From a virus: a stretch of DNA of 64,000 nt. Shown piece after piece: positions 1 to 64,000 of this stretch. Positions within the stretch are counted from its first letter, which is position 1. Each line of letters opens with the position of its first letter. The position numbers and the translations under genes are program-made. A model generated the notes under the pieces. The model was not told the DNA's origin, ran no database searches, and worked only from the letters and a program-made list of their open reading frames with translations. Location: IMG/VR virus record IMGVR_UViG_3300009136_000001, positions 1 to 64,000 of that record; one strand, 5' to 3'.

Positions 1-68
1 ATATTATACATTTATATATATTCCCTATACTGTCTTTAAACCCCTAATAATATAATAACCAAGTGGAG

Positions 69-125
69 CTTTACGAGTGAAGTACGAGGAGCACGGAGTG
101 CGACGAAGTACGGTAACGAGTAAAG
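69..125. repeat. Nested imperfect palindrome in the left leader
   Basis: Three pairs of arms nest around one centre: CTTTAC (69-74) with GTAAAG (120-125), GTAC (82-85) with GTAC (108-111), and GCAC (91-94) with GTGC (98-101) around a GGA triloop. The purine-rich stretches between the arms do not pair. The same block also holds a direct repeat GAAGTACG at 79-86 and 105-112. It lies just upstream of a perfect TATAAT box and of the packaging operon, so a regulatory or terminal-structure role is likely, but none can be proven from sequence. Confidence 0.6.
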
Positions 126-134
126 GGACACTTG

Positions 135-140
135 TATAAT
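135..140 (+). promoter_or_regulatory. Candidate sigma70-type -10 box for the late operon
   Basis: A perfect TATAAT lies 55 bp upstream of the first coding region, with no recognisable -35 hexamer 16-18 bp upstream. A good -10 with a poor -35 is what is described for N4 late promoters, which host RNA polymerase uses with help from the phage ssDNA-binding protein. Further AT-rich -10-like strings occur at 26-31 and 51-56, so the choice is uncertain. Confidence 0.35.
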
Positions 141-194
141 AAATAATAGTCAGATATAAGAGGAACCTCAACCCAAACCCAATAAGAGTATCTG

Positions 195-884
195 ATGCAA
201 GTCACGAAAGACCTCCTCGTACAAAATATACCAAAAAAATTGAAGAGTGGAATTACGGATCAGTTTGTCGATACCGTGAACGATATGATTGAAGATCCCC
301 TGTTGAGGGAGGACTTCAAGGAAAACCTGATTAGCTATACTACGGTACTGGCTGATGGGCAGTTTACCCTGGAACAGTATTTGGATGCTGTGCATTACGT
401 GACTCATCGGATGATGGGAAGTGGAATCATGCAGGCTTACTCGAAGACGTTTCCTGAGCGGTACCAGAAGCTGGTGGATCGAGGGGCTTCGAATAAAGAC
501 ATCTCCAGTTTTTCCACCGCATATAATAAAAATAAGCTGGTGAATCTGATTGTCGAGCAATCGATGATCCCAACTCATATTCTGAATGTGGATACTCATC
601 AGCGGGCGATCAATAAGCTGGCTGAGATTATGGCGAATGAGGATGTGAGTTTCCGGGTGCAGGTGGATGCTGCTACCAGTTTGCTGACGCATCTGAAGTC
701 ACCGGAGGTGAGCAAGGTTCAGGTGGATGTGACGGTCAAGGATGATTCGATTAACGAGTTGAAACAGGTTACACTGGAGTTAGCCCAGCAGCAAAAGAAG
801 CTGTTGGAGTCAGGAGCAATGAATACCAAGGAAATGGCTGAGAGTTCAATAATTAAAACCATACCCGCAGAAGAGGTAGCATGA
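195..884 (+). CDS. Putative terminase small subunit
   Basis: A 229-residue, mostly helical, charged protein that is the first gene of the late block, with only two tiny genes between it and the large terminase subunit. Small terminase subunits recognise the concatemer DNA and hand it to the ATPase-nuclease. Residues about 105-175 (motif QRAINKLAEIM, then RVQVDAATSLL) resemble helical repeats of phage small subunits, followed by a coiled-coil-like Q/K-rich C-terminus. The N-terminal start ATG at 195 lacks a strong Shine-Dalgarno. The call rests mainly on position; no diagnostic motif is visible. Confidence 0.5.
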   Translation: MQVTKDLLVQNIPKKLKSGITDQFVDTVNDMIEDPLLREDFKENLISYTTVLADGQFTLEQYLDAVHYVTHRMMGSGIMQAYSKTFPERYQKLVDRGASNKDISSFSTAYNKNKLVNLIVEQSMIPTHILNVDTHQRAINKLAEIMANEDVSFRVQVDAATSLLTHLKSPEVSKVQVDVTVKDDSINELKQVTLELAQQQKKLLESGAMNTKEMAESSIIKTIPAEEVA

Positions 885-1111
885 GTAATATCGATAGCGA
901 GACCCGCACAGCACAACTGATTTTGAAAGGAACCCTTCACGAGATGGATCTGTCTAACCAGATTCTGGTTGAAGATACGCTAATAGCGCTACGCGACCTG
1001 GCAACCAAATTTCCGGATAGCATTGAATTCGCTACCACCCTGTTCATGATGGAACTGTCAGTGGTGGAGGATGCGATAGCTCCGCCTGATGGGGTTGAGA
1101 TACATGGATGA
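881..1111 (+). CDS. Small hypothetical protein
   Basis: A 76-residue protein whose ATG overlaps the previous stop by 4 nt (ATGA) and is preceded by a good ribosome site (GAGGTAGC). It is acidic and predicted helical, with no recognised motif. It sits inside the packaging operon between the putative small terminase and the large subunit, so a packaging accessory role is possible but unsupported. Confidence 0.7.
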   Translation: MSNIDSETRTAQLILKGTLHEMDLSNQILVEDTLIALRDLATKFPDSIEFATTLFMMELSVVEDAIAPPDGVEIHG

Positions 1112-1331
1112 TTATGAGGATGGGTTCGACTCCGAAGGAGTCATTGAATTCATTGAAGCCATGTTCCCAAAGATCGATCACTTCAAATGTGACTCGATCG
1201 ATGATGAGGGTTTCTGTGGGCATGTTATGGCTTCGGCGTATCCCCCGGAGGAACGGAGCTGTCTGCTGGCGAGGGATCTTGCCAAGACTTGTAAACATCG
1301 TCGCATATCCGAGATAAATCTCAATGCCTGA
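1104..1331 (+). CDS. Small cysteine-containing hypothetical protein
   Basis: A 75-residue acidic protein starting at the ATG at 1104, which overlaps the preceding stop by 8 nt. An in-frame codon at 1089 would extend it by five residues but has less support. Four cysteines (FKC, GFC, SC, KTC) and a nearby CKHRR could bind a metal, but spacing does not match a named zinc finger. It ends 8 nt inside the large terminase gene. An overlapping reading frame at 1108-1317 was judged a shadow because this frame links both neighbours by short overlaps. Confidence 0.6.
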   Translation: MDDYEDGFDSEGVIEFIEAMFPKIDHFKCDSIDDEGFCGHVMASAYPPEERSCLLARDLAKTCKHRRISEINLNA

Positions 1332-2904
1332 AAAGCGTAAAGTCGAAGAGTGGTTGAACGATGTAGACTACCTCAAAGACATCCACTACATGCCAACCCA
1401 GTTTGGTCTGAAGTTTATCAACTTCATCAAACTGGTGAATGGTGAAGAGGGAGAGGAAAATGTGTCCCCGGTATTACATTACCGGATGTTGGATCAGGTC
1501 TCCGGTCAGCGACAGGATATTGTCAACATGGTTTATCGTGGGGCGGCGAAGACCACCCTGCTTGCGGAATATCTGTTTCTGTACATAGCGGTCTACGGTG
1601 AGATCGATGGATTCGGCGAGGTACCCCTCGCCTTGTACGTGTCGGACAGCATCGACAACGGTGTCAAGAACATGCGTAAGAACCTTGAGTATCGCTGGGA
1701 AAACAGCGAATTCTTGCAGAAATATCTGCCTGAGACTCGGTTCACAGACGTACGTTGGGAATTTACAAACAGCTCAGGTGGAAACCTGGTTGTCAAGGGC
1801 TACGGTGCCAAGACAGGTGTTCGTGGTACGAAAGAAAAAGGTCAGCGTCCTGTGTTGGCTGTGCTCGATGACTTGGTTTCGGATGACGATGCAAGATCTG
1901 AGACAGTAATCGCTGCCATTGAGGACACGGTTTACAAGGCAATCGACTACGCTCTGCATCCGAAGCGGAAAAAGACCATCTGGTCAGGAACTCCGTTCAA
2001 CTCCAGAGATCCGCTGTACAAGGCTGTAGAGTCAGGTGCATGGTATGTGAACGTCTACCCGGTATGTAACGAGTTCCCGTGCGCCAAGGAAGATTTCGTT
2101 GGATCCTGGGGTGATCGATTCACCTACGAGTACGTTCTGGGTCAATATCTGAAGGCGAAAAGACAGGGCAAGCTACATACGTTTAACCAGGAAATGATGC
2201 TCCGCATCATGTCGGACGAAGAGAGACTCGTCCCCGATCACAAAATTTTATGGTACAGTCGGAAGGAGCTGCTGAGGAATCGCGGCAAGTATAATTTCTA
2301 TATCACCACTGACTTCGCTACCAGCGAGGACGATGCTTCGGATTACAGCGTCATCTCGGTCTGGGCTGTCAACCATCAGGATCATTGGTTCTGGGTTGAC
2401 GGGATTTGCAAGCGACAGCTGATGACCCAGAATATCGACGATCTGTTTCGTTTGGTTCAGAAGTACAATCCTCAGGAAGTCGGGGTAGAGATCTCCGGGC
2501 AACAGAAGGGCTTCATCTCTTGGATCCAAAAAGAAATGATGACGCGGAACAACCACTTCACTCTGGCTCGGGAAGAGAACGCAAGGGATCCAGGACTGAA
2601 ACCAAACACGAACAAGGTTGTCAGATTCCAGATCGTAGTTCCTTGGTTCCATCTGGAACGGATGCACTTCCCTGAGGAATTGGAGGAGAGCGAGGAAATG
2701 ATCGAGTGCATGGACGAGCTTCGGTTGGCTTCGGCTGGTGGGTTGAAAGCCAAGCAAGATGATTTCCTCGACACGATATCTCAGCTGGGAAGCCTGAATT
2801 ATTGGCTCCCATCCGAGGAAATCCCGTTCAGCGACGAGGATATGGACATGGATCCAGATTTCTATCCAGAATATCAGTCCACTGGCAGTTCATATGTTGT
2901 ATAA
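1324..2904 (+). CDS. terL: Terminase large subunit (packaging ATPase-nuclease)
   Basis: The DNA-packaging motor, 526 residues. The N-terminal ATPase has a Walker A variant RGAAKTT at residues 72-78 and Walker B LAVLDDL with acidic residues at 182-183. The C-terminal RNase H-like nuclease starts at ITTDFA (Asp 330), with VGVEIS near 388 and a final acidic pair in KQDDFLDT near 475. Length and motif order match complete TerL proteins of podoviruses. It overlaps the small gene upstream by 8 nt and is followed by a 45-bp gap with the AACAGG leader that recurs elsewhere in the window. Confidence 0.95.
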   Translation: MPEKRKVEEWLNDVDYLKDIHYMPTQFGLKFINFIKLVNGEEGEENVSPVLHYRMLDQVSGQRQDIVNMVYRGAAKTTLLAEYLFLYIAVYGEIDGFGEVPLALYVSDSIDNGVKNMRKNLEYRWENSEFLQKYLPETRFTDVRWEFTNSSGGNLVVKGYGAKTGVRGTKEKGQRPVLAVLDDLVSDDDARSETVIAAIEDTVYKAIDYALHPKRKKTIWSGTPFNSRDPLYKAVESGAWYVNVYPVCNEFPCAKEDFVGSWGDRFTYEYVLGQYLKAKRQGKLHTFNQEMMLRIMSDEERLVPDHKILWYSRKELLRNRGKYNFYITTDFATSEDDASDYSVISVWAVNHQDHWFWVDGICKRQLMTQNIDDLFRLVQKYNPQEVGVEISGQQKGFISWIQKEMMTRNNHFTLAREENARDPGLKPNTNKVVRFQIVVPWFHLERMHFPEELEESEEMIECMDELRLASAGGLKAKQDDFLDTISQLGSLNYWLPSEEIPFSDEDMDMDPDFYPEYQSTGSSYVV

Positions 2905-2949
2905 TCTACGCATTCAGATATATTGACGGTTCATAACAGGTAAAATTCC

Positions 2950-3576
2950 ATGCTCGTATCCGACGTAATCCAATTCGCCATAGCCGGAGAGATCCAGCAG
3001 CTCAAAGTTGCTGAGGTCGGTACCGAAGATGCTGACGCAAAAGCGAATATCGTAACACTGATCTCCTACATCAACCAGGGGATCATCGCATTGTACAAAA
3101 AATTCGGTCTCGCTCACCAATCGCGGACACTCGATGCGGTAATCGACGGGGCAACGTACGTCATGCCTTCGGATTACCTGTACATGATCTACGCCATGGA
3201 CAATGAAGACCTGGAAATCCCGATCAATGACGAATTCTCCGACTATTCAATTTTTGAGCCTGCACCATTTTCGGTCTTCGTCGTAAAAGACGACGACAAG
3301 TACGACACCAGTACCGATATCTACATCACCTACGTAGCGGTACCCCCGTTACTGACGGCAACGACTGATACTGTGCCGCTTACCTACCAATTTCTGGAAG
3401 CTCTGCTGATGTACGTTTCATATAAGGCGCATTCGCCCACAGATTCCAGTTCACCCGACCCACAAAACAACCATTACGTGAAATATCTGGGAGCTGTGCG
3501 TGAAATCAAGAATGACGGGCTGCTGACAGCTGATAACCAATCCAATTACAAGCATGATGCGCGTGGATTTGGTTAA
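2950..3576 (+). CDS. Head-tail adaptor-like protein
   Basis: A 208-residue protein. Its features (a helical N-terminus with YINQGIIALYKKFG, a beta stretch with YVMPSDYLYMIYA, then a C-terminal helix pair LTYQFLEALLMYVSYKAH) match the phage adaptor/connector type found next to terminase or portal genes in marine podoviruses. Such proteins bridge the portal and tail. The start is preceded by AACAGGTAAAATTCC, a plausible ribosome site, and the stop overlaps the next ATG (TAATG). Function is inferred from fold-like pattern and place. Confidence 0.55.
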   Translation: MLVSDVIQFAIAGEIQQLKVAEVGTEDADAKANIVTLISYINQGIIALYKKFGLAHQSRTLDAVIDGATYVMPSDYLYMIYAMDNEDLEIPINDEFSDYSIFEPAPFSVFVVKDDDKYDTSTDIYITYVAVPPLLTATTDTVPLTYQFLEALLMYVSYKAHSPTDSSSPDPQNNHYVKYLGAVREIKNDGLLTADNQSNYKHDARGFG

Positions 3577-5096
3577 TGGCGCACAATGACGGGAAATTAA
3601 GCCCGCAACTCGGGGGTGGGGGTGATGCTCAGTCATTAATCCCTGATCCTGATCCGTATATCGCGGATAATCTGGATGTTGAGACAGATGGTTCGGAAAT
3701 TGGCGCGATTCTGGTCAAAGAAGCAGATGGTATTTGGCGACCGAACAATATCCTGAACCAAGGACTTGAACGGCAGATATTAGTCCAACAATCTGACACC
3801 CCACTGGATTTTGCGTGGGAGACATTATTTGATAACAGGATTCTTCCCATGGCTCAAGTCTGCGTTGACTATAAATACACCAAGGTTAACGAAACCACAG
3901 TACGTTGGGACGATATCGATCTGACCTTCACATTCCCTGTAGGTCGAACAGTCTCGATCCAAGAAGGCACGACTTATTCGATCGGGGAAGTCCAAACATC
4001 AGTATACGCCGCAGGTGATACCACCATCACATTGACCATGAGTCAGAACACTATTCCTGCAGTGATGGATGTGACCTGTGCAATGGGTAGCACGGATTCC
4101 TGGCAGACAGTCACCGATTCCGATCCAACTGCTGGTGCGAATCTGACAGCTATCGCTGTAAACAAAAATCTCGGGGTCACCACTTGGCTGATTGGTACAG
4201 CTCAGGGCGACATCTACCGATCGATCGATTCCGGGAACACCTGGACACGATTTGAAACATTCATCACAGGCGGGATCTCTGCAATCCATTGGCATGAGTA
4301 CTACCAAGCTTGGTACATTGGATCCACAGGCGGAGATATCCGGTATTCACTTAGCGATGGGCAGACCTGGCTGGCAACAGTTAATAATCCAGGGGATACT
4401 GAAGCAGTTGCTATCACTTCGATTGAAGGTGGGCAGTCAGGAAGCTTGAACGCAGGCAACTACGTTTACTTTGCGATGCCTGGTTCTATTACTCCGACCT
4501 ATCGTATGCAATGGCATACAACTGTGGATTTCTCCGATGCAGTTGGCTGGTATACCACCATCATGTACCCACACAAGATGTATTACAATCCACTGTCTGC
4601 AGATATTGAAATGCTCCACCGATCAAACAGTGCCACCTACAGAGACACATTGGGTCGGATCTACAACAGCATTTCTTGGCAGCAAACAGATACGACTTTC
4701 CTCATACCGAACACTTCGTCTGGGCATCTTGGTCTGATGATGGGTGTCCATGGACGACTGTTTATTGGCAACGACGGTATCGGAAATTACTTCTTGCATC
4801 AAACGGATGATACAGCTGGAGGCGTAAGTACTGCCATGAACAACCCGGTTGATTACCTATTCAATGGGGCAGTACCGAATGACATGGCTTTTAGCAACGT
4901 GGTTCGGGTAGCAGTAATCGTCGGCAACAACGGACAGATATCATACAGCCCGGATTACGGAGTTACATGGTACAACGTCCCGAATGCTTTCGGCACAGAG
5001 AACATCAATGCTATCGCTCGAAGCGAGGACGACGGAAAATTTATTGCAGTGGGTAATGGTGGAATCATTGCACAGTCACTGACCGGGTTGTTCTAA
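3576..5096 (+). CDS. Tail spike/fibre protein with BNR (Asp-box) propeller
   Basis: A 506-residue protein. The first 130 residues form an attachment-like region (PDPYIADNLDVETDG, typical of fibre N-termini). From about residue 180 on there are Asp-box repeats of the sialidase/BNR type: SIDSGNTW, SLSDGQTW and SPDYGVTW. Such repeats build beta-propellers that bind or, rarely, cleave glycans; no sialidase catalytic arginine triad could be assigned. It is a tandem paralogue of the next gene, whose C-terminus ends with the same SEDDG-F-A pattern. A surface receptor-binding role is inferred. Confidence 0.7.
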   Translation: MAHNDGKLSPQLGGGGDAQSLIPDPDPYIADNLDVETDGSEIGAILVKEADGIWRPNNILNQGLERQILVQQSDTPLDFAWETLFDNRILPMAQVCVDYKYTKVNETTVRWDDIDLTFTFPVGRTVSIQEGTTYSIGEVQTSVYAAGDTTITLTMSQNTIPAVMDVTCAMGSTDSWQTVTDSDPTAGANLTAIAVNKNLGVTTWLIGTAQGDIYRSIDSGNTWTRFETFITGGISAIHWHEYYQAWYIGSTGGDIRYSLSDGQTWLATVNNPGDTEAVAITSIEGGQSGSLNAGNYVYFAMPGSITPTYRMQWHTTVDFSDAVGWYTTIMYPHKMYYNPLSADIEMLHRSNSATYRDTLGRIYNSISWQQTDTTFLIPNTSSGHLGLMMGVHGRLFIGNDGIGNYFLHQTDDTAGGVSTAMNNPVDYLFNGAVPNDMAFSNVVRVAVIVGNNGQISYSPDYGVTWYNVPNAFGTENINAIARSEDDGKFIAVGNGGIIAQSLTGLF

Positions 5097-7033
5097 TGTC
5101 CCGGAATAATCTACGCTACCAAGATTTGGGGATGGGGCCGGATACCGCTATTGTCGGTACCAATGAGCCTTACCTCGAATTCATCTCCCAAGGCGAAGCT
5201 ACATCGGTCAACGATCTGCCGACTGTCGTCGGCATCTCTGTTGACCAAGATTTCCTTATCGTCTACATCCCCGGAACTGGGCATCGAAAGATACTGATTG
5301 AGGATGTTGGCGAGTTCTTCCCGACAGGGGGAACCACTGGGCAGATTCTGATCAAGGACAGCAATGCTGACTACGATGTCAGCTGGCAAGCGATTCCCTC
5401 AGGTGGCATAGTCGATGCTGGAGATCAAGTCACTCTAAATGGTGATGTAGCTGGATTCGGCTTATTCGATGCCAACGGTGATGTTACCGTAACAGCCTCA
5501 CTCACGCTACCCAATGTGACCCTAATTGATGGCGGCACAGCCTTCAGTTCATTTGATCCAGAGATTACTGGCCCCTATGGAGTTCTGGGATTACACCCGG
5601 CAGGTGGCGTAGCTGGACAGACGCTCGGCAAGATTACCGCTACAGATCAGGATGTCGGCTGGGTTGACCGGGCAGAGTGGATAGTCTGTGGGTATGAAGC
5701 AGGTGCCGCGTCACTCACTACAAATTTGAAGACCTTGGAATTTACTGGCCCAGGAGTGCAGCTCTCTTCACCCTCGGCAGGGCATATCGTGGTTGAGATT
5801 GATAATTACCCGATTGTTGATGGAACTGAGTTCTGTCCGGGGTATCCATTCACATATGTCAGCACGACTGCATGGCGTGTTGAAAACATTGACCGATCTG
5901 CTTTGTTCTCGGTAGGAAAGCGACTACGTTTTGTCGACGGTGCTCAGGAGTATTTCGGGGTAATCGCATCAGTGATATTCACCGCTGGAAATACTGACAT
6001 CACAATGACTATGGAAAATGGTCAAGTGCTCACGAATACTATCCAGGATGTCTGTATTACTCGGGGCATCAACGGCTGGCAGTTGATCAACAAGACTCCA
6101 ATCGGCCCATACCAAATGAAGGCGATTGCCGTAGGTAAGATTGGTACTACAGTTTGGTGGGTTATCGTTGGACAGAAAGGTGAGGCAGCCGTATCCAGTG
6201 ACAAAGGACAGAACTGGACAATTGTCGATATCCCGACTTCTGATAATCTAACTGCGGTATGTTACACCCCTGTAGACGAGATGTTCTTCGCGTGCAGTGA
6301 CGGTGACTCGCAAATATTTCAGACTACTGACGCCCTCAACTGGGGTGGTGGATACAATGCGGATCTCGCAACTGCTGCTACAATTAATAATGGTGGGCAG
6401 TGTTATGAAATAATGTGGTCGGAAATCGATGATCGGCTATACGTTTTATGGAATGGTGATAGTTCCTCTGGAGATGAATTCCACCAATTTTGCTGGTCAG
6501 CGGATCTTGGGGTTACTTGGCAGGTCGCCTATTCACTCACTACCCGTGATGCTACCTATGCTGATCTCCAATTATCAAACGATGGAAATTATGAAGTCAC
6601 TACCTATCTCGATACCCTGCGGGATTGGGGTACCCAAGGAATCTACACGATCCCGAACGACGGAAAATGTACTAACATTCTTCTTCTGCCCAGTAATCGA
6701 GGATGGTGCGCTTTTGATGATCTCGGACAGAATATGTTTACTTCTGTCATCAATGGGCAAACTGGTTGGGGCTTAGCGACTGATAGTGTTCTCTTCTCAG
6801 GCCAGCGAGTATACCAAGCAGTTCAATCAATCTTGTTGGATCCTCTGATTGTAGTCACTGGGCCGAACGGTAAGATTGCTGTTTCTACTGATGACGGAGA
6901 TACCTTCACCGAAGTGAGTACAGGATTTAGCGTGACCGAAGATGTTATTGGTTTGGAATACAGCGAAGACGATGGGCAATTCATTGCCATCTCTGCAAAT
7001 GAAATAGCAGTATCAGTAAGTGGTACCAACTAA
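5096..7033 (+). CDS. Tail spike/fibre protein with BNR propeller, paralogue of preceding gene
   Basis: A 645-residue protein with Asp-box motifs SSDKGQNW, SADLGVTW and STDDGDTF in its C-terminal half and a fibre-like N-terminal region (residues 1-200) rich in short beta strands and including TGGTTGQILIKDSN, common in phage fibres. The C-terminal ~400 residues align by eye with the preceding protein, with conserved DITMTM/TTITLTM strands before the propeller, so the two genes arose by tandem duplication and divergence. It is coupled to its neighbours by TAATG junctions. Confidence 0.7.
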   Translation: MSRNNLRYQDLGMGPDTAIVGTNEPYLEFISQGEATSVNDLPTVVGISVDQDFLIVYIPGTGHRKILIEDVGEFFPTGGTTGQILIKDSNADYDVSWQAIPSGGIVDAGDQVTLNGDVAGFGLFDANGDVTVTASLTLPNVTLIDGGTAFSSFDPEITGPYGVLGLHPAGGVAGQTLGKITATDQDVGWVDRAEWIVCGYEAGAASLTTNLKTLEFTGPGVQLSSPSAGHIVVEIDNYPIVDGTEFCPGYPFTYVSTTAWRVENIDRSALFSVGKRLRFVDGAQEYFGVIASVIFTAGNTDITMTMENGQVLTNTIQDVCITRGINGWQLINKTPIGPYQMKAIAVGKIGTTVWWVIVGQKGEAAVSSDKGQNWTIVDIPTSDNLTAVCYTPVDEMFFACSDGDSQIFQTTDALNWGGGYNADLATAATINNGGQCYEIMWSEIDDRLYVLWNGDSSSGDEFHQFCWSADLGVTWQVAYSLTTRDATYADLQLSNDGNYEVTTYLDTLRDWGTQGIYTIPNDGKCTNILLLPSNRGWCAFDDLGQNMFTSVINGQTGWGLATDSVLFSGQRVYQAVQSILLDPLIVVTGPNGKIAVSTDDGDTFTEVSTGFSVTEDVIGLEYSEDDGQFIAISANEIAVSVSGTN

Positions 7034-7395
7034 TGGCTGAAGTACGGATCAAGATTAGGAATGACCTCGCCTCGCAATGGGTTCTGGCGAACCCAGTGCT
7101 CAGCCGAGGTGAACCCGGATTTGAGCATGATACAGGGAAATTAAAGGTCGGAGATGGTGTTACTTCGTGGATAAGTCTGCCATACTGGATCGATGAACTT
7201 ACAACAGTCAGTGTTTCGTCTATTGTCTACGTACAGTCATCTCCTCCTTCCAGCCCAGCTGATGGGTGGTTATGGCTTAATAACACAACTGGTGAGTTAT
7301 CTATTTACACGCTTGGTGCCTGGGAGAATATGGTCAGCAAGCAAGAATTAGCATCTGATACAGGTGCACTCGATATCAACGCAGGATACTTTTAA
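7033..7395 (+). CDS. Short fibre protein with Mtd-like N-terminal module
   Basis: A 120-residue protein starting AEVRIKIRNDLASQW and continuing PVLSRGEPGFEHDTGKLKVG, the pattern of the N-terminal attachment module found in the Bordetella phage major tropism determinant and many fibres. Here that module forms nearly the whole protein, with only a short tail containing SSPPSSPADGWLWLN. It could be a base or collar piece that docks the longer fibres, or a fibre base whose distal part is supplied by other proteins. TAATG couplings on both sides. Confidence 0.6.
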   Translation: MAEVRIKIRNDLASQWVLANPVLSRGEPGFEHDTGKLKVGDGVTSWISLPYWIDELTTVSVSSIVYVQSSPPSSPADGWLWLNNTTGELSIYTLGAWENMVSKQELASDTGALDINAGYF

Positions 7396-8873
7396 TGGCT
7401 AATGAAATTCGGATCAAGAGATCCACCTCCACCAATACTCCGTCTTCGCTGTCACAAGGCGAACTTGCTTACAGTGAGTCGGCATCTCCAAATGGTATTG
7501 GTGAACTGTTCATCGGGATATCTGGAGCGTCACTCGAAAAGATCGGTGGTGCTTCTGCAGTCTACGATGAAGACTTCTCTGCAAACGGTTTCCTTCGCCG
7601 GACAGCGGCTGGTGTCTATACGACTGACACGGCAATCAATCTTGCCTCCCAAGTTACAGGGGATCTCCCGGTCGGGAATCTGGACAGCGGAACATCAGCT
7701 TCATCTGCTACATTCTGGCGAGGTGACGGTACCTGGGCAACCCCTGCAGGATCAGGTGACGTAAGCTTCAATGCTGGCACAGCTCCAGCTGACAATGCGC
7801 TGGTTCGCTTCGATGGCGTATCCGGTACAGTCATCCAGGAATCTGCAATCATAATTGACGATTCCGAGAATGTCTCGGGCATGGGTACACTTGCTGTAGG
7901 TGTGATCACTCAGTCTGGAGCAACCCTTGATGCAACTTACGCAGCTCTCGCGCATGAGCATGATGCGTTTGATCGACCTACCAGTGTTGAATCTGGTGCT
8001 ACCGTATTCAGTAATATCATAGTTTTGAATGGTATCACCACAGGCATAGCAACCCGAGAACTGACAGCAGCCGACATATCGGCTCTGCCGATTGGAGGCG
8101 GAACTCTGACAGGTTTCTTGACCTTGGATGCTGACCCTACTGCAGCACTTCATGCAGCTACCAAACAATATGTCGACAACGTAGCCTCAGGACTTTCAAG
8201 CAAAGTTGCTGTTCGCGTTGCCACAGCCGCAACTCTGCCTGCGTACACTCAAGCTGGAGCCGGAGCAGGTGCAACCCTTACTGCTGACTCAGTTGGTGTT
8301 GTCACTGTTGACGGCGAAGATCTGACAGCTGCGAATAGCTTCGCGGTTGGTGATCGTGTTCTGGTACAGCACGGTACAGCTGCTGATCAAGGTATATACG
8401 AAATCACTACCCTGTCAGCTGCAGGCGCAGCGCTGGTACTGACACGTACTGCCGACGCAGACGAAACCAGTGAGTTAGAATCTGCTCACGTATTCGTAAA
8501 CGAAGGTACTGCGAATGCTGATACCAGCTGGACACAGACTGCTACTGTAACGACTGTTGATACAACCTCACAAGTCTGGGTACAGTTCTCATCTGCGGGC
8601 ATCCACACTGCATCGTCTATCGGTGCCACTTACCACATCTGGAAGCAGACCACAGGTAACGACGAAGAATTTCGTGGACTCCTGAATGCGACTAACGGTG
8701 GTATGGCACTCTCACTGGGTACCAATGATATATCCCTGGCGATAGCTATCGATAATCTAACTGATGTCAATGCTGCCACTGATGGCACAGCTGATTATGT
8801 TGGTTTCTATGATGCAGGAGTTGGCACTCGAAAAACCCTCATCAATAACTTATTGGATGGTGGCTCTTTTTAG
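7395..8873 (+). CDS. Tail fibre protein with repeated attachment module
   Basis: A 492-residue protein that begins NEIRIKRSTSTNTPSSLSQG and ELAYSE, a variant of the module shared with both neighbours. The rest is Ala/Thr/Ser/Gly-rich with short strands; LTLDADPTAALHAATKQYVD (about residue 245) is a phrase common in phage fibre shafts. No enzymatic motif was seen. It ends 9 nt before the next gene, which has a strong AGGAG ribosome site, hinting that the next protein is made at a high level. Confidence 0.7.
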   Translation: MANEIRIKRSTSTNTPSSLSQGELAYSESASPNGIGELFIGISGASLEKIGGASAVYDEDFSANGFLRRTAAGVYTTDTAINLASQVTGDLPVGNLDSGTSASSATFWRGDGTWATPAGSGDVSFNAGTAPADNALVRFDGVSGTVIQESAIIIDDSENVSGMGTLAVGVITQSGATLDATYAALAHEHDAFDRPTSVESGATVFSNIIVLNGITTGIATRELTAADISALPIGGGTLTGFLTLDADPTAALHAATKQYVDNVASGLSSKVAVRVATAATLPAYTQAGAGAGATLTADSVGVVTVDGEDLTAANSFAVGDRVLVQHGTAADQGIYEITTLSAAGAALVLTRTADADETSELESAHVFVNEGTANADTSWTQTATVTTVDTTSQVWVQFSSAGIHTASSIGATYHIWKQTTGNDEEFRGLLNATNGGMALSLGTNDISLAIAIDNLTDVNAATDGTADYVGFYDAGVGTRKTLINNLLDGGSF

Positions 8874-8882
8874 GAGAATCTC

Positions 8883-11800
8883 ATGTCCAATGAGATAAGA
8901 CTCAAGCGGAGTTCCACAACTTCCGTTGAACCAGTCGTAGGTGATTTAGTTCTCGGTGAATTAGCCGTCAATACCTATGACGGGAAACTATTCCTGAAAA
9001 AAGATGATGGTGCAGAATCCATTGTCGAAATCCTCACTGAATTATCTACCCTCCCTGGTATCGGTGGATCCATAACGGATAACCAAGTCGCAGTAGGTGC
9101 GGCTACGGCTGATAACATCGAGGGAGCTTCTACTTTTACCTGGGACGCTACAACCTTAACGCTCGATTCAGACGCTGGCACAACATTGCGTATTGAGGCC
9201 GGAGCAGCAAGTGACGCCAGAATACTGTTCTACCAAACGTTTAACCAAAGGGGTTTATTGACATACGATTCCTCTGAAACAGCTATGTCACTGAGCTGTG
9301 TTTCTGGTGACGTTAAACTTCGACCAGCCAACACCGACATACTCACCCTGAACTCTGCAACTGGTGCTCAGCTTCACAACGGTGGACTAAGATTCCTGGA
9401 ACGTGGTGCTAACGCTCACACTGCTGCAGCTACCTTTGGAGAACTCTGGGTTCGTAACGATGCACCTAATGTATTAGTGTTCACCGACGACAACGATACA
9501 GACTGGGTTTTGAACACTGGTGGTGTTGGCACCGCAAAGATCGTTATTCTTGAAACAGAAGTTGCAACTACTTCTGGCACTGAAGTTACTATTGCATCAG
9601 GGCTTCCGTCTGGACTTCGTTCTGTTTACATCCTATTCGAAGGTGTTGGTCAAACTGGTACGAATAACGCAAGGCTCCAATTAGGTGATTCAGGTGGTTT
9701 TGAAAGTTCGGATTACGACTCAGCCAGTACCCGTGTAGGATCAGGTGGTGGAGCTACAAATAATTTCTCTTCAGGCGGGTTTATTTTTACCCGTACTGCT
9801 TCAGGAGATACGATCAATGGTGTTTTGCATCTATATTGCAAAGATGTAGCTAACAACACTTGGGTAGCCAGTGGCAATTTCAATGATGATACTACTGCTG
9901 TTACTTTTACTTGTTCGGGTTCCAAATCTCTATCTGATGTACTCACCCAGATTCAGTGGGATGGTAACGGTGGAACACTAAATGCTGGTTCGATTACTGT
10001 TTCATATATCAATCCTGCTTTTGACGCAGATTCCAGTGTCACAGTTACAGGCACTCCAGTTGACAACCAGGTCGCAGTATTTACTGCTGCTGAAGTTCTC
10101 GAAGGCAGCGCTAACCTAACTTTTGATGGCTCCAATTTTACCATCACAGACAGAGAGGTTAGGATCACGAGCGCCCTACCTACTCTGCGACTAACAGAGA
10201 CAGATCAAGGACTTGACCAGAAAGTATGGGAGATACAAGCAACAAATGGTGACATGCAGCATCAGATTTTTTCCGATGATGGTTCTTCCGGCTCTTACGT
10301 GTATTGGGATATATCGAGAAGTGGTACTGGTGCTTCTGTTCAAGTAGACGTTATGACCTTTTTTGCTGCGACTAGTGTTGCGGTACAGGCACCCACCTTT
10401 TTTACAGGCAATATGGATGTTACTGGCAACATTACTTGTGATGCATTTACCAGTAACGGAATAGACGACAATGCTACGGGTGAGAGGCTGCAAATAGCCG
10501 ATACAACCTTGATTGTAGGCGCATCAGGTTCTGATTACGCTATTCTTAACAAGGGGACTGCTGATAAGTTAGAGATTAGCGGGGGCAATGCCACTGCTGA
10601 TGGTGCTGCGATAATTATGCGTGGCAGCACAGATACCAATGCCAGTGATTTTGTAGCTCAAGCAGATGGTAATGTTTGGATGGAATGGGACGAATCTGCT
10701 GGTGATTGGGAGATATCTACAGGTGCAGCAGGGGCAAAGACCACAGCTCTTACTATTGACTCCAGCCAGAACGCTACCTTCGCAGGTGATGTCACTCTTT
10801 CGAGAGACGTAGACGTAGAGTTATACTTAAGTGAGACTGGAGGTAACTCTATGAAGTTGCTCCAGCAAAACGTGTCTTCCTATGTCATATGTGATGGCGA
10901 CTTGCAACTTTGGTCTAACGGAGCCTTAGCAGTAACCCTCGATACAAGTCAGAATGCTACCTTTGCTGGTGATGTCACAGTAGAAGGTACAGGTATTTTT
11001 GGGGAGAATGCCACCCCCAGTGCTGTGCTCCAAGCTAATGACAATGCCACAACAAAAGCTGCATTAATAGCATCAGTACAGGATAATGAAGGTACGTGGG
11101 CATACTCTGCAATTAATGAGAACTACACAACTAATTTAGGTCAGGGGTTGCGGCTATTTGTAAGCAACGCTGGAGAGGGTAGAGTATACGCACCCGACGA
11201 TGGAGTCACTGCTGGTGGGTTGAATTTCCTCACTGATGGTATATCAGCCCTGACGATATCCAACGCACAGAATGCAATCTTCGCTGGCGACCTTGCTTGT
11301 ACCGTTGGCTTCTTCACGTCTCGTGGCATTGATGACAATGCCACGGGTGAAAGGGTGCAAATATCCGATGCGCTTCTGACACTGGGTGCATCAGGGGCAT
11401 CGTATGAAATTAGGCGTAGTGTAACTGACCAGCTATTAGTTGTCTCGGGTGGAAATAGCTCAAGTGGGGGTACTGCCGTATATTATGGTGGTACACATGC
11501 CACTTTACCGGGGGATTTACACCTGAGAAGTGGAGTAAATAGTTTTCTGGAATGGGACGAGTCTGCCGGGGCTTATTATATAAAAACAGGTGTAGGCGCG
11601 AAGACCACAGCACTAACGATAGACGCAAGTCAACATGCGACATTTGCTGGGAAGGTTATCTTCGACGCCAGTACAACGGCTGATCCAAGTTTCAATATCC
11701 CTGAGGGGGTTGCACCGACATCTCCTGTCGATGGAGATCACTGGCTTACCGCTGCAGGCGAATACTTTGTCAGATTAAATGGGGTCAGTGTCGACCTCGC

Positions 11801-13283
11801 TGCTGGAGGTGGTGGTGGTATTGGCGGATCAATCACCGATAACCAGATAGCGGTTGGAGCCACAACTGCTGATGATATTGAAGGTAGCGCGAGCTTAACT
11901 TTTGATGCTACCAGTTCGGCACGACTTTCTATAGGCGCAACAGCTCCATTAGATTCACATTTGAGTACCCTTGAAGTTATTGAAATTGGTATTCAAACTG
12001 TTGTGTACGGTGCGAATGATACAGGGGGTTCTCACTTCGCACGGGGTACCCACCACAATGGGACTAATTGGGTTTATACCAATACCGAAGAAGTTAGTAT
12101 GCTCAGCTTCCTTGGTACTGGAGATATTAAGCTTCGCACTGCTGGAGCAGGTGTTGCAGACGCTACGGTTACCTTCGTCGATGCCTTGGTAGTCGATAAC
12201 ATAACAGCTGACGTAACAATCGCGCAAAAGTTAAATGTTACAGGTGTGGCGACATTCTCGGATGACCCGATTATAACGGGAACCAGCGCGTACATGCTTT
12301 ATGTTGAAACGGACGCAGCTGCAAATAATAAACATTGGTTGCTGGGGGTATCAGGCGAAACTTTCACATTGGGTGTGTACGATGATGCCTGGAGTGGTAA
12401 CACGAGTGTAATGCAGGTATCTCGTACCGCAAACGTCATTGATCTGATAGCGTTTAAGGCAGATGATGTAACAATCTACTCAGCCGGAACCGAGTGCACA
12501 CTAAAAATTGGTCGGAATGCCAGCGAAAATTACGCGATCAACGTAACTGATAATAACTGCACGATCACATATTCCCAGGATGAAACATCTGCTACTGACC
12601 ACAACATTGTCACTAACATTGCTTCGACAACTACTGCTGAACGTGGTTATATATGGCAGTCCAATAGTACGGAAATAGCTGTCCTTGATAAGAGCGGCAA
12701 CTTACAGATTGATGGTGCATTGACTCTTGGTGCAAATAGTTGGGAGATCGGGCAAGGTAGTACTGAATACTTAGATTTTCAATCAGCGTCTGCAACTGTC
12801 TCCGCATTTCGGCTGTACACCAGTACTCCAACACTGGCTGGTTATGTATACGCAAACAGCACCCTCCAAATTGGTTTCTTAAATGCTGCAGGACAATGGG
12901 CTGTAAAATGCCATAACAGTGCTGGCACTGAGATCATGCACAATGCCAATATCAAATTTGTCACCTCAGCTACTGGTGTCACAGTTACCGGCACAGGTAC
13001 AGCAACTGAATGGACAGCGACTTCTGATATACGACTGAAATCCAATCTCCGTTATATTACTTCAGCATTGGATAAAGTTGAGGAACTTGGTGGCTACACT
13101 TTCGATATGAAAAATGTTGATCGTCGCATGACAGGTGTCATAGCCCAGGAAGTACTATCAGTACTACCTGAAGCAGTTATCGAGAATGACGATGGTTTTC
13201 TAACTGTCGCCCAGGGTTCTATGGTTGGATTACTCATCGAGGCGATCAAGGAATTGCGCGAGGAAGTCAGGAGTCTGAAGTAA
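8883..13283 (+). CDS. Long tail fibre with C-terminal S74 intramolecular chaperone
   Basis: A 1,466-residue fibre. The N-terminus (NEIRLKRSS...GDLVLGELAVNTYDGKLF) is the same attachment module as in the two preceding genes. The shaft is made of repeated modules: ATFAGDV-type units near residues 635, 695 and 915, GIDDNATGER units near 527 and 821, and SITDNQ-AVG-TAD-IEG units near 60, 385 (degenerate) and 981. The last ~100 residues form a peptidase S74 domain (TSDIRLKSNL, then GVIAQEV), which trimerises and then cleaves itself off at the serine of the SDIRLK motif, as in endosialidase-type fibres. An AGGAG site precedes the start. Confidence 0.85.
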   Translation: MSNEIRLKRSSTTSVEPVVGDLVLGELAVNTYDGKLFLKKDDGAESIVEILTELSTLPGIGGSITDNQVAVGAATADNIEGASTFTWDATTLTLDSDAGTTLRIEAGAASDARILFYQTFNQRGLLTYDSSETAMSLSCVSGDVKLRPANTDILTLNSATGAQLHNGGLRFLERGANAHTAAATFGELWVRNDAPNVLVFTDDNDTDWVLNTGGVGTAKIVILETEVATTSGTEVTIASGLPSGLRSVYILFEGVGQTGTNNARLQLGDSGGFESSDYDSASTRVGSGGGATNNFSSGGFIFTRTASGDTINGVLHLYCKDVANNTWVASGNFNDDTTAVTFTCSGSKSLSDVLTQIQWDGNGGTLNAGSITVSYINPAFDADSSVTVTGTPVDNQVAVFTAAEVLEGSANLTFDGSNFTITDREVRITSALPTLRLTETDQGLDQKVWEIQATNGDMQHQIFSDDGSSGSYVYWDISRSGTGASVQVDVMTFFAATSVAVQAPTFFTGNMDVTGNITCDAFTSNGIDDNATGERLQIADTTLIVGASGSDYAILNKGTADKLEISGGNATADGAAIIMRGSTDTNASDFVAQADGNVWMEWDESAGDWEISTGAAGAKTTALTIDSSQNATFAGDVTLSRDVDVELYLSETGGNSMKLLQQNVSSYVICDGDLQLWSNGALAVTLDTSQNATFAGDVTVEGTGIFGENATPSAVLQANDNATTKAALIASVQDNEGTWAYSAINENYTTNLGQGLRLFVSNAGEGRVYAPDDGVTAGGLNFLTDGISALTISNAQNAIFAGDLACTVGFFTSRGIDDNATGERVQISDALLTLGASGASYEIRRSVTDQLLVVSGGNSSSGGTAVYYGGTHATLPGDLHLRSGVNSFLEWDESAGAYYIKTGVGAKTTALTIDASQHATFAGKVIFDASTTADPSFNIPEGVAPTSPVDGDHWLTAAGEYFVRLNGVSVDLAAGGGGGIGGSITDNQIAVGATTADDIEGSASLTFDATSSARLSIGATAPLDSHLSTLEVIEIGIQTVVYGANDTGGSHFARGTHHNGTNWVYTNTEEVSMLSFLGTGDIKLRTAGAGVADATVTFVDALVVDNITADVTIAQKLNVTGVATFSDDPIITGTSAYMLYVETDAAANNKHWLLGVSGETFTLGVYDDAWSGNTSVMQVSRTANVIDLIAFKADDVTIYSAGTECTLKIGRNASENYAINVTDNNCTITYSQDETSATDHNIVTNIASTTTAERGYIWQSNSTEIAVLDKSGNLQIDGALTLGANSWEIGQGSTEYLDFQSASATVSAFRLYTSTPTLAGYVYANSTLQIGFLNAAGQWAVKCHNSAGTEIMHNANIKFVTSATGVTVTGTGTATEWTATSDIRLKSNLRYITSALDKVEELGGYTFDMKNVDRRMTGVIAQEVLSVLPEAVIENDDGFLTVAQGSMVGLLIEAIKELREEVRSLK

Positions 13284-14296
13284 TGGTTCTGCAGGCATCC
13301 GGTGACATCTCCCTCGGAGATATCAAAACAGAATTCAGTGGTGGAGGTAATAACCTTACTGATTATTTGCGGGGTGGGGCAAACGTTCCTGATACCGCAG
13401 CTAATTCGGGCATCCCTACAGCGGTTCCTGTTTCCATTACTGATTTCTATAGTGGTGATAGTACACCTGCTCCCCAAGAGATCACTATCAATGGTGGAAC
13501 CAATATTGTTCTAACCAGTGTCGCTGCATTCACTGCCCTGACTGCTGGTGATCCAATAATTGTAAACCTTACTGGCGCATTTGTAGCATCGACTACTGGT
13601 GTTTACGCATTCAATGTTGGGAACCTCTCAACATATGCAGATGTGTCTATTATTATCAAAACTGGCTGCACGCTTACTGGGGATGGTGGTAACGGGGGAG
13701 CTGGTAATTCCAATGCTGGTGGAGCAGGTGGTACAGCTCTGAATGTGAATAGTAATAACTCATCCGGTATCCTATCGATTACTGTTGATTCAGGTGGCAC
13801 AGTCCGTGGTGGAGGCGGAGGTGGTGGAGGTGGTGACAGTAGAAACTATAATGATCACCACTATACCGCAGGCAGTAAGTCTGTACCTCAAAGCTGTGAG
13901 TATGACGGTATCCAACGAGCCGGAGGAGGCGGAGGCGGAGGCGGACGTACTGCTGTTACAAATAGTTCTGGTGGTGCTCCTCATTCTTCTACCAAAGGTG
14001 GTGATTGTAACAACGATGTTGAGCCTACTGCTGGTGCCGCTGGTACAACAAGCAATTACGGAGCTGGCGGCAACTGGGGTCGTACACGTACCAAACTTAC
14101 CGACAACGGTAGTACCTGTTCTGCCTGTGTGGATTCATACGGTACTAAAGGTGGACGAGGTGGTGTATATGGTGGAGCTGGTGTTAGTGGGGGTTCTGGT
14201 GGTGGTGCTGCAGGAGCTGCAGGAAAATACTGCATCAATCGCGATCACTGTGCCTGGACTAATAACGGAACTGTCCAAGGAGGATATACCACATGA
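13283..14296 (+). CDS. Glycine-rich adhesin (fibre tip)
   Basis: A 337-residue protein. The first 60 residues carry LQASGDISLGDIK, VPVSITDFYSG and similar phrases typical of tail proteins that sit on fibre tips. From residue 130 on it is dominated by glycine runs (two tracts of eight or nine Gly near 175-180 and 213-220) broken by short variable segments with several cysteines. This resembles polyglycine-sandwich adhesins such as T4-like gp38, where the loops between Gly runs set host range. It directly follows the S74 fibre and is TAATG-coupled to it. Confidence 0.65.
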   Translation: MVLQASGDISLGDIKTEFSGGGNNLTDYLRGGANVPDTAANSGIPTAVPVSITDFYSGDSTPAPQEITINGGTNIVLTSVAAFTALTAGDPIIVNLTGAFVASTTGVYAFNVGNLSTYADVSIIIKTGCTLTGDGGNGGAGNSNAGGAGGTALNVNSNNSSGILSITVDSGGTVRGGGGGGGGGDSRNYNDHHYTAGSKSVPQSCEYDGIQRAGGGGGGGGRTAVTNSSGGAPHSSTKGGDCNNDVEPTAGAAGTTSNYGAGGNWGRTRTKLTDNGSTCSACVDSYGTKGGRGGVYGGAGVSGGSGGGAAGAAGKYCINRDHCAWTNNGTVQGGYTT

Positions 14297-14739
14297 TACA
14301 CATGACCCGTGATCGGAAGTTAAGTTATATACTCGGTCTTTACCCTTCTCCTGAAACGAGAGAGAGTGAAAGAGAAACGGCATACGATGCAACTTTCCGC
14401 GCTTTGGCGTTTTCCTATAACGTATCAGCTCAAATTGAATATGATCCAAAAGAATGGCTCGATCTCAATTCCTTGCCACATATCTGCTTGGAGTTAGAAG
14501 GTCAGTTCACAACACCCCTGGACGAATTTGAACATCCAGACAGAGGGGTTTACTTAGTTGGTAATTCCAAGTATCCTTGCCCCTCGTATCATTTAGACGT
14601 ACCAGACGTAAGACGCATTCATGTTCCTACGCCTGTTACACCACATAAAGGCTTGGAGTATTCCTTGTATGGATTCCAAGTCCTGACAATCGCGTTACAT
14701 GACAGGTACAACAAATGCAAGTCTACAACAACTTTATAG
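14293..14739 (+). CDS. Possible SPOUT-type (TrmH/TrmL-like) protein
   Basis: A 148-residue protein. Residues 81-90 (HPDRGVYLVG) and about 105-138 (RRIHVPTP, then LEYSLYGFQVLTIALHDRY) follow the layout of motifs 2 and 3 of SPOUT RNA 2'-O-methyltransferases, whose knot binds S-adenosylmethionine. The usual motif 3 Ser-Leu-Asn is Ser-Leu-Tyr here and the motif 1 arginine is not evident, so activity is uncertain. A second protein with the same layout is encoded at 20322-20705. Its start overlaps the adhesin gene by 4 nt. It could also be a structure-only relative or an unrelated Rossmann-like protein. Confidence 0.4.
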   Translation: MIHMTRDRKLSYILGLYPSPETRESERETAYDATFRALAFSYNVSAQIEYDPKEWLDLNSLPHICLELEGQFTTPLDEFEHPDRGVYLVGNSKYPCPSYHLDVPDVRRIHVPTPVTPHKGLEYSLYGFQVLTIALHDRYNKCKSTTTL

Positions 14740-15026
14740 TAATGGGTACCGAGCCAGATCTCGGGCAAATCTCAGTAATTTGGTATGACGATACTCGTGA
14801 CGGTCAGAACAAACTTCTGGTTCCGATAGATGAGCAAAACATCCAGCACACATCTCATATGGTTCCGATTGAAGCCGAAGAGAACAATTGGGACAAGGCT
14901 CAAATGCTCGCCTGGTTGATCAACGAAGTGAATGACGTTGCTGATATTCCCCAATGGGCGGAAGACGAAGTTGGCACGTATACCTTGAAGCACGTTACCC
15001 GCTTACGTAAAACAGTCCTTGCGTAA
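14715..15026 (+). CDS. Hypothetical protein in enzyme patch
   Basis: A 103-residue protein of no recognised family. The ATG at 14715 lies inside the end of the preceding gene and has a CAGGTACAACAA leader, the same kind of site seen before other starts in this phage; an ATG at 14742 is the alternative. It is mixed alpha/beta and acidic. It lies immediately before the amidoligase, overlapping it by 8 nt, so it may supply the partner or substrate of that enzyme, but this is inference only. Confidence 0.65.
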   Translation: MQVYNNFIVMGTEPDLGQISVIWYDDTRDGQNKLLVPIDEQNIQHTSHMVPIEAEENNWDKAQMLAWLINEVNDVADIPQWAEDEVGTYTLKHVTRLRKTVLA

Positions 15027-15984
15027 TAGTGAAGTCGATGAACTATTCCAAGGCACAACGTTTGGAATGGAGTACGACTGCCCTGAGGCTGATCGAACGG
15101 TTACGCTACCAGATGGTAACCAGTTCTGCACCCGAGAGTATTCCACTCACAGCATCCATGGCGTAGGTACTGACCCACTCGGAGAATTTAACCTCTTCAG
15201 TGGGGAACTACAAATCAAACCCTGCAACTCAGAAGAGTTGCTTCTCTCCGAAATAGATAAAGTCCTTCGAGTAGCTTGTCCCGGTGATCGTGCTGGTTGG
15301 CACACCAGTATTCACATGCACGTACGCATCCCTGCTCTGATCGAGCAGGTGGATCTGTTAAGACAAATCTCCGCATACACATCAGCTCACTGGCACTTGG
15401 TTCACCCTTACTTGTTCAAAATGGAAGAAGTTGAAAACGATCCATACTGTAAATGGGTTCGGGATTCAGCTGTGGCTATCACCGGGGGAGTGTATGATGA
15501 GGCAGCCCTATGGCGGGGATCGTATGCAGAGACTTCCAAGGATTTAGCATTAGCCATGCACCTGCGTCATGAGGGTGATCATGTGGAAGCCTGGAAGAAT
15601 GAATTCTCCCTCCACAAGGGTAACGTGCAGAGACCTGCTGTCAATTTCTCCCACCTGGCTATGCCGTTACAGACGATTGAGTTCCGGTGCTTCACTGCTA
15701 CGTTTGATCGAAGCATACTTCGGAATATTATCGAGTTTCCTCTTCAATGGATTCGAGCTGCTCTCATGTTCGACCCTGATCCGGCGAAGATAGTCCGGGG
15801 AAAGCAATGGCAAGATCGTGTCCACATGCCAACTTCAAATAAGATCATTGCTGAACGCACTACGCTGTATCACAATGACCGTGAACAGGTATGCCGGAAT
15901 ATCGAAGCTCAACTAATCTCAGGCAATCTCACACTTGCTGATTTAAACTACCCAAAATACTGGATCGATAAAGGCTATGAATAA
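15019..15984 (+). CDS. Amidoligase family protein (ATP-dependent carboxylate-amine ligase)
   Basis: A 321-residue protein with the pattern of the phage/bacterial amidoligase family, which has a glutamine synthetase-like fold and joins carboxyl to amino groups. Visible marks are the N-terminal FGMEYDCP (equivalent to the FG-E-E strand) near residue 15, GWHTSIHMHV near 93-102 (the H-x-H metal/nucleotide site) and TIEFRCF near 216-222. The start is taken as TTG 15019 because the FG-E core would be lost with the later ATG at 15067. The substrate is unknown; family members are linked to peptide tagging or cell-wall peptides. Confidence 0.65.
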   Translation: MRNSEVDELFQGTTFGMEYDCPEADRTVTLPDGNQFCTREYSTHSIHGVGTDPLGEFNLFSGELQIKPCNSEELLLSEIDKVLRVACPGDRAGWHTSIHMHVRIPALIEQVDLLRQISAYTSAHWHLVHPYLFKMEEVENDPYCKWVRDSAVAITGGVYDEAALWRGSYAETSKDLALAMHLRHEGDHVEAWKNEFSLHKGNVQRPAVNFSHLAMPLQTIEFRCFTATFDRSILRNIIEFPLQWIRAALMFDPDPAKIVRGKQWQDRVHMPTSNKIIAERTTLYHNDREQVCRNIEAQLISGNLTLADLNYPKYWIDKGYE

Positions 15985-16033
15985 TAACTAAAGTCTGCTA
16001 TACCCCTCTAATCACTATATAAATAGGTTCGTT

Positions 16034-17221
16034 ATGAGTTTACAAGTCTTGCTGGAAACAGGTCGTGAAGTAATCACCCCGAAACAAGAAGAGTACATCG
16101 AAAAGATTATCGCTTGTAACGGCAACAAGCAGGAAGCTGCCGACCAGTTAGGCGTAAGCCGGAGCACAATTCGGTCAGCCATCAAAAGCGCTGAGAAGCG
16201 TGTTGCCAAATTCGGATATCATCCTAAGTCTGGATTGAACAATCCGGCAGCACCCGGCTTCGGAATGAAGGGGTACTCCCATATTCGCCGGGACGAAGAA
16301 GGCAAGATGATAGGCTGGGACAAATACGTTGTCGACTCGGCTACTGTCGAAGCCATGATGAAACTTGCCATGGAAGAGATGGTCAAGGACATCCCGAAAA
16401 CCAAACCTCTCAAATTACAAACCAAGAAATCGGATCCAGATCTTCTCAATCTTTATGTGGTGACGGATTATCACTTGGGTATGTTGGCATGGGAAGAAGA
16501 GACCGGAGCTGATTGGGATCTCGAAATAGCAGAAGATCTGTTGGTAAAATGGTTCCAGGTCGGTATCGCTCGATCGCCAAATGCTGAGACTGCGGTCTTT
16601 GCCCAACTGGGAGACTTCCTACACTTCGACTCACTGGAAGCTGTGACGCCTACAAGCGGACATCTCCTTGATGCTGACACAAGGTTCCAGAAACTCGTTA
16701 GAGTCGCTATACGGGTCATCAGGAGGATCCTGGCTATGCTTCTGGAGAAGTATCCGAAGGTTGTAGTCCTGATGTGCGAAGGTAACCATGATCTGGCATC
16801 ATCTGTTTGGCTCCGGGAATGGCTTGCAGCCTTCTATGATGATGAGCCTCGCATCGTTGTCGATCAATCAGTCGATCCCTACTACGTTTACGAGCACGGA
16901 TACACCTCACTCTTCTTCCACCACGGTCACAAACGCAAGGTAAACAACATTGATACAGTGTTTGTATCTAAGTACCGTGAGATCTTTGGACGCACGAAGC
17001 ACAGCTATGCACACATGGGACACCTTCATCACGTAGACATGAAGGAAACGAACCTAATGATTGTGGAACAGCACCGTACACTGGCTGCACCGGACGCTTA
17101 TGCGGCACGAGGTGGCTACGGAAGCGGTCGAGACAGCTCTGTAATCAGTTATCACAAGCAATATGGGCTTGATTCCCGAATTATTGTCACTCCAGAGGCT
17201 GCAAATGCTCTCGTGTTCTGA
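16034..17221 (+). CDS. HTH-metallophosphoesterase fusion
   Basis: A 395-residue protein. Residues 12-60 form a helix-turn-helix (NKQEAADQLGVSRSTIRSAI) of the resolvase/sigma-like kind. Residues 140-340 are a calcineurin-type phosphoesterase with all metal-binding motifs: DYH (145-147), GD (193-194), GNHD (250-253), FHHGH (295-299) and GHLH (329-332). Such proteins could act on DNA ends, RNA or nucleotides; the HTH suggests nucleic acid targeting. It follows a 49-bp gap with a CACTATATAAATAGG leader, so it may start its own transcript or be separately translated. Confidence 0.75.
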   Translation: MSLQVLLETGREVITPKQEEYIEKIIACNGNKQEAADQLGVSRSTIRSAIKSAEKRVAKFGYHPKSGLNNPAAPGFGMKGYSHIRRDEEGKMIGWDKYVVDSATVEAMMKLAMEEMVKDIPKTKPLKLQTKKSDPDLLNLYVVTDYHLGMLAWEEETGADWDLEIAEDLLVKWFQVGIARSPNAETAVFAQLGDFLHFDSLEAVTPTSGHLLDADTRFQKLVRVAIRVIRRILAMLLEKYPKVVVLMCEGNHDLASSVWLREWLAAFYDDEPRIVVDQSVDPYYVYEHGYTSLFFHHGHKRKVNNIDTVFVSKYREIFGRTKHSYAHMGHLHHVDMKETNLMIVEQHRTLAAPDAYAARGGYGSGRDSSVISYHKQYGLDSRIIVTPEAANALVF

Positions 17222-17263
17222 TATACACGAGGTTCAGACTATCAAAACTCAGAGAATCATAGC

Positions 17264-17536
17264 ATGGCAAAGAACAAAACCACCCTTATCGGGGTAGCAG
17301 CAGAACTCCAGAAGCGAAAGGGTAAAGTCAAAGAAGCTCTGGGCGAACTTCCGAAAACCAAACCGCACCGTGAAGATACCGGCAAAGGTAATGGGGCTGG
17401 GAAAAAGAAGAATAAGCAGTTCTTGAAAGATAAGGCTGCTCTTGCTGGCAAATCAAAATCGGATATCGAACGGATACGAGCCGAGCTTAAGCGGAAACGT
17501 TTAGCGAAAGAGAAAAAGGCTGCAGGCGGCAGCTAA
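17264..17536 (+). CDS. Small lysine-rich basic protein
   Basis: A 90-residue protein with about one-third Lys/Arg, including KKKNK and the C-terminal KRKRLAKEKKA. No domain is recognised. Its charge suggests nucleic acid binding or a DNA-condensing virion protein. It stands alone between two gaps (42 and 32 bp), the second of which carries the ATAACAACAGG leader of the next gene. Real coding is supported by its position in a co-directional block and clean ATG. Confidence 0.7.
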   Translation: MAKNKTTLIGVAAELQKRKGKVKEALGELPKTKPHREDTGKGNGAGKKKNKQFLKDKAALAGKSKSDIERIRAELKRKRLAKEKKAAGGS

Positions 17537-17568
17537 CATCAACCACTATAACAACAGGTACACCCAAA

Positions 17569-17919
17569 ATGAAGTTAGGCGAAATCGTTAATGCACAACC
17601 CACTCTGCAAAAGTTGACTCAAGTTGAGTTACCTATTGCCACTGCAATTGCTGTACTCAAGATCTGCAAGGATACCGCCGATCATGTCCAGGTATTTCAG
17701 AAGAAGCAACGTGATTTGTTTGAAAAGCATGGCAAGCAGGACGAGGAAAAGGATCAGTTGGTTATCCCGAAAGAGGATGCTGAGAAGTTCCAGAAAATCA
17801 TGCAGAAGTTGATGGACACTCCTGTCGAATTGGATTTCAAGACACTGCCGATTGAATCCTTCGGTGACGTAAAACTCACCGTCAGTGAAGTAAGCCAAAT
17901 TTCCTGGCTGCTTGTCTGA
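17569..17919 (+). CDS. DUF1617-like phage protein
   Basis: A 116-residue helical protein whose layout matches the small DUF1617 family found beside phage tail and lysis genes: an N-terminal helix, KICKDTADHVQVFQKKQRDL, a middle linker, VELDFKTLPIESFGDV and a C-terminal VSQISWLL. The function of that family is not known to me. The start is preceded by the leader ATAACAACAGGTACACCC, almost identical to the one before 29725. It overlaps the next small ORF by ATGA. Confidence 0.6.
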   Translation: MKLGEIVNAQPTLQKLTQVELPIATAIAVLKICKDTADHVQVFQKKQRDLFEKHGKQDEEKDQLVIPKEDAEKFQKIMQKLMDTPVELDFKTLPIESFGDVKLTVSEVSQISWLLV

Positions 17920-18056
17920 TGGACGGGTTGACCGAAGACCAGATCGCTGAATTAGAGCGAAAATGGAAAGGCGACAATAAGGACTCCTCGGGTGAAACCG
18001 AGGGGGAATATAGTCGCTATCAGGACGAAGAGCCTGAGGAACTGGATTTCGGATGA
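17919..18056 (+). CDS. Short acidic ORF coupled to DUF1617-like gene
   Basis: A 45-residue reading frame (MDGLTEDQIAELERKW... ending EELDFG). It starts at an ATG inside the upstream stop (CTGATGG) and ends in the next start (GGATGACG), so it closes the gap exactly between 17569-17919 and 18053-18328. It is strongly acidic. In other phages a DUF1617 gene is often followed by a short acidic partner; a frameshift product with the upstream gene is possible but no slippery site is obvious. Confidence 0.55.
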   Translation: MDGLTEDQIAELERKWKGDNKDSSGETEGEYSRYQDEEPEELDFG

Positions 18057-18328
18057 CGCTAAGCGATATCGGTATTGTATTCAGCATGTGCTTCTCCCTT
18101 GCGGGAGCAGGCTCAGTAGGTGGTGCCTATTACATGGAGCACGAACTATCTGAATACGTACCGATATCCCAACTACAAGAAATTTTTGATGGTCGTGATA
18201 TCAAGGAGCTTCGTGAAAAGATCAGCTCTCTTGAATGGGATCGTGATCATGGTGGGCTGTCTGAGAAGGAAGAGTGGCAGCTCAAGCAATATCAAGACGC
18301 ACTGAAAGGATTACTGAAAGATGGGTGA
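18053..18328 (+). CDS. Membrane-anchored coiled-coil protein of the lysis region
   Basis: A 91-residue protein with one N-terminal membrane segment (about residues 6-27, IGIVFSMCFSLAGAGSVGG) and a charged helical tail. The design resembles i-spanins or lysis regulators, but a better spanin pair lies at 18961-19469. It overlaps both neighbours (ATGA upstream, 8 nt with the endolysin). A role in host lysis is inferred from position. Confidence 0.55.
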   Translation: MTLSDIGIVFSMCFSLAGAGSVGGAYYMEHELSEYVPISQLQEIFDGRDIKELREKISSLEWDRDHGGLSEKEEWQLKQYQDALKGLLKDG

Positions 18329-18761
18329 TTTGAGTCAACGGCTAAGCCGACACGAGTTTGCCTGCAATTGTGGTTGTGGATTCGACACGGTGGATTATGA
18401 ACTGGTAAGCAACCTTGAACAGATTGCCAACCATTTCCTTATGATGGATACCGATGTGGTGCGTACTATTCTCCATATCAATTCCGGGAATCGCTGTGTA
18501 GCCCATAACGACGAAGTGCTGCTGAAATACGACTCAGATTACGTACCGGGGTCAAGCCGGTCGCAGCACTTGCACGGAAGAGCATCAGATTTTCGACTTA
18601 GTGCTGTCAAGGAGGATGGTACTACTGTTATAATTTCCCCTAATGTGGTAGCTGATTATCTGGAAGAACGCTACCGAGGGGTTCACGGGATAGGCCGATA
18701 CAATGGGCGTACCCACTACGACACACGCACTAACGGGCCAGCCCGTTGGGATACAAGATAA
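18321..18761 (+). CDS. Endolysin, M15-type peptidoglycan peptidase
   Basis: A 146-residue zinc peptidase of the VanY/M15 kind that cleaves peptide stems of murein. The zinc site is visible: S81-x-H83-x-x-G86-x-A88-x-D90 (SQHLHGRASD) and H132-x-D134 (THYDTR). The N-terminus (LSRHEFACNCGCG) matches the M15_3 subgroup, where it forms a small cysteine-rich entry. No signal peptide is present, so release depends on a holin. Length is typical for single-domain phage endolysins. Confidence 0.85.
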   Translation: MGDLSQRLSRHEFACNCGCGFDTVDYELVSNLEQIANHFLMMDTDVVRTILHINSGNRCVAHNDEVLLKYDSDYVPGSSRSQHLHGRASDFRLSAVKEDGTTVIISPNVVADYLEERYRGVHGIGRYNGRTHYDTRTNGPARWDTR

Positions 18762-18964
18762 TGATCAGCAAGAAAGTATTTAACCCTAAGTCCAAGACCC
18801 ATTGGGTTAACGGCATTGCCATGGGCGCAAGTGCTGGACTATTGGTGCTCCCCGGATTGAACGGATCGATTCACCCGGAAGCGTACCCCTGGGTTCTTGC
18901 TGGATTTGCAGGTGTGAATCATGTCCTGCGTAATATGACCACCAAGTCGATTGACGACAAATGA
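18761..18964 (+). CDS. Holin-like small membrane protein
   Basis: A 67-residue protein starting at the ATG that overlaps the endolysin stop (TAATG). A weakly hydrophobic stretch at 22-38 (NGIAMGASAGLLVLPGL) and a second at 45-58 (PWVLAGFAGVNHVL) could form one or two membrane segments, with a charged C-terminus. Place directly after the endolysin and before the spanins is typical of holins, which open the inner membrane for the endolysin. Sequence alone does not prove the role. Confidence 0.55.
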   Translation: MISKKVFNPKSKTHWVNGIAMGASAGLLVLPGLNGSIHPEAYPWVLAGFAGVNHVLRNMTTKSIDDK

Positions 18965-19227
18965 TCAATCCTCTTACCCTAATCCCGACAGGCATCCTCG
19001 GCAAGCTGAAAATTGCTGCCGTGGTTGTCGTTGGTTTCGTTGTCACGATCCTGTATGCTTTGCTCCAGCGCTCAGAGAAGAAGCGCGAAGTATTCAAAGC
19101 CAAGGTCGCTGAGAAAACTCACCAAGTCAAAGAGAAGGCTTCTCAAGCCCTCACTGACGGTCTGCAAAAGGAATCAGTTAAACAAGCTGAGCCTGTAGAC
19201 ACTACTGATAGGAACCACTTCGGATGA
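18961..19227 (+). CDS. Probable inner-membrane spanin subunit
   Basis: An 88-residue protein with one N-terminal membrane segment (about residues 17-36, KIAAVVVVGFVVTILYALL) followed by a highly charged coiled-coil (SEKKREVFKAKVAEK...). This is the i-spanin layout. The next gene, overlapping by ATGA, encodes a lipoprotein, the expected o-spanin. Together they would bridge and fuse inner and outer membranes at the last step of lysis. Confidence 0.6.
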   Translation: MINPLTLIPTGILGKLKIAAVVVVGFVVTILYALLQRSEKKREVFKAKVAEKTHQVKEKASQALTDGLQKESVKQAEPVDTTDRNHFG

Positions 19228-19469
19228 AACCTATTCTGTACGCTGCAATAATGTTCACACTTTTGGGATGCGGCACCAAAGAGATTCCGGTATCTGCAGC
19301 ATTAAGCTGCCCTGACCCTCTCGTATTAGCAGCTCCGTCTGCTGACGAGAAGTCGAAGATCCAAACCATGGATGCCGAACTTTATGAGTACTTTGTCAGA
19401 CGAGATCGAGCAAATACTGCTCGACGCGAAACACTCCAAGCCATCTGCAGGTCGACCCACAGTGAATGA
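19224..19469 (+). CDS. Lipoprotein, probable outer-membrane spanin subunit
   Basis: An 81-residue protein with a signal peptide and lipobox L13-L14-G15-C16, so the mature chain would start at Cys16 and be lipid-anchored. The short mature region (about 65 residues) contains one further Cys and a charged helix, suited to meeting the i-spanin coiled-coil. It overlaps the i-spanin gene by 4 nt and is itself overlapped by about 90 nt of the following gene in another frame. Confidence 0.6.
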   Translation: MKPILYAAIMFTLLGCGTKEIPVSAALSCPDPLVLAAPSADEKSKIQTMDAELYEYFVRRDRANTARRETLQAICRSTHSE

Positions 19470-19986
19470 TCCAGCCACATTAGAATTGATGATGCAGACG
19501 ATCATCACGAACCAAGAGCAAATGTCTCGTCGCCAGGAATCGCAGGCGGAAGATATAGCCACTATCAAAGATAGTATGGTTCAAATTGTGCTGATCGAGG
19601 AACGTCAAACAAACCAGAATCAATCTCTCCAGTTATTGCGTACTCAGATTTCGGATCATGATGATCATCTTCATTCCCATGATCTGACATTGCAAACCCT
19701 GGTCGAGAACAACAAGAAGAACACTGCGAAAGGCACATTGATTGCCAGTGCCATTGCAACTGCTACCGCTGGGTTATTCCTGCTGGTTGCCCAGTTCTTC
19801 TTCATCCCAACAGCCCAAGCAGATCACCAGATTGAATTTGTAGGTCAACAACTTGATGAGGATTTCATGGGGATTTGTGCTGTACCCAAAGAGGATGGAA
19901 GTACGATCTGTGCTGAAGTCCCAATATCCACTTTCCGATTTTGTAAATGGAATGATGGCACCCTATCTTGCGAACCAGGTATATAA
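19372..19986 (+). CDS. Coiled-coil membrane protein overlapping the lipoprotein gene
   Basis: A 204-residue protein with a long coiled-coil region (about residues 40-115) and one membrane segment at about 121-148 (LIASAIATATAGLFLLVAQF), then a cysteine-containing domain that would lie across the membrane. It begins inside the lipoprotein gene in a different frame; ATGs at 19372 and 19384 are possible, and a later in-frame ATG near 19489 would avoid the overlap. It may regulate lysis (antiholin-like) or lysis inhibition; no family is recognised. Confidence 0.55.
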   Translation: MPNFMSTLSDEIEQILLDAKHSKPSAGRPTVNDPATLELMMQTIITNQEQMSRRQESQAEDIATIKDSMVQIVLIEERQTNQNQSLQLLRTQISDHDDHLHSHDLTLQTLVENNKKNTAKGTLIASAIATATAGLFLLVAQFFFIPTAQADHQIEFVGQQLDEDFMGICAVPKEDGSTICAEVPISTFRFCKWNDGTLSCEPGI

Positions 19987-19992
19987 TAATTA

Positions 19993-20322
19993 ATGAGCGC
20001 ACCCATACTGCAGTCAAGCCAAGCCAATTGGGTTCTTGGTAAAAATAATGGTCAGTGGACTTTAGCTGACGACAAAGGTAACCCTCTTTTCCTCTTCCCC
20101 GCATGTCTGAGTGACGCCAAGGAAGTTAATGCCATCAAACGTATGGCAATGTTGTACGAGCAAAGAGCTTATGATGAGGGCGTCGAAATGGGAAAGGCTG
20201 CTATGCTAACTGCCAATTCAATTCGAATGCAAGAAATGCACGATCAGATCCTTCTGCTTGAGCATATGAATGAAGACTTGGCATCAAAGCTGACCAAGTT
20301 CTTCGAGGACGTAGAAGAATAA
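19993..20322 (+). CDS. Hypothetical protein
   Basis: A 109-residue protein with a beta-rich N-terminus (ANWVLGKNNGQWTLADD) and a helical C-terminus ending in acidic residues. No known family. It starts 6 nt after the preceding gene, with CAGGTATATAATAATTA ahead of the ATG, and its stop overlaps the next start (TAATG). It lies between the lysis cassette and the second SPOUT-like gene. Confidence 0.65.
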   Translation: MSAPILQSSQANWVLGKNNGQWTLADDKGNPLFLFPACLSDAKEVNAIKRMAMLYEQRAYDEGVEMGKAAMLTANSIRMQEMHDQILLLEHMNEDLASKLTKFFEDVEE

Positions 20323-20705
20323 TGTTTACAGTTGCCATCACATTGTCAACCATGGAAAGTGAGAACCAGTGGGATTATATGCTGACTCACTTCCAGCCGG
20401 ATCATATTGTCCTTTTAAATGATTACCAACCATCCGGACAAATACTAAAAGGTGCTCTTCGTGAGTTCCCTGACGACAGCCCTAAAATCTTTTTCACACC
20501 CAAAGATGCATACCGGATTTCCGGAGAGATCTCATTGGTTGACTTCGTGCATCCGGAACATGCGACCTATATCTTTGGTTCAGACCACCAACACACTCTT
20601 GAAATGGTGTGTGACCAGAAAGTGTATATCCCCTTGGACGATAAATGTGAGATGTACTCCTGGACAGCAGCTGCAATAGTTTTCTGGGATAGACTACATG
20701 GCTGA
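20322..20705 (+). CDS. Possible SPOUT-type (TrmL-like) protein, second copy
   Basis: A 127-residue protein with a SPOUT-like layout clearer than that of 14293-14739. The first strand IVLLND is followed by VHPEHATYIFGSDH (residues 76-89, like the motif 2 strand and glycine) and QKVYIPLDDK...MYSWTAAAIVFWDRL (99-125, like motif 3 with its terminal helix). TrmL in E. coli has the same spacing. The catalytic-region Asn of motif 3 is absent. If functional it would bind S-adenosylmethionine and modify RNA; it may also be an inactive relative. It overlaps the next gene by 8 nt. Confidence 0.45.
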   Translation: MFTVAITLSTMESENQWDYMLTHFQPDHIVLLNDYQPSGQILKGALREFPDDSPKIFFTPKDAYRISGEISLVDFVHPEHATYIFGSDHQHTLEMVCDQKVYIPLDDKCEMYSWTAAAIVFWDRLHG

Positions 20706-22362
20706 TTCAATTACTGACGGACGGACGCTGATTGATGATGCGGAAGCCGTAACACCTTATGTCGACCTTGGTGGTACAGGTGCTGGTTCTTTAGACGACG
20801 AAATCTTCTTCGAGAATGCCGGGTCTATCGGTTTAGACATTGGCTCGACATTGGATGGTATTTTGTATGATGCTGGGTCGGCTCAAGACTGGTCAGACAA
20901 CACATTCTACTTCCTGATCAACTGCGGTATCGTAGGTCTACTTGCTGCGAAAGCCAGCGGTGGTTTCCGTATTCGTTTCTGTGGAGCCACAGTTTCTAAT
21001 TGGTTTGAAGTATACGTTGGGGGGAATGATTCCTGGCCTGCATCTTTCGCCGGAGGTTGGTCACTGTTCGTAGTTGATATTGAAACAGCTGCAGCAGAAG
21101 CAGCGACTAATGGTTGGGAGAACGGAACAGTTCCAGCAACCAGTGCTATCCAATATGTCGGATGGGCTGGTATCACAGGCGGAACCATGCCTCGAATGGT
21201 TGACAATACCTGGATGGATGCTATGTACCGTCTACCTGATGGTACTGCGGCAATTATCATCCAAGGTGATAATACTGCTGCCGATTGGACTTGGGATGAT
21301 GTACTTACCGAAATGGCTGCAGTCGATAGCCCCGTTGCTCGTCTTGGCTCAGGTGGTGCGATTACCTTATCCGGGCCAGTTAGCGTCGGTGCCAATGATT
21401 CGGTAACGCATAGCTTTATTGATACCAACAGAATCATCCTCTGGGATGATCAAGAATTCATTCCCGATGACCTTTACACGCTGTCAGCTATAGGCAATGC
21501 TGGGGGTACGACTACTATTGAGATGGGAATCAAAACTGGTACAGGTCTTACAGCGAGTGGTGCTCAAGGTTGTACTATTGCTGCAGCGGCTTTAGGTGGT
21601 CGTTGGAACATGGACTTTGACGATCCTAATATTGATACCGTTGGATTCTACGGATGTAGTCTTCAGCACATTGAAGATGCTCAGCTCGATGACGCCGCTG
21701 TAGATATCATATCCAGCTTGGTAATCGATTCGACTATTCTGACATTACCCAATGCCAACTTTTTAAAGAACAAAATTATTACCCCGAACACTATTGCTAC
21801 GGAAGCTGCAATTGCTGATGGGGGTGTCCTTGATGATATCCTGGTTGGTGAATTCGTATCTGGTGGTAATGGCTACGCTGTTGAAATTTCTGTATCAGCC
21901 ACAGAAGCGCAAGCTTGGGATGCTATCCACTCTGGCTATGCTGGCACAGATGGTTCAACAGGTAATGAAACTATTCTGGTGAACATCACTTCACCTGATG
22001 TACTCACCATTAACGTATCCGATTTCGGGGCTACTCCGACTATCCACAAAGTGGGTACTGGTACAGTCACTGTAGTCGCTGGACAGAAAACATTCAAATT
22101 TACCGTTAACCCGTCAATTACCGCATATGAATGGCGGATATACGAGGATAGTGGTGTGCCAGGGGAACTTGGTACCGTCGAACTGGACGGAGAAGAGTCT
22201 GCAATCGCAGATAATCAAACTTATACCTATTCATACAGCTCAGATACAGCTATAGTAGTTCAGATAATCGCCGAAGGTTATGAAGAGTATACTCATTACG
22301 ATACTTTACTGAACGGCAACAAAGATCTAACATTTAATTTAACAGTTGAGGATAACACCTAA
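20698..22362 (+). CDS. Beta-rich virion structural protein
   Basis: A 554-residue protein with no membrane segments or catalytic motifs, rich in Gly/Thr/Asp and short strands, the usual look of phage virion proteins. Residues 1-220 may form a concanavalin-like domain (FEVYVGGNDSWPASFAGGW); the C-terminal ~150 residues look like an Ig-like or carbohydrate-binding fold. It starts a run of TAATG-linked structural genes leading to the portal. In N4 this interval encodes the tail sheath and appendages; no sequence likeness to those was evident. Confidence 0.55.
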   Translation: MADSITDGRTLIDDAEAVTPYVDLGGTGAGSLDDEIFFENAGSIGLDIGSTLDGILYDAGSAQDWSDNTFYFLINCGIVGLLAAKASGGFRIRFCGATVSNWFEVYVGGNDSWPASFAGGWSLFVVDIETAAAEAATNGWENGTVPATSAIQYVGWAGITGGTMPRMVDNTWMDAMYRLPDGTAAIIIQGDNTAADWTWDDVLTEMAAVDSPVARLGSGGAITLSGPVSVGANDSVTHSFIDTNRIILWDDQEFIPDDLYTLSAIGNAGGTTTIEMGIKTGTGLTASGAQGCTIAAAALGGRWNMDFDDPNIDTVGFYGCSLQHIEDAQLDDAAVDIISSLVIDSTILTLPNANFLKNKIITPNTIATEAAIADGGVLDDILVGEFVSGGNGYAVEISVSATEAQAWDAIHSGYAGTDGSTGNETILVNITSPDVLTINVSDFGATPTIHKVGTGTVTVVAGQKTFKFTVNPSITAYEWRIYEDSGVPGELGTVELDGEESAIADNQTYTYSYSSDTAIVVQIIAEGYEEYTHYDTLLNGNKDLTFNLTVEDNT

Positions 22363-24392
22363 TGGCACTTATTGACCTTTCAAACTTTGGCGACTTGTTG
22401 GTTCAATCCACATTAAGTCGTTCTGGCGCAGTAGACGGCAACATCTTTTTTGATGTGGCTAACGGACGTATCGAACTTGTCACCGTAGGCGAACTCGCTA
22501 CTTTGAATCTTCATGCTGGCGCAACTACCGGCAGTGTCACTATCGATGCTGATGTATCGGGTACTCTGACATTGAGTACTGGTACCTGGCGCGAGACTCA
22601 TGGTATCTGGAAGATCGGTGCTGCCATAACTATTGCCGGGTATACCGATACTGACATAAACGGAGCCAATACCATTGCTGCTATCTCAGCAGACGGAACA
22701 GTCCTGACAGTTGGTGATAACACTGCCTGGTCTACCGAAGCTGGTGGTGGTGATGAATCTGTAGCTTCCGCTACAGAAGCCAACCCCCTTATCGAAGATG
22801 ACGGGATCAAGATGGAAGCCCTCTACGGTTTCGAACGCCAAGAGCGTCGAGTCGATGAAACTCTCCGTCAATATGACTTCTATTTCAAAGGTACGTTTAA
22901 GTTCGGTGGTGCATACGAGCTGGTGAACGGACGTAAGTTTGACGATGCCGATGGATCCGCTACTTCTGATACTACTGATGACCGATTCAAGGTACGTGGT
23001 TCAGGCTGGATCGAGCGTAACACTGCTGGTGCAATTGGACGGATCTGGTACGGAGTCAAGTCCCTGGGTAACATCGAAGCCTTATCTCAGCCGTATTACC
23101 AGCTGGGCGACGGTGATGCTCCCGTAAACTTTGACAAGGACGGGCCTATCGATGAAGCCATTCAAGTGTACGGGGACAATGCTGTTGACGCTAATGCATA
23201 CACTACCACTACAGCTACTGCAGCCTCACAAACCATCACAGTTGTTGCCGCAGCTCGAACCTTTACTCGATCCGCTGGCAGCTATCTTACTGACGGATTC
23301 CTTGTGGGTGAGCGATTTACTGCTGCAGGTCTCGCCTCTAATACTGGCACTTACACTGTTGAATCTGTAACTGCTCTGGTAATCACGGTCACTGATGATC
23401 CGAACAACCAGACTACCGATGATACTGGTGATGCTGATGAAGTTCTGACAGTAAACGGTATCGACACCAGGATCTTCCTGTCGAACAAAGTCCGTACCTA
23501 CGGTCAGAACTACGATGAGAAGCAACTGGGTGACTCAGGTGTAACTCAAATGGACGGTTACGCATCTGGTTTCGCACTCGGCGAATCAGTTCACTTGACC
23601 TCCGGTAACTACACTCTGGCTGACGTTTATACCGCTCAGGTATCTCCGTTCACAGGTTTGAGCTTGAAATCATTTGCTTCAGGTCAGGACAAGTCAGGCG
23701 AAAACTTTACTGATGGCACAGGTACTACCGAGTTCACCTGGATCCTTGAGAACACTCTTGCAGCTGATCTTGATGAATGTGTCGCCTTCCTTGATGCGTT
23801 GGCTCAAACCGACGATGACATCGACGAAGGTACTGGTACTGTAAACGGCAAGCGAGTCGGTGTGTGGTACAGCTATAACGCTGCTGGTAAGGTTTTGCCG
23901 GTAGTAGGAACTGGTGCAGCTGGTGAAGGACTCTTCATTGACGGCTTACTGGGTACTGACAAGAACCGGGTCATCTTTACTGATGATTCCAGCACTGTCC
24001 GTGAATACCCGGCATACCAGAACATTACTGTATTCGTCGGAGCTGACGCTGTTGCAGATGCTAACGCATGGTTCCATGCCTTCTTCGAAACAGGTATTGG
24101 CGCACAAGCTGGCAACGACTTCGGTACTGCTACTGCAATCACTATCCAGGAACCTGATACCACTCTCGTCAAAGGTGACGTAGATGGTACTGGTCTCAGT
24201 GTTGGAAACAACATCTTATTCGAGTTCGACTACATTGGTGACACCATTGGTGGTACTGCGAATTCCGCGAAAGACTGCGTATTCGAATGTGAGGGTGATG
24301 GTGGAGTAACTGCTGCAAAGACAATCTTTGCATTGACTACCGCTGCAGAAATCTCAGCTACTTGCCAGCCCGCTGTCGAAACCAACGTATAA
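22362..24392 (+). CDS. Large virion structural protein
   Basis: A 676-residue Gly/Thr/Ala/Asp-rich protein of predicted beta structure, with a central region (about 155-240) that has more complex composition (GFERQERRVDETLRQYDF, FKGTFKFGGAYELVNGRK). No enzymatic motif is seen. The highly regular codon use (GGT, ACT, GAC) is like that of the capsid gene, which suggests strong expression. It could be a major tail, sheath or decoration protein. A GGGGT-ATA-ACCCC hairpin follows the stop. Confidence 0.55.
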   Translation: MALIDLSNFGDLLVQSTLSRSGAVDGNIFFDVANGRIELVTVGELATLNLHAGATTGSVTIDADVSGTLTLSTGTWRETHGIWKIGAAITIAGYTDTDINGANTIAAISADGTVLTVGDNTAWSTEAGGGDESVASATEANPLIEDDGIKMEALYGFERQERRVDETLRQYDFYFKGTFKFGGAYELVNGRKFDDADGSATSDTTDDRFKVRGSGWIERNTAGAIGRIWYGVKSLGNIEALSQPYYQLGDGDAPVNFDKDGPIDEAIQVYGDNAVDANAYTTTTATAASQTITVVAAARTFTRSAGSYLTDGFLVGERFTAAGLASNTGTYTVESVTALVITVTDDPNNQTTDDTGDADEVLTVNGIDTRIFLSNKVRTYGQNYDEKQLGDSGVTQMDGYASGFALGESVHLTSGNYTLADVYTAQVSPFTGLSLKSFASGQDKSGENFTDGTGTTEFTWILENTLAADLDECVAFLDALAQTDDDIDEGTGTVNGKRVGVWYSYNAAGKVLPVVGTGAAGEGLFIDGLLGTDKNRVIFTDDSSTVREYPAYQNITVFVGADAVADANAWFHAFFETGIGAQAGNDFGTATAITIQEPDTTLVKGDVDGTGLSVGNNILFEFDYIGDTIGGTANSAKDCVFECEGDGGVTAAKTIFALTTAAEISATCQPAVETNV

Positions 24393-24395
24393 CTC

Positions 24396-24408
24396 GGGGG
24401 TATAACCC
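24396..24408. repeat. Small inverted repeat in intergenic gap
   Basis: GGGGT-ATA-ACCCC, a 5-bp stem with a triloop, lies between two structural genes (gap 24393-24427). No T-run follows, so it is not a good Rho-independent terminator; it may stabilise mRNA ends or shield the next ribosome site. Confidence 0.45.
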
Positions 24409-24427
24409 CTGGGTTAAGTAGTTTCAC

Positions 24428-26269
24428 ATGACTATCATTGCAAGCATTGATGGGCCGAATCGACTAATCCACCTTCACGCTGATACCGTGGGGGTGGACT
24501 TACATCCTATTGATGTATACAAGGAGATGCGGACTCTTCGTCGCAGTACCGAATCCCTTCGCAAGTATGATCGGTTTCTCGATGCTGCGGGTAATGTTTC
24601 CAAAGGTGGTGGTAAATTCACAGAACGTTATGTCATCGAGATCGATGGCACTCGCATTGTTCCTTACGACCAAACCCAAACACTCAACGTTATTGGCGTA
24701 ATCATAACCGACGATGGGCAAGAAGGTGTTGCCTGCTTTGATCGTACTCCTATTACCGCTACAGTCGATATCAACTACGTTCCGCCTCAGGTGGAAGTAA
24801 TCACAGTAGTCGGAGGTTCTGGTCTCGACGCTACGCAAAACGCATTACTAATCTCCGCTGAATTCCATTCTCGATACAATGGATCTGTTTACTATGATTC
24901 TGCTCTTGGCTCTGGGGGAGATGGTACAAAAGCTGATCCTTACGGTGTATTGAATGACGCAATTGATTTCGCTGAAGCCAATAACATTACTGAGATTCGT
25001 TGTTTTAATGATGTCACTCTAACCCGGCAAGTAAAAGGGTTCACGATCACAGGTGTCGGAGCGAATCTACCAACCATCGATATCAACGGACAAGATGTTA
25101 CTGGATCCAGGTTTTACCAGGTTCAGCTTGAAGGTGTTTTAGTGGGAGCAGTAGTTGCCCAAGAATGTCGTATGTTGACTGCATCAATCAACGGGTACTA
25201 TGACCGTTGTGCATTTACTGCAGATGTCACTTTAGTGGGTAACTGCCATATCGTCAATGGCTTTTCAGAAGTTGCTGGTGACGGGTATATGAGCTTTGTA
25301 GTCGGTGCTTATTCACTCCAAGTCTCCCAGTGGACACGCTCATTGGGTATCAAAGGTATGACAGCAAATACTCATACCGTCCATATGGTAGGCGGGCAAT
25401 TTCATGCAGACGTTACTTGTACTGGTGGTGCTGTATCCTTGCGCGGTAACTATAGCGCTTTGCCTGATGATGCCAGTGATGGGACAACTATTTCTGACCA
25501 GACCGAGCACCATGCTACTTCTCACGCAGTATGGGACGAGCCTATGGCAGATCATATCGCTGTTGGTTCAACTGGTGCGAAGCTTAACGATGGTAGTGCT
25601 CTGGACGTTGACAGCATTGCTGATGCAGTCTGGACGGAACTCCTTGCACCTCACGTATCAGGCGGAAACGCTGCAGCTTACATGGTCTCGGTCAATGCGA
25701 TCGATACAGCAGCCCTGGTCGATGCGATCTGGGACGAAGAAATGTCCTATCATACGAATGCTGATAGCGCAGGCTTGTATATGGGCAGTGGTCTGGTAGC
25801 AACCACAGACAACGCAGCGATAGCTGCGGCAGTCTGGGATACGCTCTTAGCCTCTCACGTTACCCCTCTGACCTTTGGTACCCTACAGGATGGACTCAGT
25901 TCAGCAGCCATTGCAGCAGCTGTCACAGCTGACATGGACTTGAACTCTAACCTGCTTTCAGTTATACGTACAGCTGTAGAGACTGATATCCCAGCAACAT
26001 TAGCAGGGTTGAATGACTTTGACCCAGTTACTGACGAAGTTATGTTGGTCAATACTGTCACCACGAACACTGATATGCGCGGTACTGACAACGTATGGGA
26101 CGCTGAGACTATGGTTACAGCACTCCATGCAGTTGAATTCAATGCACGCAAGTATGATAAGGTTCTACAGAAAGTAACCGTGTATGATGGAGCATTATTG
26201 ACTGATCTCGTGTTATATGAGTGGAATACTGTAACCAATGCTGCCCTTACGACCATGGAGCCGGTATAA
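24428..26269 (+). CDS. Virion protein with W-D-E repeats
   Basis: A 613-residue structural protein. The N-terminal ~120 residues include VDLHPIDVYKEMRTLRR and DGTRIVPYDQTQTLNVIG, which recur in tail proteins of marine phages. Residues about 150-350 look like a right-handed beta-helix (DFAEANNITEIRCFNDVTL). From about 365 to 495 there are four repeats of the pattern A-[VI]-W-[DT]-x-x-[ML]-x-x-H (AVWDEPMADH, AVWTELLAPH, AIWDEEMSYH, AVWDTLLASH), which are common in phage tail proteins. Function within the virion unknown. Confidence 0.6.
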   Translation: MTIIASIDGPNRLIHLHADTVGVDLHPIDVYKEMRTLRRSTESLRKYDRFLDAAGNVSKGGGKFTERYVIEIDGTRIVPYDQTQTLNVIGVIITDDGQEGVACFDRTPITATVDINYVPPQVEVITVVGGSGLDATQNALLISAEFHSRYNGSVYYDSALGSGGDGTKADPYGVLNDAIDFAEANNITEIRCFNDVTLTRQVKGFTITGVGANLPTIDINGQDVTGSRFYQVQLEGVLVGAVVAQECRMLTASINGYYDRCAFTADVTLVGNCHIVNGFSEVAGDGYMSFVVGAYSLQVSQWTRSLGIKGMTANTHTVHMVGGQFHADVTCTGGAVSLRGNYSALPDDASDGTTISDQTEHHATSHAVWDEPMADHIAVGSTGAKLNDGSALDVDSIADAVWTELLAPHVSGGNAAAYMVSVNAIDTAALVDAIWDEEMSYHTNADSAGLYMGSGLVATTDNAAIAAAVWDTLLASHVTPLTFGTLQDGLSSAAIAAAVTADMDLNSNLLSVIRTAVETDIPATLAGLNDFDPVTDEVMLVNTVTTNTDMRGTDNVWDAETMVTALHAVEFNARKYDKVLQKVTVYDGALLTDLVLYEWNTVTNAALTTMEPV

Positions 26270-26496
26270 TGTTTAACTTTGTATTCGATCTTGAATGCAC
26301 TCCTCCCGACGTTTCACATATGATGTCGCCGGAATTAGTAGTTGCGCTCAGTGAAGAATACGAACTGGTTACGCTGGAGGACGATACCAATTTGGTTTGC
26401 GCCCTGGCTACTGAAAATGAAATGCTACTGGTAACCTCAGAACAAGATCTGTCGATCCAGAGCGAACAGGTAATCCTTTATGATAAAGAAGACTAA
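26269..26496 (+). CDS. Small acidic hypothetical protein
   Basis: A 75-residue acidic protein. The ATG at 26269 shares bases with the preceding stop (TAATG); an in-frame codon at 26221 exists but lies inside the upstream gene. No family recognised. It lies in the run of TAATG-linked virion genes and overlaps the next gene by 17 nt. Confidence 0.65.
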   Translation: MFNFVFDLECTPPDVSHMMSPELVVALSEEYELVTLEDDTNLVCALATENEMLLVTSEQDLSIQSEQVILYDKED

Positions 26497-26839
26497 CAGA
26501 AACGCTACCACTGTACGGGTAGGCGATACGTCGAACATCTATTACATGTCGCCGTTTGCCGATGGTAACGGTGGTGCGAGTAATCTGACCAACACAGCGT
26601 ATACCTGTCGTACGATTGTCGTAGCAGCTCTGGGAGACACTCCCATCGTTGACGTTACGATTACCAATACCTCCACCGACCTGATGTATTTCCAGGTTGT
26701 ACTTGAGCCAGCTGATACAGCTCTCCTCGCTGAGGGCAATTACATCTGGATTACCGAGGTTTACAATGCTTCAACTGATCCGATCTTCCGCAAAGAGAAG
26801 CACATCGATCTTTCTGTCCTCCCACAGGGTATCACTTAA
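26480..26839 (+). CDS. Small beta-rich virion protein
   Basis: A 119-residue protein with clear beta-sandwich periodicity (TVRVGDTSNIYYMSPF, IVDVTITNTSTDLMYFQVVL, EGNYIWITEVYN), suggesting an Ig-like or decoration domain. Its basic N-terminus overlaps the preceding gene. It is coupled to the next gene by TAATG. Named function not supported. Confidence 0.6.
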   Translation: MIKKTNRNATTVRVGDTSNIYYMSPFADGNGGASNLTNTAYTCRTIVVAALGDTPIVDVTITNTSTDLMYFQVVLEPADTALLAEGNYIWITEVYNASTDPIFRKEKHIDLSVLPQGIT

Positions 26840-27306
26840 TGGCATCGGAAATTTTCCATGTAGTAAAAGGCGAATGGCGTACGCTGGTTGATAACGTCAT
26901 AGCAGGTAGTCCGACTAACTCTCGGCTGTTTGTTGCGTACTATAAAGCAATTGAAGCAGATTCCACTCTCATTACCCGGACAGATAAAGCTGACCTGGAA
27001 GCAGAAGCTGGTAATACCATCTGTGACTTCGACAACTATTCGGAGCCGCACAACTTAGCCAGCGTCACGATCAATGACAGCTCCGGGGAAATCTGGGCTG
27101 ACGCTGCTGACATGACCATCTCTGCTGCTGGATCTGCAGGTGGTGGTACGAATAATACAATACTGAAAGCAGTGTTATACTACATTGCTGATCATACAGG
27201 TTCGCTTACCGGCGCTATCCCGATCGCATACTACGATTTTGATATGCTGACGAACGGTACTGACCTGAAGTTTCAAATTCCAACCTCGGGCTTATGTCGC
27301 ATTTAG
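26839..27306 (+). CDS. Hypothetical virion-associated protein
   Basis: A 155-residue protein with no recognised family. The N-terminal half is mixed helix/strand (EIFHVVKGEWRTLVDNV) and the C-terminal half is beta-rich with a Gly-rich turn (AAGSAGGGTNN). It is linked to both neighbours by short overlaps within the structural run upstream of the portal. Confidence 0.6.
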   Translation: MASEIFHVVKGEWRTLVDNVIAGSPTNSRLFVAYYKAIEADSTLITRTDKADLEAEAGNTICDFDNYSEPHNLASVTINDSSGEIWADAADMTISAAGSAGGGTNNTILKAVLYYIADHTGSLTGAIPIAYYDFDMLTNGTDLKFQIPTSGLCRI

Positions 27307-27566
27307 ACATTGAGTGTCGAGCGTTCATCGCAGAAGGTGGGCGGATATTTTATTATTGGGATGCTGAGTTACAAGGCATCTTCATTTTATGGTTATCGAC
27401 TGACGGTAAACCAACGAAGGAGCACATAAGGCTCTTCAAACGATTCCTGGATAATCATCAGGATGAAGACATTTATTTTAGTACGGCAGACGTAGCGTAC
27501 ATACAAAACCATGTGGACTTCCACGGGTACTACGGACATAAGAAGGTTTACAAATATGCAAAGTGA
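27294..27566 (+). CDS. Hypothetical protein upstream of portal
   Basis: A 90-residue protein rich in aromatic and basic residues (FYYWDAELQGIFILW; FHGYYGHKKVYKYAK). It overlaps the previous gene by 13 nt and the portal start by 11 nt, and contains the portal ribosome site AGAAGG near its end. No family recognised. Confidence 0.6.
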   Translation: MSHLDIECRAFIAEGGRIFYYWDAELQGIFILWLSTDGKPTKEHIRLFKRFLDNHQDEDIYFSTADVAYIQNHVDFHGYYGHKKVYKYAK

Positions 27567-29661
27567 AGACCAGACCACAGTTCCTGTCGTAGAGCAGAAG
27601 CCCCTGACTGAGTGGGCTAATGAGCCAAGTTTGGCTACTCTGAAAACGAACCTCAAGGATTCGAACGACGAACATAATAAGCAAACTGGTATCATCGATC
27701 GATATATCAAGAACCTCAATGGTGAGCCGAACTTCGTTGTCCGGAAAGGCAAGTCCAAAGTTGTACCCAAAACAATTCGCAAGCAAGCTGAGTGGCGTTA
27801 CGCTGCACTGTCTGAGCCATTCCTGAGCACAGATAGCCTGTTCGAAGTTGAGCCGGTTACCTGGGAAGATAAGCAAGCTGCTGCACAGAACAAGCTGGTA
27901 CTCAACAACCAGATGAATCAACGCATCGATAAGGTAGATTTTATCGATGAGTACGTCAGAACCATCACCGATGAAGGAACAGTAATAGTCAAAGTTGGCT
28001 GGAAGTTCGAATCTGAACTCAAGATGGTCGAGCAGGATGTCATGGAAATGCAACCTGTTCTGGATAACCAGAAAGCTCAGATGATGATCCAAGCAGGCCA
28101 GGAACCACTGGAGCCGGTAAAGGTCGGCACTGAAATGGTTGAACGTGAGGTCATCATCTACAATCAGCCTACGCTGGAGATCTGTGATTACAACCATGTG
28201 ATTTTGGATCCAACAGCCAAGGGCGTATTGTCCAAAGCTCAGTTTGTCATCTACCGCTTTGAATCCACGATCTCCGATCTGAAGAAAGACGGACGTTACC
28301 AGAATCTGGATGATATCCGGCTTGACGGTACAGAAGATGCTCAGCATGAACTGGATACCGAAAACAGCGACAGCGTTACTTTCACCTTCGAAGACGAAGC
28401 CCGTAAGAAAGTCTGGGTTTACGAATACTGGGGTTTCTACGATTACAATGAAACCGGCATCGTTGAACCCTTTATTGCGGCATGGGTCGGCAATGTCAAA
28501 ATCCGTATGGAAGAGAATCCCTTCCCGGATAAGCAACTTCCTTTCATCAATGTCCAATACCTGCCCGTACGTAAAAAGAACTACGGTCAGCCTGATGGCT
28601 ACTTGCTGGAAGAGAATCAGAACATCGTTGGTGCTGTCACCCGTGGCATGATTGATATCATGGGCCGAAGCGCTAATGCTCAACAGGGCGTACGCAAAGA
28701 TGCTCTGGACGTAACCAATAGTCGTAGGTTCGAGAACGGTGAAGATTACAAGTTCAACACCAATGTCGATCCTCGCCAAGCTTTCCATATGGGTACCTAC
28801 CCCGAGATCCCCAACTCAGCTATGCTGATGATCAACCATCAGTCTAATGAGGCGGAAGCGCTTACGGGTGTCAAAGCCTTCTCGCAGGGCATCACAGGGG
28901 ACTCCCTGGGTGCGAATGTCGGTAACGCTCGTGGTGCACTGGATGCAGCTTCAAAGCGTGAGCTGGGCATCCTGAGGCGTCTGGCATGGGGTATCGTACA
29001 GATAGGGCGCAAGTTCATCAGTATGAATTCAGAATTCCTGAGTGATGTCGAAGTAGTTCGTATCACCAATGAAGAGTTTGTCGAGGTTCGTCGTGACGAC
29101 CTGGCTGGTAAGTTCGACCTGAAACTGTCGATCTCTACCGCTGAGTCAGATAACGAGAAGGCTCAAGAGCTGGCATTCATGCTACAGACAACTGGGCCGA
29201 GTTCTGATCCGGGCGAAACTCGTATCATCCGGGCAGAGATAGCACGCCTACGTAAGATGCCTGCACTTGCCAAGCGCATCGAGGAGTACCAACCGCAACC
29301 TGATCCCTTGCAGCAGAAGAAAGCACAGCTTGAAATTGCTTTACTGGAAGCTCAGGTGTTGAATGAACGCGCCAAGGGACAAGAGAACGCAGTCGATGTA
29401 CAGCTCAAGTCTGCTAAGACTCAGACTGAGGTTGCCAAGACTCGTAACCTTAACTCAACGTCTGATCAGCAGGATCTGGACTTCGTTGAACAGGATCAAG
29501 GTATCAAGCACAATCAAGCGATTGACCTGAAAGAACTTGATGGTAAGATCGATTTGGACAGCAAAGCAGCTGATAAAATGCTCGAAAGTGGTGATACTGA
29601 GCAAAATACTGACACTCCGGAGGCACAAGACACTTCTTTTCTTGAAGAATTTCAGATATAG
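27556..29661 (+). CDS. Portal protein
   Basis: A 701-residue protein forming the dodecameric ring at the DNA-entry vertex. Size, acidic N-terminus, the phrase PTLEICDYNHVILDPTAKG and the long helical, Gln/Lys-rich C-terminus (about 580-680) fit podovirus portals of the N4/P22 size class. The ATG at 27556 was chosen over an upstream in-frame start at 27511 because of the AGAAGG site 8 nt ahead of it. Scaffold and capsid genes follow directly. A 436-codon antisense frame across it is a coding shadow. Confidence 0.8.
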   Translation: MQSEDQTTVPVVEQKPLTEWANEPSLATLKTNLKDSNDEHNKQTGIIDRYIKNLNGEPNFVVRKGKSKVVPKTIRKQAEWRYAALSEPFLSTDSLFEVEPVTWEDKQAAAQNKLVLNNQMNQRIDKVDFIDEYVRTITDEGTVIVKVGWKFESELKMVEQDVMEMQPVLDNQKAQMMIQAGQEPLEPVKVGTEMVEREVIIYNQPTLEICDYNHVILDPTAKGVLSKAQFVIYRFESTISDLKKDGRYQNLDDIRLDGTEDAQHELDTENSDSVTFTFEDEARKKVWVYEYWGFYDYNETGIVEPFIAAWVGNVKIRMEENPFPDKQLPFINVQYLPVRKKNYGQPDGYLLEENQNIVGAVTRGMIDIMGRSANAQQGVRKDALDVTNSRRFENGEDYKFNTNVDPRQAFHMGTYPEIPNSAMLMINHQSNEAEALTGVKAFSQGITGDSLGANVGNARGALDAASKRELGILRRLAWGIVQIGRKFISMNSEFLSDVEVVRITNEEFVEVRRDDLAGKFDLKLSISTAESDNEKAQELAFMLQTTGPSSDPGETRIIRAEIARLRKMPALAKRIEEYQPQPDPLQQKKAQLEIALLEAQVLNERAKGQENAVDVQLKSAKTQTEVAKTRNLNSTSDQQDLDFVEQDQGIKHNQAIDLKELDGKIDLDSKAADKMLESGDTEQNTDTPEAQDTSFLEEFQI

Positions 29662-29675
29662 TCTGGAACTATCAG

Positions 29676-29689
29676 TAAGTAAATACTTA
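29676..29689. repeat. Small hairpin after portal gene
   Basis: TAAGT-AAAT-ACTTA, a 5-bp stem and four-base loop in the 63-bp gap between portal and the next gene, just ahead of the ATAACAACAGG leader. No T-run follows, so termination is unlikely; an mRNA processing or stability role is possible. Confidence 0.45.
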
Positions 29690-29724
29690 TTGACATAACT
29701 AATATAACAACAGGACAACCCAAA

Positions 29725-30075
29725 ATGACTGACGTAGCAAGCAACGAGATGGATGCCATCCAGATGGAAATTGAAATGGCGCAGGACATGATCAAAGCCC
29801 GTGACGCACTGGTTCGATTGACCAGCAACGCGGATTTTAATCTGGTATTTACCCAGGGATATTTCGAGAAGGAAGCTTCTCGATTGGTTTTGCTCAAGGC
29901 GGAAGCCAGTATGGAAGATGAGCAGAAGCAGAAGAACGTTGATGACTCGATCATCGGTATTGGTCAGTTGTACCAGTACTGCCGCGCAGTGATGGCTCAG
30001 GGACAACAGTGTGATGCTGCTGTCGCCGATTACGAGCAGGAACTCGAAACCATGCGCGCTGACGAGTTAAGCTAA
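29725..30075 (+). CDS. Small helical protein between portal and scaffold
   Basis: A 116-residue all-helical protein (EIEMAQDMIKARDALVRL, CRAVMAQGQQCDAAVADYEQ). Proteins of this size and place occur in many podoviruses beside the portal and may help head assembly. The leader ATAACAACAGGACAACCC ahead of the ATG is nearly the same as that of 17569-17919. It ends 1 nt before the scaffold start codon. Confidence 0.65.
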   Translation: MTDVASNEMDAIQMEIEMAQDMIKARDALVRLTSNADFNLVFTQGYFEKEASRLVLLKAEASMEDEQKQKNVDDSIIGIGQLYQYCRAVMAQGQQCDAAVADYEQELETMRADELS

Positions 30076-30076
30076 G

Positions 30077-31396
30077 ATGAGTGTACCTGCAGAGACTATG
30101 GCTGCCGATCCAGCCCTCGCCGCTCCAGATGCTGCCATTGAAACCACTGATACTACTACGGTAGACAGTGACCGAGCAGCCGAGAACTCTGACAACGAGA
30201 TCCAGACTACGGAAATTGACTTCCTGGATCTCCCCGATGATGAGGTAGATGCTTACTTCATGAAGGAGTTGGAAAAAACTCCTGAGGCGGAAGACTCTGC
30301 AGGTACTGATGATCCACAATCTGATGAGGCTGCTGCGGCAGCCGCTGATGATCCGAAAGCCGACGATGACGAGGACGGTGAAGATGACGGAGAAGCTGCT
30401 GCTACTGAAAATCTGGATAGCGGTGAAGCTGCTTCAGACGATGATTCTGATGCTGGCGATGATACAGCCAGTGATGACAAAGCTTCCGGAGATGAAGCTG
30501 AAGCTGAAGAAGGAGATTCAGCTGGTGACGAAACTGAAGGACAAGACGATGATATTGTCACAACGGCTCTTGAGGATCTTGAAAAGATTTTAAGCCCGTT
30601 CAAGGCGAACGGAAAAGACATTCAAGTAGAGAATGTCGACGATGCAATAACCCTCATGAAGATGGGTGCGAACTACAACAAGAAGATGGCTGCACTTAAG
30701 CCTAACCTTCGGTTCGTTAAAATGCTCGAACAAAATGATTTGTTGGATGAAGGTAAACTTACTACGCTGATCGACATCAGCAAGAAGAACCCTTCAGCTA
30801 TCGCCAGGTTCGTAAAGGACAATGCGATCGACACCGACGAAATACTCGCAGAAGACGCGAGTGAAAATTATTCACCAGGAAAGTACGAAGTAAATGACTC
30901 CGAAATAGAGTTAGACCAAGTGCTTGATGGTATCAGGGGAAATGAATCATTCTCCCGAACCATAGACGTAGTGAGCAATCAATGGGATGCGAAGAGTAAG
31001 CAAATTATCTTCAACGATCCGAATATTATCACTGTAATTGATTCACAGATTGCGTCCGGAGTATTTGACAAGATTGTCAACCGGATGGAAACTGAGAAAA
31101 TGTTAGGCAAGTTGAATGGTGTGTCCGACATTGTAGCGTATAAGCAAATAGGTGAAGCATTAGCCGCTGCAGGTCTCTTGGAACCAACCCAAAAGGGCAA
31201 TGGTGAACAGACACAGACGACCACAACACAAGCCGAAAAGCCGGTAGACAAGGCACGCAATTCCAAACGGAAAGCAGCTGCGTCCACCAAACAAGCAGTC
31301 GCAAGCAAGAAGAAGACTGACTTGGACAATCTCAATCCGTTGAGCATGTCCGACGATGATTTCGAGAAAGTAGCGGCACAAACATTATTTAAGTAA
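30077..31396 (+). CDS. Capsid scaffolding protein
   Basis: A 439-residue protein with an extremely acidic N-terminal half (Asp/Glu/Ala-rich to about residue 165), a helical middle, and a basic linker before the C-terminus (SKRKAAASTKQ, ASKKK) ending in a short helix. This charge layout and the place between portal and capsid genes identify a scaffold, which templates the procapsid and is then released or cleaved. No protease motif is seen. It is 18 nt upstream of the capsid gene. Confidence 0.8.
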   Translation: MSVPAETMAADPALAAPDAAIETTDTTTVDSDRAAENSDNEIQTTEIDFLDLPDDEVDAYFMKELEKTPEAEDSAGTDDPQSDEAAAAAADDPKADDDEDGEDDGEAAATENLDSGEAASDDDSDAGDDTASDDKASGDEAEAEEGDSAGDETEGQDDDIVTTALEDLEKILSPFKANGKDIQVENVDDAITLMKMGANYNKKMAALKPNLRFVKMLEQNDLLDEGKLTTLIDISKKNPSAIARFVKDNAIDTDEILAEDASENYSPGKYEVNDSEIELDQVLDGIRGNESFSRTIDVVSNQWDAKSKQIIFNDPNIITVIDSQIASGVFDKIVNRMETEKMLGKLNGVSDIVAYKQIGEALAAAGLLEPTQKGNGEQTQTTTTQAEKPVDKARNSKRKAAASTKQAVASKKKTDLDNLNPLSMSDDDFEKVAAQTLFK

Positions 31397-31414
31397 TTAC
31401 AGAGGTAATATCTC

Positions 31415-32830
31415 ATGGCTTTCGAAGACGCGAGAATTTATGGCCCAGAGTCGGATGGTACCAGTTCAAGTATCGGTGCATCGACTCAAATTAATCCAAT
31501 TTGGTTCTGGAAAAAAGCCCTTGTCGAAATCGTCAAGGAACAGTATTTCGGTCAGCTGGCTGACGTACGCTCTATGCCTAAGCATATGGGTAAAACAATC
31601 AAGCAGCACCACTACCTGCCTTTGCTCGACGATCGGAACACTTCTGATCAGGGTATTGACGCGGCTGGTACTGCACTTACCGTTACTGGCAAGTGGCACG
31701 TATTCGACGGTGGCATAATTGTCCCCGACGCAACTATCGCTACGAACGCCGCTGGTTTCGCAACTAAAGCTCTTGCCGTCGCTGCTATGACAGCTCCCGC
31801 AACTCAAGGCGCAGTCCTGGGTTCTGGTGCTCTGTACAGCTCAAGCAAGGATATCGGTTCCATTACCGCTCGTCTGCCTGCTCTTTCTGAGTCTGGTGGT
31901 CGTGTAAATCGTGTTGGTTTTACTCGTAAGACCATCGAAGCCACTATCGAGAAATTTGGCTTCTTCGACGAATACACTCAAGAGTCAATGGACTTCGATA
32001 CCGATGCTGACCTCATGATGCACATCTCTCGCGAGTCTACTCGTGGTGCTTCTGAGATCACTGAAGACATGCTCCAGATCGATCTGATCAATGGCGCAGG
32101 TAACACCTGGTTAACTGGTGACGCATCTGCGTTGTCTGATATCGGTACCGCAGCTGGTGCTGGTAACGCTGTTGACTGCCTGGTTACCTACGACGACCTG
32201 GTTCGCATGAGCATCGAGCTTGACAACAACCGTTGTCCGAAGCATACCAAGCTGATTTCTGGCTCACGTATGATCGATACCAAGACCATCAACGCAGCTC
32301 GTTATCTGTACTGTGGTTCCGTCATGCTTCCGCTGTTGAAGCAAATGAAGGACTACCATGGCGAGAAAGCATTCATCTCTGTTGAGAAGTATGCCGCTGC
32401 TGGAAACGTTGCCTTCGGCGAAGTTGGTTCTATCGATAACTTCCGCATCATCGTTGTCAACGAAATGGTTGAGTGGGACGGTGGCGGTAACGCTAACGCA
32501 ACTCCTGGAACTACTGACTTGATCGACACTACTACTGCTGGTACTCCTGGCTTTGGTCTCCCCGTCGGTTCTGTCCTTGCCTCTAACGGTGTTGACTTCA
32601 ACGTCTACCCGCTGTTGGTTGTCGGTTCCGGTTCATTCACTACCATCGGTTTCCAAACTGACGGCAAGTCAATGAAGTTCAAAATTCATCACAAGGCACC
32701 GGGTCTTGAGATGGCGGATCGCAACGATCCGTACGGTGAGATCGGGTTCTACTCGATCAAATGGTACTACGCTTTCATGGGCTTGCGTCCTGAGTGGATC
32801 ACCATTGGCTACACTGGAGCAGTCCAGTAG
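31415..32830 (+). CDS. Major capsid protein, N4-gp56 type
   Basis: A 471-residue protein with the look of the N4 gp56 family: N-terminal ARIYGPESDG, a segment MPKHMGKTIKQHHYLPLLDD (about 50-69), central GRVNRVGFTRKTIEATIEKFG, and a C-terminal HHKAPGLEMADRNDPYGEIG. This family adopts the HK97 fold. Codon use is strongly biased (GGT, CGT, GAC, AAG), as expected for the most abundant virion protein. A GAGGTAAT site precedes the start and a strong terminator follows 26 nt after the stop. Confidence 0.85.
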   Translation: MAFEDARIYGPESDGTSSSIGASTQINPIWFWKKALVEIVKEQYFGQLADVRSMPKHMGKTIKQHHYLPLLDDRNTSDQGIDAAGTALTVTGKWHVFDGGIIVPDATIATNAAGFATKALAVAAMTAPATQGAVLGSGALYSSSKDIGSITARLPALSESGGRVNRVGFTRKTIEATIEKFGFFDEYTQESMDFDTDADLMMHISRESTRGASEITEDMLQIDLINGAGNTWLTGDASALSDIGTAAGAGNAVDCLVTYDDLVRMSIELDNNRCPKHTKLISGSRMIDTKTINAARYLYCGSVMLPLLKQMKDYHGEKAFISVEKYAAAGNVAFGEVGSIDNFRIIVVNEMVEWDGGGNANATPGTTDLIDTTTAGTPGFGLPVGSVLASNGVDFNVYPLLVVGSGSFTTIGFQTDGKSMKFKIHHKAPGLEMADRNDPYGEIGFYSIKWYYAFMGLRPEWITIGYTGAVQ

Positions 32831-32852
32831 GCTAAGCTGTAAGCAGTAACTA

Positions 32853-32884
32853 AGTCTCCCCCCAAATGGGGGGAGTCTTTTTTT
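32853..32884 (+). terminator. Rho-independent terminator after capsid gene
   Basis: A perfect 8-bp GC-rich stem (32856-32863 with 32868-32875: CTCCCCCC/GGGGGGAG), a four-base AAAT loop and a run of seven T after TC. It is the strongest terminator seen in the window and would limit read-through from the portal-scaffold-capsid genes into the ejection protein genes. Confidence 0.9.
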
Positions 32885-32915
32885 AACCATCAGAACTAAA
32901 ACAGGAATCATAAAC

Positions 32916-33521
32916 ATGTCTGATATACCTAACGACCCCCAAGTCGAAACTGAAGTAGAAACCCCAGCTGAAGCTCCATCCAGACTGGATACCCTCAAAC
33001 AACGTGCTGATATGCTCGGTCTTAAATACCATCACAAGATTGGTGAAACCAAACTTGCGGAGCAGATCGCTGCACACCTTGCCGACGATGTACCGGAAGA
33101 GCCTCAACCAGCCAGGGAAGTTCCCAGTGCTGCTGTAGCCCGTTCGACTCAGCTTGCTGAGAAGAAGAAGAAGGCTAACAAGCTTGTCCGTGTACGTGTT
33201 ACCTGCATGAATCCTAACAAACGTGAATGGGAAGGCGAGATCATCGCTTGCGGTAACCGATATTTCGGCAATATCAAAAAGTACATCCCGTTCGATAACG
33301 CGGAAGGCTGGCACATGCCATCTATCCTCGTGGATCTGTTGAAGTCAAAGAAGTGCCAGATCTTCGTGGAGCGTCGGAACGAGCGTGGTGAAAAATACAA
33401 GCAAGGACGACTCATTCCAGAGTATAATGTCGAGATACTTCCCGACTTATCTCGTGAGCAATTGGAAGAGTTAGCCAGGAAACAAGCGTTGAGTCATGCG
33501 ATCGACTCAAATGCCCCGTAA
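32916..33521 (+). CDS. Virion protein with HeH/LEM-like helix pair
   Basis: A 201-residue protein placed after the capsid gene. Residues 24-55 (LDTLKQRADMLGLKYHH, then KIGETKLAEQIAAHL) look like the helix-extended-loop-helix/LEM-like module found in several phage head proteins. The middle is Lys-rich (EKKKKANKL) and the C-terminal half forms a compact alpha/beta domain (RVRVTCMNPNKREWEG). The order after capsid fits a head-completion or head fibre role, which is inference. Confidence 0.6.
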   Translation: MSDIPNDPQVETEVETPAEAPSRLDTLKQRADMLGLKYHHKIGETKLAEQIAAHLADDVPEEPQPAREVPSAAVARSTQLAEKKKKANKLVRVRVTCMNPNKREWEGEIIACGNRYFGNIKKYIPFDNAEGWHMPSILVDLLKSKKCQIFVERRNERGEKYKQGRLIPEYNVEILPDLSREQLEELARKQALSHAIDSNAP

Positions 33522-33526
33522 CAAAT

Positions 33527-33573
33527 AACCCAGTTTGGGTTTGGCTCGGACATAGCGAACCGGGTCTTTTTTA
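33527..33573 (+). terminator. Probable Rho-independent terminator
   Basis: Two nested stems: an outer ACCC/GGGT pair with GGCTCG/CGAACC (one mismatch), and an inner AACCCA-GTT-TGGGTT hairpin, followed by CTTTTTTT. It lies right after 32916-33521. A second terminator so close to the capsid one splits the late block into separate transcription levels. Confidence 0.6.
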
Positions 33574-33587
33574 TACGAACCGTATAG
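33573..33587 (+). repeat. Triloop inverted repeat TATACG-AAC-CGTATA
   Basis: A perfect 6-bp stem with a three-base loop immediately after the terminator T-run and 16 bp before the next ATG. N4-type virion RNAP promoters are hairpins of 5-7 bp with a three-base loop, so the form fits, though loop and flanks cannot be matched to a consensus here. It could equally be an operator or part of the leader. Confidence 0.5.
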
Positions 33588-33602
33588 AAAACAGGACACA
33601 TT

Positions 33603-34403
33603 ATGGTTGATATTACAGTAGCAGATCTGACGAATACCGATGACCCGAATGAGAATACGGGTACGGCAATCTTCGATACCCTGATGTCTGTGGTTGAAAG
33701 CCATATAGAGAACCAGTTTCAGAAAGGTCGCCTCAAGGGGACTGACTACGCAACGGTTTATCTCGGATCTTTACAAGCAGTCTTGTCACAGTCTGTGCAA
33801 TTCTTGCTGCAGGAACAAGCAGCTGGAAAGCAAGGTGACCTGATTGATGCTCAAATCACTGAAGCTGCAGCGACAACTATTCGAAACGATAGTTTAGCTG
33901 CGGCGGAAGTATCCCTCAAGGAAGCACAAGAGCTTGATGTCGAGTACGTCACTGCGAACCATCGTCCCGAACAAACTGTCCGGCTGCAAGAAGAAGTAGA
34001 TCTACTGCAGTCGCAAGACCTGACTGAGCTGCAGAAAGGTCTGACTGAAGTCAAGCAGACTCTCAAGGTACAAGCCGAGGTTGATCTGTTGGCTCAGAAG
34101 GAACTGACTGAACTGGCTCAAACCAGTGATACCGATGCCGTCAAGTACGGTGCTGGTGGAACAGCTCTCACAGGTGTCTTGGGCGCACAACAGTCGCTAT
34201 ACAATCACCAGGCAGCTGGATTTAAAGCTAAGCATCACGTTGATACTGTTAAGCAGTTGGCTGATGTATGGTCAGTTGCCTACGCCATCACGGATGGTGC
34301 ATCTCCGAATCTCCCGATAGCATTGACTGCCCTTGCTGGTGTGGATGCTACTGACTTCGATGTCGAGATCACCGAGATGCAAGCAGCCTTTGATAACATC
34401 TAA
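33603..34403 (+). CDS. Coiled-coil virion protein
   Basis: A 266-residue protein with a long Gln/Glu/Leu-rich coiled-coil (about 110-180: VRLQEEVDLLQSQDLTELQK, VEVDLLAQKELTEL-like repeats) flanked by helical domains. In N4-type genomes several such proteins sit between the capsid and virion RNAP genes and enter the host with the DNA or form the tail. The ribosome site AACAGGAC precedes the start. It is coupled to the next gene by TAATG. Confidence 0.6.
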   Translation: MVDITVADLTNTDDPNENTGTAIFDTLMSVVESHIENQFQKGRLKGTDYATVYLGSLQAVLSQSVQFLLQEQAAGKQGDLIDAQITEAAATTIRNDSLAAAEVSLKEAQELDVEYVTANHRPEQTVRLQEEVDLLQSQDLTELQKGLTEVKQTLKVQAEVDLLAQKELTELAQTSDTDAVKYGAGGTALTGVLGAQQSLYNHQAAGFKAKHHVDTVKQLADVWSVAYAITDGASPNLPIALTALAGVDATDFDVEITEMQAAFDNI

Positions 34404-34663
34404 TGGTCAACAGGCGTGTATCTCAAGCCATTAATGCAATCCTCAAACAGCTAAACGCTACTACTCTCCCCCCGTACAAAACTCTCGGAGAGCTGACATT
34501 GGATCATGCAGGCTACCTCCTCTTTTTCATGCACCTGCATTTGAAGTTCAGGTGCTTTCCCTTGTCATATGTAGAATCTATTGAAAACCTGGATTCTATT
34601 AGCGGGCAGGACATCATAGAACGTATCAATGAAAACGTATCCATCGATAGTCTTCGCAACTGA
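34403..34663 (+). CDS. Small hypothetical protein
   Basis: An 86-residue protein with a basic N-terminal helix (RRVSQAINAILKQLN) and a hydrophobic middle (GYLLFFMHLHLKFRCF) that is not long enough for a confident membrane segment. It overlaps the next gene by 35 nt. No family recognised. Confidence 0.6.
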   Translation: MVNRRVSQAINAILKQLNATTLPPYKTLGELTLDHAGYLLFFMHLHLKFRCFPLSYVESIENLDSISGQDIIERINENVSIDSLRN

Positions 34664-35078
34664 GGACGACATACAGCTCGATTTCTCAGCTCTCATTGAG
34701 GATTACGAGGATTGTAACGGCACTGGGATGTCAGTCCCAGAAGCGAAGTACTTCGTCGAGCGTATGCAGCTATCTGTGAAGCAACGGATGGCTTACCGCA
34801 TGAAAGACAGCTTTATGTATATTTGTTACGAACCAAAGGACATACGTATCTTATCTTTGGGGTTAAATGATACCCCTATCAACGATGCCTATTTTCTGGC
34901 GTCATTGCTCAAGAAGCATAAACCCTATAGCTTCATGCCGTTGGGTCGAGATATCCGCAAATTACTGCCTTTTCTGAACCGTGTGAGCCATAAAAAATGG
35001 TTCCACAATCATACCCCGAGCATCAAGCTACTGGGTTACGAGCAGCTGGACGATCTACTGGAGTACCTCGATGTCTGA
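34629..35078 (+). CDS. Hypothetical protein between capsid and ejection genes
   Basis: A 149-residue protein of mixed alpha/beta composition with no catalytic motif. The ATG at 34629 has no clear Shine-Dalgarno and lies inside the preceding gene, so translation is probably coupled. It overlaps the next large gene by 8 nt (ATG within the stop region). Confidence 0.6.
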   Translation: MKTYPSIVFATEDDIQLDFSALIEDYEDCNGTGMSVPEAKYFVERMQLSVKQRMAYRMKDSFMYICYEPKDIRILSLGLNDTPINDAYFLASLLKKHKPYSFMPLGRDIRKLLPFLNRVSHKKWFHNHTPSIKLLGYEQLDDLLEYLDV

Positions 35079-37737
35079 CGCACTCGGTAGTATTTGGGAT
35101 GCGTTTAGCGATCTTGTAGCTGATGCGATCGATGTTATCGGTTCTGTCGTAGAGGCTCTATGGAAAGAAATCGTAGCTCCGATTTTTGAAGAGATCATGA
35201 ACTGGCTGGGGTTTGAAGACCAGACCCTTGTCAACGGCTTCGTTGTCATCAACCGAACCATGACGGAAACATGGCAGCATCCGTACAAGCAAGCTGTCAT
35301 CAGTAAGGTTACCAATGATACTCAGATCCGTGATGAGATCATGAACGTGTTCCTCACCGGGTACCAGCAGCGCATTAAGCATTACATGAACTATGGTGAG
35401 AACACTTACTACTATGGTTTACCCACTGCCAGCTTTGCCATTCTGTCCGTCAAGGAAAGTGTGGTCAAAAGTATGATCGAGGCTGAAGAGGGTTACTCGA
35501 TTGTTATCAATAACCTGACACTGAGCAGCGCTAACGAAGATTTCCATGTCCACCAATGGATGCAGGATAACCTGGTTGGAGCCAGCCCGTATCGATTCAC
35601 TGGTGGATTCAATTACATTACCGTTGTTGCAACAGGACAAATCCATTACATAACAGATATCGTGTGGGATGCTACATCGATGAAGTACGATGTGGACACC
35701 TACTACTACACTGAGTACTCCTACGGGATTGAGACAGCGGTGAACTCACTGGTAACTGTGAACGATGACTACGACATGAGCTATGTGGTTTCCACTGCGC
35801 TCCTGCAACCCCTGTCACCGTCCTCTACGTACAGCATGGATGATGTAAGCGATCCTCAGGTCGGTATAGTTGATACTGCTGTGCACAGAGAAACTCCCTC
35901 TCTGGCAGGCGAATCTGTAGGTATCGTCACCACTGCTATCGTAGACGCTATCCCGACTGTCCCAGCGGGAACAGGCTGGGATCATGGGCAAGTGTCCCAG
36001 ACCTTTCAGGATATGATCGATCCGATGCCTGCAATCGGCAGAGGGTACGAAGTAACATACGTTCCGGTCAGTGATCAGTCTACCGGGGCATTGCGCTACT
36101 GGTCATACACGCTCTACAGCGGTGATACAGATAACCCATCACTATACGATACCACTCCATCTGTCGGTACTGACATAGCGAAGATCCTTCCCGTGGTTCC
36201 GCTCAAGATCAATAACGTATTCCAGGAAGCCGGTCATGGGATATCCCCCACAACCAAATACACTACTTCCAAGACCCTCCTGAAGAAGGTCAACATGCAG
36301 ATGCCTGATCTGATCCAGGGCTTGAAGGATACGGTACTGGCAGAGAATACTGAGATCAAGGATGCATTCCTTGTCTTCGGTGTTGACCTATCCATCGCTG
36401 GATCCAGTGCCACCAATAAATACCTGTATGAATTCGTTAACGAGACCATTGTCGGTATTGGTGGAACGTGGGCAAATTACCTGCTAATTAAAGCCGACCT
36501 GGATGACATCAATGGTGGTACGGGGAGCCAAGACGACATGCTCGATAAGTACATCGGTAACGGTTGGGAGACTCGGGAAATACCAGCGTACGTTACAGCA
36601 TGGATGGATTACTATCAGTCCGGGCCAAATCATGATGCATGGTCAGACTATTACGATGAGCTACGATTGGGATTAGTCACACGAGTCAGTAAAGAAATCA
36701 ACAGCATCTATGGTTCCTCTAAGGTCAAAATGCTTGTGAAGGAAGACGCATACAATGTGAACTTCTCATTCCAAGCCATTGAAGACAGCATAGTTAATGG
36801 CGTCATTGGGGCTGTCGGCACGTATACCAGTTCTCGATCAGCTACGAATTACAAGCTCACATTACGTAAGCAGATCAACGGTACTCAGTACGGACAGATT
36901 ATTGTTTACCTGGTTCAAGGCATGACTGTTTTGGATCTGCCTGGTAACGAGGTGCAGCTCTCCAAGCTGGACTTTGTTGGTTCCGATAACGGTGGCACGA
37001 ATGTCAAAGACAATATGCTCCTGCCTATGTCATGGGGGATCATAAAAGATCACTTCGGCCCAATTGAGATGAAGCAGCTCATCTACGAGACAATGCACCT
37101 CAACATCTTCGGGATCCAAGTCACTAAGCTTCGGTATTATGAAACTGCTGCATTCCAGGATTTCTTAAAAATCGTAGTGTCCATCGTAGCAATCGTGTAC
37201 ATCGCATTCACCCGTGATGTTACAGGTGCTGAGTTTCTCTGGGCATTGGCTACCAACTACGCTTCCGCTATTGCTATTGAGTATGTAATTACTCAGATTG
37301 TTCTGACTAACCCAGATAGCAAATTAGCTATCGCACTGGCTACAACCTTCGCAATAGTGGCTGCAGCATACACTGGACAGGGTGTAGAGACTGCAATTGA
37401 CACAGCTTTGCTGTCAATTAACGCAATGAGTCAAGTTTCTACTATATATGTTGATGTAAAGTCTGATATATTGCAGGATGAAGCATCGGATTTTTTAAAG
37501 ACCTCAGCTGAGAAGCAAGAGGAGCTGGACAACAAGTTTGCAGAGATACAGGAACACCAGGACTATATTAATTCGATCAAACGTATTATCATTAACAAGT
37601 TCGAAACATCCGATGAATTTTACCATCGTACCGGGAACGTAGAACTTCCTGAAGAGATGCTCGATCTTGACCGACTATTGAAGCTCGACATGTTTTTCGA
37701 AGCTCCAATTGTAAACACTACCGAACAGGAAGCATAG
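35071..37737 (+). CDS. Large internal virion (ejection) protein
   Basis: An 888-residue protein. The N-terminus is an amphipathic helix (LGSIWDAFSDLVADAIDVIG) typical of large structural proteins of marine podoviruses. Residues 1-660 are beta-rich. A hydrophobic region at about 705-790 (FLKIVVSIVAIVYIAF; IALATTFAIVAAAYTG) could insert in membranes, and a coiled-coil follows to the end. By place it matches one of the N4 proteins encoded between capsid and virion RNAP, which are injected or line the tail. No lysozyme motif was found. Confidence 0.6.
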   Translation: MSDALGSIWDAFSDLVADAIDVIGSVVEALWKEIVAPIFEEIMNWLGFEDQTLVNGFVVINRTMTETWQHPYKQAVISKVTNDTQIRDEIMNVFLTGYQQRIKHYMNYGENTYYYGLPTASFAILSVKESVVKSMIEAEEGYSIVINNLTLSSANEDFHVHQWMQDNLVGASPYRFTGGFNYITVVATGQIHYITDIVWDATSMKYDVDTYYYTEYSYGIETAVNSLVTVNDDYDMSYVVSTALLQPLSPSSTYSMDDVSDPQVGIVDTAVHRETPSLAGESVGIVTTAIVDAIPTVPAGTGWDHGQVSQTFQDMIDPMPAIGRGYEVTYVPVSDQSTGALRYWSYTLYSGDTDNPSLYDTTPSVGTDIAKILPVVPLKINNVFQEAGHGISPTTKYTTSKTLLKKVNMQMPDLIQGLKDTVLAENTEIKDAFLVFGVDLSIAGSSATNKYLYEFVNETIVGIGGTWANYLLIKADLDDINGGTGSQDDMLDKYIGNGWETREIPAYVTAWMDYYQSGPNHDAWSDYYDELRLGLVTRVSKEINSIYGSSKVKMLVKEDAYNVNFSFQAIEDSIVNGVIGAVGTYTSSRSATNYKLTLRKQINGTQYGQIIVYLVQGMTVLDLPGNEVQLSKLDFVGSDNGGTNVKDNMLLPMSWGIIKDHFGPIEMKQLIYETMHLNIFGIQVTKLRYYETAAFQDFLKIVVSIVAIVYIAFTRDVTGAEFLWALATNYASAIAIEYVITQIVLTNPDSKLAIALATTFAIVAAAYTGQGVETAIDTALLSINAMSQVSTIYVDVKSDILQDEASDFLKTSAEKQEELDNKFAEIQEHQDYINSIKRIIINKFETSDEFYHRTGNVELPEEMLDLDRLLKLDMFFEAPIVNTTEQEA

Positions 37738-37738
37738 C

Positions 37739-38338
37739 ATGGCACAACAGCAGACTTCATTTCTCCCTACTGATTTCGGAGCAAATGCGAATCTTAACCT
37801 TGGCAACCAGCAGACTCCGTTTGGTATACCAGACTTTGCTGCCAATGGCGGAGCACAATCAACTCTCTCACCGCTGAACTATCAGGTACCGACAAATTAC
37901 ATGGATGCTGCTGGAGCAGACTTCACTGGTCTCAGTGATATCCCCGGTCAAGGTGGGCCTGGAGGAGATTTACCTGGATTCAATTTTACTGACTTCCTCT
38001 TCGGGAAATCTGAACAAGGTGCAGACGGTGCTGTTATGAATACCCCCGGAGCACTCAAACCGATATCCAGTGCACTTGGATCAGTAGCTAATATCTACTT
38101 CGGTATGAAGAGCCTGAACATGGCTGAAGACCAATTCGATTTCCAGAAGGAAGCGTTCAACAAGAACTTCGACGCCAATGCTCTATCCTTCAACAACCAG
38201 GTTCAAGGCCGGTCAGACGCGGTAGCCAACGCTACCTCAAATGCTGATCTCGGTATCGCCAATGATGCGACTCCTGCACAGCGAGCAGAAGCGGAAGCTG
38301 CATTCTCTAAACAACGCTCAGCAGGGAAGACCCTCTAA
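37739..38338 (+). CDS. Internal virion protein, low complexity
   Basis: A 199-residue protein. The first 100 residues are Gln/Asn/Pro/Gly-rich (TDFGANANLNLGNQQ) and probably disordered; the rest is helical (LNMAEDQFDFQKEAFNKNFD, ending EAEAAFSKQRSAGKTL). The second part recalls the internal core proteins of T7-like phages near the tail. Linked by TAATG to the next gene, with the giant virion RNAP just downstream. Confidence 0.6.
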   Translation: MAQQQTSFLPTDFGANANLNLGNQQTPFGIPDFAANGGAQSTLSPLNYQVPTNYMDAAGADFTGLSDIPGQGGPGGDLPGFNFTDFLFGKSEQGADGAVMNTPGALKPISSALGSVANIYFGMKSLNMAEDQFDFQKEAFNKNFDANALSFNNQVQGRSDAVANATSNADLGIANDATPAQRAEAEAAFSKQRSAGKTL

Positions 38339-39612
38339 TGCCTGAATTCGGAAATACATTCCGCCCAGTAGCGGTACAGTTGAATGACCCGACTGCCGGT
38401 ATTGCCCGAGCAGGACAGTTGTTCGATCGAGCAGTTAAAGGTTTTGGTAGCATCCAAGATGATGTGACCGCTAACCGTGATGCCAACGTTGCGAGTCAGA
38501 CCGAAGCCAACACTGCCAAAATCATATCTGAGATCCAAGGTAACCGTGATCTTGATTCCGTGGATCAATCCTCAGCTGACATCATCTCCGGCCTGTCCGG
38601 TCGATTCGATGGTGACGTTAACACTGGTGGCTTTGATCTCAAAGCTATCAATCAGGCTGCCAGCGATCACCGTGCTGAACTGCTGGATACCAAGACCAGT
38701 GAAAGTGCGTTGGTCACTGAAGGCTTAAAGCAGCAGAACGAACAGTTCGATGTGGATAACAACCAGAAGCGATTGAATTCTACTCTCGCAGCACAAAGTG
38801 CTCAGGTAGCTTCGTCCAATGCACAGACTGACCTGTCCAAGCTGAACACTCGTATTGCCACTGCACGTATGGACAAGGTTGAGTCTGACGTTGCACACAC
38901 TGAAGCCCTGTCACAAACATTCCTGAACTTCCCGATATTGACCGGGGAGAACAAGACTGCCACTACCAAGGATTTCGCTCAAGCGATGAGTCGATTCCGT
39001 GCTTCCGCCCTGAAAGCAGGTACTCCTCCGGACGTACTGAAGAAGTTCTTTGAAGACACTGGTTTGATCGATCCTTCTACTGGTTCTGCAAGTGCCTCTG
39101 GTCTCCATCGTGGTATCACTCTCCAGAATAAGAACCTGGAAGCCATTATCGATGAAGACCTGAGTACCATGGATGGGTTAAATGGTAAGGGAGAAGACTA
39201 TGGTTCTAAGGTAAATGAGGTTATACTCCGTCAAGCAGGTGGAGATCTCGACGACGATGAACTTATCGGATTCGCTGGCGAAGACGTACTCCCGGAATTT
39301 CTGGAGATCATGAGTGATCTGAACAGCAAGCTTCCGGTAGATAGCAAGAACCAGTTCACCATGCAAGATGTATACGCAGCAATGACCTCAGAAGATGTCG
39401 GTTTCTCCGCTGATCTCATTGGATCAGGTGGTTCAATGGACGGGGATAAGATGAGGTCTGGACTGAAGAAAGCAGGTGAGAAGCGTCATGCAGCAAAGGC
39501 GAAGCTCCAAGCTAAAATAAAAGCGAACCAGGCACAACAAAAAATCCTGGCAAATCAACTCATTACCCATGCGTATCAGCAAGCAGGAGCGGGTAACCCT
39601 TTAGGTCAATAA
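38338..39612 (+). CDS. Internal virion protein, helical
   Basis: A 424-residue protein, mostly helical with many Gln/Asn/Ala and coiled-coil stretches, lacking enzyme motifs. N-terminal FRPVAVQLNDPTAGIARAGQ recurs in ejection proteins of podoviruses. It ends 3 nt before the virion RNAP start, so the two are likely made in a fixed ratio and injected together. Confidence 0.6.
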   Translation: MPEFGNTFRPVAVQLNDPTAGIARAGQLFDRAVKGFGSIQDDVTANRDANVASQTEANTAKIISEIQGNRDLDSVDQSSADIISGLSGRFDGDVNTGGFDLKAINQAASDHRAELLDTKTSESALVTEGLKQQNEQFDVDNNQKRLNSTLAAQSAQVASSNAQTDLSKLNTRIATARMDKVESDVAHTEALSQTFLNFPILTGENKTATTKDFAQAMSRFRASALKAGTPPDVLKKFFEDTGLIDPSTGSASASGLHRGITLQNKNLEAIIDEDLSTMDGLNGKGEDYGSKVNEVILRQAGGDLDDDELIGFAGEDVLPEFLEIMSDLNSKLPVDSKNQFTMQDVYAAMTSEDVGFSADLIGSGGSMDGDKMRSGLKKAGEKRHAAKAKLQAKIKANQAQQKILANQLITHAYQQAGAGNPLGQ

Positions 39613-39615
39613 CCC

Positions 39616-42600
39616 ATGGCTTTTAGTACGAACTTTAAGGCAGTTAACTCTGCCTTTTTGCAGATAGGTAAGTCAATAGAGTTAGCTGAAGGCACGGAAC
39701 GAAAGAAAGCTCAGCTCGACTTCAAAACTGAGAAACTGTCGCTCGATAAAATTATCGATGGCGATACTGTCCTCATCACCAATCCTGACGGGACTACCCG
39801 TAAGATGCGCCTTGCCAATGGCGGCACAGGTCGCTCCCTGGATACCTACGAAACATTTAAAGATCTGGAGACCATGGATCCGGAGATGCGGGTTCGCATG
39901 GAATCCAAACTCCTCAGGCAACGTGGTGCACTCGCCAGAGAGCGTGGCGTAGATCTGGATGATGTCACCAACGAGAATGTATTCGAGCAAGGTGAGAAAG
40001 GCAGAGCAGCCCTGTACCAATCTTTATTGGATGGGCAGAACCCAGAAGATCTGGGTGGGCCACATGATACATCCCCCCTATTTGAATACGCTGACCTTGG
40101 TACCGAAGGTAAGTACAAGCGTGCGCTCGGGCTGACCCGGAACAGATCCGGTGTCATATCCAACCTCGCTCTCAATACTCCTGAGCTGAATGCCGCATAC
40201 GGCAGTGACTACAATGCTGTCGGACGGCAAGCATACTCTCAGGCGATCGAAGAACAGGAACGAGCCGCTGCAAAGCGACGGGCTGAAACTGGACTGTCAG
40301 ACGAATTCGCTGCCACTGGTGTCGGAGCGGTCGTTGATACTACAGGTAGACTCGCTGCCGGAGCGCAGCACGTTATCGGTATGGTTGCTGATCTACCGTT
40401 GGCTGGGATTGAGTGGATGGCTGATGGTCTTGAGCCTAATCCAGAGCTTGAAGGCACAGATGGTTACAATGAGCTGGTACATAATATTACCCAGTTCAAA
40501 AAGCAAACCAAAGAGAATCGCTCAGCAGTCGCTAAGCTATTTGAGGGTGGTACCAAATTCTGGAAGTCGTTCACCAACGATAAGAAAGTTGAAGAGACCA
40601 TGGCTTCGCTGGAGAAAGCCTGGGATCACGATCGATTTGCATCTGACTTTGCCGGTATCCTGGTTGAGAACCCCCATGCTACTTTGCAGTTCCTGGGTGA
40701 ATCCATACCGTTCATGTACACAGCTGCCAAGAAGGGAGCTGCTCTGCCGTTTGGTGCAGCGTTCACTGGTGAGAATTATAAAGCTGGTGTAGAGCTGTAT
40801 GAAGCCACATACGACAAAGCTCCCGAGACTGAAGAGAAGGCTTTGATCCTTGCTGGTGCCGGATTCATTGCCGCAATGAACAGTGCTGCATCCAAGTACG
40901 TAACCGGCGAAGAAGGCATGAAGATCATGCTTCGTAAGCTTGGTTTCAAAGGTATGAATTCTTTCATGACTCAGACAGCTGCTAAGCTGGGTGCCAATAT
41001 CCCTGCTGGTCGGTTGAAGAGCATGAGCGAGATGCTACTGAAAACCTCAGTCACTGCACTGACGCCAGCTGCACAGCTTGCTACCCGAGGTGCTGTTGAA
41101 TTTGTACAGGAAGGATCTGAAAGTCTGATCACTAAAGGTTCAGTGTTCCGTGATTTCAGTCAAACCTTCACTGATTCTAATCTGAAAGAGGCAGCCGTAT
41201 CTGGTGCCATTGGTTTCGGTACTGGTGCGACAGCTGGCCCCACGTTCCAAGCAGCAGGGGTGGTGAAGCTCGCCGGGATAGTAGGCAAGCAGACAGTCGA
41301 GAAAGGTGTTAAAGCCGCTGAGAACATCCCCTTCAATCGTGACGTAGCGAACTTCCGTGTTGACCAAGGTGATGAAGTTGTCAGTGGTGGTACCGCTGAA
41401 TCCCTGCTCCGGGAAATCAATGAAGAGTTTGCTGTCTTTGAGAGCGAAGCAGAAGCCAACGAGTTAGCCAACAATCCTCAGGAATTCGAAAGACGTTCAG
41501 CTCAACTGATGGCGAAGACCATGGATCTTGCTACCCATCTCCAAAAGATGGATAAGAAGACTCGTGCCAAGAATCCTGAAATGCAGGAAGCTGTTAACAA
41601 AGTTGTATCAGCTATCAATCTGCAGAGTGCCGCCGATGCTAACGCGAAGGTGGAACAAATTGAGAACCTACTGGCTTCGGAGAACGTCGATGAACAACAG
41701 CAGGGTATTGACCGGGTACTGGGATCGAGTGAAGAGGCTCTTTCGGTCTCCACCGAAACGATCGATAAAGCAATCGAAGTATCCCCGAATGAAAGTGTCA
41801 CCCAACAACTCAACGAGATCAAGCGAAAGAAAACTCTCGAAGAAGTAGCGGAAGACGTACTCCGTGGTAAGCCTGGATCTGGTTTCATCGGTGTGAAGAA
41901 TCGTCAGTACATCGCAGAGCGTTTGCTAAAATCAGGCGATATTGACGGAGCCAATGAGCAACTTGCAGAAATACGCAGATTCCGGGAAGTACATGGTGAG
42001 AAAGCCACCACTCTGATCAATGCTCAGAAGCAGTTCAAGGAAACTGGTCGAGGACAGACGGTAGAGATCGGTGGGCAGAACTTCTTTGTCGATGCCAGGT
42101 CGAAGAAATTAATCAACCAGGTCAGAGCTGAAGTCTTTGCCTTGAATGAAGTCGGTATGGCTTTGAAGAAAACCATCGCTGATGCACAGGTGAACACTCC
42201 TGAAGTAGAAGAGACCCAATCTGAGACCGAAGAGACCCAAATTGAGACCCCTGTCACAGCCCCTGCTGCTGTACAAGGGCTTGTAGTTCCTACTGCCAGC
42301 GATATTAGCACTCAGCTTAAAGAGGCTCGTAAGGGCAGCACAGACGCTCTCAAGCGCTTGCAAGAGCAGGCTGAAGTATTAGCCCAAGCTGGGAATAAGA
42401 AAGTTGCCAAGAAAATAACCGATTCTATTAAAAAGATCGAGGAAGCAGCGACTGCGGAGCGCGAAGCAGCGGAGCAGGAAGCGGCTGACGAGGCGATCAA
42501 CGACTCCATTCCAGATTCTGGAATACAGAATGAACTTGAATTGAAGCGAGGTGATTATGAATTACTGGACGTACTCGAAACAAGTAAATCCAACAAGCGT

Positions 42601-45600
42601 ACTCCGTTGGATGTACCGGCAAGCAACAAGCTTATACAAGCATTTAATTTTACCAGGGTTACATTATCTACATTTTTTAGCCGCAGTGCTAAAAGCAAAG
42701 CTAATGAAGCTCAGGAACCGATAGACGAGACTGATGCTGAGCACCTTGAACTCCTGAATGAGCAGTTCAAAAAGTACAGAAATATAGCCAAGCGTTTACC
42801 GAAGTTGGTCGGCAAAGAACTGAAAGCATTGCAGACGTTCACCAACAAGCAGGGTAAGCAGGTGAAAGCTGGTGGTCATGGTGATGACATCATGATGGAC
42901 ATGGCTGCACTACTGCTGGAAACTGACAAAGATGGTAACCTGATGTTACCTGATGACGTTATCCTTGCCTCATTTATGGGCGCGATGAACTGGATGACTC
43001 ACCAGAGCAAGGCTACCCTGTGGAATGACGACAAGCTGATAAACCAGCAGCTCTCACAAGCACCGAATTCTACTCTCACCAGTGAGCAGAAGCGTTTAAT
43101 GAGGGAGCGCGGTAGCAAGCGTGACTTCGTTGCCAAGACAATCGGTACTGACATATTTAATTCCTTGGCATTGAAAGCTGATACTTCTCAGCCGCTCGCC
43201 AGAGAGAAGATGATCATGTCCCTCGGGCTGTTCGCCACCAAAGTAATGTCCGCCATGGAAGAAGATGGTGACAAGTGGTTGACCGAAGATAGCGTATTAT
43301 TGGAGAATCTTGCCAATGTATCCAAGTCCTCAGAAAAAGTACAGGAGAAAGCAAGCCAAGTCTTCTTCATGCGGATATCCCCGGACTCAAAGAACAATCT
43401 GCAGGAAGCCCCTGGTCTGACGAAAGTGATCGACCAGTTTTCTGCAGCTATGCCGACAGCCCGTAAGCTGTTCAATCTGGAGAACTACGAGCGTAAGCCT
43501 CGATCGAAGCCCAGCAAGAAAGTAAATGATGCTCCTCGGGGTAATTTATTCAAAGCTGGAGCTACTGCTCTGGCTCGGGTACTGCATCTGCAGCAGGTAC
43601 CGTGGACTATGAATGCCACTGGTGACCTGACAGCCAAGTTGTCTGATGGGTTACTGAAGTCCATCTCTGGATATACGGAAGATGTTGCCACCACTGTGCA
43701 CATTACACAGCAGGGTGCTGTAGCAGCGGTCAATCGCCAGATTGATGATGGTATTAAGTACGCCAAGGAAATGCGGGAAGCTTTAGAAGACCCGGCATCC
43801 GGATTTGAAAATGGCGAACTGTTCTTTGATTACGAGATCTGGAGTAACAGCCGGGTCGGTATGACCAGCAATACCTTCGATCCTCAGAACAGCAAGTATC
43901 ACCGACACATTGTATCGCCGAAGAGCCACAAGACTACGGTGAACAGCAAGCGTAGGTTAGCAAACTTTAAGCGAGGCATAGCACTCGCATTTGATTACTC
44001 GGACAAAGGAGCCGCAGATGACTTTAAAACTGGTGCACAGCTCGAAGGAACCCTTAGTTCAGTCGAAGAAGAATTCGACCGGATCATCCACGACCCCAAG
44101 GTTCGCGCTGCGATCAGTGCAATCCGCGAAGTGCAAGCCCAGGAAGGTGCCGCATCCGAAGCGCAAGAAAGGATTATCCTTTCAGCAGTCGGGGATTCCG
44201 ACACCAAGTTCCACGGACTTGAAGCGCTTGTGGAATTATCATCAGCGCTCGGTACTCGGTTCGGCCTAAAGAAATCTTTCACTACTACCCTGTCAGTTGA
44301 GACTGATGGCGTAACGTCTGGGGTTACACTGGGTCTGATGCAGGCTCCGATCGTAAACAATATCCAGACCTGGCTGGCTCGGGGTGGAATATTCCTGAAC
44401 GGGAATTTCACTAACCTCGGTGACGCACGGGAAGCTATCCCAACCGACTCCTACCAGCAGCTGGTTCTCGATGCAGTCAAAATGCTGGAACAGGTGAACC
44501 CTGCCGGACTCGAACAGGTTGAAGCGATTCTGGGTAAGCTGACCGAAGATGGGGCAGTGACCAGCGTAGGTCGTAACCTGATGAAGAATCCTCTAATGGT
44601 TTACTCCTACGGAGCAGGTGAGTTCGCAATTAAGCGACATATGGCGGGAGCAATCCAGACAGCTCTGTATGAGAAGCTGGCGGAAACAAACGGTGACAAG
44701 GAAGCAATGGACGAGTTGTCGCAAACCGTTTCTGCACTTATGCGACAAAACGTTGTCTTTGAAGATCACCTTACTTCCGAGTTCAGCAAGTCTGAGCAGG
44801 AAGCATTCGACAAAGCAATCTACGATTCGATCGGTGATGCGACTGTATCTTCCCTGGATCATAATTTTAAAGAGATGGCTGACCAGCGCAAAGTTCTGCT
44901 GCAGGCATTGAGTATCAGTTTCCATACCTTCGAGATGAAGTACATCGAGGCAGTCCAGAAGTACAAGGACTCCAATGGTATCACGAGTCAGTTCCTGAGC
45001 AAGGAGCAGAAGAAAGAAGTCCTGAACCGGCCTGATGTTAAACCGTTCATTCCTTATTTCAATAGCCCGTACGGAACCAAGAACCGGGAATCTGCGGTCT
45101 CAATACTCGCCGAAGAGATTGTACGGGGCATCATTAATGACGAGAATCGTGGAGCATCTTTCTTCACTCCGACGGTCAGTAATCGAATTCCATCGTACAC
45201 AAGTGACACTTCTGGCTCACAAGTCGGTCAATCTGGTCAATCTTCCTCCGCTCTTGTTAAGAATAAGCGCTACCGGGTAGACGGTGTAGCAGCCCTGCCG
45301 AAGATGATTCACACTTTGGATAGTACACTCATTCTGGATACCCTGAACAAGTTTGATGGGCTGAACATTCATGATGCTGGCATGTACAGTGTCGACAGTG
45401 TGGACAATGCTACCAAGCTGTACAATCAGAAGGTATTCGAGACAGGTCGGAACTACTCGTTGATCGGTGACATAACCCAGATGGTTACAAACCAGACCAG
45501 CAAGCTGACCGAGGAAGAAAAGGTCAAGGTACTGGAAGGCACCATAGCCGAGGAAGATGCCCGGATCAAGAATGAAGAGAGCAAGCAGGATATCAATACT

Positions 45601-48600
45601 GATACTACTGACTTTGACGATCGGATTAAATTCCTGAACAAGATCTCTCAGGATATCCAGGCTGCCAAGGAGAATCTGTTTGAAAGCATCTCGCATGTTC
45701 ACCAGGCAGCGTACCCGTCACAGTCCAGCGTATACAGCACCGGGCAGGAAAAAGAATACAGCCCGATGTGGATCGACTTCGAATACCACCCCGGTGAGTA
45801 TGATGCTGTCGAGATTCCGATGCAGACCCGAGAAGAATATTCCGAAGGCGTGCTACAAAGCAGCCAAGACTCCCTATCCAATTTCGAGGCAAGTTATGAG
45901 AATGAAGCTACTGCAGAGACTTCGCAACAAATTTTTGATGTCCTATCTAAGTTTGGTCATGTACGAGAGAACGGTCAACACCAGCGTCATCTACGCGGGA
46001 TCCTGGATACAATTATAAACAAGGCTCTGAAGCCTGCTCAAGAATTCATTATCCAAGTTGGTGATGATGCCAAGGCGAGAAACGTCGGGCAGATTTCGGG
46101 TAAAACGATCCAGATACAGCTCGGTAAGTACCGTCCTGATCTATCCTTGAACCAATCCGCCGAGGAGATCTACATCCACGAACTGTTGCACGGCATAACA
46201 GCGAACGAACTGGATAGCAATTTTGCTCTGCGCCAGAAACTGGCTAAGCTATTCGAGACAGCGAAGAAGCACATCACTCCAGCCGATCTGATTACCCCAG
46301 CGGTAACCCAGACTCGTACTGTCATGATGGATCACGTTGAAGCTCTGGCAGCTCAGGCACGCTACGACTACATCTTTAACAATCGGAATGCTACCGGAGG
46401 CTCAGACGGGCTGCATGAATTCCTGGCGTTTGGATTATCCAATGAGACCTTCGTCAAGAAGCTGGCAACTATCCCCTTTAAAGTTCCCAGGGAAAAAGCA
46501 ACGAACGTGTTCGAAGCGCTGATCAACCTGTTCCATAAGATATTCGAAGCAGTCGCATCTAAATACCACGGCAAAGTAAATGTCGGTAGCGATGTGTACT
46601 CACAGCTGTTGGATCTGACCAAGGATTTAACTGCCATCAATGAAGGCTGGCGTTTCCCAATGTCCGGCATGTTCGGAGCCATAAATGATCGGAAGCAATC
46701 TTTCGAGAATTCTGTGTATTCCAAAGGTGACGCACTTCGTAAGAAGCTGAACACCATGATCGATGCGGATAGAAGCGCAGTGCACCGCAAAATGTTCACC
46801 TTGGTTAACACCCTGAAAGCAGTATCTCATGAGAAATTTGGTAAGACCCTTATCCAGTGGCTCCAAGACCACACTGAGGGCGACAGCTTCATGGGAGTCC
46901 TATGGAGAGAATTAGCAGGTGGCTCTGAACACTTCCGTAATTGGTTACCCCTGCTGCGGTACAGCAAGCAGCGGATCGATACTGCCCGCTTAGCAGCCAA
47001 GCAGAACATCATCCGAATTCTGGGCGAGACATTCGTCGAGGAAGCTACGGACGAAGAGAAAGAAATGCTGCATGATGCTTTGCTGAAAACTGACCTGGCA
47101 GCTCTCCTACCCCAGAACCCAACCAACCGGGATATCCGGGAGATCATGAAACTCTTCAGTGACCCGGCTGAGATCGATGCCGCAATCAATGAGATCATGA
47201 AGAAGATCGGCAATGTGAAGCAGAAGACCTACTATCAAAAGCAGGCTAATAATCTGGGTTACTTCATGGCTACCGGCAACAACTCGCTGGAGCACGCCAA
47301 CCTGAATGCATACAACATAGCTCGCCTGAGCTTAACCGATCGGGTGAATAACGATCTGGCTACCACGGATACCGTTGCTCTGATTGATCAACTGGCTTCC
47401 CTGTACGCAATTAAGTACACTTCTTCAGATGCGAAGGTATTATTTACCGAGTATGTTACCCGTACGTTAGCCACTGACTCCAAGACCAATGCTATTCGAT
47501 TGATCCTGAACCTGCAGGCTGACCATAAAGATTTCACCAGGGATAACCTGTTCAAGGATGAAGCTCACAGCGTCATCAAAGGTTTCACCAATGAGCTGAT
47601 CGACCAGAACATAGCGGTCAAGGTCGGCAAAGTATCGGATGAAGCGATACTGGCGAAGCAGGGATTCAAGATAGCTTTCAAGATGGATAGCTTAGCTGAT
47701 GGCGAGAAGATGGCTTTCTACACAGCGATGAACGGAGCAGCCACAACCTACACCCGTACCATATTCAGTACAACTGCGGAAAATGTGAAGGGTACCACTC
47801 TCACAGCAGCGTTCATGAATGATAACCCACTGGTAGGACGCTCCGAAGCGAAGCTGGCGCAGAATGCTCTGCGTAAGCAAGCAATGGAGAATATGAATAA
47901 GCAGTTCACCGGGAAGGTTCCTGACCTGAGCCAAAGATCCACCAGGCAGAGAAATCCCCTGATCCCATTGGTTAACGCCAAAGGCGAGAGTTACGAGTAC
48001 CGTCAGATCCTGAATCACCAGATGAGGAAGGAGCACCTGAACGAGGACAGACGTATCGATGAAGTACTGGGTGCGATGTACGGAGCAATGAAGGACAAGC
48101 TGAATACTCGCAAGAATAATCAGATCGTTATCGAGAACCTCTACAAGGATTATCAGGACAATTACGACAACGAGCCTGATCAGTTTGTCCGGGTAGGTGT
48201 GAATGGTGACTACGGTGACGTATGGGCGGTAATCCCAGAGCAATCCAAAGAACACATCAGGAGCCTCACAGGAGTCCGTGAGATCTACATCCGGGCCGAA
48301 GTGGTAGATCTTGTCATGGGTTACAGAAAGTTCTCCCTGAGCGATACCAAGATGGCTAAGCGGGTACTCCCCCCACAAGTTCGACACATCATGGATATCA
48401 GTGGAAAGGTTTGGCAGGAGATAGTTGCCCTTGGTGCTGTGCAGATCGTCGTGAAGACGCCTCAGGTGCTCGTAGACAACGTTCTCTCTAACACGATCAT
48501 TCTTATCAGGGACGGATTAAATCCCACTGACATCGTTCGTAGGCACCTTGAGGGGATCGCTGCGCTGAACCAATACGAATTGGACATCTCTGAAGAGCAG

Positions 48601-49323
48601 AAACTGGTACTTGAACTCCAACAGGATGCTAATAATCACCGAAAAGTAGCAAAATTGGCAAAGGTTAGGGAATCAATCAAGAGAAATCCTGTCACTGAGC
48701 TTGTTACAGAGGGTATATTCCAGAGTATAACTGAGGATATTAACGTAAATAAGTACACGAGTGCGTCAACGATAGCCAATACCCGTGTAGGTAAGGCTGT
48801 CCAGAACAACATGCCAGGGTTTATGACCCCTATATTTCAGCACGTATTCATGACTAAAGATACGTACCTGTTTAAACAGTTCCTAAAAGCAACTCAATAC
48901 AGTGATTTCCTTGCTCGATACACACGGTATGCATTCCTGAAGGAGAAGGAAGGTCTTGATCAATTGGAAGGTGATGCTTACAGGCTGAAGAAAAATGAGA
49001 TTCTTGCTGACCTGATTGAAGATTACGTGAACTACGATGTGCCACAGCACAAGATGCTGCAGTACGCTAACGATATGGGGATGGTTCGTTTTACGAAGTA
49101 TTTCTTGAGAACTCAACGAGTGATCGTTAAGAAGTGGAAGCAGCAGCCAATCAATAACATGGCGTCAGTATGGTTACAGCAGGTGGTAGGTGATCAGCCA
49201 GATATCAATGACAGCTTCATGCCCTTTATGAGTCCAATGGATAAGGTATCTATCTTCGATGTTATATCTGATGCGACAGATCCGAAAGGCTTGGAACTGG
49301 CAGGTGGGTTGTTCGGACTATAG
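39616..49323 (+). CDS. Giant virion-associated RNA polymerase (N4 gp50-like) with zinc metallopeptidase domain
   Basis: A 3,235-residue protein packaged in the head and injected to start early transcription. The T7-type polymerase core spans about 1000-1950: a TxxGR-like segment WSNSR ending at R1413, motif A ETDGVTSG with D1564, motif B RNLMKNPLMVYSYG with R1653, K1657, Y1665, and motif C NIHDA with H1919-D1920. The K-to-Y spacing of eight equals that of N4. Residues 2187-2193 (IHELLHG) and LHEFLAFG with E2268 form a gluzincin-like site of the kind seen in polyvalent phage proteins. N- and C-terminal thirds are helical with no named domain. It converges on the - strand genes. Confidence 0.85.
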   Translation: MAFSTNFKAVNSAFLQIGKSIELAEGTERKKAQLDFKTEKLSLDKIIDGDTVLITNPDGTTRKMRLANGGTGRSLDTYETFKDLETMDPEMRVRMESKLLRQRGALARERGVDLDDVTNENVFEQGEKGRAALYQSLLDGQNPEDLGGPHDTSPLFEYADLGTEGKYKRALGLTRNRSGVISNLALNTPELNAAYGSDYNAVGRQAYSQAIEEQERAAAKRRAETGLSDEFAATGVGAVVDTTGRLAAGAQHVIGMVADLPLAGIEWMADGLEPNPELEGTDGYNELVHNITQFKKQTKENRSAVAKLFEGGTKFWKSFTNDKKVEETMASLEKAWDHDRFASDFAGILVENPHATLQFLGESIPFMYTAAKKGAALPFGAAFTGENYKAGVELYEATYDKAPETEEKALILAGAGFIAAMNSAASKYVTGEEGMKIMLRKLGFKGMNSFMTQTAAKLGANIPAGRLKSMSEMLLKTSVTALTPAAQLATRGAVEFVQEGSESLITKGSVFRDFSQTFTDSNLKEAAVSGAIGFGTGATAGPTFQAAGVVKLAGIVGKQTVEKGVKAAENIPFNRDVANFRVDQGDEVVSGGTAESLLREINEEFAVFESEAEANELANNPQEFERRSAQLMAKTMDLATHLQKMDKKTRAKNPEMQEAVNKVVSAINLQSAADANAKVEQIENLLASENVDEQQQGIDRVLGSSEEALSVSTETIDKAIEVSPNESVTQQLNEIKRKKTLEEVAEDVLRGKPGSGFIGVKNRQYIAERLLKSGDIDGANEQLAEIRRFREVHGEKATTLINAQKQFKETGRGQTVEIGGQNFFVDARSKKLINQVRAEVFALNEVGMALKKTIADAQVNTPEVEETQSETEETQIETPVTAPAAVQGLVVPTASDISTQLKEARKGSTDALKRLQEQAEVLAQAGNKKVAKKITDSIKKIEEAATAEREAAEQEAADEAINDSIPDSGIQNELELKRGDYELLDVLETSKSNKRTPLDVPASNKLIQAFNFTRVTLSTFFSRSAKSKANEAQEPIDETDAEHLELLNEQFKKYRNIAKRLPKLVGKELKALQTFTNKQGKQVKAGGHGDDIMMDMAALLLETDKDGNLMLPDDVILASFMGAMNWMTHQSKATLWNDDKLINQQLSQAPNSTLTSEQKRLMRERGSKRDFVAKTIGTDIFNSLALKADTSQPLAREKMIMSLGLFATKVMSAMEEDGDKWLTEDSVLLENLANVSKSSEKVQEKASQVFFMRISPDSKNNLQEAPGLTKVIDQFSAAMPTARKLFNLENYERKPRSKPSKKVNDAPRGNLFKAGATALARVLHLQQVPWTMNATGDLTAKLSDGLLKSISGYTEDVATTVHITQQGAVAAVNRQIDDGIKYAKEMREALEDPASGFENGELFFDYEIWSNSRVGMTSNTFDPQNSKYHRHIVSPKSHKTTVNSKRRLANFKRGIALAFDYSDKGAADDFKTGAQLEGTLSSVEEEFDRIIHDPKVRAAISAIREVQAQEGAASEAQERIILSAVGDSDTKFHGLEALVELSSALGTRFGLKKSFTTTLSVETDGVTSGVTLGLMQAPIVNNIQTWLARGGIFLNGNFTNLGDAREAIPTDSYQQLVLDAVKMLEQVNPAGLEQVEAILGKLTEDGAVTSVGRNLMKNPLMVYSYGAGEFAIKRHMAGAIQTALYEKLAETNGDKEAMDELSQTVSALMRQNVVFEDHLTSEFSKSEQEAFDKAIYDSIGDATVSSLDHNFKEMADQRKVLLQALSISFHTFEMKYIEAVQKYKDSNGITSQFLSKEQKKEVLNRPDVKPFIPYFNSPYGTKNRESAVSILAEEIVRGIINDENRGASFFTPTVSNRIPSYTSDTSGSQVGQSGQSSSALVKNKRYRVDGVAALPKMIHTLDSTLILDTLNKFDGLNIHDAGMYSVDSVDNATKLYNQKVFETGRNYSLIGDITQMVTNQTSKLTEEEKVKVLEGTIAEEDARIKNEESKQDINTDTTDFDDRIKFLNKISQDIQAAKENLFESISHVHQAAYPSQSSVYSTGQEKEYSPMWIDFEYHPGEYDAVEIPMQTREEYSEGVLQSSQDSLSNFEASYENEATAETSQQIFDVLSKFGHVRENGQHQRHLRGILDTIINKALKPAQEFIIQVGDDAKARNVGQISGKTIQIQLGKYRPDLSLNQSAEEIYIHELLHGITANELDSNFALRQKLAKLFETAKKHITPADLITPAVTQTRTVMMDHVEALAAQARYDYIFNNRNATGGSDGLHEFLAFGLSNETFVKKLATIPFKVPREKATNVFEALINLFHKIFEAVASKYHGKVNVGSDVYSQLLDLTKDLTAINEGWRFPMSGMFGAINDRKQSFENSVYSKGDALRKKLNTMIDADRSAVHRKMFTLVNTLKAVSHEKFGKTLIQWLQDHTEGDSFMGVLWRELAGGSEHFRNWLPLLRYSKQRIDTARLAAKQNIIRILGETFVEEATDEEKEMLHDALLKTDLAALLPQNPTNRDIREIMKLFSDPAEIDAAINEIMKKIGNVKQKTYYQKQANNLGYFMATGNNSLEHANLNAYNIARLSLTDRVNNDLATTDTVALIDQLASLYAIKYTSSDAKVLFTEYVTRTLATDSKTNAIRLILNLQADHKDFTRDNLFKDEAHSVIKGFTNELIDQNIAVKVGKVSDEAILAKQGFKIAFKMDSLADGEKMAFYTAMNGAATTYTRTIFSTTAENVKGTTLTAAFMNDNPLVGRSEAKLAQNALRKQAMENMNKQFTGKVPDLSQRSTRQRNPLIPLVNAKGESYEYRQILNHQMRKEHLNEDRRIDEVLGAMYGAMKDKLNTRKNNQIVIENLYKDYQDNYDNEPDQFVRVGVNGDYGDVWAVIPEQSKEHIRSLTGVREIYIRAEVVDLVMGYRKFSLSDTKMAKRVLPPQVRHIMDISGKVWQEIVALGAVQIVVKTPQVLVDNVLSNTIILIRDGLNPTDIVRRHLEGIAALNQYELDISEEQKLVLELQQDANNHRKVAKLAKVRESIKRNPVTELVTEGIFQSITEDINVNKYTSASTIANTRVGKAVQNNMPGFMTPIFQHVFMTKDTYLFKQFLKATQYSDFLARYTRYAFLKEKEGLDQLEGDAYRLKKNEILADLIEDYVNYDVPQHKMLQYANDMGMVRFTKYFLRTQRVIVKKWKQQPINNMASVWLQQVVGDQPDINDSFMPFMSPMDKVSIFDVISDATDPKGLELAGGLFGL

Positions 49324-49326
49324 TCC
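49315..49326. repeat. Palindrome holding two convergent stop codons
   Basis: GGACTATAGTCC is a perfect 12-bp palindrome. Its centre carries the TAG stop of the virion RNAP on the + strand (49321-49323) and the TAG stop of the small - strand gene (49318-49320). It marks the switch point between the late and replication blocks. No T-run follows on either side. Confidence 0.7.
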
Positions 49327-49539
49327 CCGGTTCTCTATCCCTGTCCATGGGTGAGCATCAGGTTTATTCGGCAACTCTCGTGGTTCCCAAGATAGGATTG
49401 TTCCAGCTCCAGTGCCTGAATAAAAATCAAACAGAACGATACCCGGTTCATCTTCGCTATGGCATCCTATGACTGTTACGATTTCATCCATGTAGAGAAT
49501 TTCTGCAGTAATGGGTTGTCCAGGTGTAGGGAGTTCCAT
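49318..49539 (-). CDS. Small acidic hypothetical protein
   Basis: A 73-residue protein with a beta-rich pattern (TAEILYMDEIVTVIGCHSED, GIVLFDFYSGTGAG). The start has a good ribosome site (AGAGGA, 7 nt upstream). It is the last gene of the - strand block, downstream of the tRNAs, and its stop overlaps the end of the virion RNAP gene in convergent orientation. No family recognised. Confidence 0.65.
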   Translation of the reverse strand: MELPTPGQPITAEILYMDEIVTVIGCHSEDEPGIVLFDFYSGTGAGTILSWEPRELPNKPDAHPWTGIENRGL

Positions 49540-49558
49540 GCGTGTATCCTCTAAGGGT

Positions 49559-49627
49559 TGGGGTGAGGCGGGGAATCGAACCCCTCCCCACGAGTCACAG
49601 TCGTAGGTCTTCCCTGAAGTACCTCAC
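49559..49627 (-). tRNA. tRNA-His (GTG), compact
   Basis: Acceptor GTGAGGT pairs with GCCTCAC (one T-G wobble), followed by C73 and an encoded CCA. The T loop TTCGATT is canonical, and the anticodon loop CTGTGAC gives anticodon GTG (+ strand 49596-49598). At 69 nt it is short: the D arm is reduced to TTC-AGG-GAA and the T stem is one pair short. The extra G-1 normally encoded for tRNA-His is a T here. C73 supports His identity. It may be a decayed or unusual tRNA. Confidence 0.7.
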
Positions 49628-49636
49628 AGCCGAAAT

Positions 49637-49707
49637 TGGTAGCGGGAATGGGAACTGCCCCCACCTGCCACAGGTTATGAGCCTGGGCTTCTCTATTGAA
49701 CCCCGCA
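49637..49707 (-). tRNA. tRNA-Met (CAT)-like, unusual loops
   Basis: The anticodon loop CTCATAA gives CAT (+ strand 49677-49679). Acceptor positions 2-7 pair (GCGGGG/TCCCGC) while 1-72 is a T-T mismatch, which recalls initiator tRNAs; A73 and CCA are encoded. The T stem is GTGGG/CCCAT but the loop GGCAGTT lacks the usual TTC, and the D arm is very short. It may be initiator-like, elongator, or an Ile(CAT) tRNA needing lysidine; decay cannot be excluded. Confidence 0.55.
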
Positions 49708-49713
49708 CTAAAT

Positions 49714-49788
49714 TGGCTCCAGAGGCTGGGATCGAACCAACGACAAGCGACTTAACAGGCCGCTGCTCTACCGCTGAGCTACACTGGA
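49714..49788 (-). tRNA. tRNA-Asn (GTT)
   Basis: A full cloverleaf of 75 nt with D arm AGCTCAGCGGTAGAGC, anticodon loop CTGTTAA (GTT, + strand 49754-49756), T loop TTCGATC and encoded CCA after G73. The acceptor TCCAGTG pairs with CCTCTGGA apart from one T-T mismatch. It is the most canonical tRNA of the cluster. Confidence 0.9.
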
Positions 49789-49790
49789 AT

Positions 49791-49867
49791 TGGTTGTCAG
49801 AGCTGGACTCGAACCAGCGACCCAGCGCTTATCGAGCGCTTGCTCTACCAAACTGAGCTATCCGACA
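49791..49867 (-). tRNA. tRNA-Ile (GAT) with C33
   Basis: A 77-nt cloverleaf: acceptor TGTCGGA/TCTGACA, D arm AGCTCAGTTTGGTAGAGC, T loop TTCGAGT, A73 and CCA. The anticodon stem AGCGC/GCGCT encloses TCGATAA, so the anticodon reads GAT (+ strand 49831-49833). Position 33 is C instead of the nearly invariant T, which may affect decoding. Confidence 0.8.
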
Positions 49868-49872
49868 AAAGC

Positions 49873-49920
49873 GTCAACGAGATCTGCGGTGCGGGCTTCA
49901 CCCGTTGACTATGCACCGCA
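49873..49920. other. Interleaved inverted repeats (H-type pseudoknot)
   Basis: GTCAACG (49873-49879) pairs with CGTTGAC (49903-49909), and TGCGGTGC (49885-49892) pairs with GCACCGCA (49913-49920). The two perfect stems interleave, giving an H-type pseudoknot with loops of 5, 10 and 3 nt, and the middle loop can also form CGGG-CTTCA-CCCG. It sits 6 nt from the 5' end of tRNA-Ile in the non-coding gap between the tRNAs and the cupin gene. It has no coding potential and no tRNA cloverleaf. Confidence 0.65.
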
Positions 49921-49997
49921 CGTAGGTATGAAGTACTGTAACCAGTATCCCATGTTAAAGCAAAAGAATCCATACAGATTGATAATTATTATTATTC

Positions 49998-50438
49998 TCA
50001 TTTTCGCATGAACTCCCTGATAAACGTTTTGTAGTGCGTCCACCCGTGCCAACGGTAACCGTATTCTCGGATCCGTGGGCCTGTTAGAAACAGTGTCCAG
50101 GCAGTGTCAGTTGTGAGGATTAAGCGATGCATCATTCTGGGGTTCCGAAAGTAAGGTATACCCCTGTGGAGTACTCGACTGACTTCGATACCTTCAGCAT
50201 TCTCATACAATTCGGTAAGTCCGCCTTTCAACTTAAAGCTCACATTCCACCAAGGGTGGTCATGCAACGCTCCAGCAAAATCACTGCCCCGGAATCGGTG
50301 CAGATAGATGTTGAAATATTTATTCCGAGGAATGATATACCAGCGGTCTAAGTAGTTACGACCGATTGTACGCATGTACGGAGTGGATCTGTCTTTTCCG
50401 TTATCTTTCATCATTGCCTCGTATGAACTATCGTACAT
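49998..50438 (-). CDS. Cupin-like protein
   Basis: A 146-residue protein with the double-stranded beta-helix look of a small cupin. Visible metal-ligand candidates are H-x-H in LHDHPWWNVSF (about residue 59-61) and a later MHR (about 103-104), with GPRIREYGYRW after them. Such proteins are often encoded by phages and may be dioxygenases or sugar-modifying enzymes. It is separated from the upstream small genes by a terminator-like hairpin. The gap 50439-50478 upstream holds only AT-rich sequence. Confidence 0.6.
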   Translation of the reverse strand: MYDSSYEAMMKDNGKDRSTPYMRTIGRNYLDRWYIIPRNKYFNIYLHRFRGSDFAGALHDHPWWNVSFKLKGGLTELYENAEGIEVSRVLHRGIPYFRNPRMMHRLILTTDTAWTLFLTGPRIREYGYRWHGWTHYKTFIREFMRK

Positions 50439-50470
50439 TATTTATGAACTTTCATTAATAATGGACAGAG

Positions 50471-50540
50471 ATAAAAAATGAACGCCCTACGCTTCGGCGA
50501 TACTGCACGGTCAGGAAACCAACGGTGGGCAGGGCGTTCA
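50471..50540 (-). terminator. Hairpin terminator for - strand transcripts
   Basis: A perfect 10-bp stem (TGAACGCCCT 50479-50488 with AGGGCGTTCA 50531-50540) encloses a 42-nt loop that contains CGC-TTCG-GCG, a stable tetraloop hairpin. Read on the - strand it ends in a T-run (ATTTTTTAT). It lies after the gene at 50566-50748 and before the cupin gene. The large loop is unusual for a simple terminator. Confidence 0.65.
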
Positions 50541-50548
50541 ACTACTAC

Positions 50549-50569
50549 ATAATCCTTGGGTAGGATTAT
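50549..50569. repeat. Hairpin at stop of the 60-residue gene
   Basis: ATAATCCT-TGGGT-AGGATTAT is a perfect 8-bp stem with a five-base loop that overlaps the stop codon of the - strand gene at 50566. No T-run follows on the - strand. It stands next to the long-loop terminator and may help block ribosomes or stabilise the mRNA 3' end. Confidence 0.5.
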
Positions 50570-50748
50570 TCTTCGACAGTTTCCCCTTCTGGAACGGAGG
50601 ATACTGTTTCTTCTTCACTCACTGGATCACACGCTTCCTCTGCAGGAGGCGGGTTTAACCCAAGCTGATCTCTCAGCGATTCGTTCTCAGCTTCGAGAGC
50701 GATATTACGTTGCTTCAAGCGAACGTTTGCTTCTTCTAACGAGGGCAT
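50566..50748 (-). CDS. Small coiled-coil acidic protein
   Basis: A 60-residue protein: residues 3-30 form a leucine-heptad coiled coil (EEANVRLKQRNIALEAENES) and the C-terminus is strongly acidic (SEEETVSSVPEGETVEE). The start has an AGGAC site. No family recognised; an oligomeric accessory or antitoxin-like role is conceivable. Confidence 0.65.
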   Translation of the reverse strand: MPSLEEANVRLKQRNIALEAENESLRDQLGLNPPPAEEACDPVSEEETVSSVPEGETVEE

Positions 50749-50756
50749 ATTATGTC

Positions 50757-50930
50757 CTATGTTGTGGGTGAATCAATTCTTTCACAGTAAGCTTCAACTG
50801 ATTGCTTACCGTATTCGGGTCTTCCTTTCACAGCCCAGGCTCGCATAAGCTGCCTGACTTGCTTTCGGAATTCCCAAGGTGATCTATTACAATGCTGACA
50901 CTCGTAAACGAAGTCATGGGAGTTCTTCAT
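50757..50930 (-). CDS. Small basic protein with CxxC
   Basis: A 57-residue protein starting MKNSHDFVYECQHC. The start at 50930 is favoured over an in-frame ATG at 50975 because it overlaps the stop of a tiny upstream ORF (TAATG). One CxxC (CQHC) and a later Cys could take part in metal binding, and the helix RKQVRQLMRAWAVKGR is basic. No family recognised. Confidence 0.6.
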   Translation of the reverse strand: MKNSHDFVYECQHCNRSPWEFRKQVRQLMRAWAVKGRPEYGKQSVEAYCERIDSPTT

Positions 50931-51010
50931 TATCCCAGGATATGTCCAAACAGGAATATAGCAAAACATTGCCACGGGTAGTTACCCAGGATGAATTCGA
51001 GACCTTCCAT
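50930..51010 (-). CDS. 26-residue membrane micropeptide
   Basis: A tiny ORF (MEGLEFILGNYPWQCFAIF, ending LFGHILG) whose start shares bases with the stop of the upstream micropeptide (TAATG) and whose stop shares bases with the next start (TAATG). The exact chaining on both sides argues that it is translated. Most of it is hydrophobic and could form one membrane segment. Confidence 0.5.
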   Translation of the reverse strand: MEGLEFILGNYPWQCFAIFLFGHILG

Positions 51011-51093
51011 TAGAACAGGGCGAATCCGATTAATATTCCGACAGGGTAAGCCAGAGCTGCGGCAAGATACCACAGAATTGTGTCAGTAGTCAT
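51010..51093 (-). CDS. 27-residue membrane micropeptide
   Basis: A tiny ORF (MTTDTILWYLAAALAYPVGI, then LIGFALF) that overlaps the stop of the zinc-ribbon-like gene by 11 nt. A GAGGA site lies about 9 nt upstream of its ATG. It is almost entirely one membrane helix. A longer in-frame version up to 51195 would lie inside the upstream gene and lacks a ribosome site. Confidence 0.55.
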   Translation of the reverse strand: MTTDTILWYLAAALAYPVGILIGFALF

Positions 51094-51304
51094 TAGCGCA
51101 TTCCTCGCAGGTACCATCACCTGAGTCTTCGTGAATTTCACACCACCAACCGCAGTCTTCGCAGTTGAAGATCCATTGATCGAACTCATTCGCAAACTCG
51201 GAATCGGATTCTAAAAAGTCCCGATCGTCATCGCTGAGGCATTGGCATGTACCTTGGTACATTTCGACCATGGTGTCGATGCGTGCGTTATCAAACTGGT
51301 TCAT
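51083..51304 (-). CDS. Small zinc-ribbon-like protein
   Basis: A 73-residue acidic protein whose C-terminus has CEDCGWWC and CEEC, four to six cysteines spaced like a zinc ribbon, plus one CQC in the N-terminal part. It overlaps the upstream gene by ATGA. Phage proteins of this type often bind host proteins or RNA polymerase; no specific role can be assigned. Confidence 0.65.
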   Translation of the reverse strand: MNQFDNARIDTMVEMYQGTCQCLSDDDRDFLESDSEFANEFDQWIFNCEDCGWWCEIHEDSGDGTCEECANDY

Positions 51305-51594
51305 GCGATTGCTACTTCTTCGATCCAGACGATTTCCTTACGTCCACTGACACTGTTCTCACGACGGAGACCTGAGTCACGGATTAAACCTTTGCGTACC
51401 ATGGGTCGCCATCTTGGGCTGGTAGCATTTGCTAAGCGTCCGAGCATAGTTGCTGCTTCGGTATTGGTGATGCCTTGACTACCAGCATTCTGAACCAGGG
51501 TTAAGCATTCCTGCTCACCTTTGTTAGCGCGAACGGCATTCGCTGCGTCAACTGAGGTATCGGGATCGTTAATTCGGTATTGACCATTACTCAT
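51301..51594 (-). CDS. Putative winged-helix protein
   Basis: A 97-residue protein: DPDTSVDAANAV near the start is a phrase frequent in small phage proteins, followed by a helix-turn-helix-like segment (ITNTEAATMLGRLANATSPR), a second helix and a possible wing (GLRRENSVSGRKEIVW). A DNA-binding role is likely but unproven. Coupled by ATGA to both neighbours. Confidence 0.55.
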   Translation of the reverse strand: MSNGQYRINDPDTSVDAANAVRANKGEQECLTLVQNAGSQGITNTEAATMLGRLANATSPRWRPMVRKGLIRDSGLRRENSVSGRKEIVWIEEVAIA

Positions 51595-51794
51595 GAGTCT
51601 ATTTCTCCGTATTTGCGGGGGTTGTTAAAATTGGGAACTACGCCAGTGCGTTGTTCAGTAATCTTGATATCTTTGAGTCCCAGGGTGCGTAGATACACAG
51701 CCATTTGTTGTTTGGCATCATCATGGTTCTTCGCCGGGAAGCGCTTCATGATTGTGGCTTCGACCTTGGCTTGTACATCAAATTTCTTATCCAT
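51591..51794 (-). CDS. Small hypothetical protein
   Basis: A 67-residue basic protein with an alpha/beta pattern (VQAKVEATIMKRFPAKNHDD, LGLKDIKITEQ). No family recognised. It overlaps its neighbours by 4 and 8 nt within a densely packed operon. Confidence 0.6.
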   Translation of the reverse strand: MDKKFDVQAKVEATIMKRFPAKNHDDAKQQMAVYLRTLGLKDIKITEQRTGVVPNFNNPRKYGEIDS

Positions 51795-52128
51795 CGTTAC
51801 CTGCCAGGGATTTAGTTAGATCGGACATGCGTTCACCCTTCTCTAAAGAGATACAGTAGCCTTGTTCGGTCATTGCCCAGAATAGGCCAGTACAGGTTTC
51901 ACACATATGGAAATCTGCCATTGCAATTTCGTCACCGTGGATCCTTTCCTCGATGTCTGTTTCAGTTCGTCTGGTTTTCCCGAAGGTGCCGCAATCATCA
52001 CCAATTTTAATGACTTCTTTGCAGCTGAAGCAACGCTTGTTTCGTGAAGTGTTGAGGGGAGCGAAGTCGATGGGTGCTGTGTAGTACCAGCCATAGTCTC
52101 CGAAACCACAATCACAGGATACGCTCAT
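51787..52128 (-). CDS. Cysteine-rich zinc-binding-like protein
   Basis: A 113-residue protein with CDC near the N-terminus, CFSC (about residue 33-36), one further Cys, and CETC near residue 76-79, compatible with two treble-clef or ribbon zinc sites. Such proteins are common in phage early regions. The start codon shares a base with the upstream stop (TAATG). Confidence 0.6.
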   Translation of the reverse strand: MSVSCDCGFGDYGWYYTAPIDFAPLNTSRNKRCFSCKEVIKIGDDCGTFGKTRRTETDIEERIHGDEIAMADFHMCETCTGLFWAMTEQGYCISLEKGERMSDLTKSLAGNDG

Positions 52129-52298
52129 TAGTCATCTCTCACGGATAGAACATTCAGGTTGTAGGAAGCACAGATAGACCAATCAAAGATTTCGGACAGG
52201 GATAGTTGCTCAGCCTGGTCGGTAGCATCTTCATCGGTCTCGGCGTTGATCGGTACTTCAGTATCGAATTCGATACTAACGGTCACCCACTTCTTCAT
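52128..52298 (-). CDS. 56-residue hypothetical protein
   Basis: A short ORF (MKKWVTVSIEFDTEVPINAE...LNVLSVRDD) with an AGAGGAGC ribosome site. It overlaps the upstream 46-residue ORF by ATGA and the downstream gene by TAATG. The sequence shows a beta strand, an acidic helix and a strand, like small KTSC/DUF-type phage proteins, but no family is assigned. Confidence 0.65.
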   Translation of the reverse strand: MKKWVTVSIEFDTEVPINAETDEDATDQAEQLSLSEIFDWSICASYNLNVLSVRDD

Positions 52299-52435
52299 AA
52301 GTGTAGCTCCTCTATTGTCCAGATGTAACCAGGTGGAAAGCCTTGAGTGCGTTGACGCGCTGAAGAGTAATTCGTTGCACGGAATACCATCTCTTGACGG
52401 TTACCGTTAAAGATTTTTATCTTCCACCAGCGCAT
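52295..52435 (-). CDS. 46-residue basic protein
   Basis: A short ORF (MRWWKIKIFNGNRQEMVFRA...WTIEELHL) that begins within the last 19 nt of the sulfotransferase-like gene, with a GAGGA site ahead of the ATG, and ends in the next start (ATGA). It is rich in Trp and basic residues. No family recognised. Confidence 0.6.
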   Translation of the reverse strand: MRWWKIKIFNGNRQEMVFRATNYSSARQRTQGFPPGYIWTIEELHL

Positions 52436-52959
52436 AACAGTTCCTCATATGGCATATTGTGTTCGTTGATGACATTCCAAAGAGCCATGTCTTCCCAATA
52501 TTTCTCTTGGATCTCATCCTCTCGGTAGGTCGAGATGGGAAAGAAATCCCACTTTGAAGAAGCATTTATGTTTCTTTTGGATTGCTTGAAGGGGGAAAAG
52601 TCCACTTTTTCAAATAAAGCAACATATGTGGGCATAAAGAATGTGCCGTACCACCATTGATCTATCTGTGGCTTCCAGAGATCGACATCTTTTGAGTCTT
52701 CATCACTGAGTACACGGTCAATATACGCTTCCCAGGATATTGTGGGCCTATCTCCTGCAGCGTATATGACATTGTTTAGCATGTAGTAGGCACTGTGTAG
52801 CCTCCTAATGGGATCTCTCAACCAAACTACACGATTGGGTATGCTGAGTGCTTCGTCCGCTGTAATCGATCTACGGAAGGTCGAGGACAGTAGTTTGGAC
52901 GCATTCCGGCGAATCTGCATGATGCAGGTATCCGGAGCAACCATTGTCCACTTGTTCAC
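52417..52959 (-). CDS. Sulfotransferase-like protein, N-terminal part reduced
   Basis: A 180-residue protein. NRVVWLRDPIRRLHSAYYML (about residues 42-61) matches the 3'-phosphate-binding motif (R-D-P ... R ... S-x-Y) of sulfotransferases, and NINAS plus a late acidic helix (EDEIQEKYWEDMALW) fit the rest of that fold. The usual N-terminal 5'-phosphosulfate loop is not recognisable, so the enzyme may be truncated or divergent. It would transfer sulfate from PAPS to a sugar or other acceptor. It overlaps the upstream gene by 4 nt. Confidence 0.55.
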   Translation of the reverse strand: MNKWTMVAPDTCIMQIRRNASKLLSSTFRRSITADEALSIPNRVVWLRDPIRRLHSAYYMLNNVIYAAGDRPTISWEAYIDRVLSDEDSKDVDLWKPQIDQWWYGTFFMPTYVALFEKVDFSPFKQSKRNINASSKWDFFPISTYREDEIQEKYWEDMALWNVINEHNMPYEELLCAGGR

Positions 52960-53495
52960 TTAGCGCGATCTCCGTAGTACTTGTTGATGATTTCGTCCAT
53001 GTCTACTTTGGGGTTATTTAGATCACCCCACATGAGCATTTCGCTGTTCCATACTTCATCAGCGATATCTGATTGCTTGGATTCGACAATCATACGTTCC
53101 AGAACAGCCAGGGCATTCCAGGCAAGGTGAGCTTGATGGAGCAGATCGGTATCCTGATCTGACATTTCTCCCATCTTGTCCTTCATCCAGTGGCGGAGTA
53201 AGGCGTCATCGTAGCGCTCAAGTCCGTTGGGGACATCTTGCCAGCCGTTGTCGCTGTATTTGTTGGCACCATAGGTACCGATTTCGCAGACAGCCCAGAG
53301 TGCATGTGCAAATGCGCCCAGTACTAATGAGGGACGGATCTTGCCAGAGTCCAGTTTGGCTCCTGCTTCATGTGCTCCTCGGCCTGTGGGATCTGTTTCC
53401 ATACCGGGTGGGATATGGTATTCCACTGCGTCGTCGATAGGGCCAAAAGTGGTGGTGTTGAATTCGTCATCAGGTGTGACTTCGTGCTTGATCAT
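52956..53495 (-). CDS. dATP/dGTP pyrophosphohydrolase-like protein
   Basis: A 179-residue protein with the signature of the phage dATP/dGTP diphosphohydrolase N-terminal family (DUF5664-like): GAKLDSGKIRPSLVLGAF, then GTYGANKYSDNGW, then LERYDDALLRHW and DTDLLHQAHLAWNALAVLE. Such all-helical, MazG-type enzymes hydrolyse purine dNTPs and can skew pools; in phages with 2-aminoadenine DNA the relative MazZ makes dGMP. The start at 53495 was chosen because it has GAGGT 6 nt ahead and follows the upstream stop by one base. No PurZ is in the window. Confidence 0.65.
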   Translation of the reverse strand: MIKHEVTPDDEFNTTTFGPIDDAVEYHIPPGMETDPTGRGAHEAGAKLDSGKIRPSLVLGAFAHALWAVCEIGTYGANKYSDNGWQDVPNGLERYDDALLRHWMKDKMGEMSDQDTDLLHQAHLAWNALAVLERMIVESKQSDIADEVWNSEMLMWGDLNNPKVDMDEIINKYYGDRAK

Positions 53496-53496
53496 G

Positions 53497-53709
53497 CTAT
53501 ACCTCGTTGCAGTATTTTTCCCAATCGATGACATTATTCTCAGCGAGGTGGGTAAGTAAAGTGGTCATTGCGTATTGCAATTGAGTGATGCTGGCCCGTA
53601 ATTGTTCCAGTTCACCTTGGTGGTAATCCATGTAAGGTTCTACGATATTCCAGTCACGGATAGCTCTTTGGATTTCATTGCGATCTGGGTTTTTAATTTC
53701 GTCAGTCAT
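53497..53709 (-). CDS. Small helical hypothetical protein
   Basis: A 70-residue protein (MTDEIKNPDRNEIQRAIRDW...), helical with a coiled-coil segment (GELEQLRASITQLQYAMTTL). The ATG at 53709 overlaps the upstream stop (ATGA); an in-frame earlier codon was rejected because it lies inside the upstream gene. No family recognised. Confidence 0.6.
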   Translation of the reverse strand: MTDEIKNPDRNEIQRAIRDWNIVEPYMDYHQGELEQLRASITQLQYAMTTLLTHLAENNVIDWEKYCNEV

Positions 53710-53951
53710 ACTGGGATTCCTACGTCTCTGCGCCAAGCGCAATAGTCAGTTGATCCATCCATGATCTCAGACCATGGGTTAGGGAGGTCAATCTCAAAGC
53801 AGTAGCGTGCAGCACTGGAAGGGATTAAGTTGATTTGATGGATATCCGTGGTTCTGCTTACGGAGCCATCATCGTTGAATACTTCTCTGGCAACAAATAC
53901 ACCAGTGCCATGTGGCAAGTAGTAGCGTCTACCAAGCTCAAGCGGCGACAT
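53706..53951 (-). CDS. Small hypothetical protein
   Basis: An 81-residue beta-rich protein (YYLPHGTGVFVAREVFN, INLIPSSAARYCFEIDL). The ATG at 53951 lies 14 nt inside the upstream gene; a TTG at 54005 would add 18 residues but is less likely. No family recognised. Confidence 0.55.
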   Translation of the reverse strand: MSPLELGRRYYLPHGTGVFVAREVFNDDGSVSRTTDIHQINLIPSSAARYCFEIDLPNPWSEIMDGSTDYCAWRRDVGIPV

Positions 53952-54204
53952 CGTAGATTCGAACCAGGGTTGTACCCATGCGTTGAAAGGTCGCTTTGCC
54001 AGCAATGATTACAGGCTTGGGACGGTGTTGAAACAGGGAGTACATGTTACCGCGATGGGTAAAGCGCTTACCCTTGGAGATACATACTCCTTTGAAGAAG
54101 TTGATTACGCCAGTGTGACGGTTCCTTGAAGAACGCTTGTTCTTTTTGGTACGACGTAACTCAATCGGCTTGTCGATCCTTTCTTGTTTCTGTTGGCGCA
54201 TCAT
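53938..54204 (-). CDS. Small basic protein
   Basis: An 88-residue (or 87, ATG at 54201) strongly basic protein (KKNKRSSRNRH; KGKRFTHRG). GGAGGG stands just upstream of the paired ATG codons. Composition suggests RNA or DNA binding. It overlaps the two-TM protein upstream by 44 nt. Confidence 0.55.
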   Translation of the reverse strand: MMRQQKQERIDKPIELRRTKKNKRSSRNRHTGVINFFKGVCISKGKRFTHRGNMYSLFQHRPKPVIIAGKATFQRMGTTLVRIYDVAA

Positions 54205-54385
54205 GTCCCTCCAGGGGTGGAGCACGGTGATATGAAATGATTAAATAAAGGCAGAAGAACAAGAACACTACTGCAAGAACAGGAAAGATAAACAGACTGA
54301 ATAACACGCTAAATGTGATTACTGCTGTGATCGCCGCTGCTCCGAGCAATGTCCATGCTCTCTGCTTCCAGCTGAGGTGTTGCAC
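54161..54385 (-). CDS. Small two-pass membrane protein
   Basis: A 74-residue protein with two membrane segments (about 11-30, WTLLGAAAITAVITFSVLF, and 31-50, FIFPVLAVVFLFFCLYLII) and a charged tail. GTG start coupled to the upstream stop (TAGTG). No family recognised; it could act on host membrane functions during infection. Confidence 0.6.
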   Translation of the reverse strand: MQHLSWKQRAWTLLGAAAITAVITFSVLFSLFIFPVLAVVFLFFCLYLIISYHRAPPLEGHDAPTETRKDRQAD

Positions 54386-54597
54386 TACTCGTGATCGGCG
54401 AAGTTCAGCGGGCCTCGGTCAGGTTCGGACTTCTTTGCAACTTTGGGTAGCATTTCGATGTTGGCTGTAACTTCACCAGACTTACGAGCCTTGGTAAAAT
54501 CAACAGTGCAATCGAAACTCTCTACGTCGAATCCTTGGGATCCAATGTAGGATACTACTGCAGCGCGTACGTCTGCGTCTTGAAGAGATATTTTCAC
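54385..54597 (-). CDS. Small hypothetical protein next to resolvase
   Basis: A 70-residue protein (KISLQDADVRAAVVSYIGSQ, then DVESFDCTVDFTKARKSGEV), with an alpha/beta pattern repeated in small phage proteins of unknown role. It begins with GTG, preceded by an ACAGGTACC leader, and is followed downstream by a GTG-started membrane protein. Its neighbours suggest a replication or repair accessory role. Confidence 0.6.
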   Translation of the reverse strand: MKISLQDADVRAAVVSYIGSQGFDVESFDCTVDFTKARKSGEVTANIEMLPKVAKKSEPDRGPLNFADHE

Positions 54598-54612
54598 GGA
54601 TGGTACCTGTTG

Positions 54613-55089
54613 TTAGTGGGTTATTGCGTAATGCGCTATCATTAGTGCATCTGACTTACCATCTTGCAATCCGCCGAACTTACCGTGGATTACAACGTCA
54701 GGGTAAAGAGCCTTGCAGCGTTCAGCTACAAGTTGTTTCAGGATTTTCTGTCGGTCTTTTTTTATATCTTTTGGAAGGACAGCTCCAATATGTGCTTGCC
54801 AGACTTTCGGCGTGACATAGTTGAGAGTTGCCCCGGTACAATTGATAATGGTTTCCGACACACCAAGGTTCCGTCCAAATTGGAAGTTCGATTTTGCAGA
54901 CATACCGTACAGGCTGTGCACATCCTCGATATAGATCTTTGGATCCCGTTCGATCACTAAAGGACGAAGGGTATGGTACAGATCATATGCTTGGGTTTTG
55001 TTGGCGAAGAATGTTGCTTCACCAGTATCCGGGGACAGGACACAAATGTATCCTGTTGCCCCCGGATCTATACCGACAGTGCGGAGCAT
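54613..55089 (-). CDS. RuvC-like Holliday junction resolvase
   Basis: A 158-residue endonuclease of the RuvC/RNase H fold that cuts branched DNA during replication and packaging. The acidic site is visible: D8 in GIDPGATG, E55 in YIEDVHS, and D143/D147 in QDGKSDALMIAHYA. The QFGRNLG segment also matches RuvC. Length is that of stand-alone RuvC. It directly follows the ssDNA-binding protein gene with shared stop/start. Confidence 0.85.
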   Translation of the reverse strand: MLRTVGIDPGATGYICVLSPDTGEATFFANKTQAYDLYHTLRPLVIERDPKIYIEDVHSLYGMSAKSNFQFGRNLGVSETIINCTGATLNYVTPKVWQAHIGAVLPKDIKKDRQKILKQLVAERCKALYPDVVIHGKFGGLQDGKSDALMIAHYAITH

Positions 55090-55802
55090 TAGCTGAACAG
55101 GCTACTTGTAGCTTGCCCTGCGTCAGCAGCGCTTGCAACTCCTGGATCACCAGCAACAGATACTGTACGATCTTTGACAGTGCCAGTGTTCTTGGCAGCC
55201 CACTTTTCAGCAAACTCACCTTTTGACAGGCCAGCTTTCTTTTCAACAGTGGTGCATCCGGTACCGTGTTCGAAGAACTTGTCGATAACCAGTTGGTCAC
55301 GGGTTTCAGCGGTGGGAACGTAAACACCTTCGGCATTCTTGACGTTCTTGTTGACAGTTTCCTTGATGACACCGACAGCGATTTTCTTGCCGATCAGTGA
55401 AGTCAGAACCTGCTTGCTCTGAAGAGTTTCTTTCTTCAGGTCGAAGTCATAAACGGGGATTTCACGAGCTTCAGGGACGATGCTTGCCAGTTCTTCACCA
55501 GCAGCGAGTTGAGTCAGCGATGCTGCGACAAGGTAACCAGGAAGGTATTGCTTGTTGCCGTTGCGGTCGATGTAGAAGTTTTTCTTGCCCTTCTTCACGC
55601 CACTGGTCATCCATAAGGTGTTACGGATGTTGCGACCATCGCTTGTTGCCAGGGACAGGATCAGTCCCAGAGCGCCACCTTGTGACTCTTCGACATAAGC
55701 CATTTCAATGGCAGTATCGTAAAGACCGGAGTCAGGCATTCCACCACCAAGGCGATCTGTTTCATCAGCGATTTCGCTGTCTTTCTGTAAATTTTCAAAC
55801 AT
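55089..55802 (-). CDS. Single-stranded DNA-binding protein (N4 gp45-like)
   Basis: A 237-residue protein in the place of the N4 SSB gene, between the resolvase and the Sak4-type ATPase. The N-terminal OB-like part (YDTAIEMAYVEESQGGALGL, then SDGRNIRNTLWMTSG) resembles phage SSB proteins of the DUF2815 kind. In N4 this protein also activates host RNA polymerase at late promoters, so it may link replication to late transcription here. The ATG at 55802 was chosen for its ACGAGA site and for fit with family starts. Confidence 0.6.
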   Translation of the reverse strand: MFENLQKDSEIADETDRLGGGMPDSGLYDTAIEMAYVEESQGGALGLILSLATSDGRNIRNTLWMTSGVKKGKKNFYIDRNGNKQYLPGYLVAASLTQLAAGEELASIVPEAREIPVYDFDLKKETLQSKQVLTSLIGKKIAVGVIKETVNKNVKNAEGVYVPTAETRDQLVIDKFFEHGTGCTTVEKKAGLSKGEFAEKWAAKNTGTVKDRTVSVAGDPGVASAADAGQATSSLFS

Positions 55803-55850
55803 GAGTTTTTGTCTCGTTGTTGTGATTGATGTTTCGCCCTCTCGCAAGGG

Positions 55851-56558
55851 CTATGCGTAGTACTCTTCCAAGCGTTTCGTAACAAACAGGATGTCGTTAT
55901 CGATGTACTTTTCGTTGTCAGCCCAGAGACCCATGGAAGATCTCATTTTGTCATTGACGGTATCCTTGTCGATAAACGTTTGGAAGACATATTTGAAGCC
56001 GAGTTCCTTTTCTCGGTCGGTGATATTGAGAAGGTCATTCTCCATCGTCAGCTTGGTCAGAGGTATTTTCTTGCTTCCGATGATGGTTGTGAAGTCAGCT
56101 TCGACTCCAGTGGCACCAACAGATCCTTTGACCGGAACTTTGATTTCGGTGACCATCTCACTTTCGTTGTACACATCCTTGGTATGAGCAAAGATGATGT
56201 AATTCTTCGTGCCAGCTTTGATGGCGTGCATGAACTGCTTGTAGAACTGGGCATAGTTACCCCAAGCTTTCATGGTATTGGTTGCTTTCTGCACGTACTG
56301 AGTTTCGTACTGATCCATGAGGAAAGTCATGGTATCCAGGACGACAGTTTCCATTGCGTCGTTGGCTTCGATTTCAGCGATAGCTTGATGGATGATCATC
56401 GGATCGGTGATCTTCAGTTCAGTGAACTTTGCACGGAAGGGGAGATCCTTCAGGTCAGTGTTCAAATAAACCAGACTGTCGTCATTAGCTGCTTTCAGCA
56501 ATGAAGTTGATTTGCCAGAGGCAGGTTTGCCCGTGCATAATACAATGCGATTATTCAT
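55851..56558 (-). CDS. Sak4-type RecA-like ATPase (N4 gp44-like)
   Basis: A 235-residue single-strand annealing-type ATPase. The P-loop GKPASGKST is at residues 10-18, and a Walker B VVLDTMTFL lies near 71-79, followed by a Gln/Tyr-rich region and IIFAHTKDVY. Sak4 proteins work with a matching SSB in recombination, and here the SSB gene lies immediately downstream. Order nuclease, primase-helicase, Sak4, SSB is that of N4. Confidence 0.75.
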   Translation of the reverse strand: MNNRIVLCTGKPASGKSTSLLKAANDDSLVYLNTDLKDLPFRAKFTELKITDPMIIHQAIAEIEANDAMETVVLDTMTFLMDQYETQYVQKATNTMKAWGNYAQFYKQFMHAIKAGTKNYIIFAHTKDVYNESEMVTEIKVPVKGSVGATGVEADFTTIIGSKKIPLTKLTMENDLLNITDREKELGFKYVFQTFIDKDTVNDKMRSSMGLWADNEKYIDNDILFVTKRLEEYYA

Positions 56559-56586
56559 AGAGTATAGGTTCCAGGGTTAAGGAGTA

Positions 56587-56622
56587 CGTTGGAGCAGCGT
56601 AGCTGCGTAAACGTGCGACGTT
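56587..56622. promoter_or_regulatory. Two tandem triloop hairpins between replication genes
   Basis: Within the 62-bp gap upstream of the Sak4-type gene lie GCAGC-GTA-GCTGC (56594-56606), extended by CGTT/AACG outside a 3x3 internal loop, and AACGT-GCG-ACGTT (56610-56622). Both have 5-bp stems and three-base loops, the general form of N4-type virion RNAP promoters, but also of mRNA regulatory hairpins. No consensus can be tested here. Confidence 0.5.
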
Positions 56623-58765
56623 AAGGAGACTTCTGAGCCTCTTTCTTCGCAATGGTGATCATGATAGTAGAACTAATCTCTTGATCAGAGAGAGGAGTTT
56701 CCAACTTCTCGTTAAAGCCATCGATCATTGCACGGATTGCTTGCAGTGGGTAACCGTTGTCTACGAGTACAAGACCATACTTCAGCAGCATGTTCGAGCG
56801 ATTGCCTTCTTCAGTCTCACGAATGAACCACTTTTCCAGAGTGGACAGGGAATCATAATTTGCGAACACAGCACTTTGCTCTTCTGCTTTCTTGGTCTTG
56901 GGAATGAAGAGAGTTGCGTCGACCAGCTCACCATTATTGTAGTGGATTTCACCAGCGTGACTTTCCCACTTACGGGCAATGTCTTTGGCAGATTCATCTA
57001 CTTCAAATGGCAGCCATTGAAATACGTTGGTCATGTAGCGTGAGTGATCACGAGCATCCAGTTTGATGTGGTGACTCAACGGCAGGATAATACGAAAGCG
57101 ATTCTTCATAGCAGTATGGCGCTTTGTAGTAGCCATCAGGTACGTATAATCTTCCAACAGGGACTGAGCTGTGTCCAGTTGGGTACCATCGTCAACGTCA
57201 AGGATCAGCAGATTGAATCCACGGATCACTTTGTCCGAGTGACGGTACTGGTCAATGAAGTGGTGGCTTGTGTAATGATAGCCAGATTGGAGTACAACCT
57301 TATCCAGTGAAGCAAAGGGTACACTCTCCGGAATGAATCCAGTAGTGATGTCTTGGCTATATGACAGGGTCATCTGATTGGTATCGGTCTCCTGTAGGGA
57401 TTCTCCTTTCAGGAATTCGATGTTGTCCAAGTAGCTACGTTGGATGATGATGTTGTTCTTGTAGCCATAGGCGACAGCCAGCGACATGAGTTCACGCTTG
57501 TGATTCTCACTACCACGATAGAACGGAAGCTCTTCAACGAGATCGACCTGCGTGACCTCACGACCTACATCAGCAATGTAGTTAGCTAACCGGGCGTAAT
57601 TCCGTTCACGGGTCATCAGCTTCGTGAAGCTATCTCCGGAATTCTCCGCAAGGAGAATAGCAGATTCCAGGTGCTCACGTTCGATGGTGTTTGCTCCGTC
57701 AACAAAGGCATACGCCCCAGCCAGTTTAAGTGCTTTGTAATACCGATGAGCTGCTTCCGCCTTTTGCACTTCTTGGTGATCACGAAAGTTGTGAGCTTTG
57801 GCGTCACCGTAAATTTTATATTCCAGGAGCAGCAGGGCTACGTCCTGACTCATGGTCAACGTCTTATTGAAGTTGGATGTGAGGCTGAGGTTCATCAGCT
57901 TGTTGCCCAGGTCTTCCATTGACTTACCGAGATCGGAAGCTGTGAGCATGTCGTACAGAGCCTGTGGATCTTCTACAGCAATGTGCTTGCTGTCACGACT
58001 GTAACCAAAGAATAGGCGACGAGCGTAACCAGTTTCCAGCATGGTAACGAATTCCTGCTCTGTCTTGTCACCATCCAGCAATTTTGCGGGAGTTCCGAAC
58101 AGCATCATGTTACAGGGGGTCTTACCCTCGATCTGCTTGTTACGGGTGTTTTCCTTGGTATTTTTGATCAATTTAGCCTTGATCTTGCCGACATCGTACA
58201 GCTCCAGGAAAGTGTTCAATGCTTCGTTGTTCCCGAGTAGATTGGATCCAACCTCATCCATTTCAAATGCCATTGATCCAGCACCTGCCATGAGCAGCTT
58301 GTGGCGCAATTGCTTGATAGCTGGGCCAGTGCCTGAGTCAAATGAGAATACCATCTCTCCTGCTTCAGCGAACTCCTTGTCTACCTTTGCTTCTTCCTCA
58401 TCAGCGTCAGTGTCGTGCTCATCACAGCGCTCCAGAGTGATCTTGGCGAGCTGGATAGTGGACAGGGACGGGAAGGTATTGTTCAGGAAGTTGTCCTGGA
58501 ATTTCTGAGTGATGTGCTCTTCCATGACGTTCGTGGAATAGCCTTTACCGGAACCGGAAGGCATCAGATTCAGTGCATACATGTTCACCGGGATTACTCC
58601 ACGGTCATGCGTCTTGATATTCGTACGCATCATGGAAGCAAGCTTCGAGAAATAATAGGCAGTCAAAATCCGGAAGAAATGAAGATTGGTGCTTTGGGTC
58701 TTTTTTGACATAACGTCAACGAGTTCTTCACTGGTTGAGTTGTGCTTATAGTTCGAAAAATCCAT
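56621..58765 (-). CDS. Helicase-primase fusion (ATPase domain first, AEP primase second)
   Basis: A 714-residue replication protein. Residues 60-300 hold a P-loop ATPase (MPSGSGKG at 68-75; MDEVG at 169-173) of the DUF3987-like helicase type. Residues 475-640 look like an archaeo-eukaryotic primase palm: LLILDVDDGT with D523/D525, then RFRIILPL at 557-564. Residues 640-710 resemble the PriCT helical tail (SNMLLKYGLVLVDNGYPLQA). The ATPase precedes the primase, the reverse of the common primase-helicase order. By context it is the counterpart of N4 gp42. Confidence 0.65.
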   Translation of the reverse strand: MDFSNYKHNSTSEELVDVMSKKTQSTNLHFFRILTAYYFSKLASMMRTNIKTHDRGVIPVNMYALNLMPSGSGKGYSTNVMEEHITQKFQDNFLNNTFPSLSTIQLAKITLERCDEHDTDADEEEAKVDKEFAEAGEMVFSFDSGTGPAIKQLRHKLLMAGAGSMAFEMDEVGSNLLGNNEALNTFLELYDVGKIKAKLIKNTKENTRNKQIEGKTPCNMMLFGTPAKLLDGDKTEQEFVTMLETGYARRLFFGYSRDSKHIAVEDPQALYDMLTASDLGKSMEDLGNKLMNLSLTSNFNKTLTMSQDVALLLLEYKIYGDAKAHNFRDHQEVQKAEAAHRYYKALKLAGAYAFVDGANTIEREHLESAILLAENSGDSFTKLMTRERNYARLANYIADVGREVTQVDLVEELPFYRGSENHKRELMSLAVAYGYKNNIIIQRSYLDNIEFLKGESLQETDTNQMTLSYSQDITTGFIPESVPFASLDKVVLQSGYHYTSHHFIDQYRHSDKVIRGFNLLILDVDDGTQLDTAQSLLEDYTYLMATTKRHTAMKNRFRIILPLSHHIKLDARDHSRYMTNVFQWLPFEVDESAKDIARKWESHAGEIHYNNGELVDATLFIPKTKKAEEQSAVFANYDSLSTLEKWFIRETEEGNRSNMLLKYGLVLVDNGYPLQAIRAMIDGFNEKLETPLSDQEISSTIMITIAKKEAQKSP

Positions 58766-58808
58766 TAGGAGTCCTGTGGTTTGGGGTTAATATCTCGCCG
58801 TCTAACGA

Positions 58809-59798
58809 TCAGTCTAAGTTGGCTACGCCTTGCTCGATGAACATCGCTGCCTGGTCGCAGATACCTACGACTGAGCAATACTTGCAGCGTTTTACTTGTC
58901 CTTCTACAGTGTCGATACGTCCAACACCACCTTGATCCATCATGTAAGATTCTGCAGCCAATTTGTCACTGAAATTTTTGGTTGCACGCGATACGTTCTG
59001 TGGGTTCTTGAAGTACTTGTACACATCATCAGTCTGCCACAATTCCTCTTTTGTGCATTTCGGGAGTTGGAGTTGTTCCAGTGGTAGGTTTCGGGATACT
59101 TCTTTCAGCCGGTTACGAATCCACTCTTCAGTTTCATCGTACGAGAACAGCGGGTAGGTAGCTGTCAGATATTTAGCTGCTGGGTAGTCGGGTGACTGCT
59201 TAGCTTTCACAGCAGACCAATCCGTAAAGATGTACTGAATCTCGATGGTTTCCTTGGTGATGATTTTCGGGTTAAGCCAGCGATAAATGCTACCTTGTCG
59301 GCGATAGTCATCGATGTTGGAACCGTACACGTATCCCCATACGGAAGTACTCTTGTAGTCAGACAGTTGACCACCGTATACGATATCGTATTTTCCTGAG
59401 ACAATGAAATCTTCGATCGCTTTTTCAGATCGGTTTTCCAGATAGACAGGAATCATTCCAGGCGGAAGATCACCGAGGTTATCCGGGTTGACTACAATAC
59501 GATCTTCAATGCCGAGCATTCCTTTCGCTTCAAGAGCGTTGTGGATTGCTTTTGGGTCACGCCATGCTTCCTCAGCTCCGTCATGGATAGAGCTACCCAT
59601 CCGTGAGGATATCAGCTGAGAGATGTCGATGACCTTATCAAGGTCTTTGTTCTGCCGAGCCAGTACGATCTCTCGTATGGGTTTCATCAAGCTGGTAGCG
59701 CTGATGGTATGAGGATGTGAGTTGTAGTCATACTTGTCATGGCAGAGATACACTGCGAGGGGTAGTGAGATATTGAATTTATCTTGATATACAAACAT
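58809..59798 (-). CDS. Cas4/RecB-like PD-(D/E)XK nuclease with Fe-S cysteines (N4 gp43-like)
   Basis: A 329-residue exonuclease-like protein. The nuclease core shows H72 in IHDGAEEAW, D138, and D147-x-K149 in LSDYKS. Three C-terminal cysteines (C305, C308, C314 in RCKYCSVVGICDQ) plus C19 near the N-terminus fit the four-cysteine iron-sulfur cluster of Cas4/AddB enzymes. It lies between primase-helicase and polymerase genes and shares a start/stop overlap with the polymerase. Confidence 0.75.
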   Translation of the reverse strand: MFVYQDKFNISLPLAVYLCHDKYDYNSHPHTISATSLMKPIREIVLARQNKDLDKVIDISQLISSRMGSSIHDGAEEAWRDPKAIHNALEAKGMLGIEDRIVVNPDNLGDLPPGMIPVYLENRSEKAIEDFIVSGKYDIVYGGQLSDYKSTSVWGYVYGSNIDDYRRQGSIYRWLNPKIITKETIEIQYIFTDWSAVKAKQSPDYPAAKYLTATYPLFSYDETEEWIRNRLKEVSRNLPLEQLQLPKCTKEELWQTDDVYKYFKNPQNVSRATKNFSDKLAAESYMMDQGGVGRIDTVEGQVKRCKYCSVVGICDQAAMFIEQGVANLD

Positions 59799-60904
59799 TA
59801 GATTTCACCTAATAAAGTTTCGATGTCTTCAACGGAAGCATCGTTGGGAATGGTATGCATCTTGTCCCATGATTTGCCAATGTCCAGTTCAGCACCAAGA
59901 GGCACTTCTGTGGATTGGATCTTTGGATCTTCTTGCCAGCTCATCTCAGGAATGAGGTTCTGATTTAGCCAATGAATAGTCTCTGCATCTTTCCGGGCGA
60001 GGAAGTATGCCGCATCATGAATCGTATTGCACATGATAATATCATTTGCGAATTGCGAATTGCGAATAAGCTTCTCTGTTGCAATCAGAGATCGATTGAT
60101 CAGTAATCCCCAGGACTGAGTTACGGCATTGTTCGCAGACCTTCCTTCGGAAACGCAGTCATATGGGCGATAGCATGATTGATTGGGGAGGGACGACAAT
60201 GCGGGGGTTCGGAGCCGAAGACCAAAAGCGCATTCGACATATCCATTATCGATAGCAAAGTTGATATTGTCTTGTGAGAATTCCGCAATTCCTGCGTAGA
60301 GGGTATTGTAGGAATCTTCGATTGCATTGGCATCTTCTTCTGAGAGACCAATGTTTTTAACAAGCGTATAAGCTGTGCCTCCATACTGTAGAGCAAACGA
60401 TGGAGTTTTCGCATCTTGTCTCCATTTCGGATGGAGCTTGGCAATAGAGTTAATTGAATCCGGATCGTCGCTATCATATGCTCGCAATTCAATATGAATT
60501 GACGGGGAGTAGAATGCATGTGCTCGGAGTGAATGACCATCAAACCCACGAGAGAACTCTTTAATTTTGTTCGGGTCATTGGAAAGGATGGCTCCCACGC
60601 GGTCTTCAAGTGCATTTTCATCTGCTCCACAGAATACCCAGCCTTCAGGTGCTACGATAATAGACTTTACAGCCTTACCGTATTTACTGTTTGCTGGTAG
60701 GTTTTGTAAATTAGGGTCAGAGCTGGCTAATCTGCCAGACTGAGGGCCGAACTTTAAGTTACCACACAGGTAGAAAGTCCCGTCGTGCTCGAAAGAGTTT
60801 TCTCTGAACGAGGTAATGAAGGTATCCAGTATGATTGATACTTCACTGATACCGATAAGGGCTTTCAGCACCTTAGCGATTTCAATAGCTTCAGCTCTAT
60901 CCAT
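59798..60904 (-). CDS. DNA polymerase I-type, polymerase domain (split polymerase part 2)
   Basis: A 368-residue palm-fingers domain of family A polymerase. Motif order: SGRLASSDPNLQNLP (57-70), motif A CGADENALEDR with D95, E100, R102, motif B RQDAKTPSFALQYG with R162, K166, Y174, and motif C TIHDAAY with H296-D297. The usual Glu after the motif C Asp is Ala. The start ATG at 60904 has GAGGA 6 nt ahead and lies 8 nt inside the upstream ORF. It needs the partner ORF for its exonuclease and thumb base. Confidence 0.85.
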   Translation of the reverse strand: MDRAEAIEIAKVLKALIGISEVSIILDTFITSFRENSFEHDGTFYLCGNLKFGPQSGRLASSDPNLQNLPANSKYGKAVKSIIVAPEGWVFCGADENALEDRVGAILSNDPNKIKEFSRGFDGHSLRAHAFYSPSIHIELRAYDSDDPDSINSIAKLHPKWRQDAKTPSFALQYGGTAYTLVKNIGLSEEDANAIEDSYNTLYAGIAEFSQDNINFAIDNGYVECAFGLRLRTPALSSLPNQSCYRPYDCVSEGRSANNAVTQSWGLLINRSLIATEKLIRNSQFANDIIMCNTIHDAAYFLARKDAETIHWLNQNLIPEMSWQEDPKIQSTEVPLGAELDIGKSWDKMHTIPNDASVEDIETLLGEI

Positions 60905-62417
60905 CGATGTCCTCATCTGTGAAATCAAATTGGGTCTTCAATCTCGTGAGGAGTTTGGTGAGAGTTTTCTTTCCAACAGCGGGAGCACCTGTGTCTGTAG
61001 TATCAATAGGCTCAAGCCCAAGCATCTCGTACAGAAAATACTGCTTCTGGGGATCGGAGCCAGGGTTAAAGCGAACATGGCTAAAGTCACGTAGGGATTT
61101 GAATTTCTTTTTGAGCTTGTTGTTCTTTTTTCGCTGCTCAATAAGACGGAGGTCAAAGTTGAGCATAGCATAGAGGGGAGAGCGCTGGATAATTTCGAGA
61201 TAATTTTTTAATGCCTCTTCTAATTGGGCTTGAACCGTATCCACCTGTTTTGGGTCGACAGGAAGACCTACTAACATCATTTTGAGTAGTATGCCTATGG
61301 ATGGTTGGAAGAGGTTATTATACAGGACTTGCTGTTTATCTGCGACCATTATCGGCTTAAATTTCTCTAATACGTACAACGTACAGCAGCAGTCAGTCAG
61401 GTTATATTCCAGTAATTCTGATGTAGGAATTTTGGTGATATCTTTGATATCTTCTTGGGCATAATTGCCAGCGAACTCGTATGCATTGGATTTCAAATCC
61501 AGCTTAACCATGCTGGTTGAATTCTTGGAAAGGAACGCCATGATTTGTGTACATTCGACATTTGCAAATGCATCGAGTCCTTTGTGCATGAGATCCATGT
61601 CATACACTCCTCGCATGAAAACTTCATATATTAGTATCTTGCAATCGAAAAGTGCATTATGGAAGTAGAGAATCCCACCATCAGCGCAGTAGTTCTCGAA
61701 AAACCATTGCAACATATCGTAGATGGCGAGCATTTCATTTCGTGAGCGGGAGTGGGTGACATCGATGGCTATGCCGTTGTGTTTGTCCCAGGCAAACGCT
61801 ATGGTACCTATCCCGGCTTCGTTGAAGCGTAATCCATAGGTCTCAATATCACAGGCGAGGTGAGGGTGTTCCCAGAGATAGGTCAAGGCTACGTGGATAT
61901 CTCGAAGAGTTTGTGGTACGGACATACTTTCGATTACTGGTTTGTTGAAGAGGGAATCTTCGAACAGGTAATGACGAGCGAATGAGCTGAGGGATTGGGA
62001 AAGCTGCTCTGACATGTCAGCATTGTGTTTGATAGCCATGTAGTTAATGGACATGTACACTTTGAATTGTTCATAGCCAGGGAAGACGCCCTGCTTGACT
62101 TCTCCGTGCATATTTGTAGTTTTCGTGACCTTCACAATGTACTTATAGTATGAACCGTCAGCGACAATGAGATGCTCTACCCCGGACTTTTCGAGGGTAT
62201 CGAGGCAGTCAGTGAGGTTCTGTTTGGCGACAGCTGCTGGGATACGCTTGGTATATCCGGGTAGAGCGAAGAGGATGATTTCTTCCTTGGGGATTCCTTT
62301 CTGGATGAGTGGCTCCACATAGAATTTGTGTAGCTGTGCACCGTCGAAGTGATCCTCTTTGATGAGGATAGCGATCTTGAAGGTTTGAGCCGTAGAGCTG
62401 TAGATTAGATGTTGCAT
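60897..62417 (-). CDS. DNA polymerase I-type, exonuclease and N-terminal part (split polymerase part 1)
   Basis: A 506-residue protein. Residues 1-165 form an N-terminal extension with no named domain. The 3'-5' exonuclease has Exo I DIE (D190, E192), Exo II HNALFD (253-258) and Exo III YNLTD (Y338, D342). From about 365 it enters the palm and thumb region (GLPVDPKQVDTVQAQL, then FNPGSDPQKQYFLYEMLGL, then GKKTLTKLL) and stops right where an intact PolA would continue to the T/SGRLS motif. Together with the next ORF it equals an 870-residue polymerase. Confidence 0.85.
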   Translation of the reverse strand: MQHLIYSSTAQTFKIAILIKEDHFDGAQLHKFYVEPLIQKGIPKEEIILFALPGYTKRIPAAVAKQNLTDCLDTLEKSGVEHLIVADGSYYKYIVKVTKTTNMHGEVKQGVFPGYEQFKVYMSINYMAIKHNADMSEQLSQSLSSFARHYLFEDSLFNKPVIESMSVPQTLRDIHVALTYLWEHPHLACDIETYGLRFNEAGIGTIAFAWDKHNGIAIDVTHSRSRNEMLAIYDMLQWFFENYCADGGILYFHNALFDCKILIYEVFMRGVYDMDLMHKGLDAFANVECTQIMAFLSKNSTSMVKLDLKSNAYEFAGNYAQEDIKDITKIPTSELLEYNLTDCCCTLYVLEKFKPIMVADKQQVLYNNLFQPSIGILLKMMLVGLPVDPKQVDTVQAQLEEALKNYLEIIQRSPLYAMLNFDLRLIEQRKKNNKLKKKFKSLRDFSHVRFNPGSDPQKQYFLYEMLGLEPIDTTDTGAPAVGKKTLTKLLTRLKTQFDFTDEDIDG

Positions 62418-62737
62418 TAAGCATCCGGTTTGATGGTGTGGTTCATACGACCCATAGCATATTTCGCAGCAGGTAAAAGTGTCAGTTCCATTTCCTTGTC
62501 TGTTGGCTTGACGCGCACATCATCTCCGTAACCTTCCAGTTCTTCTAATCCAGAAGTGGCAAGGATTTTGAAAAGTTTCATACCTTCTTTGTACGGAAGA
62601 ATGTACGTAGTGTATCCGATTTTTACACATACTCGTGGTGTAAGGGCAGCTTGGTTAGCCTTTCGATTAGCCTCTACCAGATCTCTGCCGGTAGTGCACG
62701 GTTGATCCAATTGTGCCAGTGAATTGAGGTTCGCCAT
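62417..62737 (-). CDS. Hypothetical protein upstream of polymerase
   Basis: A 106-residue alpha/beta protein (VCVKIGYTTYILPYKEGMKL) of no known family. The ATG at 62737 overlaps the upstream VWA gene by 71 nt; an earlier in-frame codon at 62788 would overlap further. It is joined to the polymerase gene by a shared stop/start. Context suggests a replication accessory. Confidence 0.55.
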   Translation of the reverse strand: MANLNSLAQLDQPCTTGRDLVEANRKANQAALTPRVCVKIGYTTYILPYKEGMKLFKILATSGLEELEGYGDDVRVKPTDKEMELTLLPAAKYAMGRMNHTIKPDA

Positions 62738-63815
62738 GATTGATCCATAAAATGTTGTAAGGTTTTTTAGTTGTGATGTCGTCTGCATCCTCGATCTCTA
62801 AATCGGTGAAATAGATCAAGAGATCAGGTTTATGTTTATCGCAGTACGCCTCAACAGGCTTGTACGATGTGCCTCCTCCACCAGCCAATTCTAAATCCAA
62901 AATCTTACGATTTGGTTTCACAATATGGATGTTGTGAATGTCGGTATCACAATCTAATACGGTTAATTTTTTAGGGTGGTACTTCCGGCGAAGACTTTCT
63001 ATCTCCGTAAGCATTTCCTTTTGCTGATCGTCTTCGACAGAACAGCTGAGGTCGATTGCTACAACGACATCTCCGAGAGTCCTGGAACGCATAGAGGGTA
63101 GGTAGTAATCGGGAACGAATCGCTTGTTGGGTTTCCTCCAAGTAAATCCACCCTGTACTGATGCGTTGAGGTAACGATCGACAATGCGTTGCCATGGTAG
63201 TATTGGATTCAGCAATTGATCCAAGACACGTAGGACTTCTCCTGGGACTTCACCTGGGAGATTGCCCCCGGACATCTTCTGAATTACAGTGGCTCGGTGA
63301 ACGATCGTCTTCACTGCATCGATATCTTCCTGGGTTGGCTTGTCGCCGGGTTCCCCGTCACCGTCACCGAAGATGATATCAGCGAGAGCGTCGAAGTCAT
63401 CATCAGGTTCGCCTTCGTTAATGAGAATGTCATATACCTGCTCGGTAGACATCCCCCCAAACCGAACGTCATACAGTCCGATGTGAGGCATTGTGAAGCC
63501 CGCTGCGACGAGCATGAAGTTAATCACATAGTCACATGCTTTGTTCCAGATAACAGGGTTACGGTCACCACAGCGTATGTTGTGCATGAATGCAACGTGA
63601 CCTATCTCATGTGCGATCAGAAAGACTCGCATTGCATGAGTCAGAGCCATGAAAAATGAGGTGTTGTATTCGAAGCTGCGGTAGTTTGTCCTTGCTGTCG
63701 GAATGTTATCGTTCCACTTGAACGGGAGTTGTAATCCAATGTGAGCGAAAAAGGGCATCTTGCCCATGATTTCGATCTTGGCAACTCGCATTGCCTGGTC
63801 GGTATGATGTGACAT
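62667..63815 (-). CDS. DUF2201-like protein: HExxH metallopeptidase plus VWA domain
   Basis: A 382-residue protein. The N-terminal part has a zincin motif AHEIGHVAF (H69-E70-x-x-H73), followed by NKACDYVINFML, as in the putative metallopeptidase domain of DUF2201. The C-terminal part is VWA-like with a MIDAS DLSCS (D255, S257, S259). Such proteins usually pair with a MoxR-type AAA ATPase, and N4 encodes an AAA/VWA pair ahead of its DNA polymerase. It may act as a chaperone or remodelling factor. It starts within the stop of the partial upstream gene (TAATG). Confidence 0.7.
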   Translation of the reverse strand: MSHHTDQAMRVAKIEIMGKMPFFAHIGLQLPFKWNDNIPTARTNYRSFEYNTSFFMALTHAMRVFLIAHEIGHVAFMHNIRCGDRNPVIWNKACDYVINFMLVAAGFTMPHIGLYDVRFGGMSTEQVYDILINEGEPDDDFDALADIIFGDGDGEPGDKPTQEDIDAVKTIVHRATVIQKMSGGNLPGEVPGEVLRVLDQLLNPILPWQRIVDRYLNASVQGGFTWRKPNKRFVPDYYLPSMRSRTLGDVVVAIDLSCSVEDDQQKEMLTEIESLRRKYHPKKLTVLDCDTDIHNIHIVKPNRKILDLELAGGGGTSYKPVEAYCDKHKPDLLIYFTDLEIEDADDITTKKPYNILWINHGEPQFTGTIGSTVHYRQRSGRG

Positions 63816-64000
63816 TAGACAAACAATTCAATTGCGTGCTTGGCTTTCCAGGTTTGGATGTGGGGATTGCTGAACATGCCCGGATCTTTGTGGACGATAT
63901 CTTTGATGGTGAATACTTGGAACTCTTCTTGCATCCGTTCCATGTAGGTAACCAGATCCTCTATGTTACTACTATCACCTTTGTTGGCGATGAGTGATCC
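63815..64000 (-). CDS. Partial gene, possibly an AAA ATPase partner
   Basis: The last 61 codons of a gene cut by the window edge; the frame is open from position 64000 to TAA at 63815-63817 and shares a base with the next start. The visible tail (GSLIANKGDSSNIEDLVTYM, ending HAIELFV) shows no ATPase motif, so the MoxR-like identity is only suggested by its place upstream of a VWA protein. Confidence 0.5.
   Translation of the reverse strand, partial: GSLIANKGDSSNIEDLVTYMERMQEEFQVFTIKDIVHKDPGMFSNPHIQTWKAKHAIELFV

What the first reader, a model, noticed from the sequence alone, without database searches (positions are those of the whole stretch)
39616..49323. Giant protein is an N4-type virion RNA polymerase
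Motif A (ETDGVTSG, D1564), motif B (R1653-x3-K1657-x7-Y1665-G) and motif C (H1919-D1920) of single-subunit T7-type polymerases occur in the right order and with spacing close to that of N4 gp50, inside a 3,235-residue protein at the convergent end of the late block. This fixes the phage group and predicts early hairpin promoters outside or at the edge of the window.
Basis: partly seen in the sequence, partly recalled or inferred. Interest (0 to 1): 0.75.

Follow-up and report, generated by a model that had tools for sequence, protein, structure and literature searches.

The report
Divergent phage N4-type virion RNA polymerase
The giant protein is a genuine but distant relative of the RNA polymerase that phage N4 packs in its particle and injects with its DNA; it belongs to a well-known phage family (Schitoviridae) and is ordinary for that family.

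Summary
Confirmed. ORF 39616-49323 (3,235 aa) is a virion RNA polymerase of the N4 gp50 type. PHROG 2206 "virion RNA polymerase" matches at E=0, Pfam N4_RNAP_helical just above its cut-off. A profile of 58 relatives finds the N4 structures at E about 2e-84. An AlphaFold2 model of residues 1000-2090 (pLDDT 80, pTM 0.83) has N4 vRNAP as its ten best PDB matches, then mitochondrial and T7 RNAPs. The protein has no cysteine and carries the known C-terminal HExxH domain. The 79,023-bp record (window = 1-64,000) has Schitoviridae gene order, with a split gp15/gp16-like RNAPII beyond the window. The predicted early hairpin promoters were not found in N4 form: a scan that recovers all three N4 promoters gives none in the early leader. 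A tandem pair of AGGTCA dyads lies there, function unproven. Nearest known vRNAPs are only about 24% identical: a new member of a known kind.

The parts
39616..49323 (+). virion RNA polymerase gene, 3,235 aa, cysteine-free
39616..42447 (+). N-terminal domain, residues 1 to about 944 (boundary mapped from N4 residue 998)
   Evidence: alignment A1; boundary approximate
42448..45852 (+). T7-type single-subunit RNAP domain, residues about 945-2079 (N4 998-2103)
43852..43854 (+). R1413 = N4 mini-vRNAP R424 (T/DxxGR motif; only the Arg is kept)
44299..44322 (+). motif A, ETDGVTSG 1562-1569; D1564 = N4 D559
44572..44613 (+). motif B, R1653-x3-K1657-x7-Y1665-G = N4 R666, K670, Y678
45370..45375 (+). 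motif C, H1919-D1920; D1920 = N4 D951
45853..49320 (+). C-terminal domain, residues about 2080-3235
   Evidence: known as an inhibitory domain in N4 (PMC12633501)
46177..46191 (+). HELLH 2188-2192, zincin-like motif of the C1 subdomain; probable third ligand E2268 at 46417-46419
   Evidence: PMC5512222, PMC12633501
35071..39612 (+). genes in gp53, gp52 and gp51 position (888, 199 and 424 aa), all without cysteine
   Evidence: gp51 by position only
55089..55847 (-). single-strand DNA-binding protein, schitovirus type
56621..58765 (-). DNA primase, schitovirus type
27511..32830 (+). portal, tape-measure-type and major head protein genes, schitovirus type
1324..2904 (+). terminase large subunit

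Best explanation
The protein is an N4-type virion RNA polymerase. It is packaged in the head, ejected into a Gram-negative host with the first part of the genome, and its central T7-type single-subunit RNAP domain transcribes the early genes, which encode the split gp15/gp16-like RNAPII for the middle genes. Shown here: homology, catalytic residues, predicted fold, gene context. Inferred from N4 and relatives: packaging, ejection, use of single-stranded template, restraint of the RNAP by the C-terminal domain. Not shown: what its promoters look like.
For: PHROG 2206 E=0; Pfam N4_RNAP_helical; profile of relatives to N4 structures E 2e-84; hhalign 100%; BLASTP to the N4 domain E 8e-13; catalytic residues one to one with N4; AlphaFold2 model matches N4 vRNAP first; no cysteine in it or in the gp51-53 position proteins; schitovirus gene order and RNAPII, SSB, primase.
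Against: No N4-type early hairpin promoter found in the early leader. The -11 loop-recognition residues of N4 cannot be aligned with confidence. Motif A has S1568 where nearly all have N. No virion proteomics or activity data.
Confidence: 0.97

Rival explanations
1. A virion protein of vRNAP descent that has lost polymerase activity and serves only for ejection or DNA entry.
For: Motif A carries S1568 in place of a nearly invariant Asn, and no N4-type promoter was found.
Against: Every named catalytic residue is kept and no other early polymerase was recognised among the genes searched.
Confidence: 0.02
2. A giant polyvalent or tape-measure-like protein whose T7-type motifs are chance resemblances.
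For: Many giant phage proteins are polyvalent (PMC5512222); short motifs alone can mislead; a single-sequence PDB search found nothing.
Against: Family match over the protein, predicted fold and one-to-one catalytic residues.
Confidence: 0.005

Closest known systems
Escherichia phage N4 gp50 (vRNAP; PDB 2po4, 3c2p, 3c3l, 9pnr)
   Same: Same catalytic residues, same predicted fold, same three-part layout, no cysteine, HExxH in the C-terminal domain, convergent position next to gp51-gp53.
   Different: About 18% identical overall; 3,235 instead of 3,500 aa; T/DxxGR motif reduced to Arg; S1568 for Asn; no N4-type early hairpins found.
vRNAP of Vibrio phage phi50-12, Alteromonas phage PT15-A5 and related marine schitoviruses
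   Same: Best matches among isolates, WxxxR form of the T/DxxGR motif in phi50-12, same gene order.
   Different: Only about 24% identical over the matched part.
Uncultivated schitovirus records behind L012, L013, L014, L023
   Same: RNAPII large subunit 43-45% (L013, L014, L023) and capsid 53-73% identical in matched pieces, so nearer lineage.
   Different: vRNAP still only 26-29% identical in the best segment; no AGGTCA dyads in the early regions of L013, L014 and L023 records.

Membership tests
N4-type virion RNA polymerase | Giant (about 3,000-3,500 aa) protein matching the vRNAP family | tested here: met
   3,235 aa; PHROG 2206 E=0
N4-type virion RNA polymerase | Catalytic residues R424, D559, K670, Y678, D951 (set named in PMC2784036) | tested here: met
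   R1413, D1564, K1657, Y1665, D1920
N4-type virion RNA polymerase | Complete T/DxxGR motif | tested here: not met
   Only the Arg is kept (WSNSR); the same loss is seen in accepted vRNAPs such as phi50-12 and LP14, so the full motif is not defining
N4-type virion RNA polymerase | Single-subunit RNAP fold closest to N4 mini-vRNAP | tested here: met
   AlphaFold2 model, ten best PDB matches N4 vRNAP
N4-type virion RNA polymerase | No cysteine | tested here: met
   0 of 3,235; also 41 of 50 full-length relatives
N4-type virion RNA polymerase | C-terminal HExxH domain | tested here: met
   HELLH 2188-2192
N4-type virion RNA polymerase | Early promoters are template-strand hairpins with 3-nt loop | tested here: inconclusive
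   None of N4 form in the leader; the consensus may differ and the record end may be incomplete
N4-type virion RNA polymerase | Packaged in the virion and ejected | not testable with these tools
   needs an isolate
N4-type virion RNA polymerase | Transcribes single-stranded promoter templates in vitro | not testable with these tools
   needs the purified enzyme
Schitoviridae | vRNAP, gp15/gp16-type RNAPII, SSB, primase, portal, major capsid protein and terminase in convergent blocks | tested here: met
   nearest isolates by primase and capsid about 49% identical, listed ones N4-like

The most novel reading that the evidence does not exclude
This vRNAP lineage has changed promoter type: it starts early transcription not at 3-nt-loop hairpins but at tandem dyads with larger loops (AGGTCA-N7-TGACCT and AGGTCAA-N5-TTGACCT, genome 78,418-78,466).
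Probability: 0.07. Interest if true: 0.5.

Novelty: new member of a known kind. Interest (0 to 1): 0.22.

Why it matters
It adds a deeply diverged example to a well-studied enzyme family and shows which residues are truly fixed (R424, D559, R666, K670, D951 and the HExxH motif). It could serve to ask how far hairpin-promoter recognition is conserved. It does not change what is known of the family.

Tried and rejected
A single-protein scan of viral contigs found nothing; the alignment A1 found 282 relatives. Strict N4 hairpin pattern, 4-bp-stem variants and general dyads were scanned: no convincing promoter set. Eleven N4-like hairpin matches in the genome are scattered on both strands as chance would give; the two nearest the early end (75,939 and 77,834) are on the wrong strand for leftward early genes. 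I considered reporting the HExxH domain and the lack of cysteine as new; both are already published (PMC5512222, PMC12633501, PMC3715699, PMC2784036). A claim that the loop-stacking W129 is lost was rejected because the alignment there is unreliable.

Full report
Observation. The 3,235-aa ORF at 39616-49323 is real and unbroken. It ends the + strand block; tRNA genes (His, Asn, Ile at 49.56-49.87 kb) and - strand replication genes follow.

Identity. PHROG 2206, virion RNA polymerase, matches with E=0 and Pfam N4_RNAP_helical with E 4.2e-6, just above its curated cut-off. A tblastn search finds 359 phage records, all under 60% identity, the best about 24% over 63% of the query. A single-sequence PDB search misses the relation; direct BLASTP against the N4 mini-vRNAP gives E 8e-13, hhalign 100% probability, and a profile of 58 relatives finds the N4 structures at about 2e-84 to 2e-80 and T7 RNAP weakly at 0.0014.

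Catalytic residues. PMC2784036 names R424, D559, K670, Y678 and D951 as the catalytic set. Across 58 sequences R1413, D1564, R1653, K1657 and D1920 remain invariant. The T/DxxGR motif is kept only in its Arg (WSNSR here), as in several relatives.

Fold. AlphaFold2 with a 58-sequence alignment gave pLDDT 80.3 and pTM 0.83 for residues 1000-2090. The ten best PDB matches are N4 vRNAP entries (E 1.4e-28 to 8e-24, query TM 0.64-0.66); mitochondrial and T7 RNAPs follow. Predicted viral structures give vRNAPs of Vibrio phages first.

Other domains. A HELLH motif at 2188-2192 is invariant in the ten aligned proteins, and HExxH occurs in 85 of the 90 sequences examined; the five without it are short fragments of 722-1169 aa. 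In 69 of the 85 a downstream E-[FLM] motif (E2268 here, GLHEFLAFGL) follows within 53-107 residues, and most of the remainder show it by eye. This is the zincin-like domain described in PMC5512222 and seen in the N4 C1 subdomain (PMC12633501). That preprint also reports that the N4 C-terminal domain restrains the polymerase. The absence of cysteine, reported before for N4-like vRNAPs (PMC3715699, PMC2784036), extends here to the neighbouring proteins in gp51, gp52 and gp53 position, consistent with ejection through the periplasm (inference).

Genome. The window is bases 1-64,000 of a 79,023-bp virus record. The rest holds RNAPII genes like gp15 (genome 75,885-76,607) and gp16 (74,518-75,528) and small early genes. 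Terminase, portal, major head protein, SSB, Sak4-like protein, primase, exonuclease and DNA polymerase match phage families found in N4-like phages. Primase and capsid are about 49% identical to the nearest isolates, so the phage is probably an undescribed lineage of Schitoviridae (inference).

Promoters. The finding predicted early hairpin promoters. A pattern for N4-type hairpins recovers exactly three sites in the first 6 kb of N4, before gp1, gp2 and gp15, where its early promoters lie, and none in the early leader of this genome or in early regions of three relatives; matches elsewhere look like chance. In the noncoding leader two related dyads, ATAGGTCA-N7-TGACCTAT and AGGTCAA-N5-TTGACCT, lie 30 bp apart; no such related pair arose in 200 mononucleotide shuffles. 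They may be operators or promoters; nothing here decides it.

Verdict. The protein is a new, divergent member of a known kind; the expected promoter type remains unconfirmed.

Noticed in passing
window 59798-62417 (-): The DNA polymerase is split into two cistrons with an ATGGATAG stop/start overlap at 60897-60904. In one relative (L013 record) it is split at the same place with about 445 bases between, in another (L023 record) it is in three pieces, in others it is whole.
   Followed up: partly
L004:18418-18466 (genome 78,418-78,466, outside the window): Tandem dyads AGGTCA-N7-TGACCT, 30 bp apart, in the noncoding early leader; operator or promoter candidates.
   Followed up: partly
window 20698-26269 (+): Three large adjacent ORFs (554, 676, 613 aa) in the late block with no PHROG or Pfam match.
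   Followed up: no
window 15019-15984 (+): Protein with a marginal match to Amidoligase_2 (E 4.4e-5, just above cut-off).
   Followed up: no
window 49559-49867 (-): Cluster of three tRNA genes (His, Asn, Ile) at the convergence point; Rfam confirms two at its threshold.
   Followed up: no
L004:5820-8194 (genome 65,820-68,194, outside the window): Polynucleotide kinase and RNA ligase family genes close together, a possible tRNA-repair pair.
   Followed up: no
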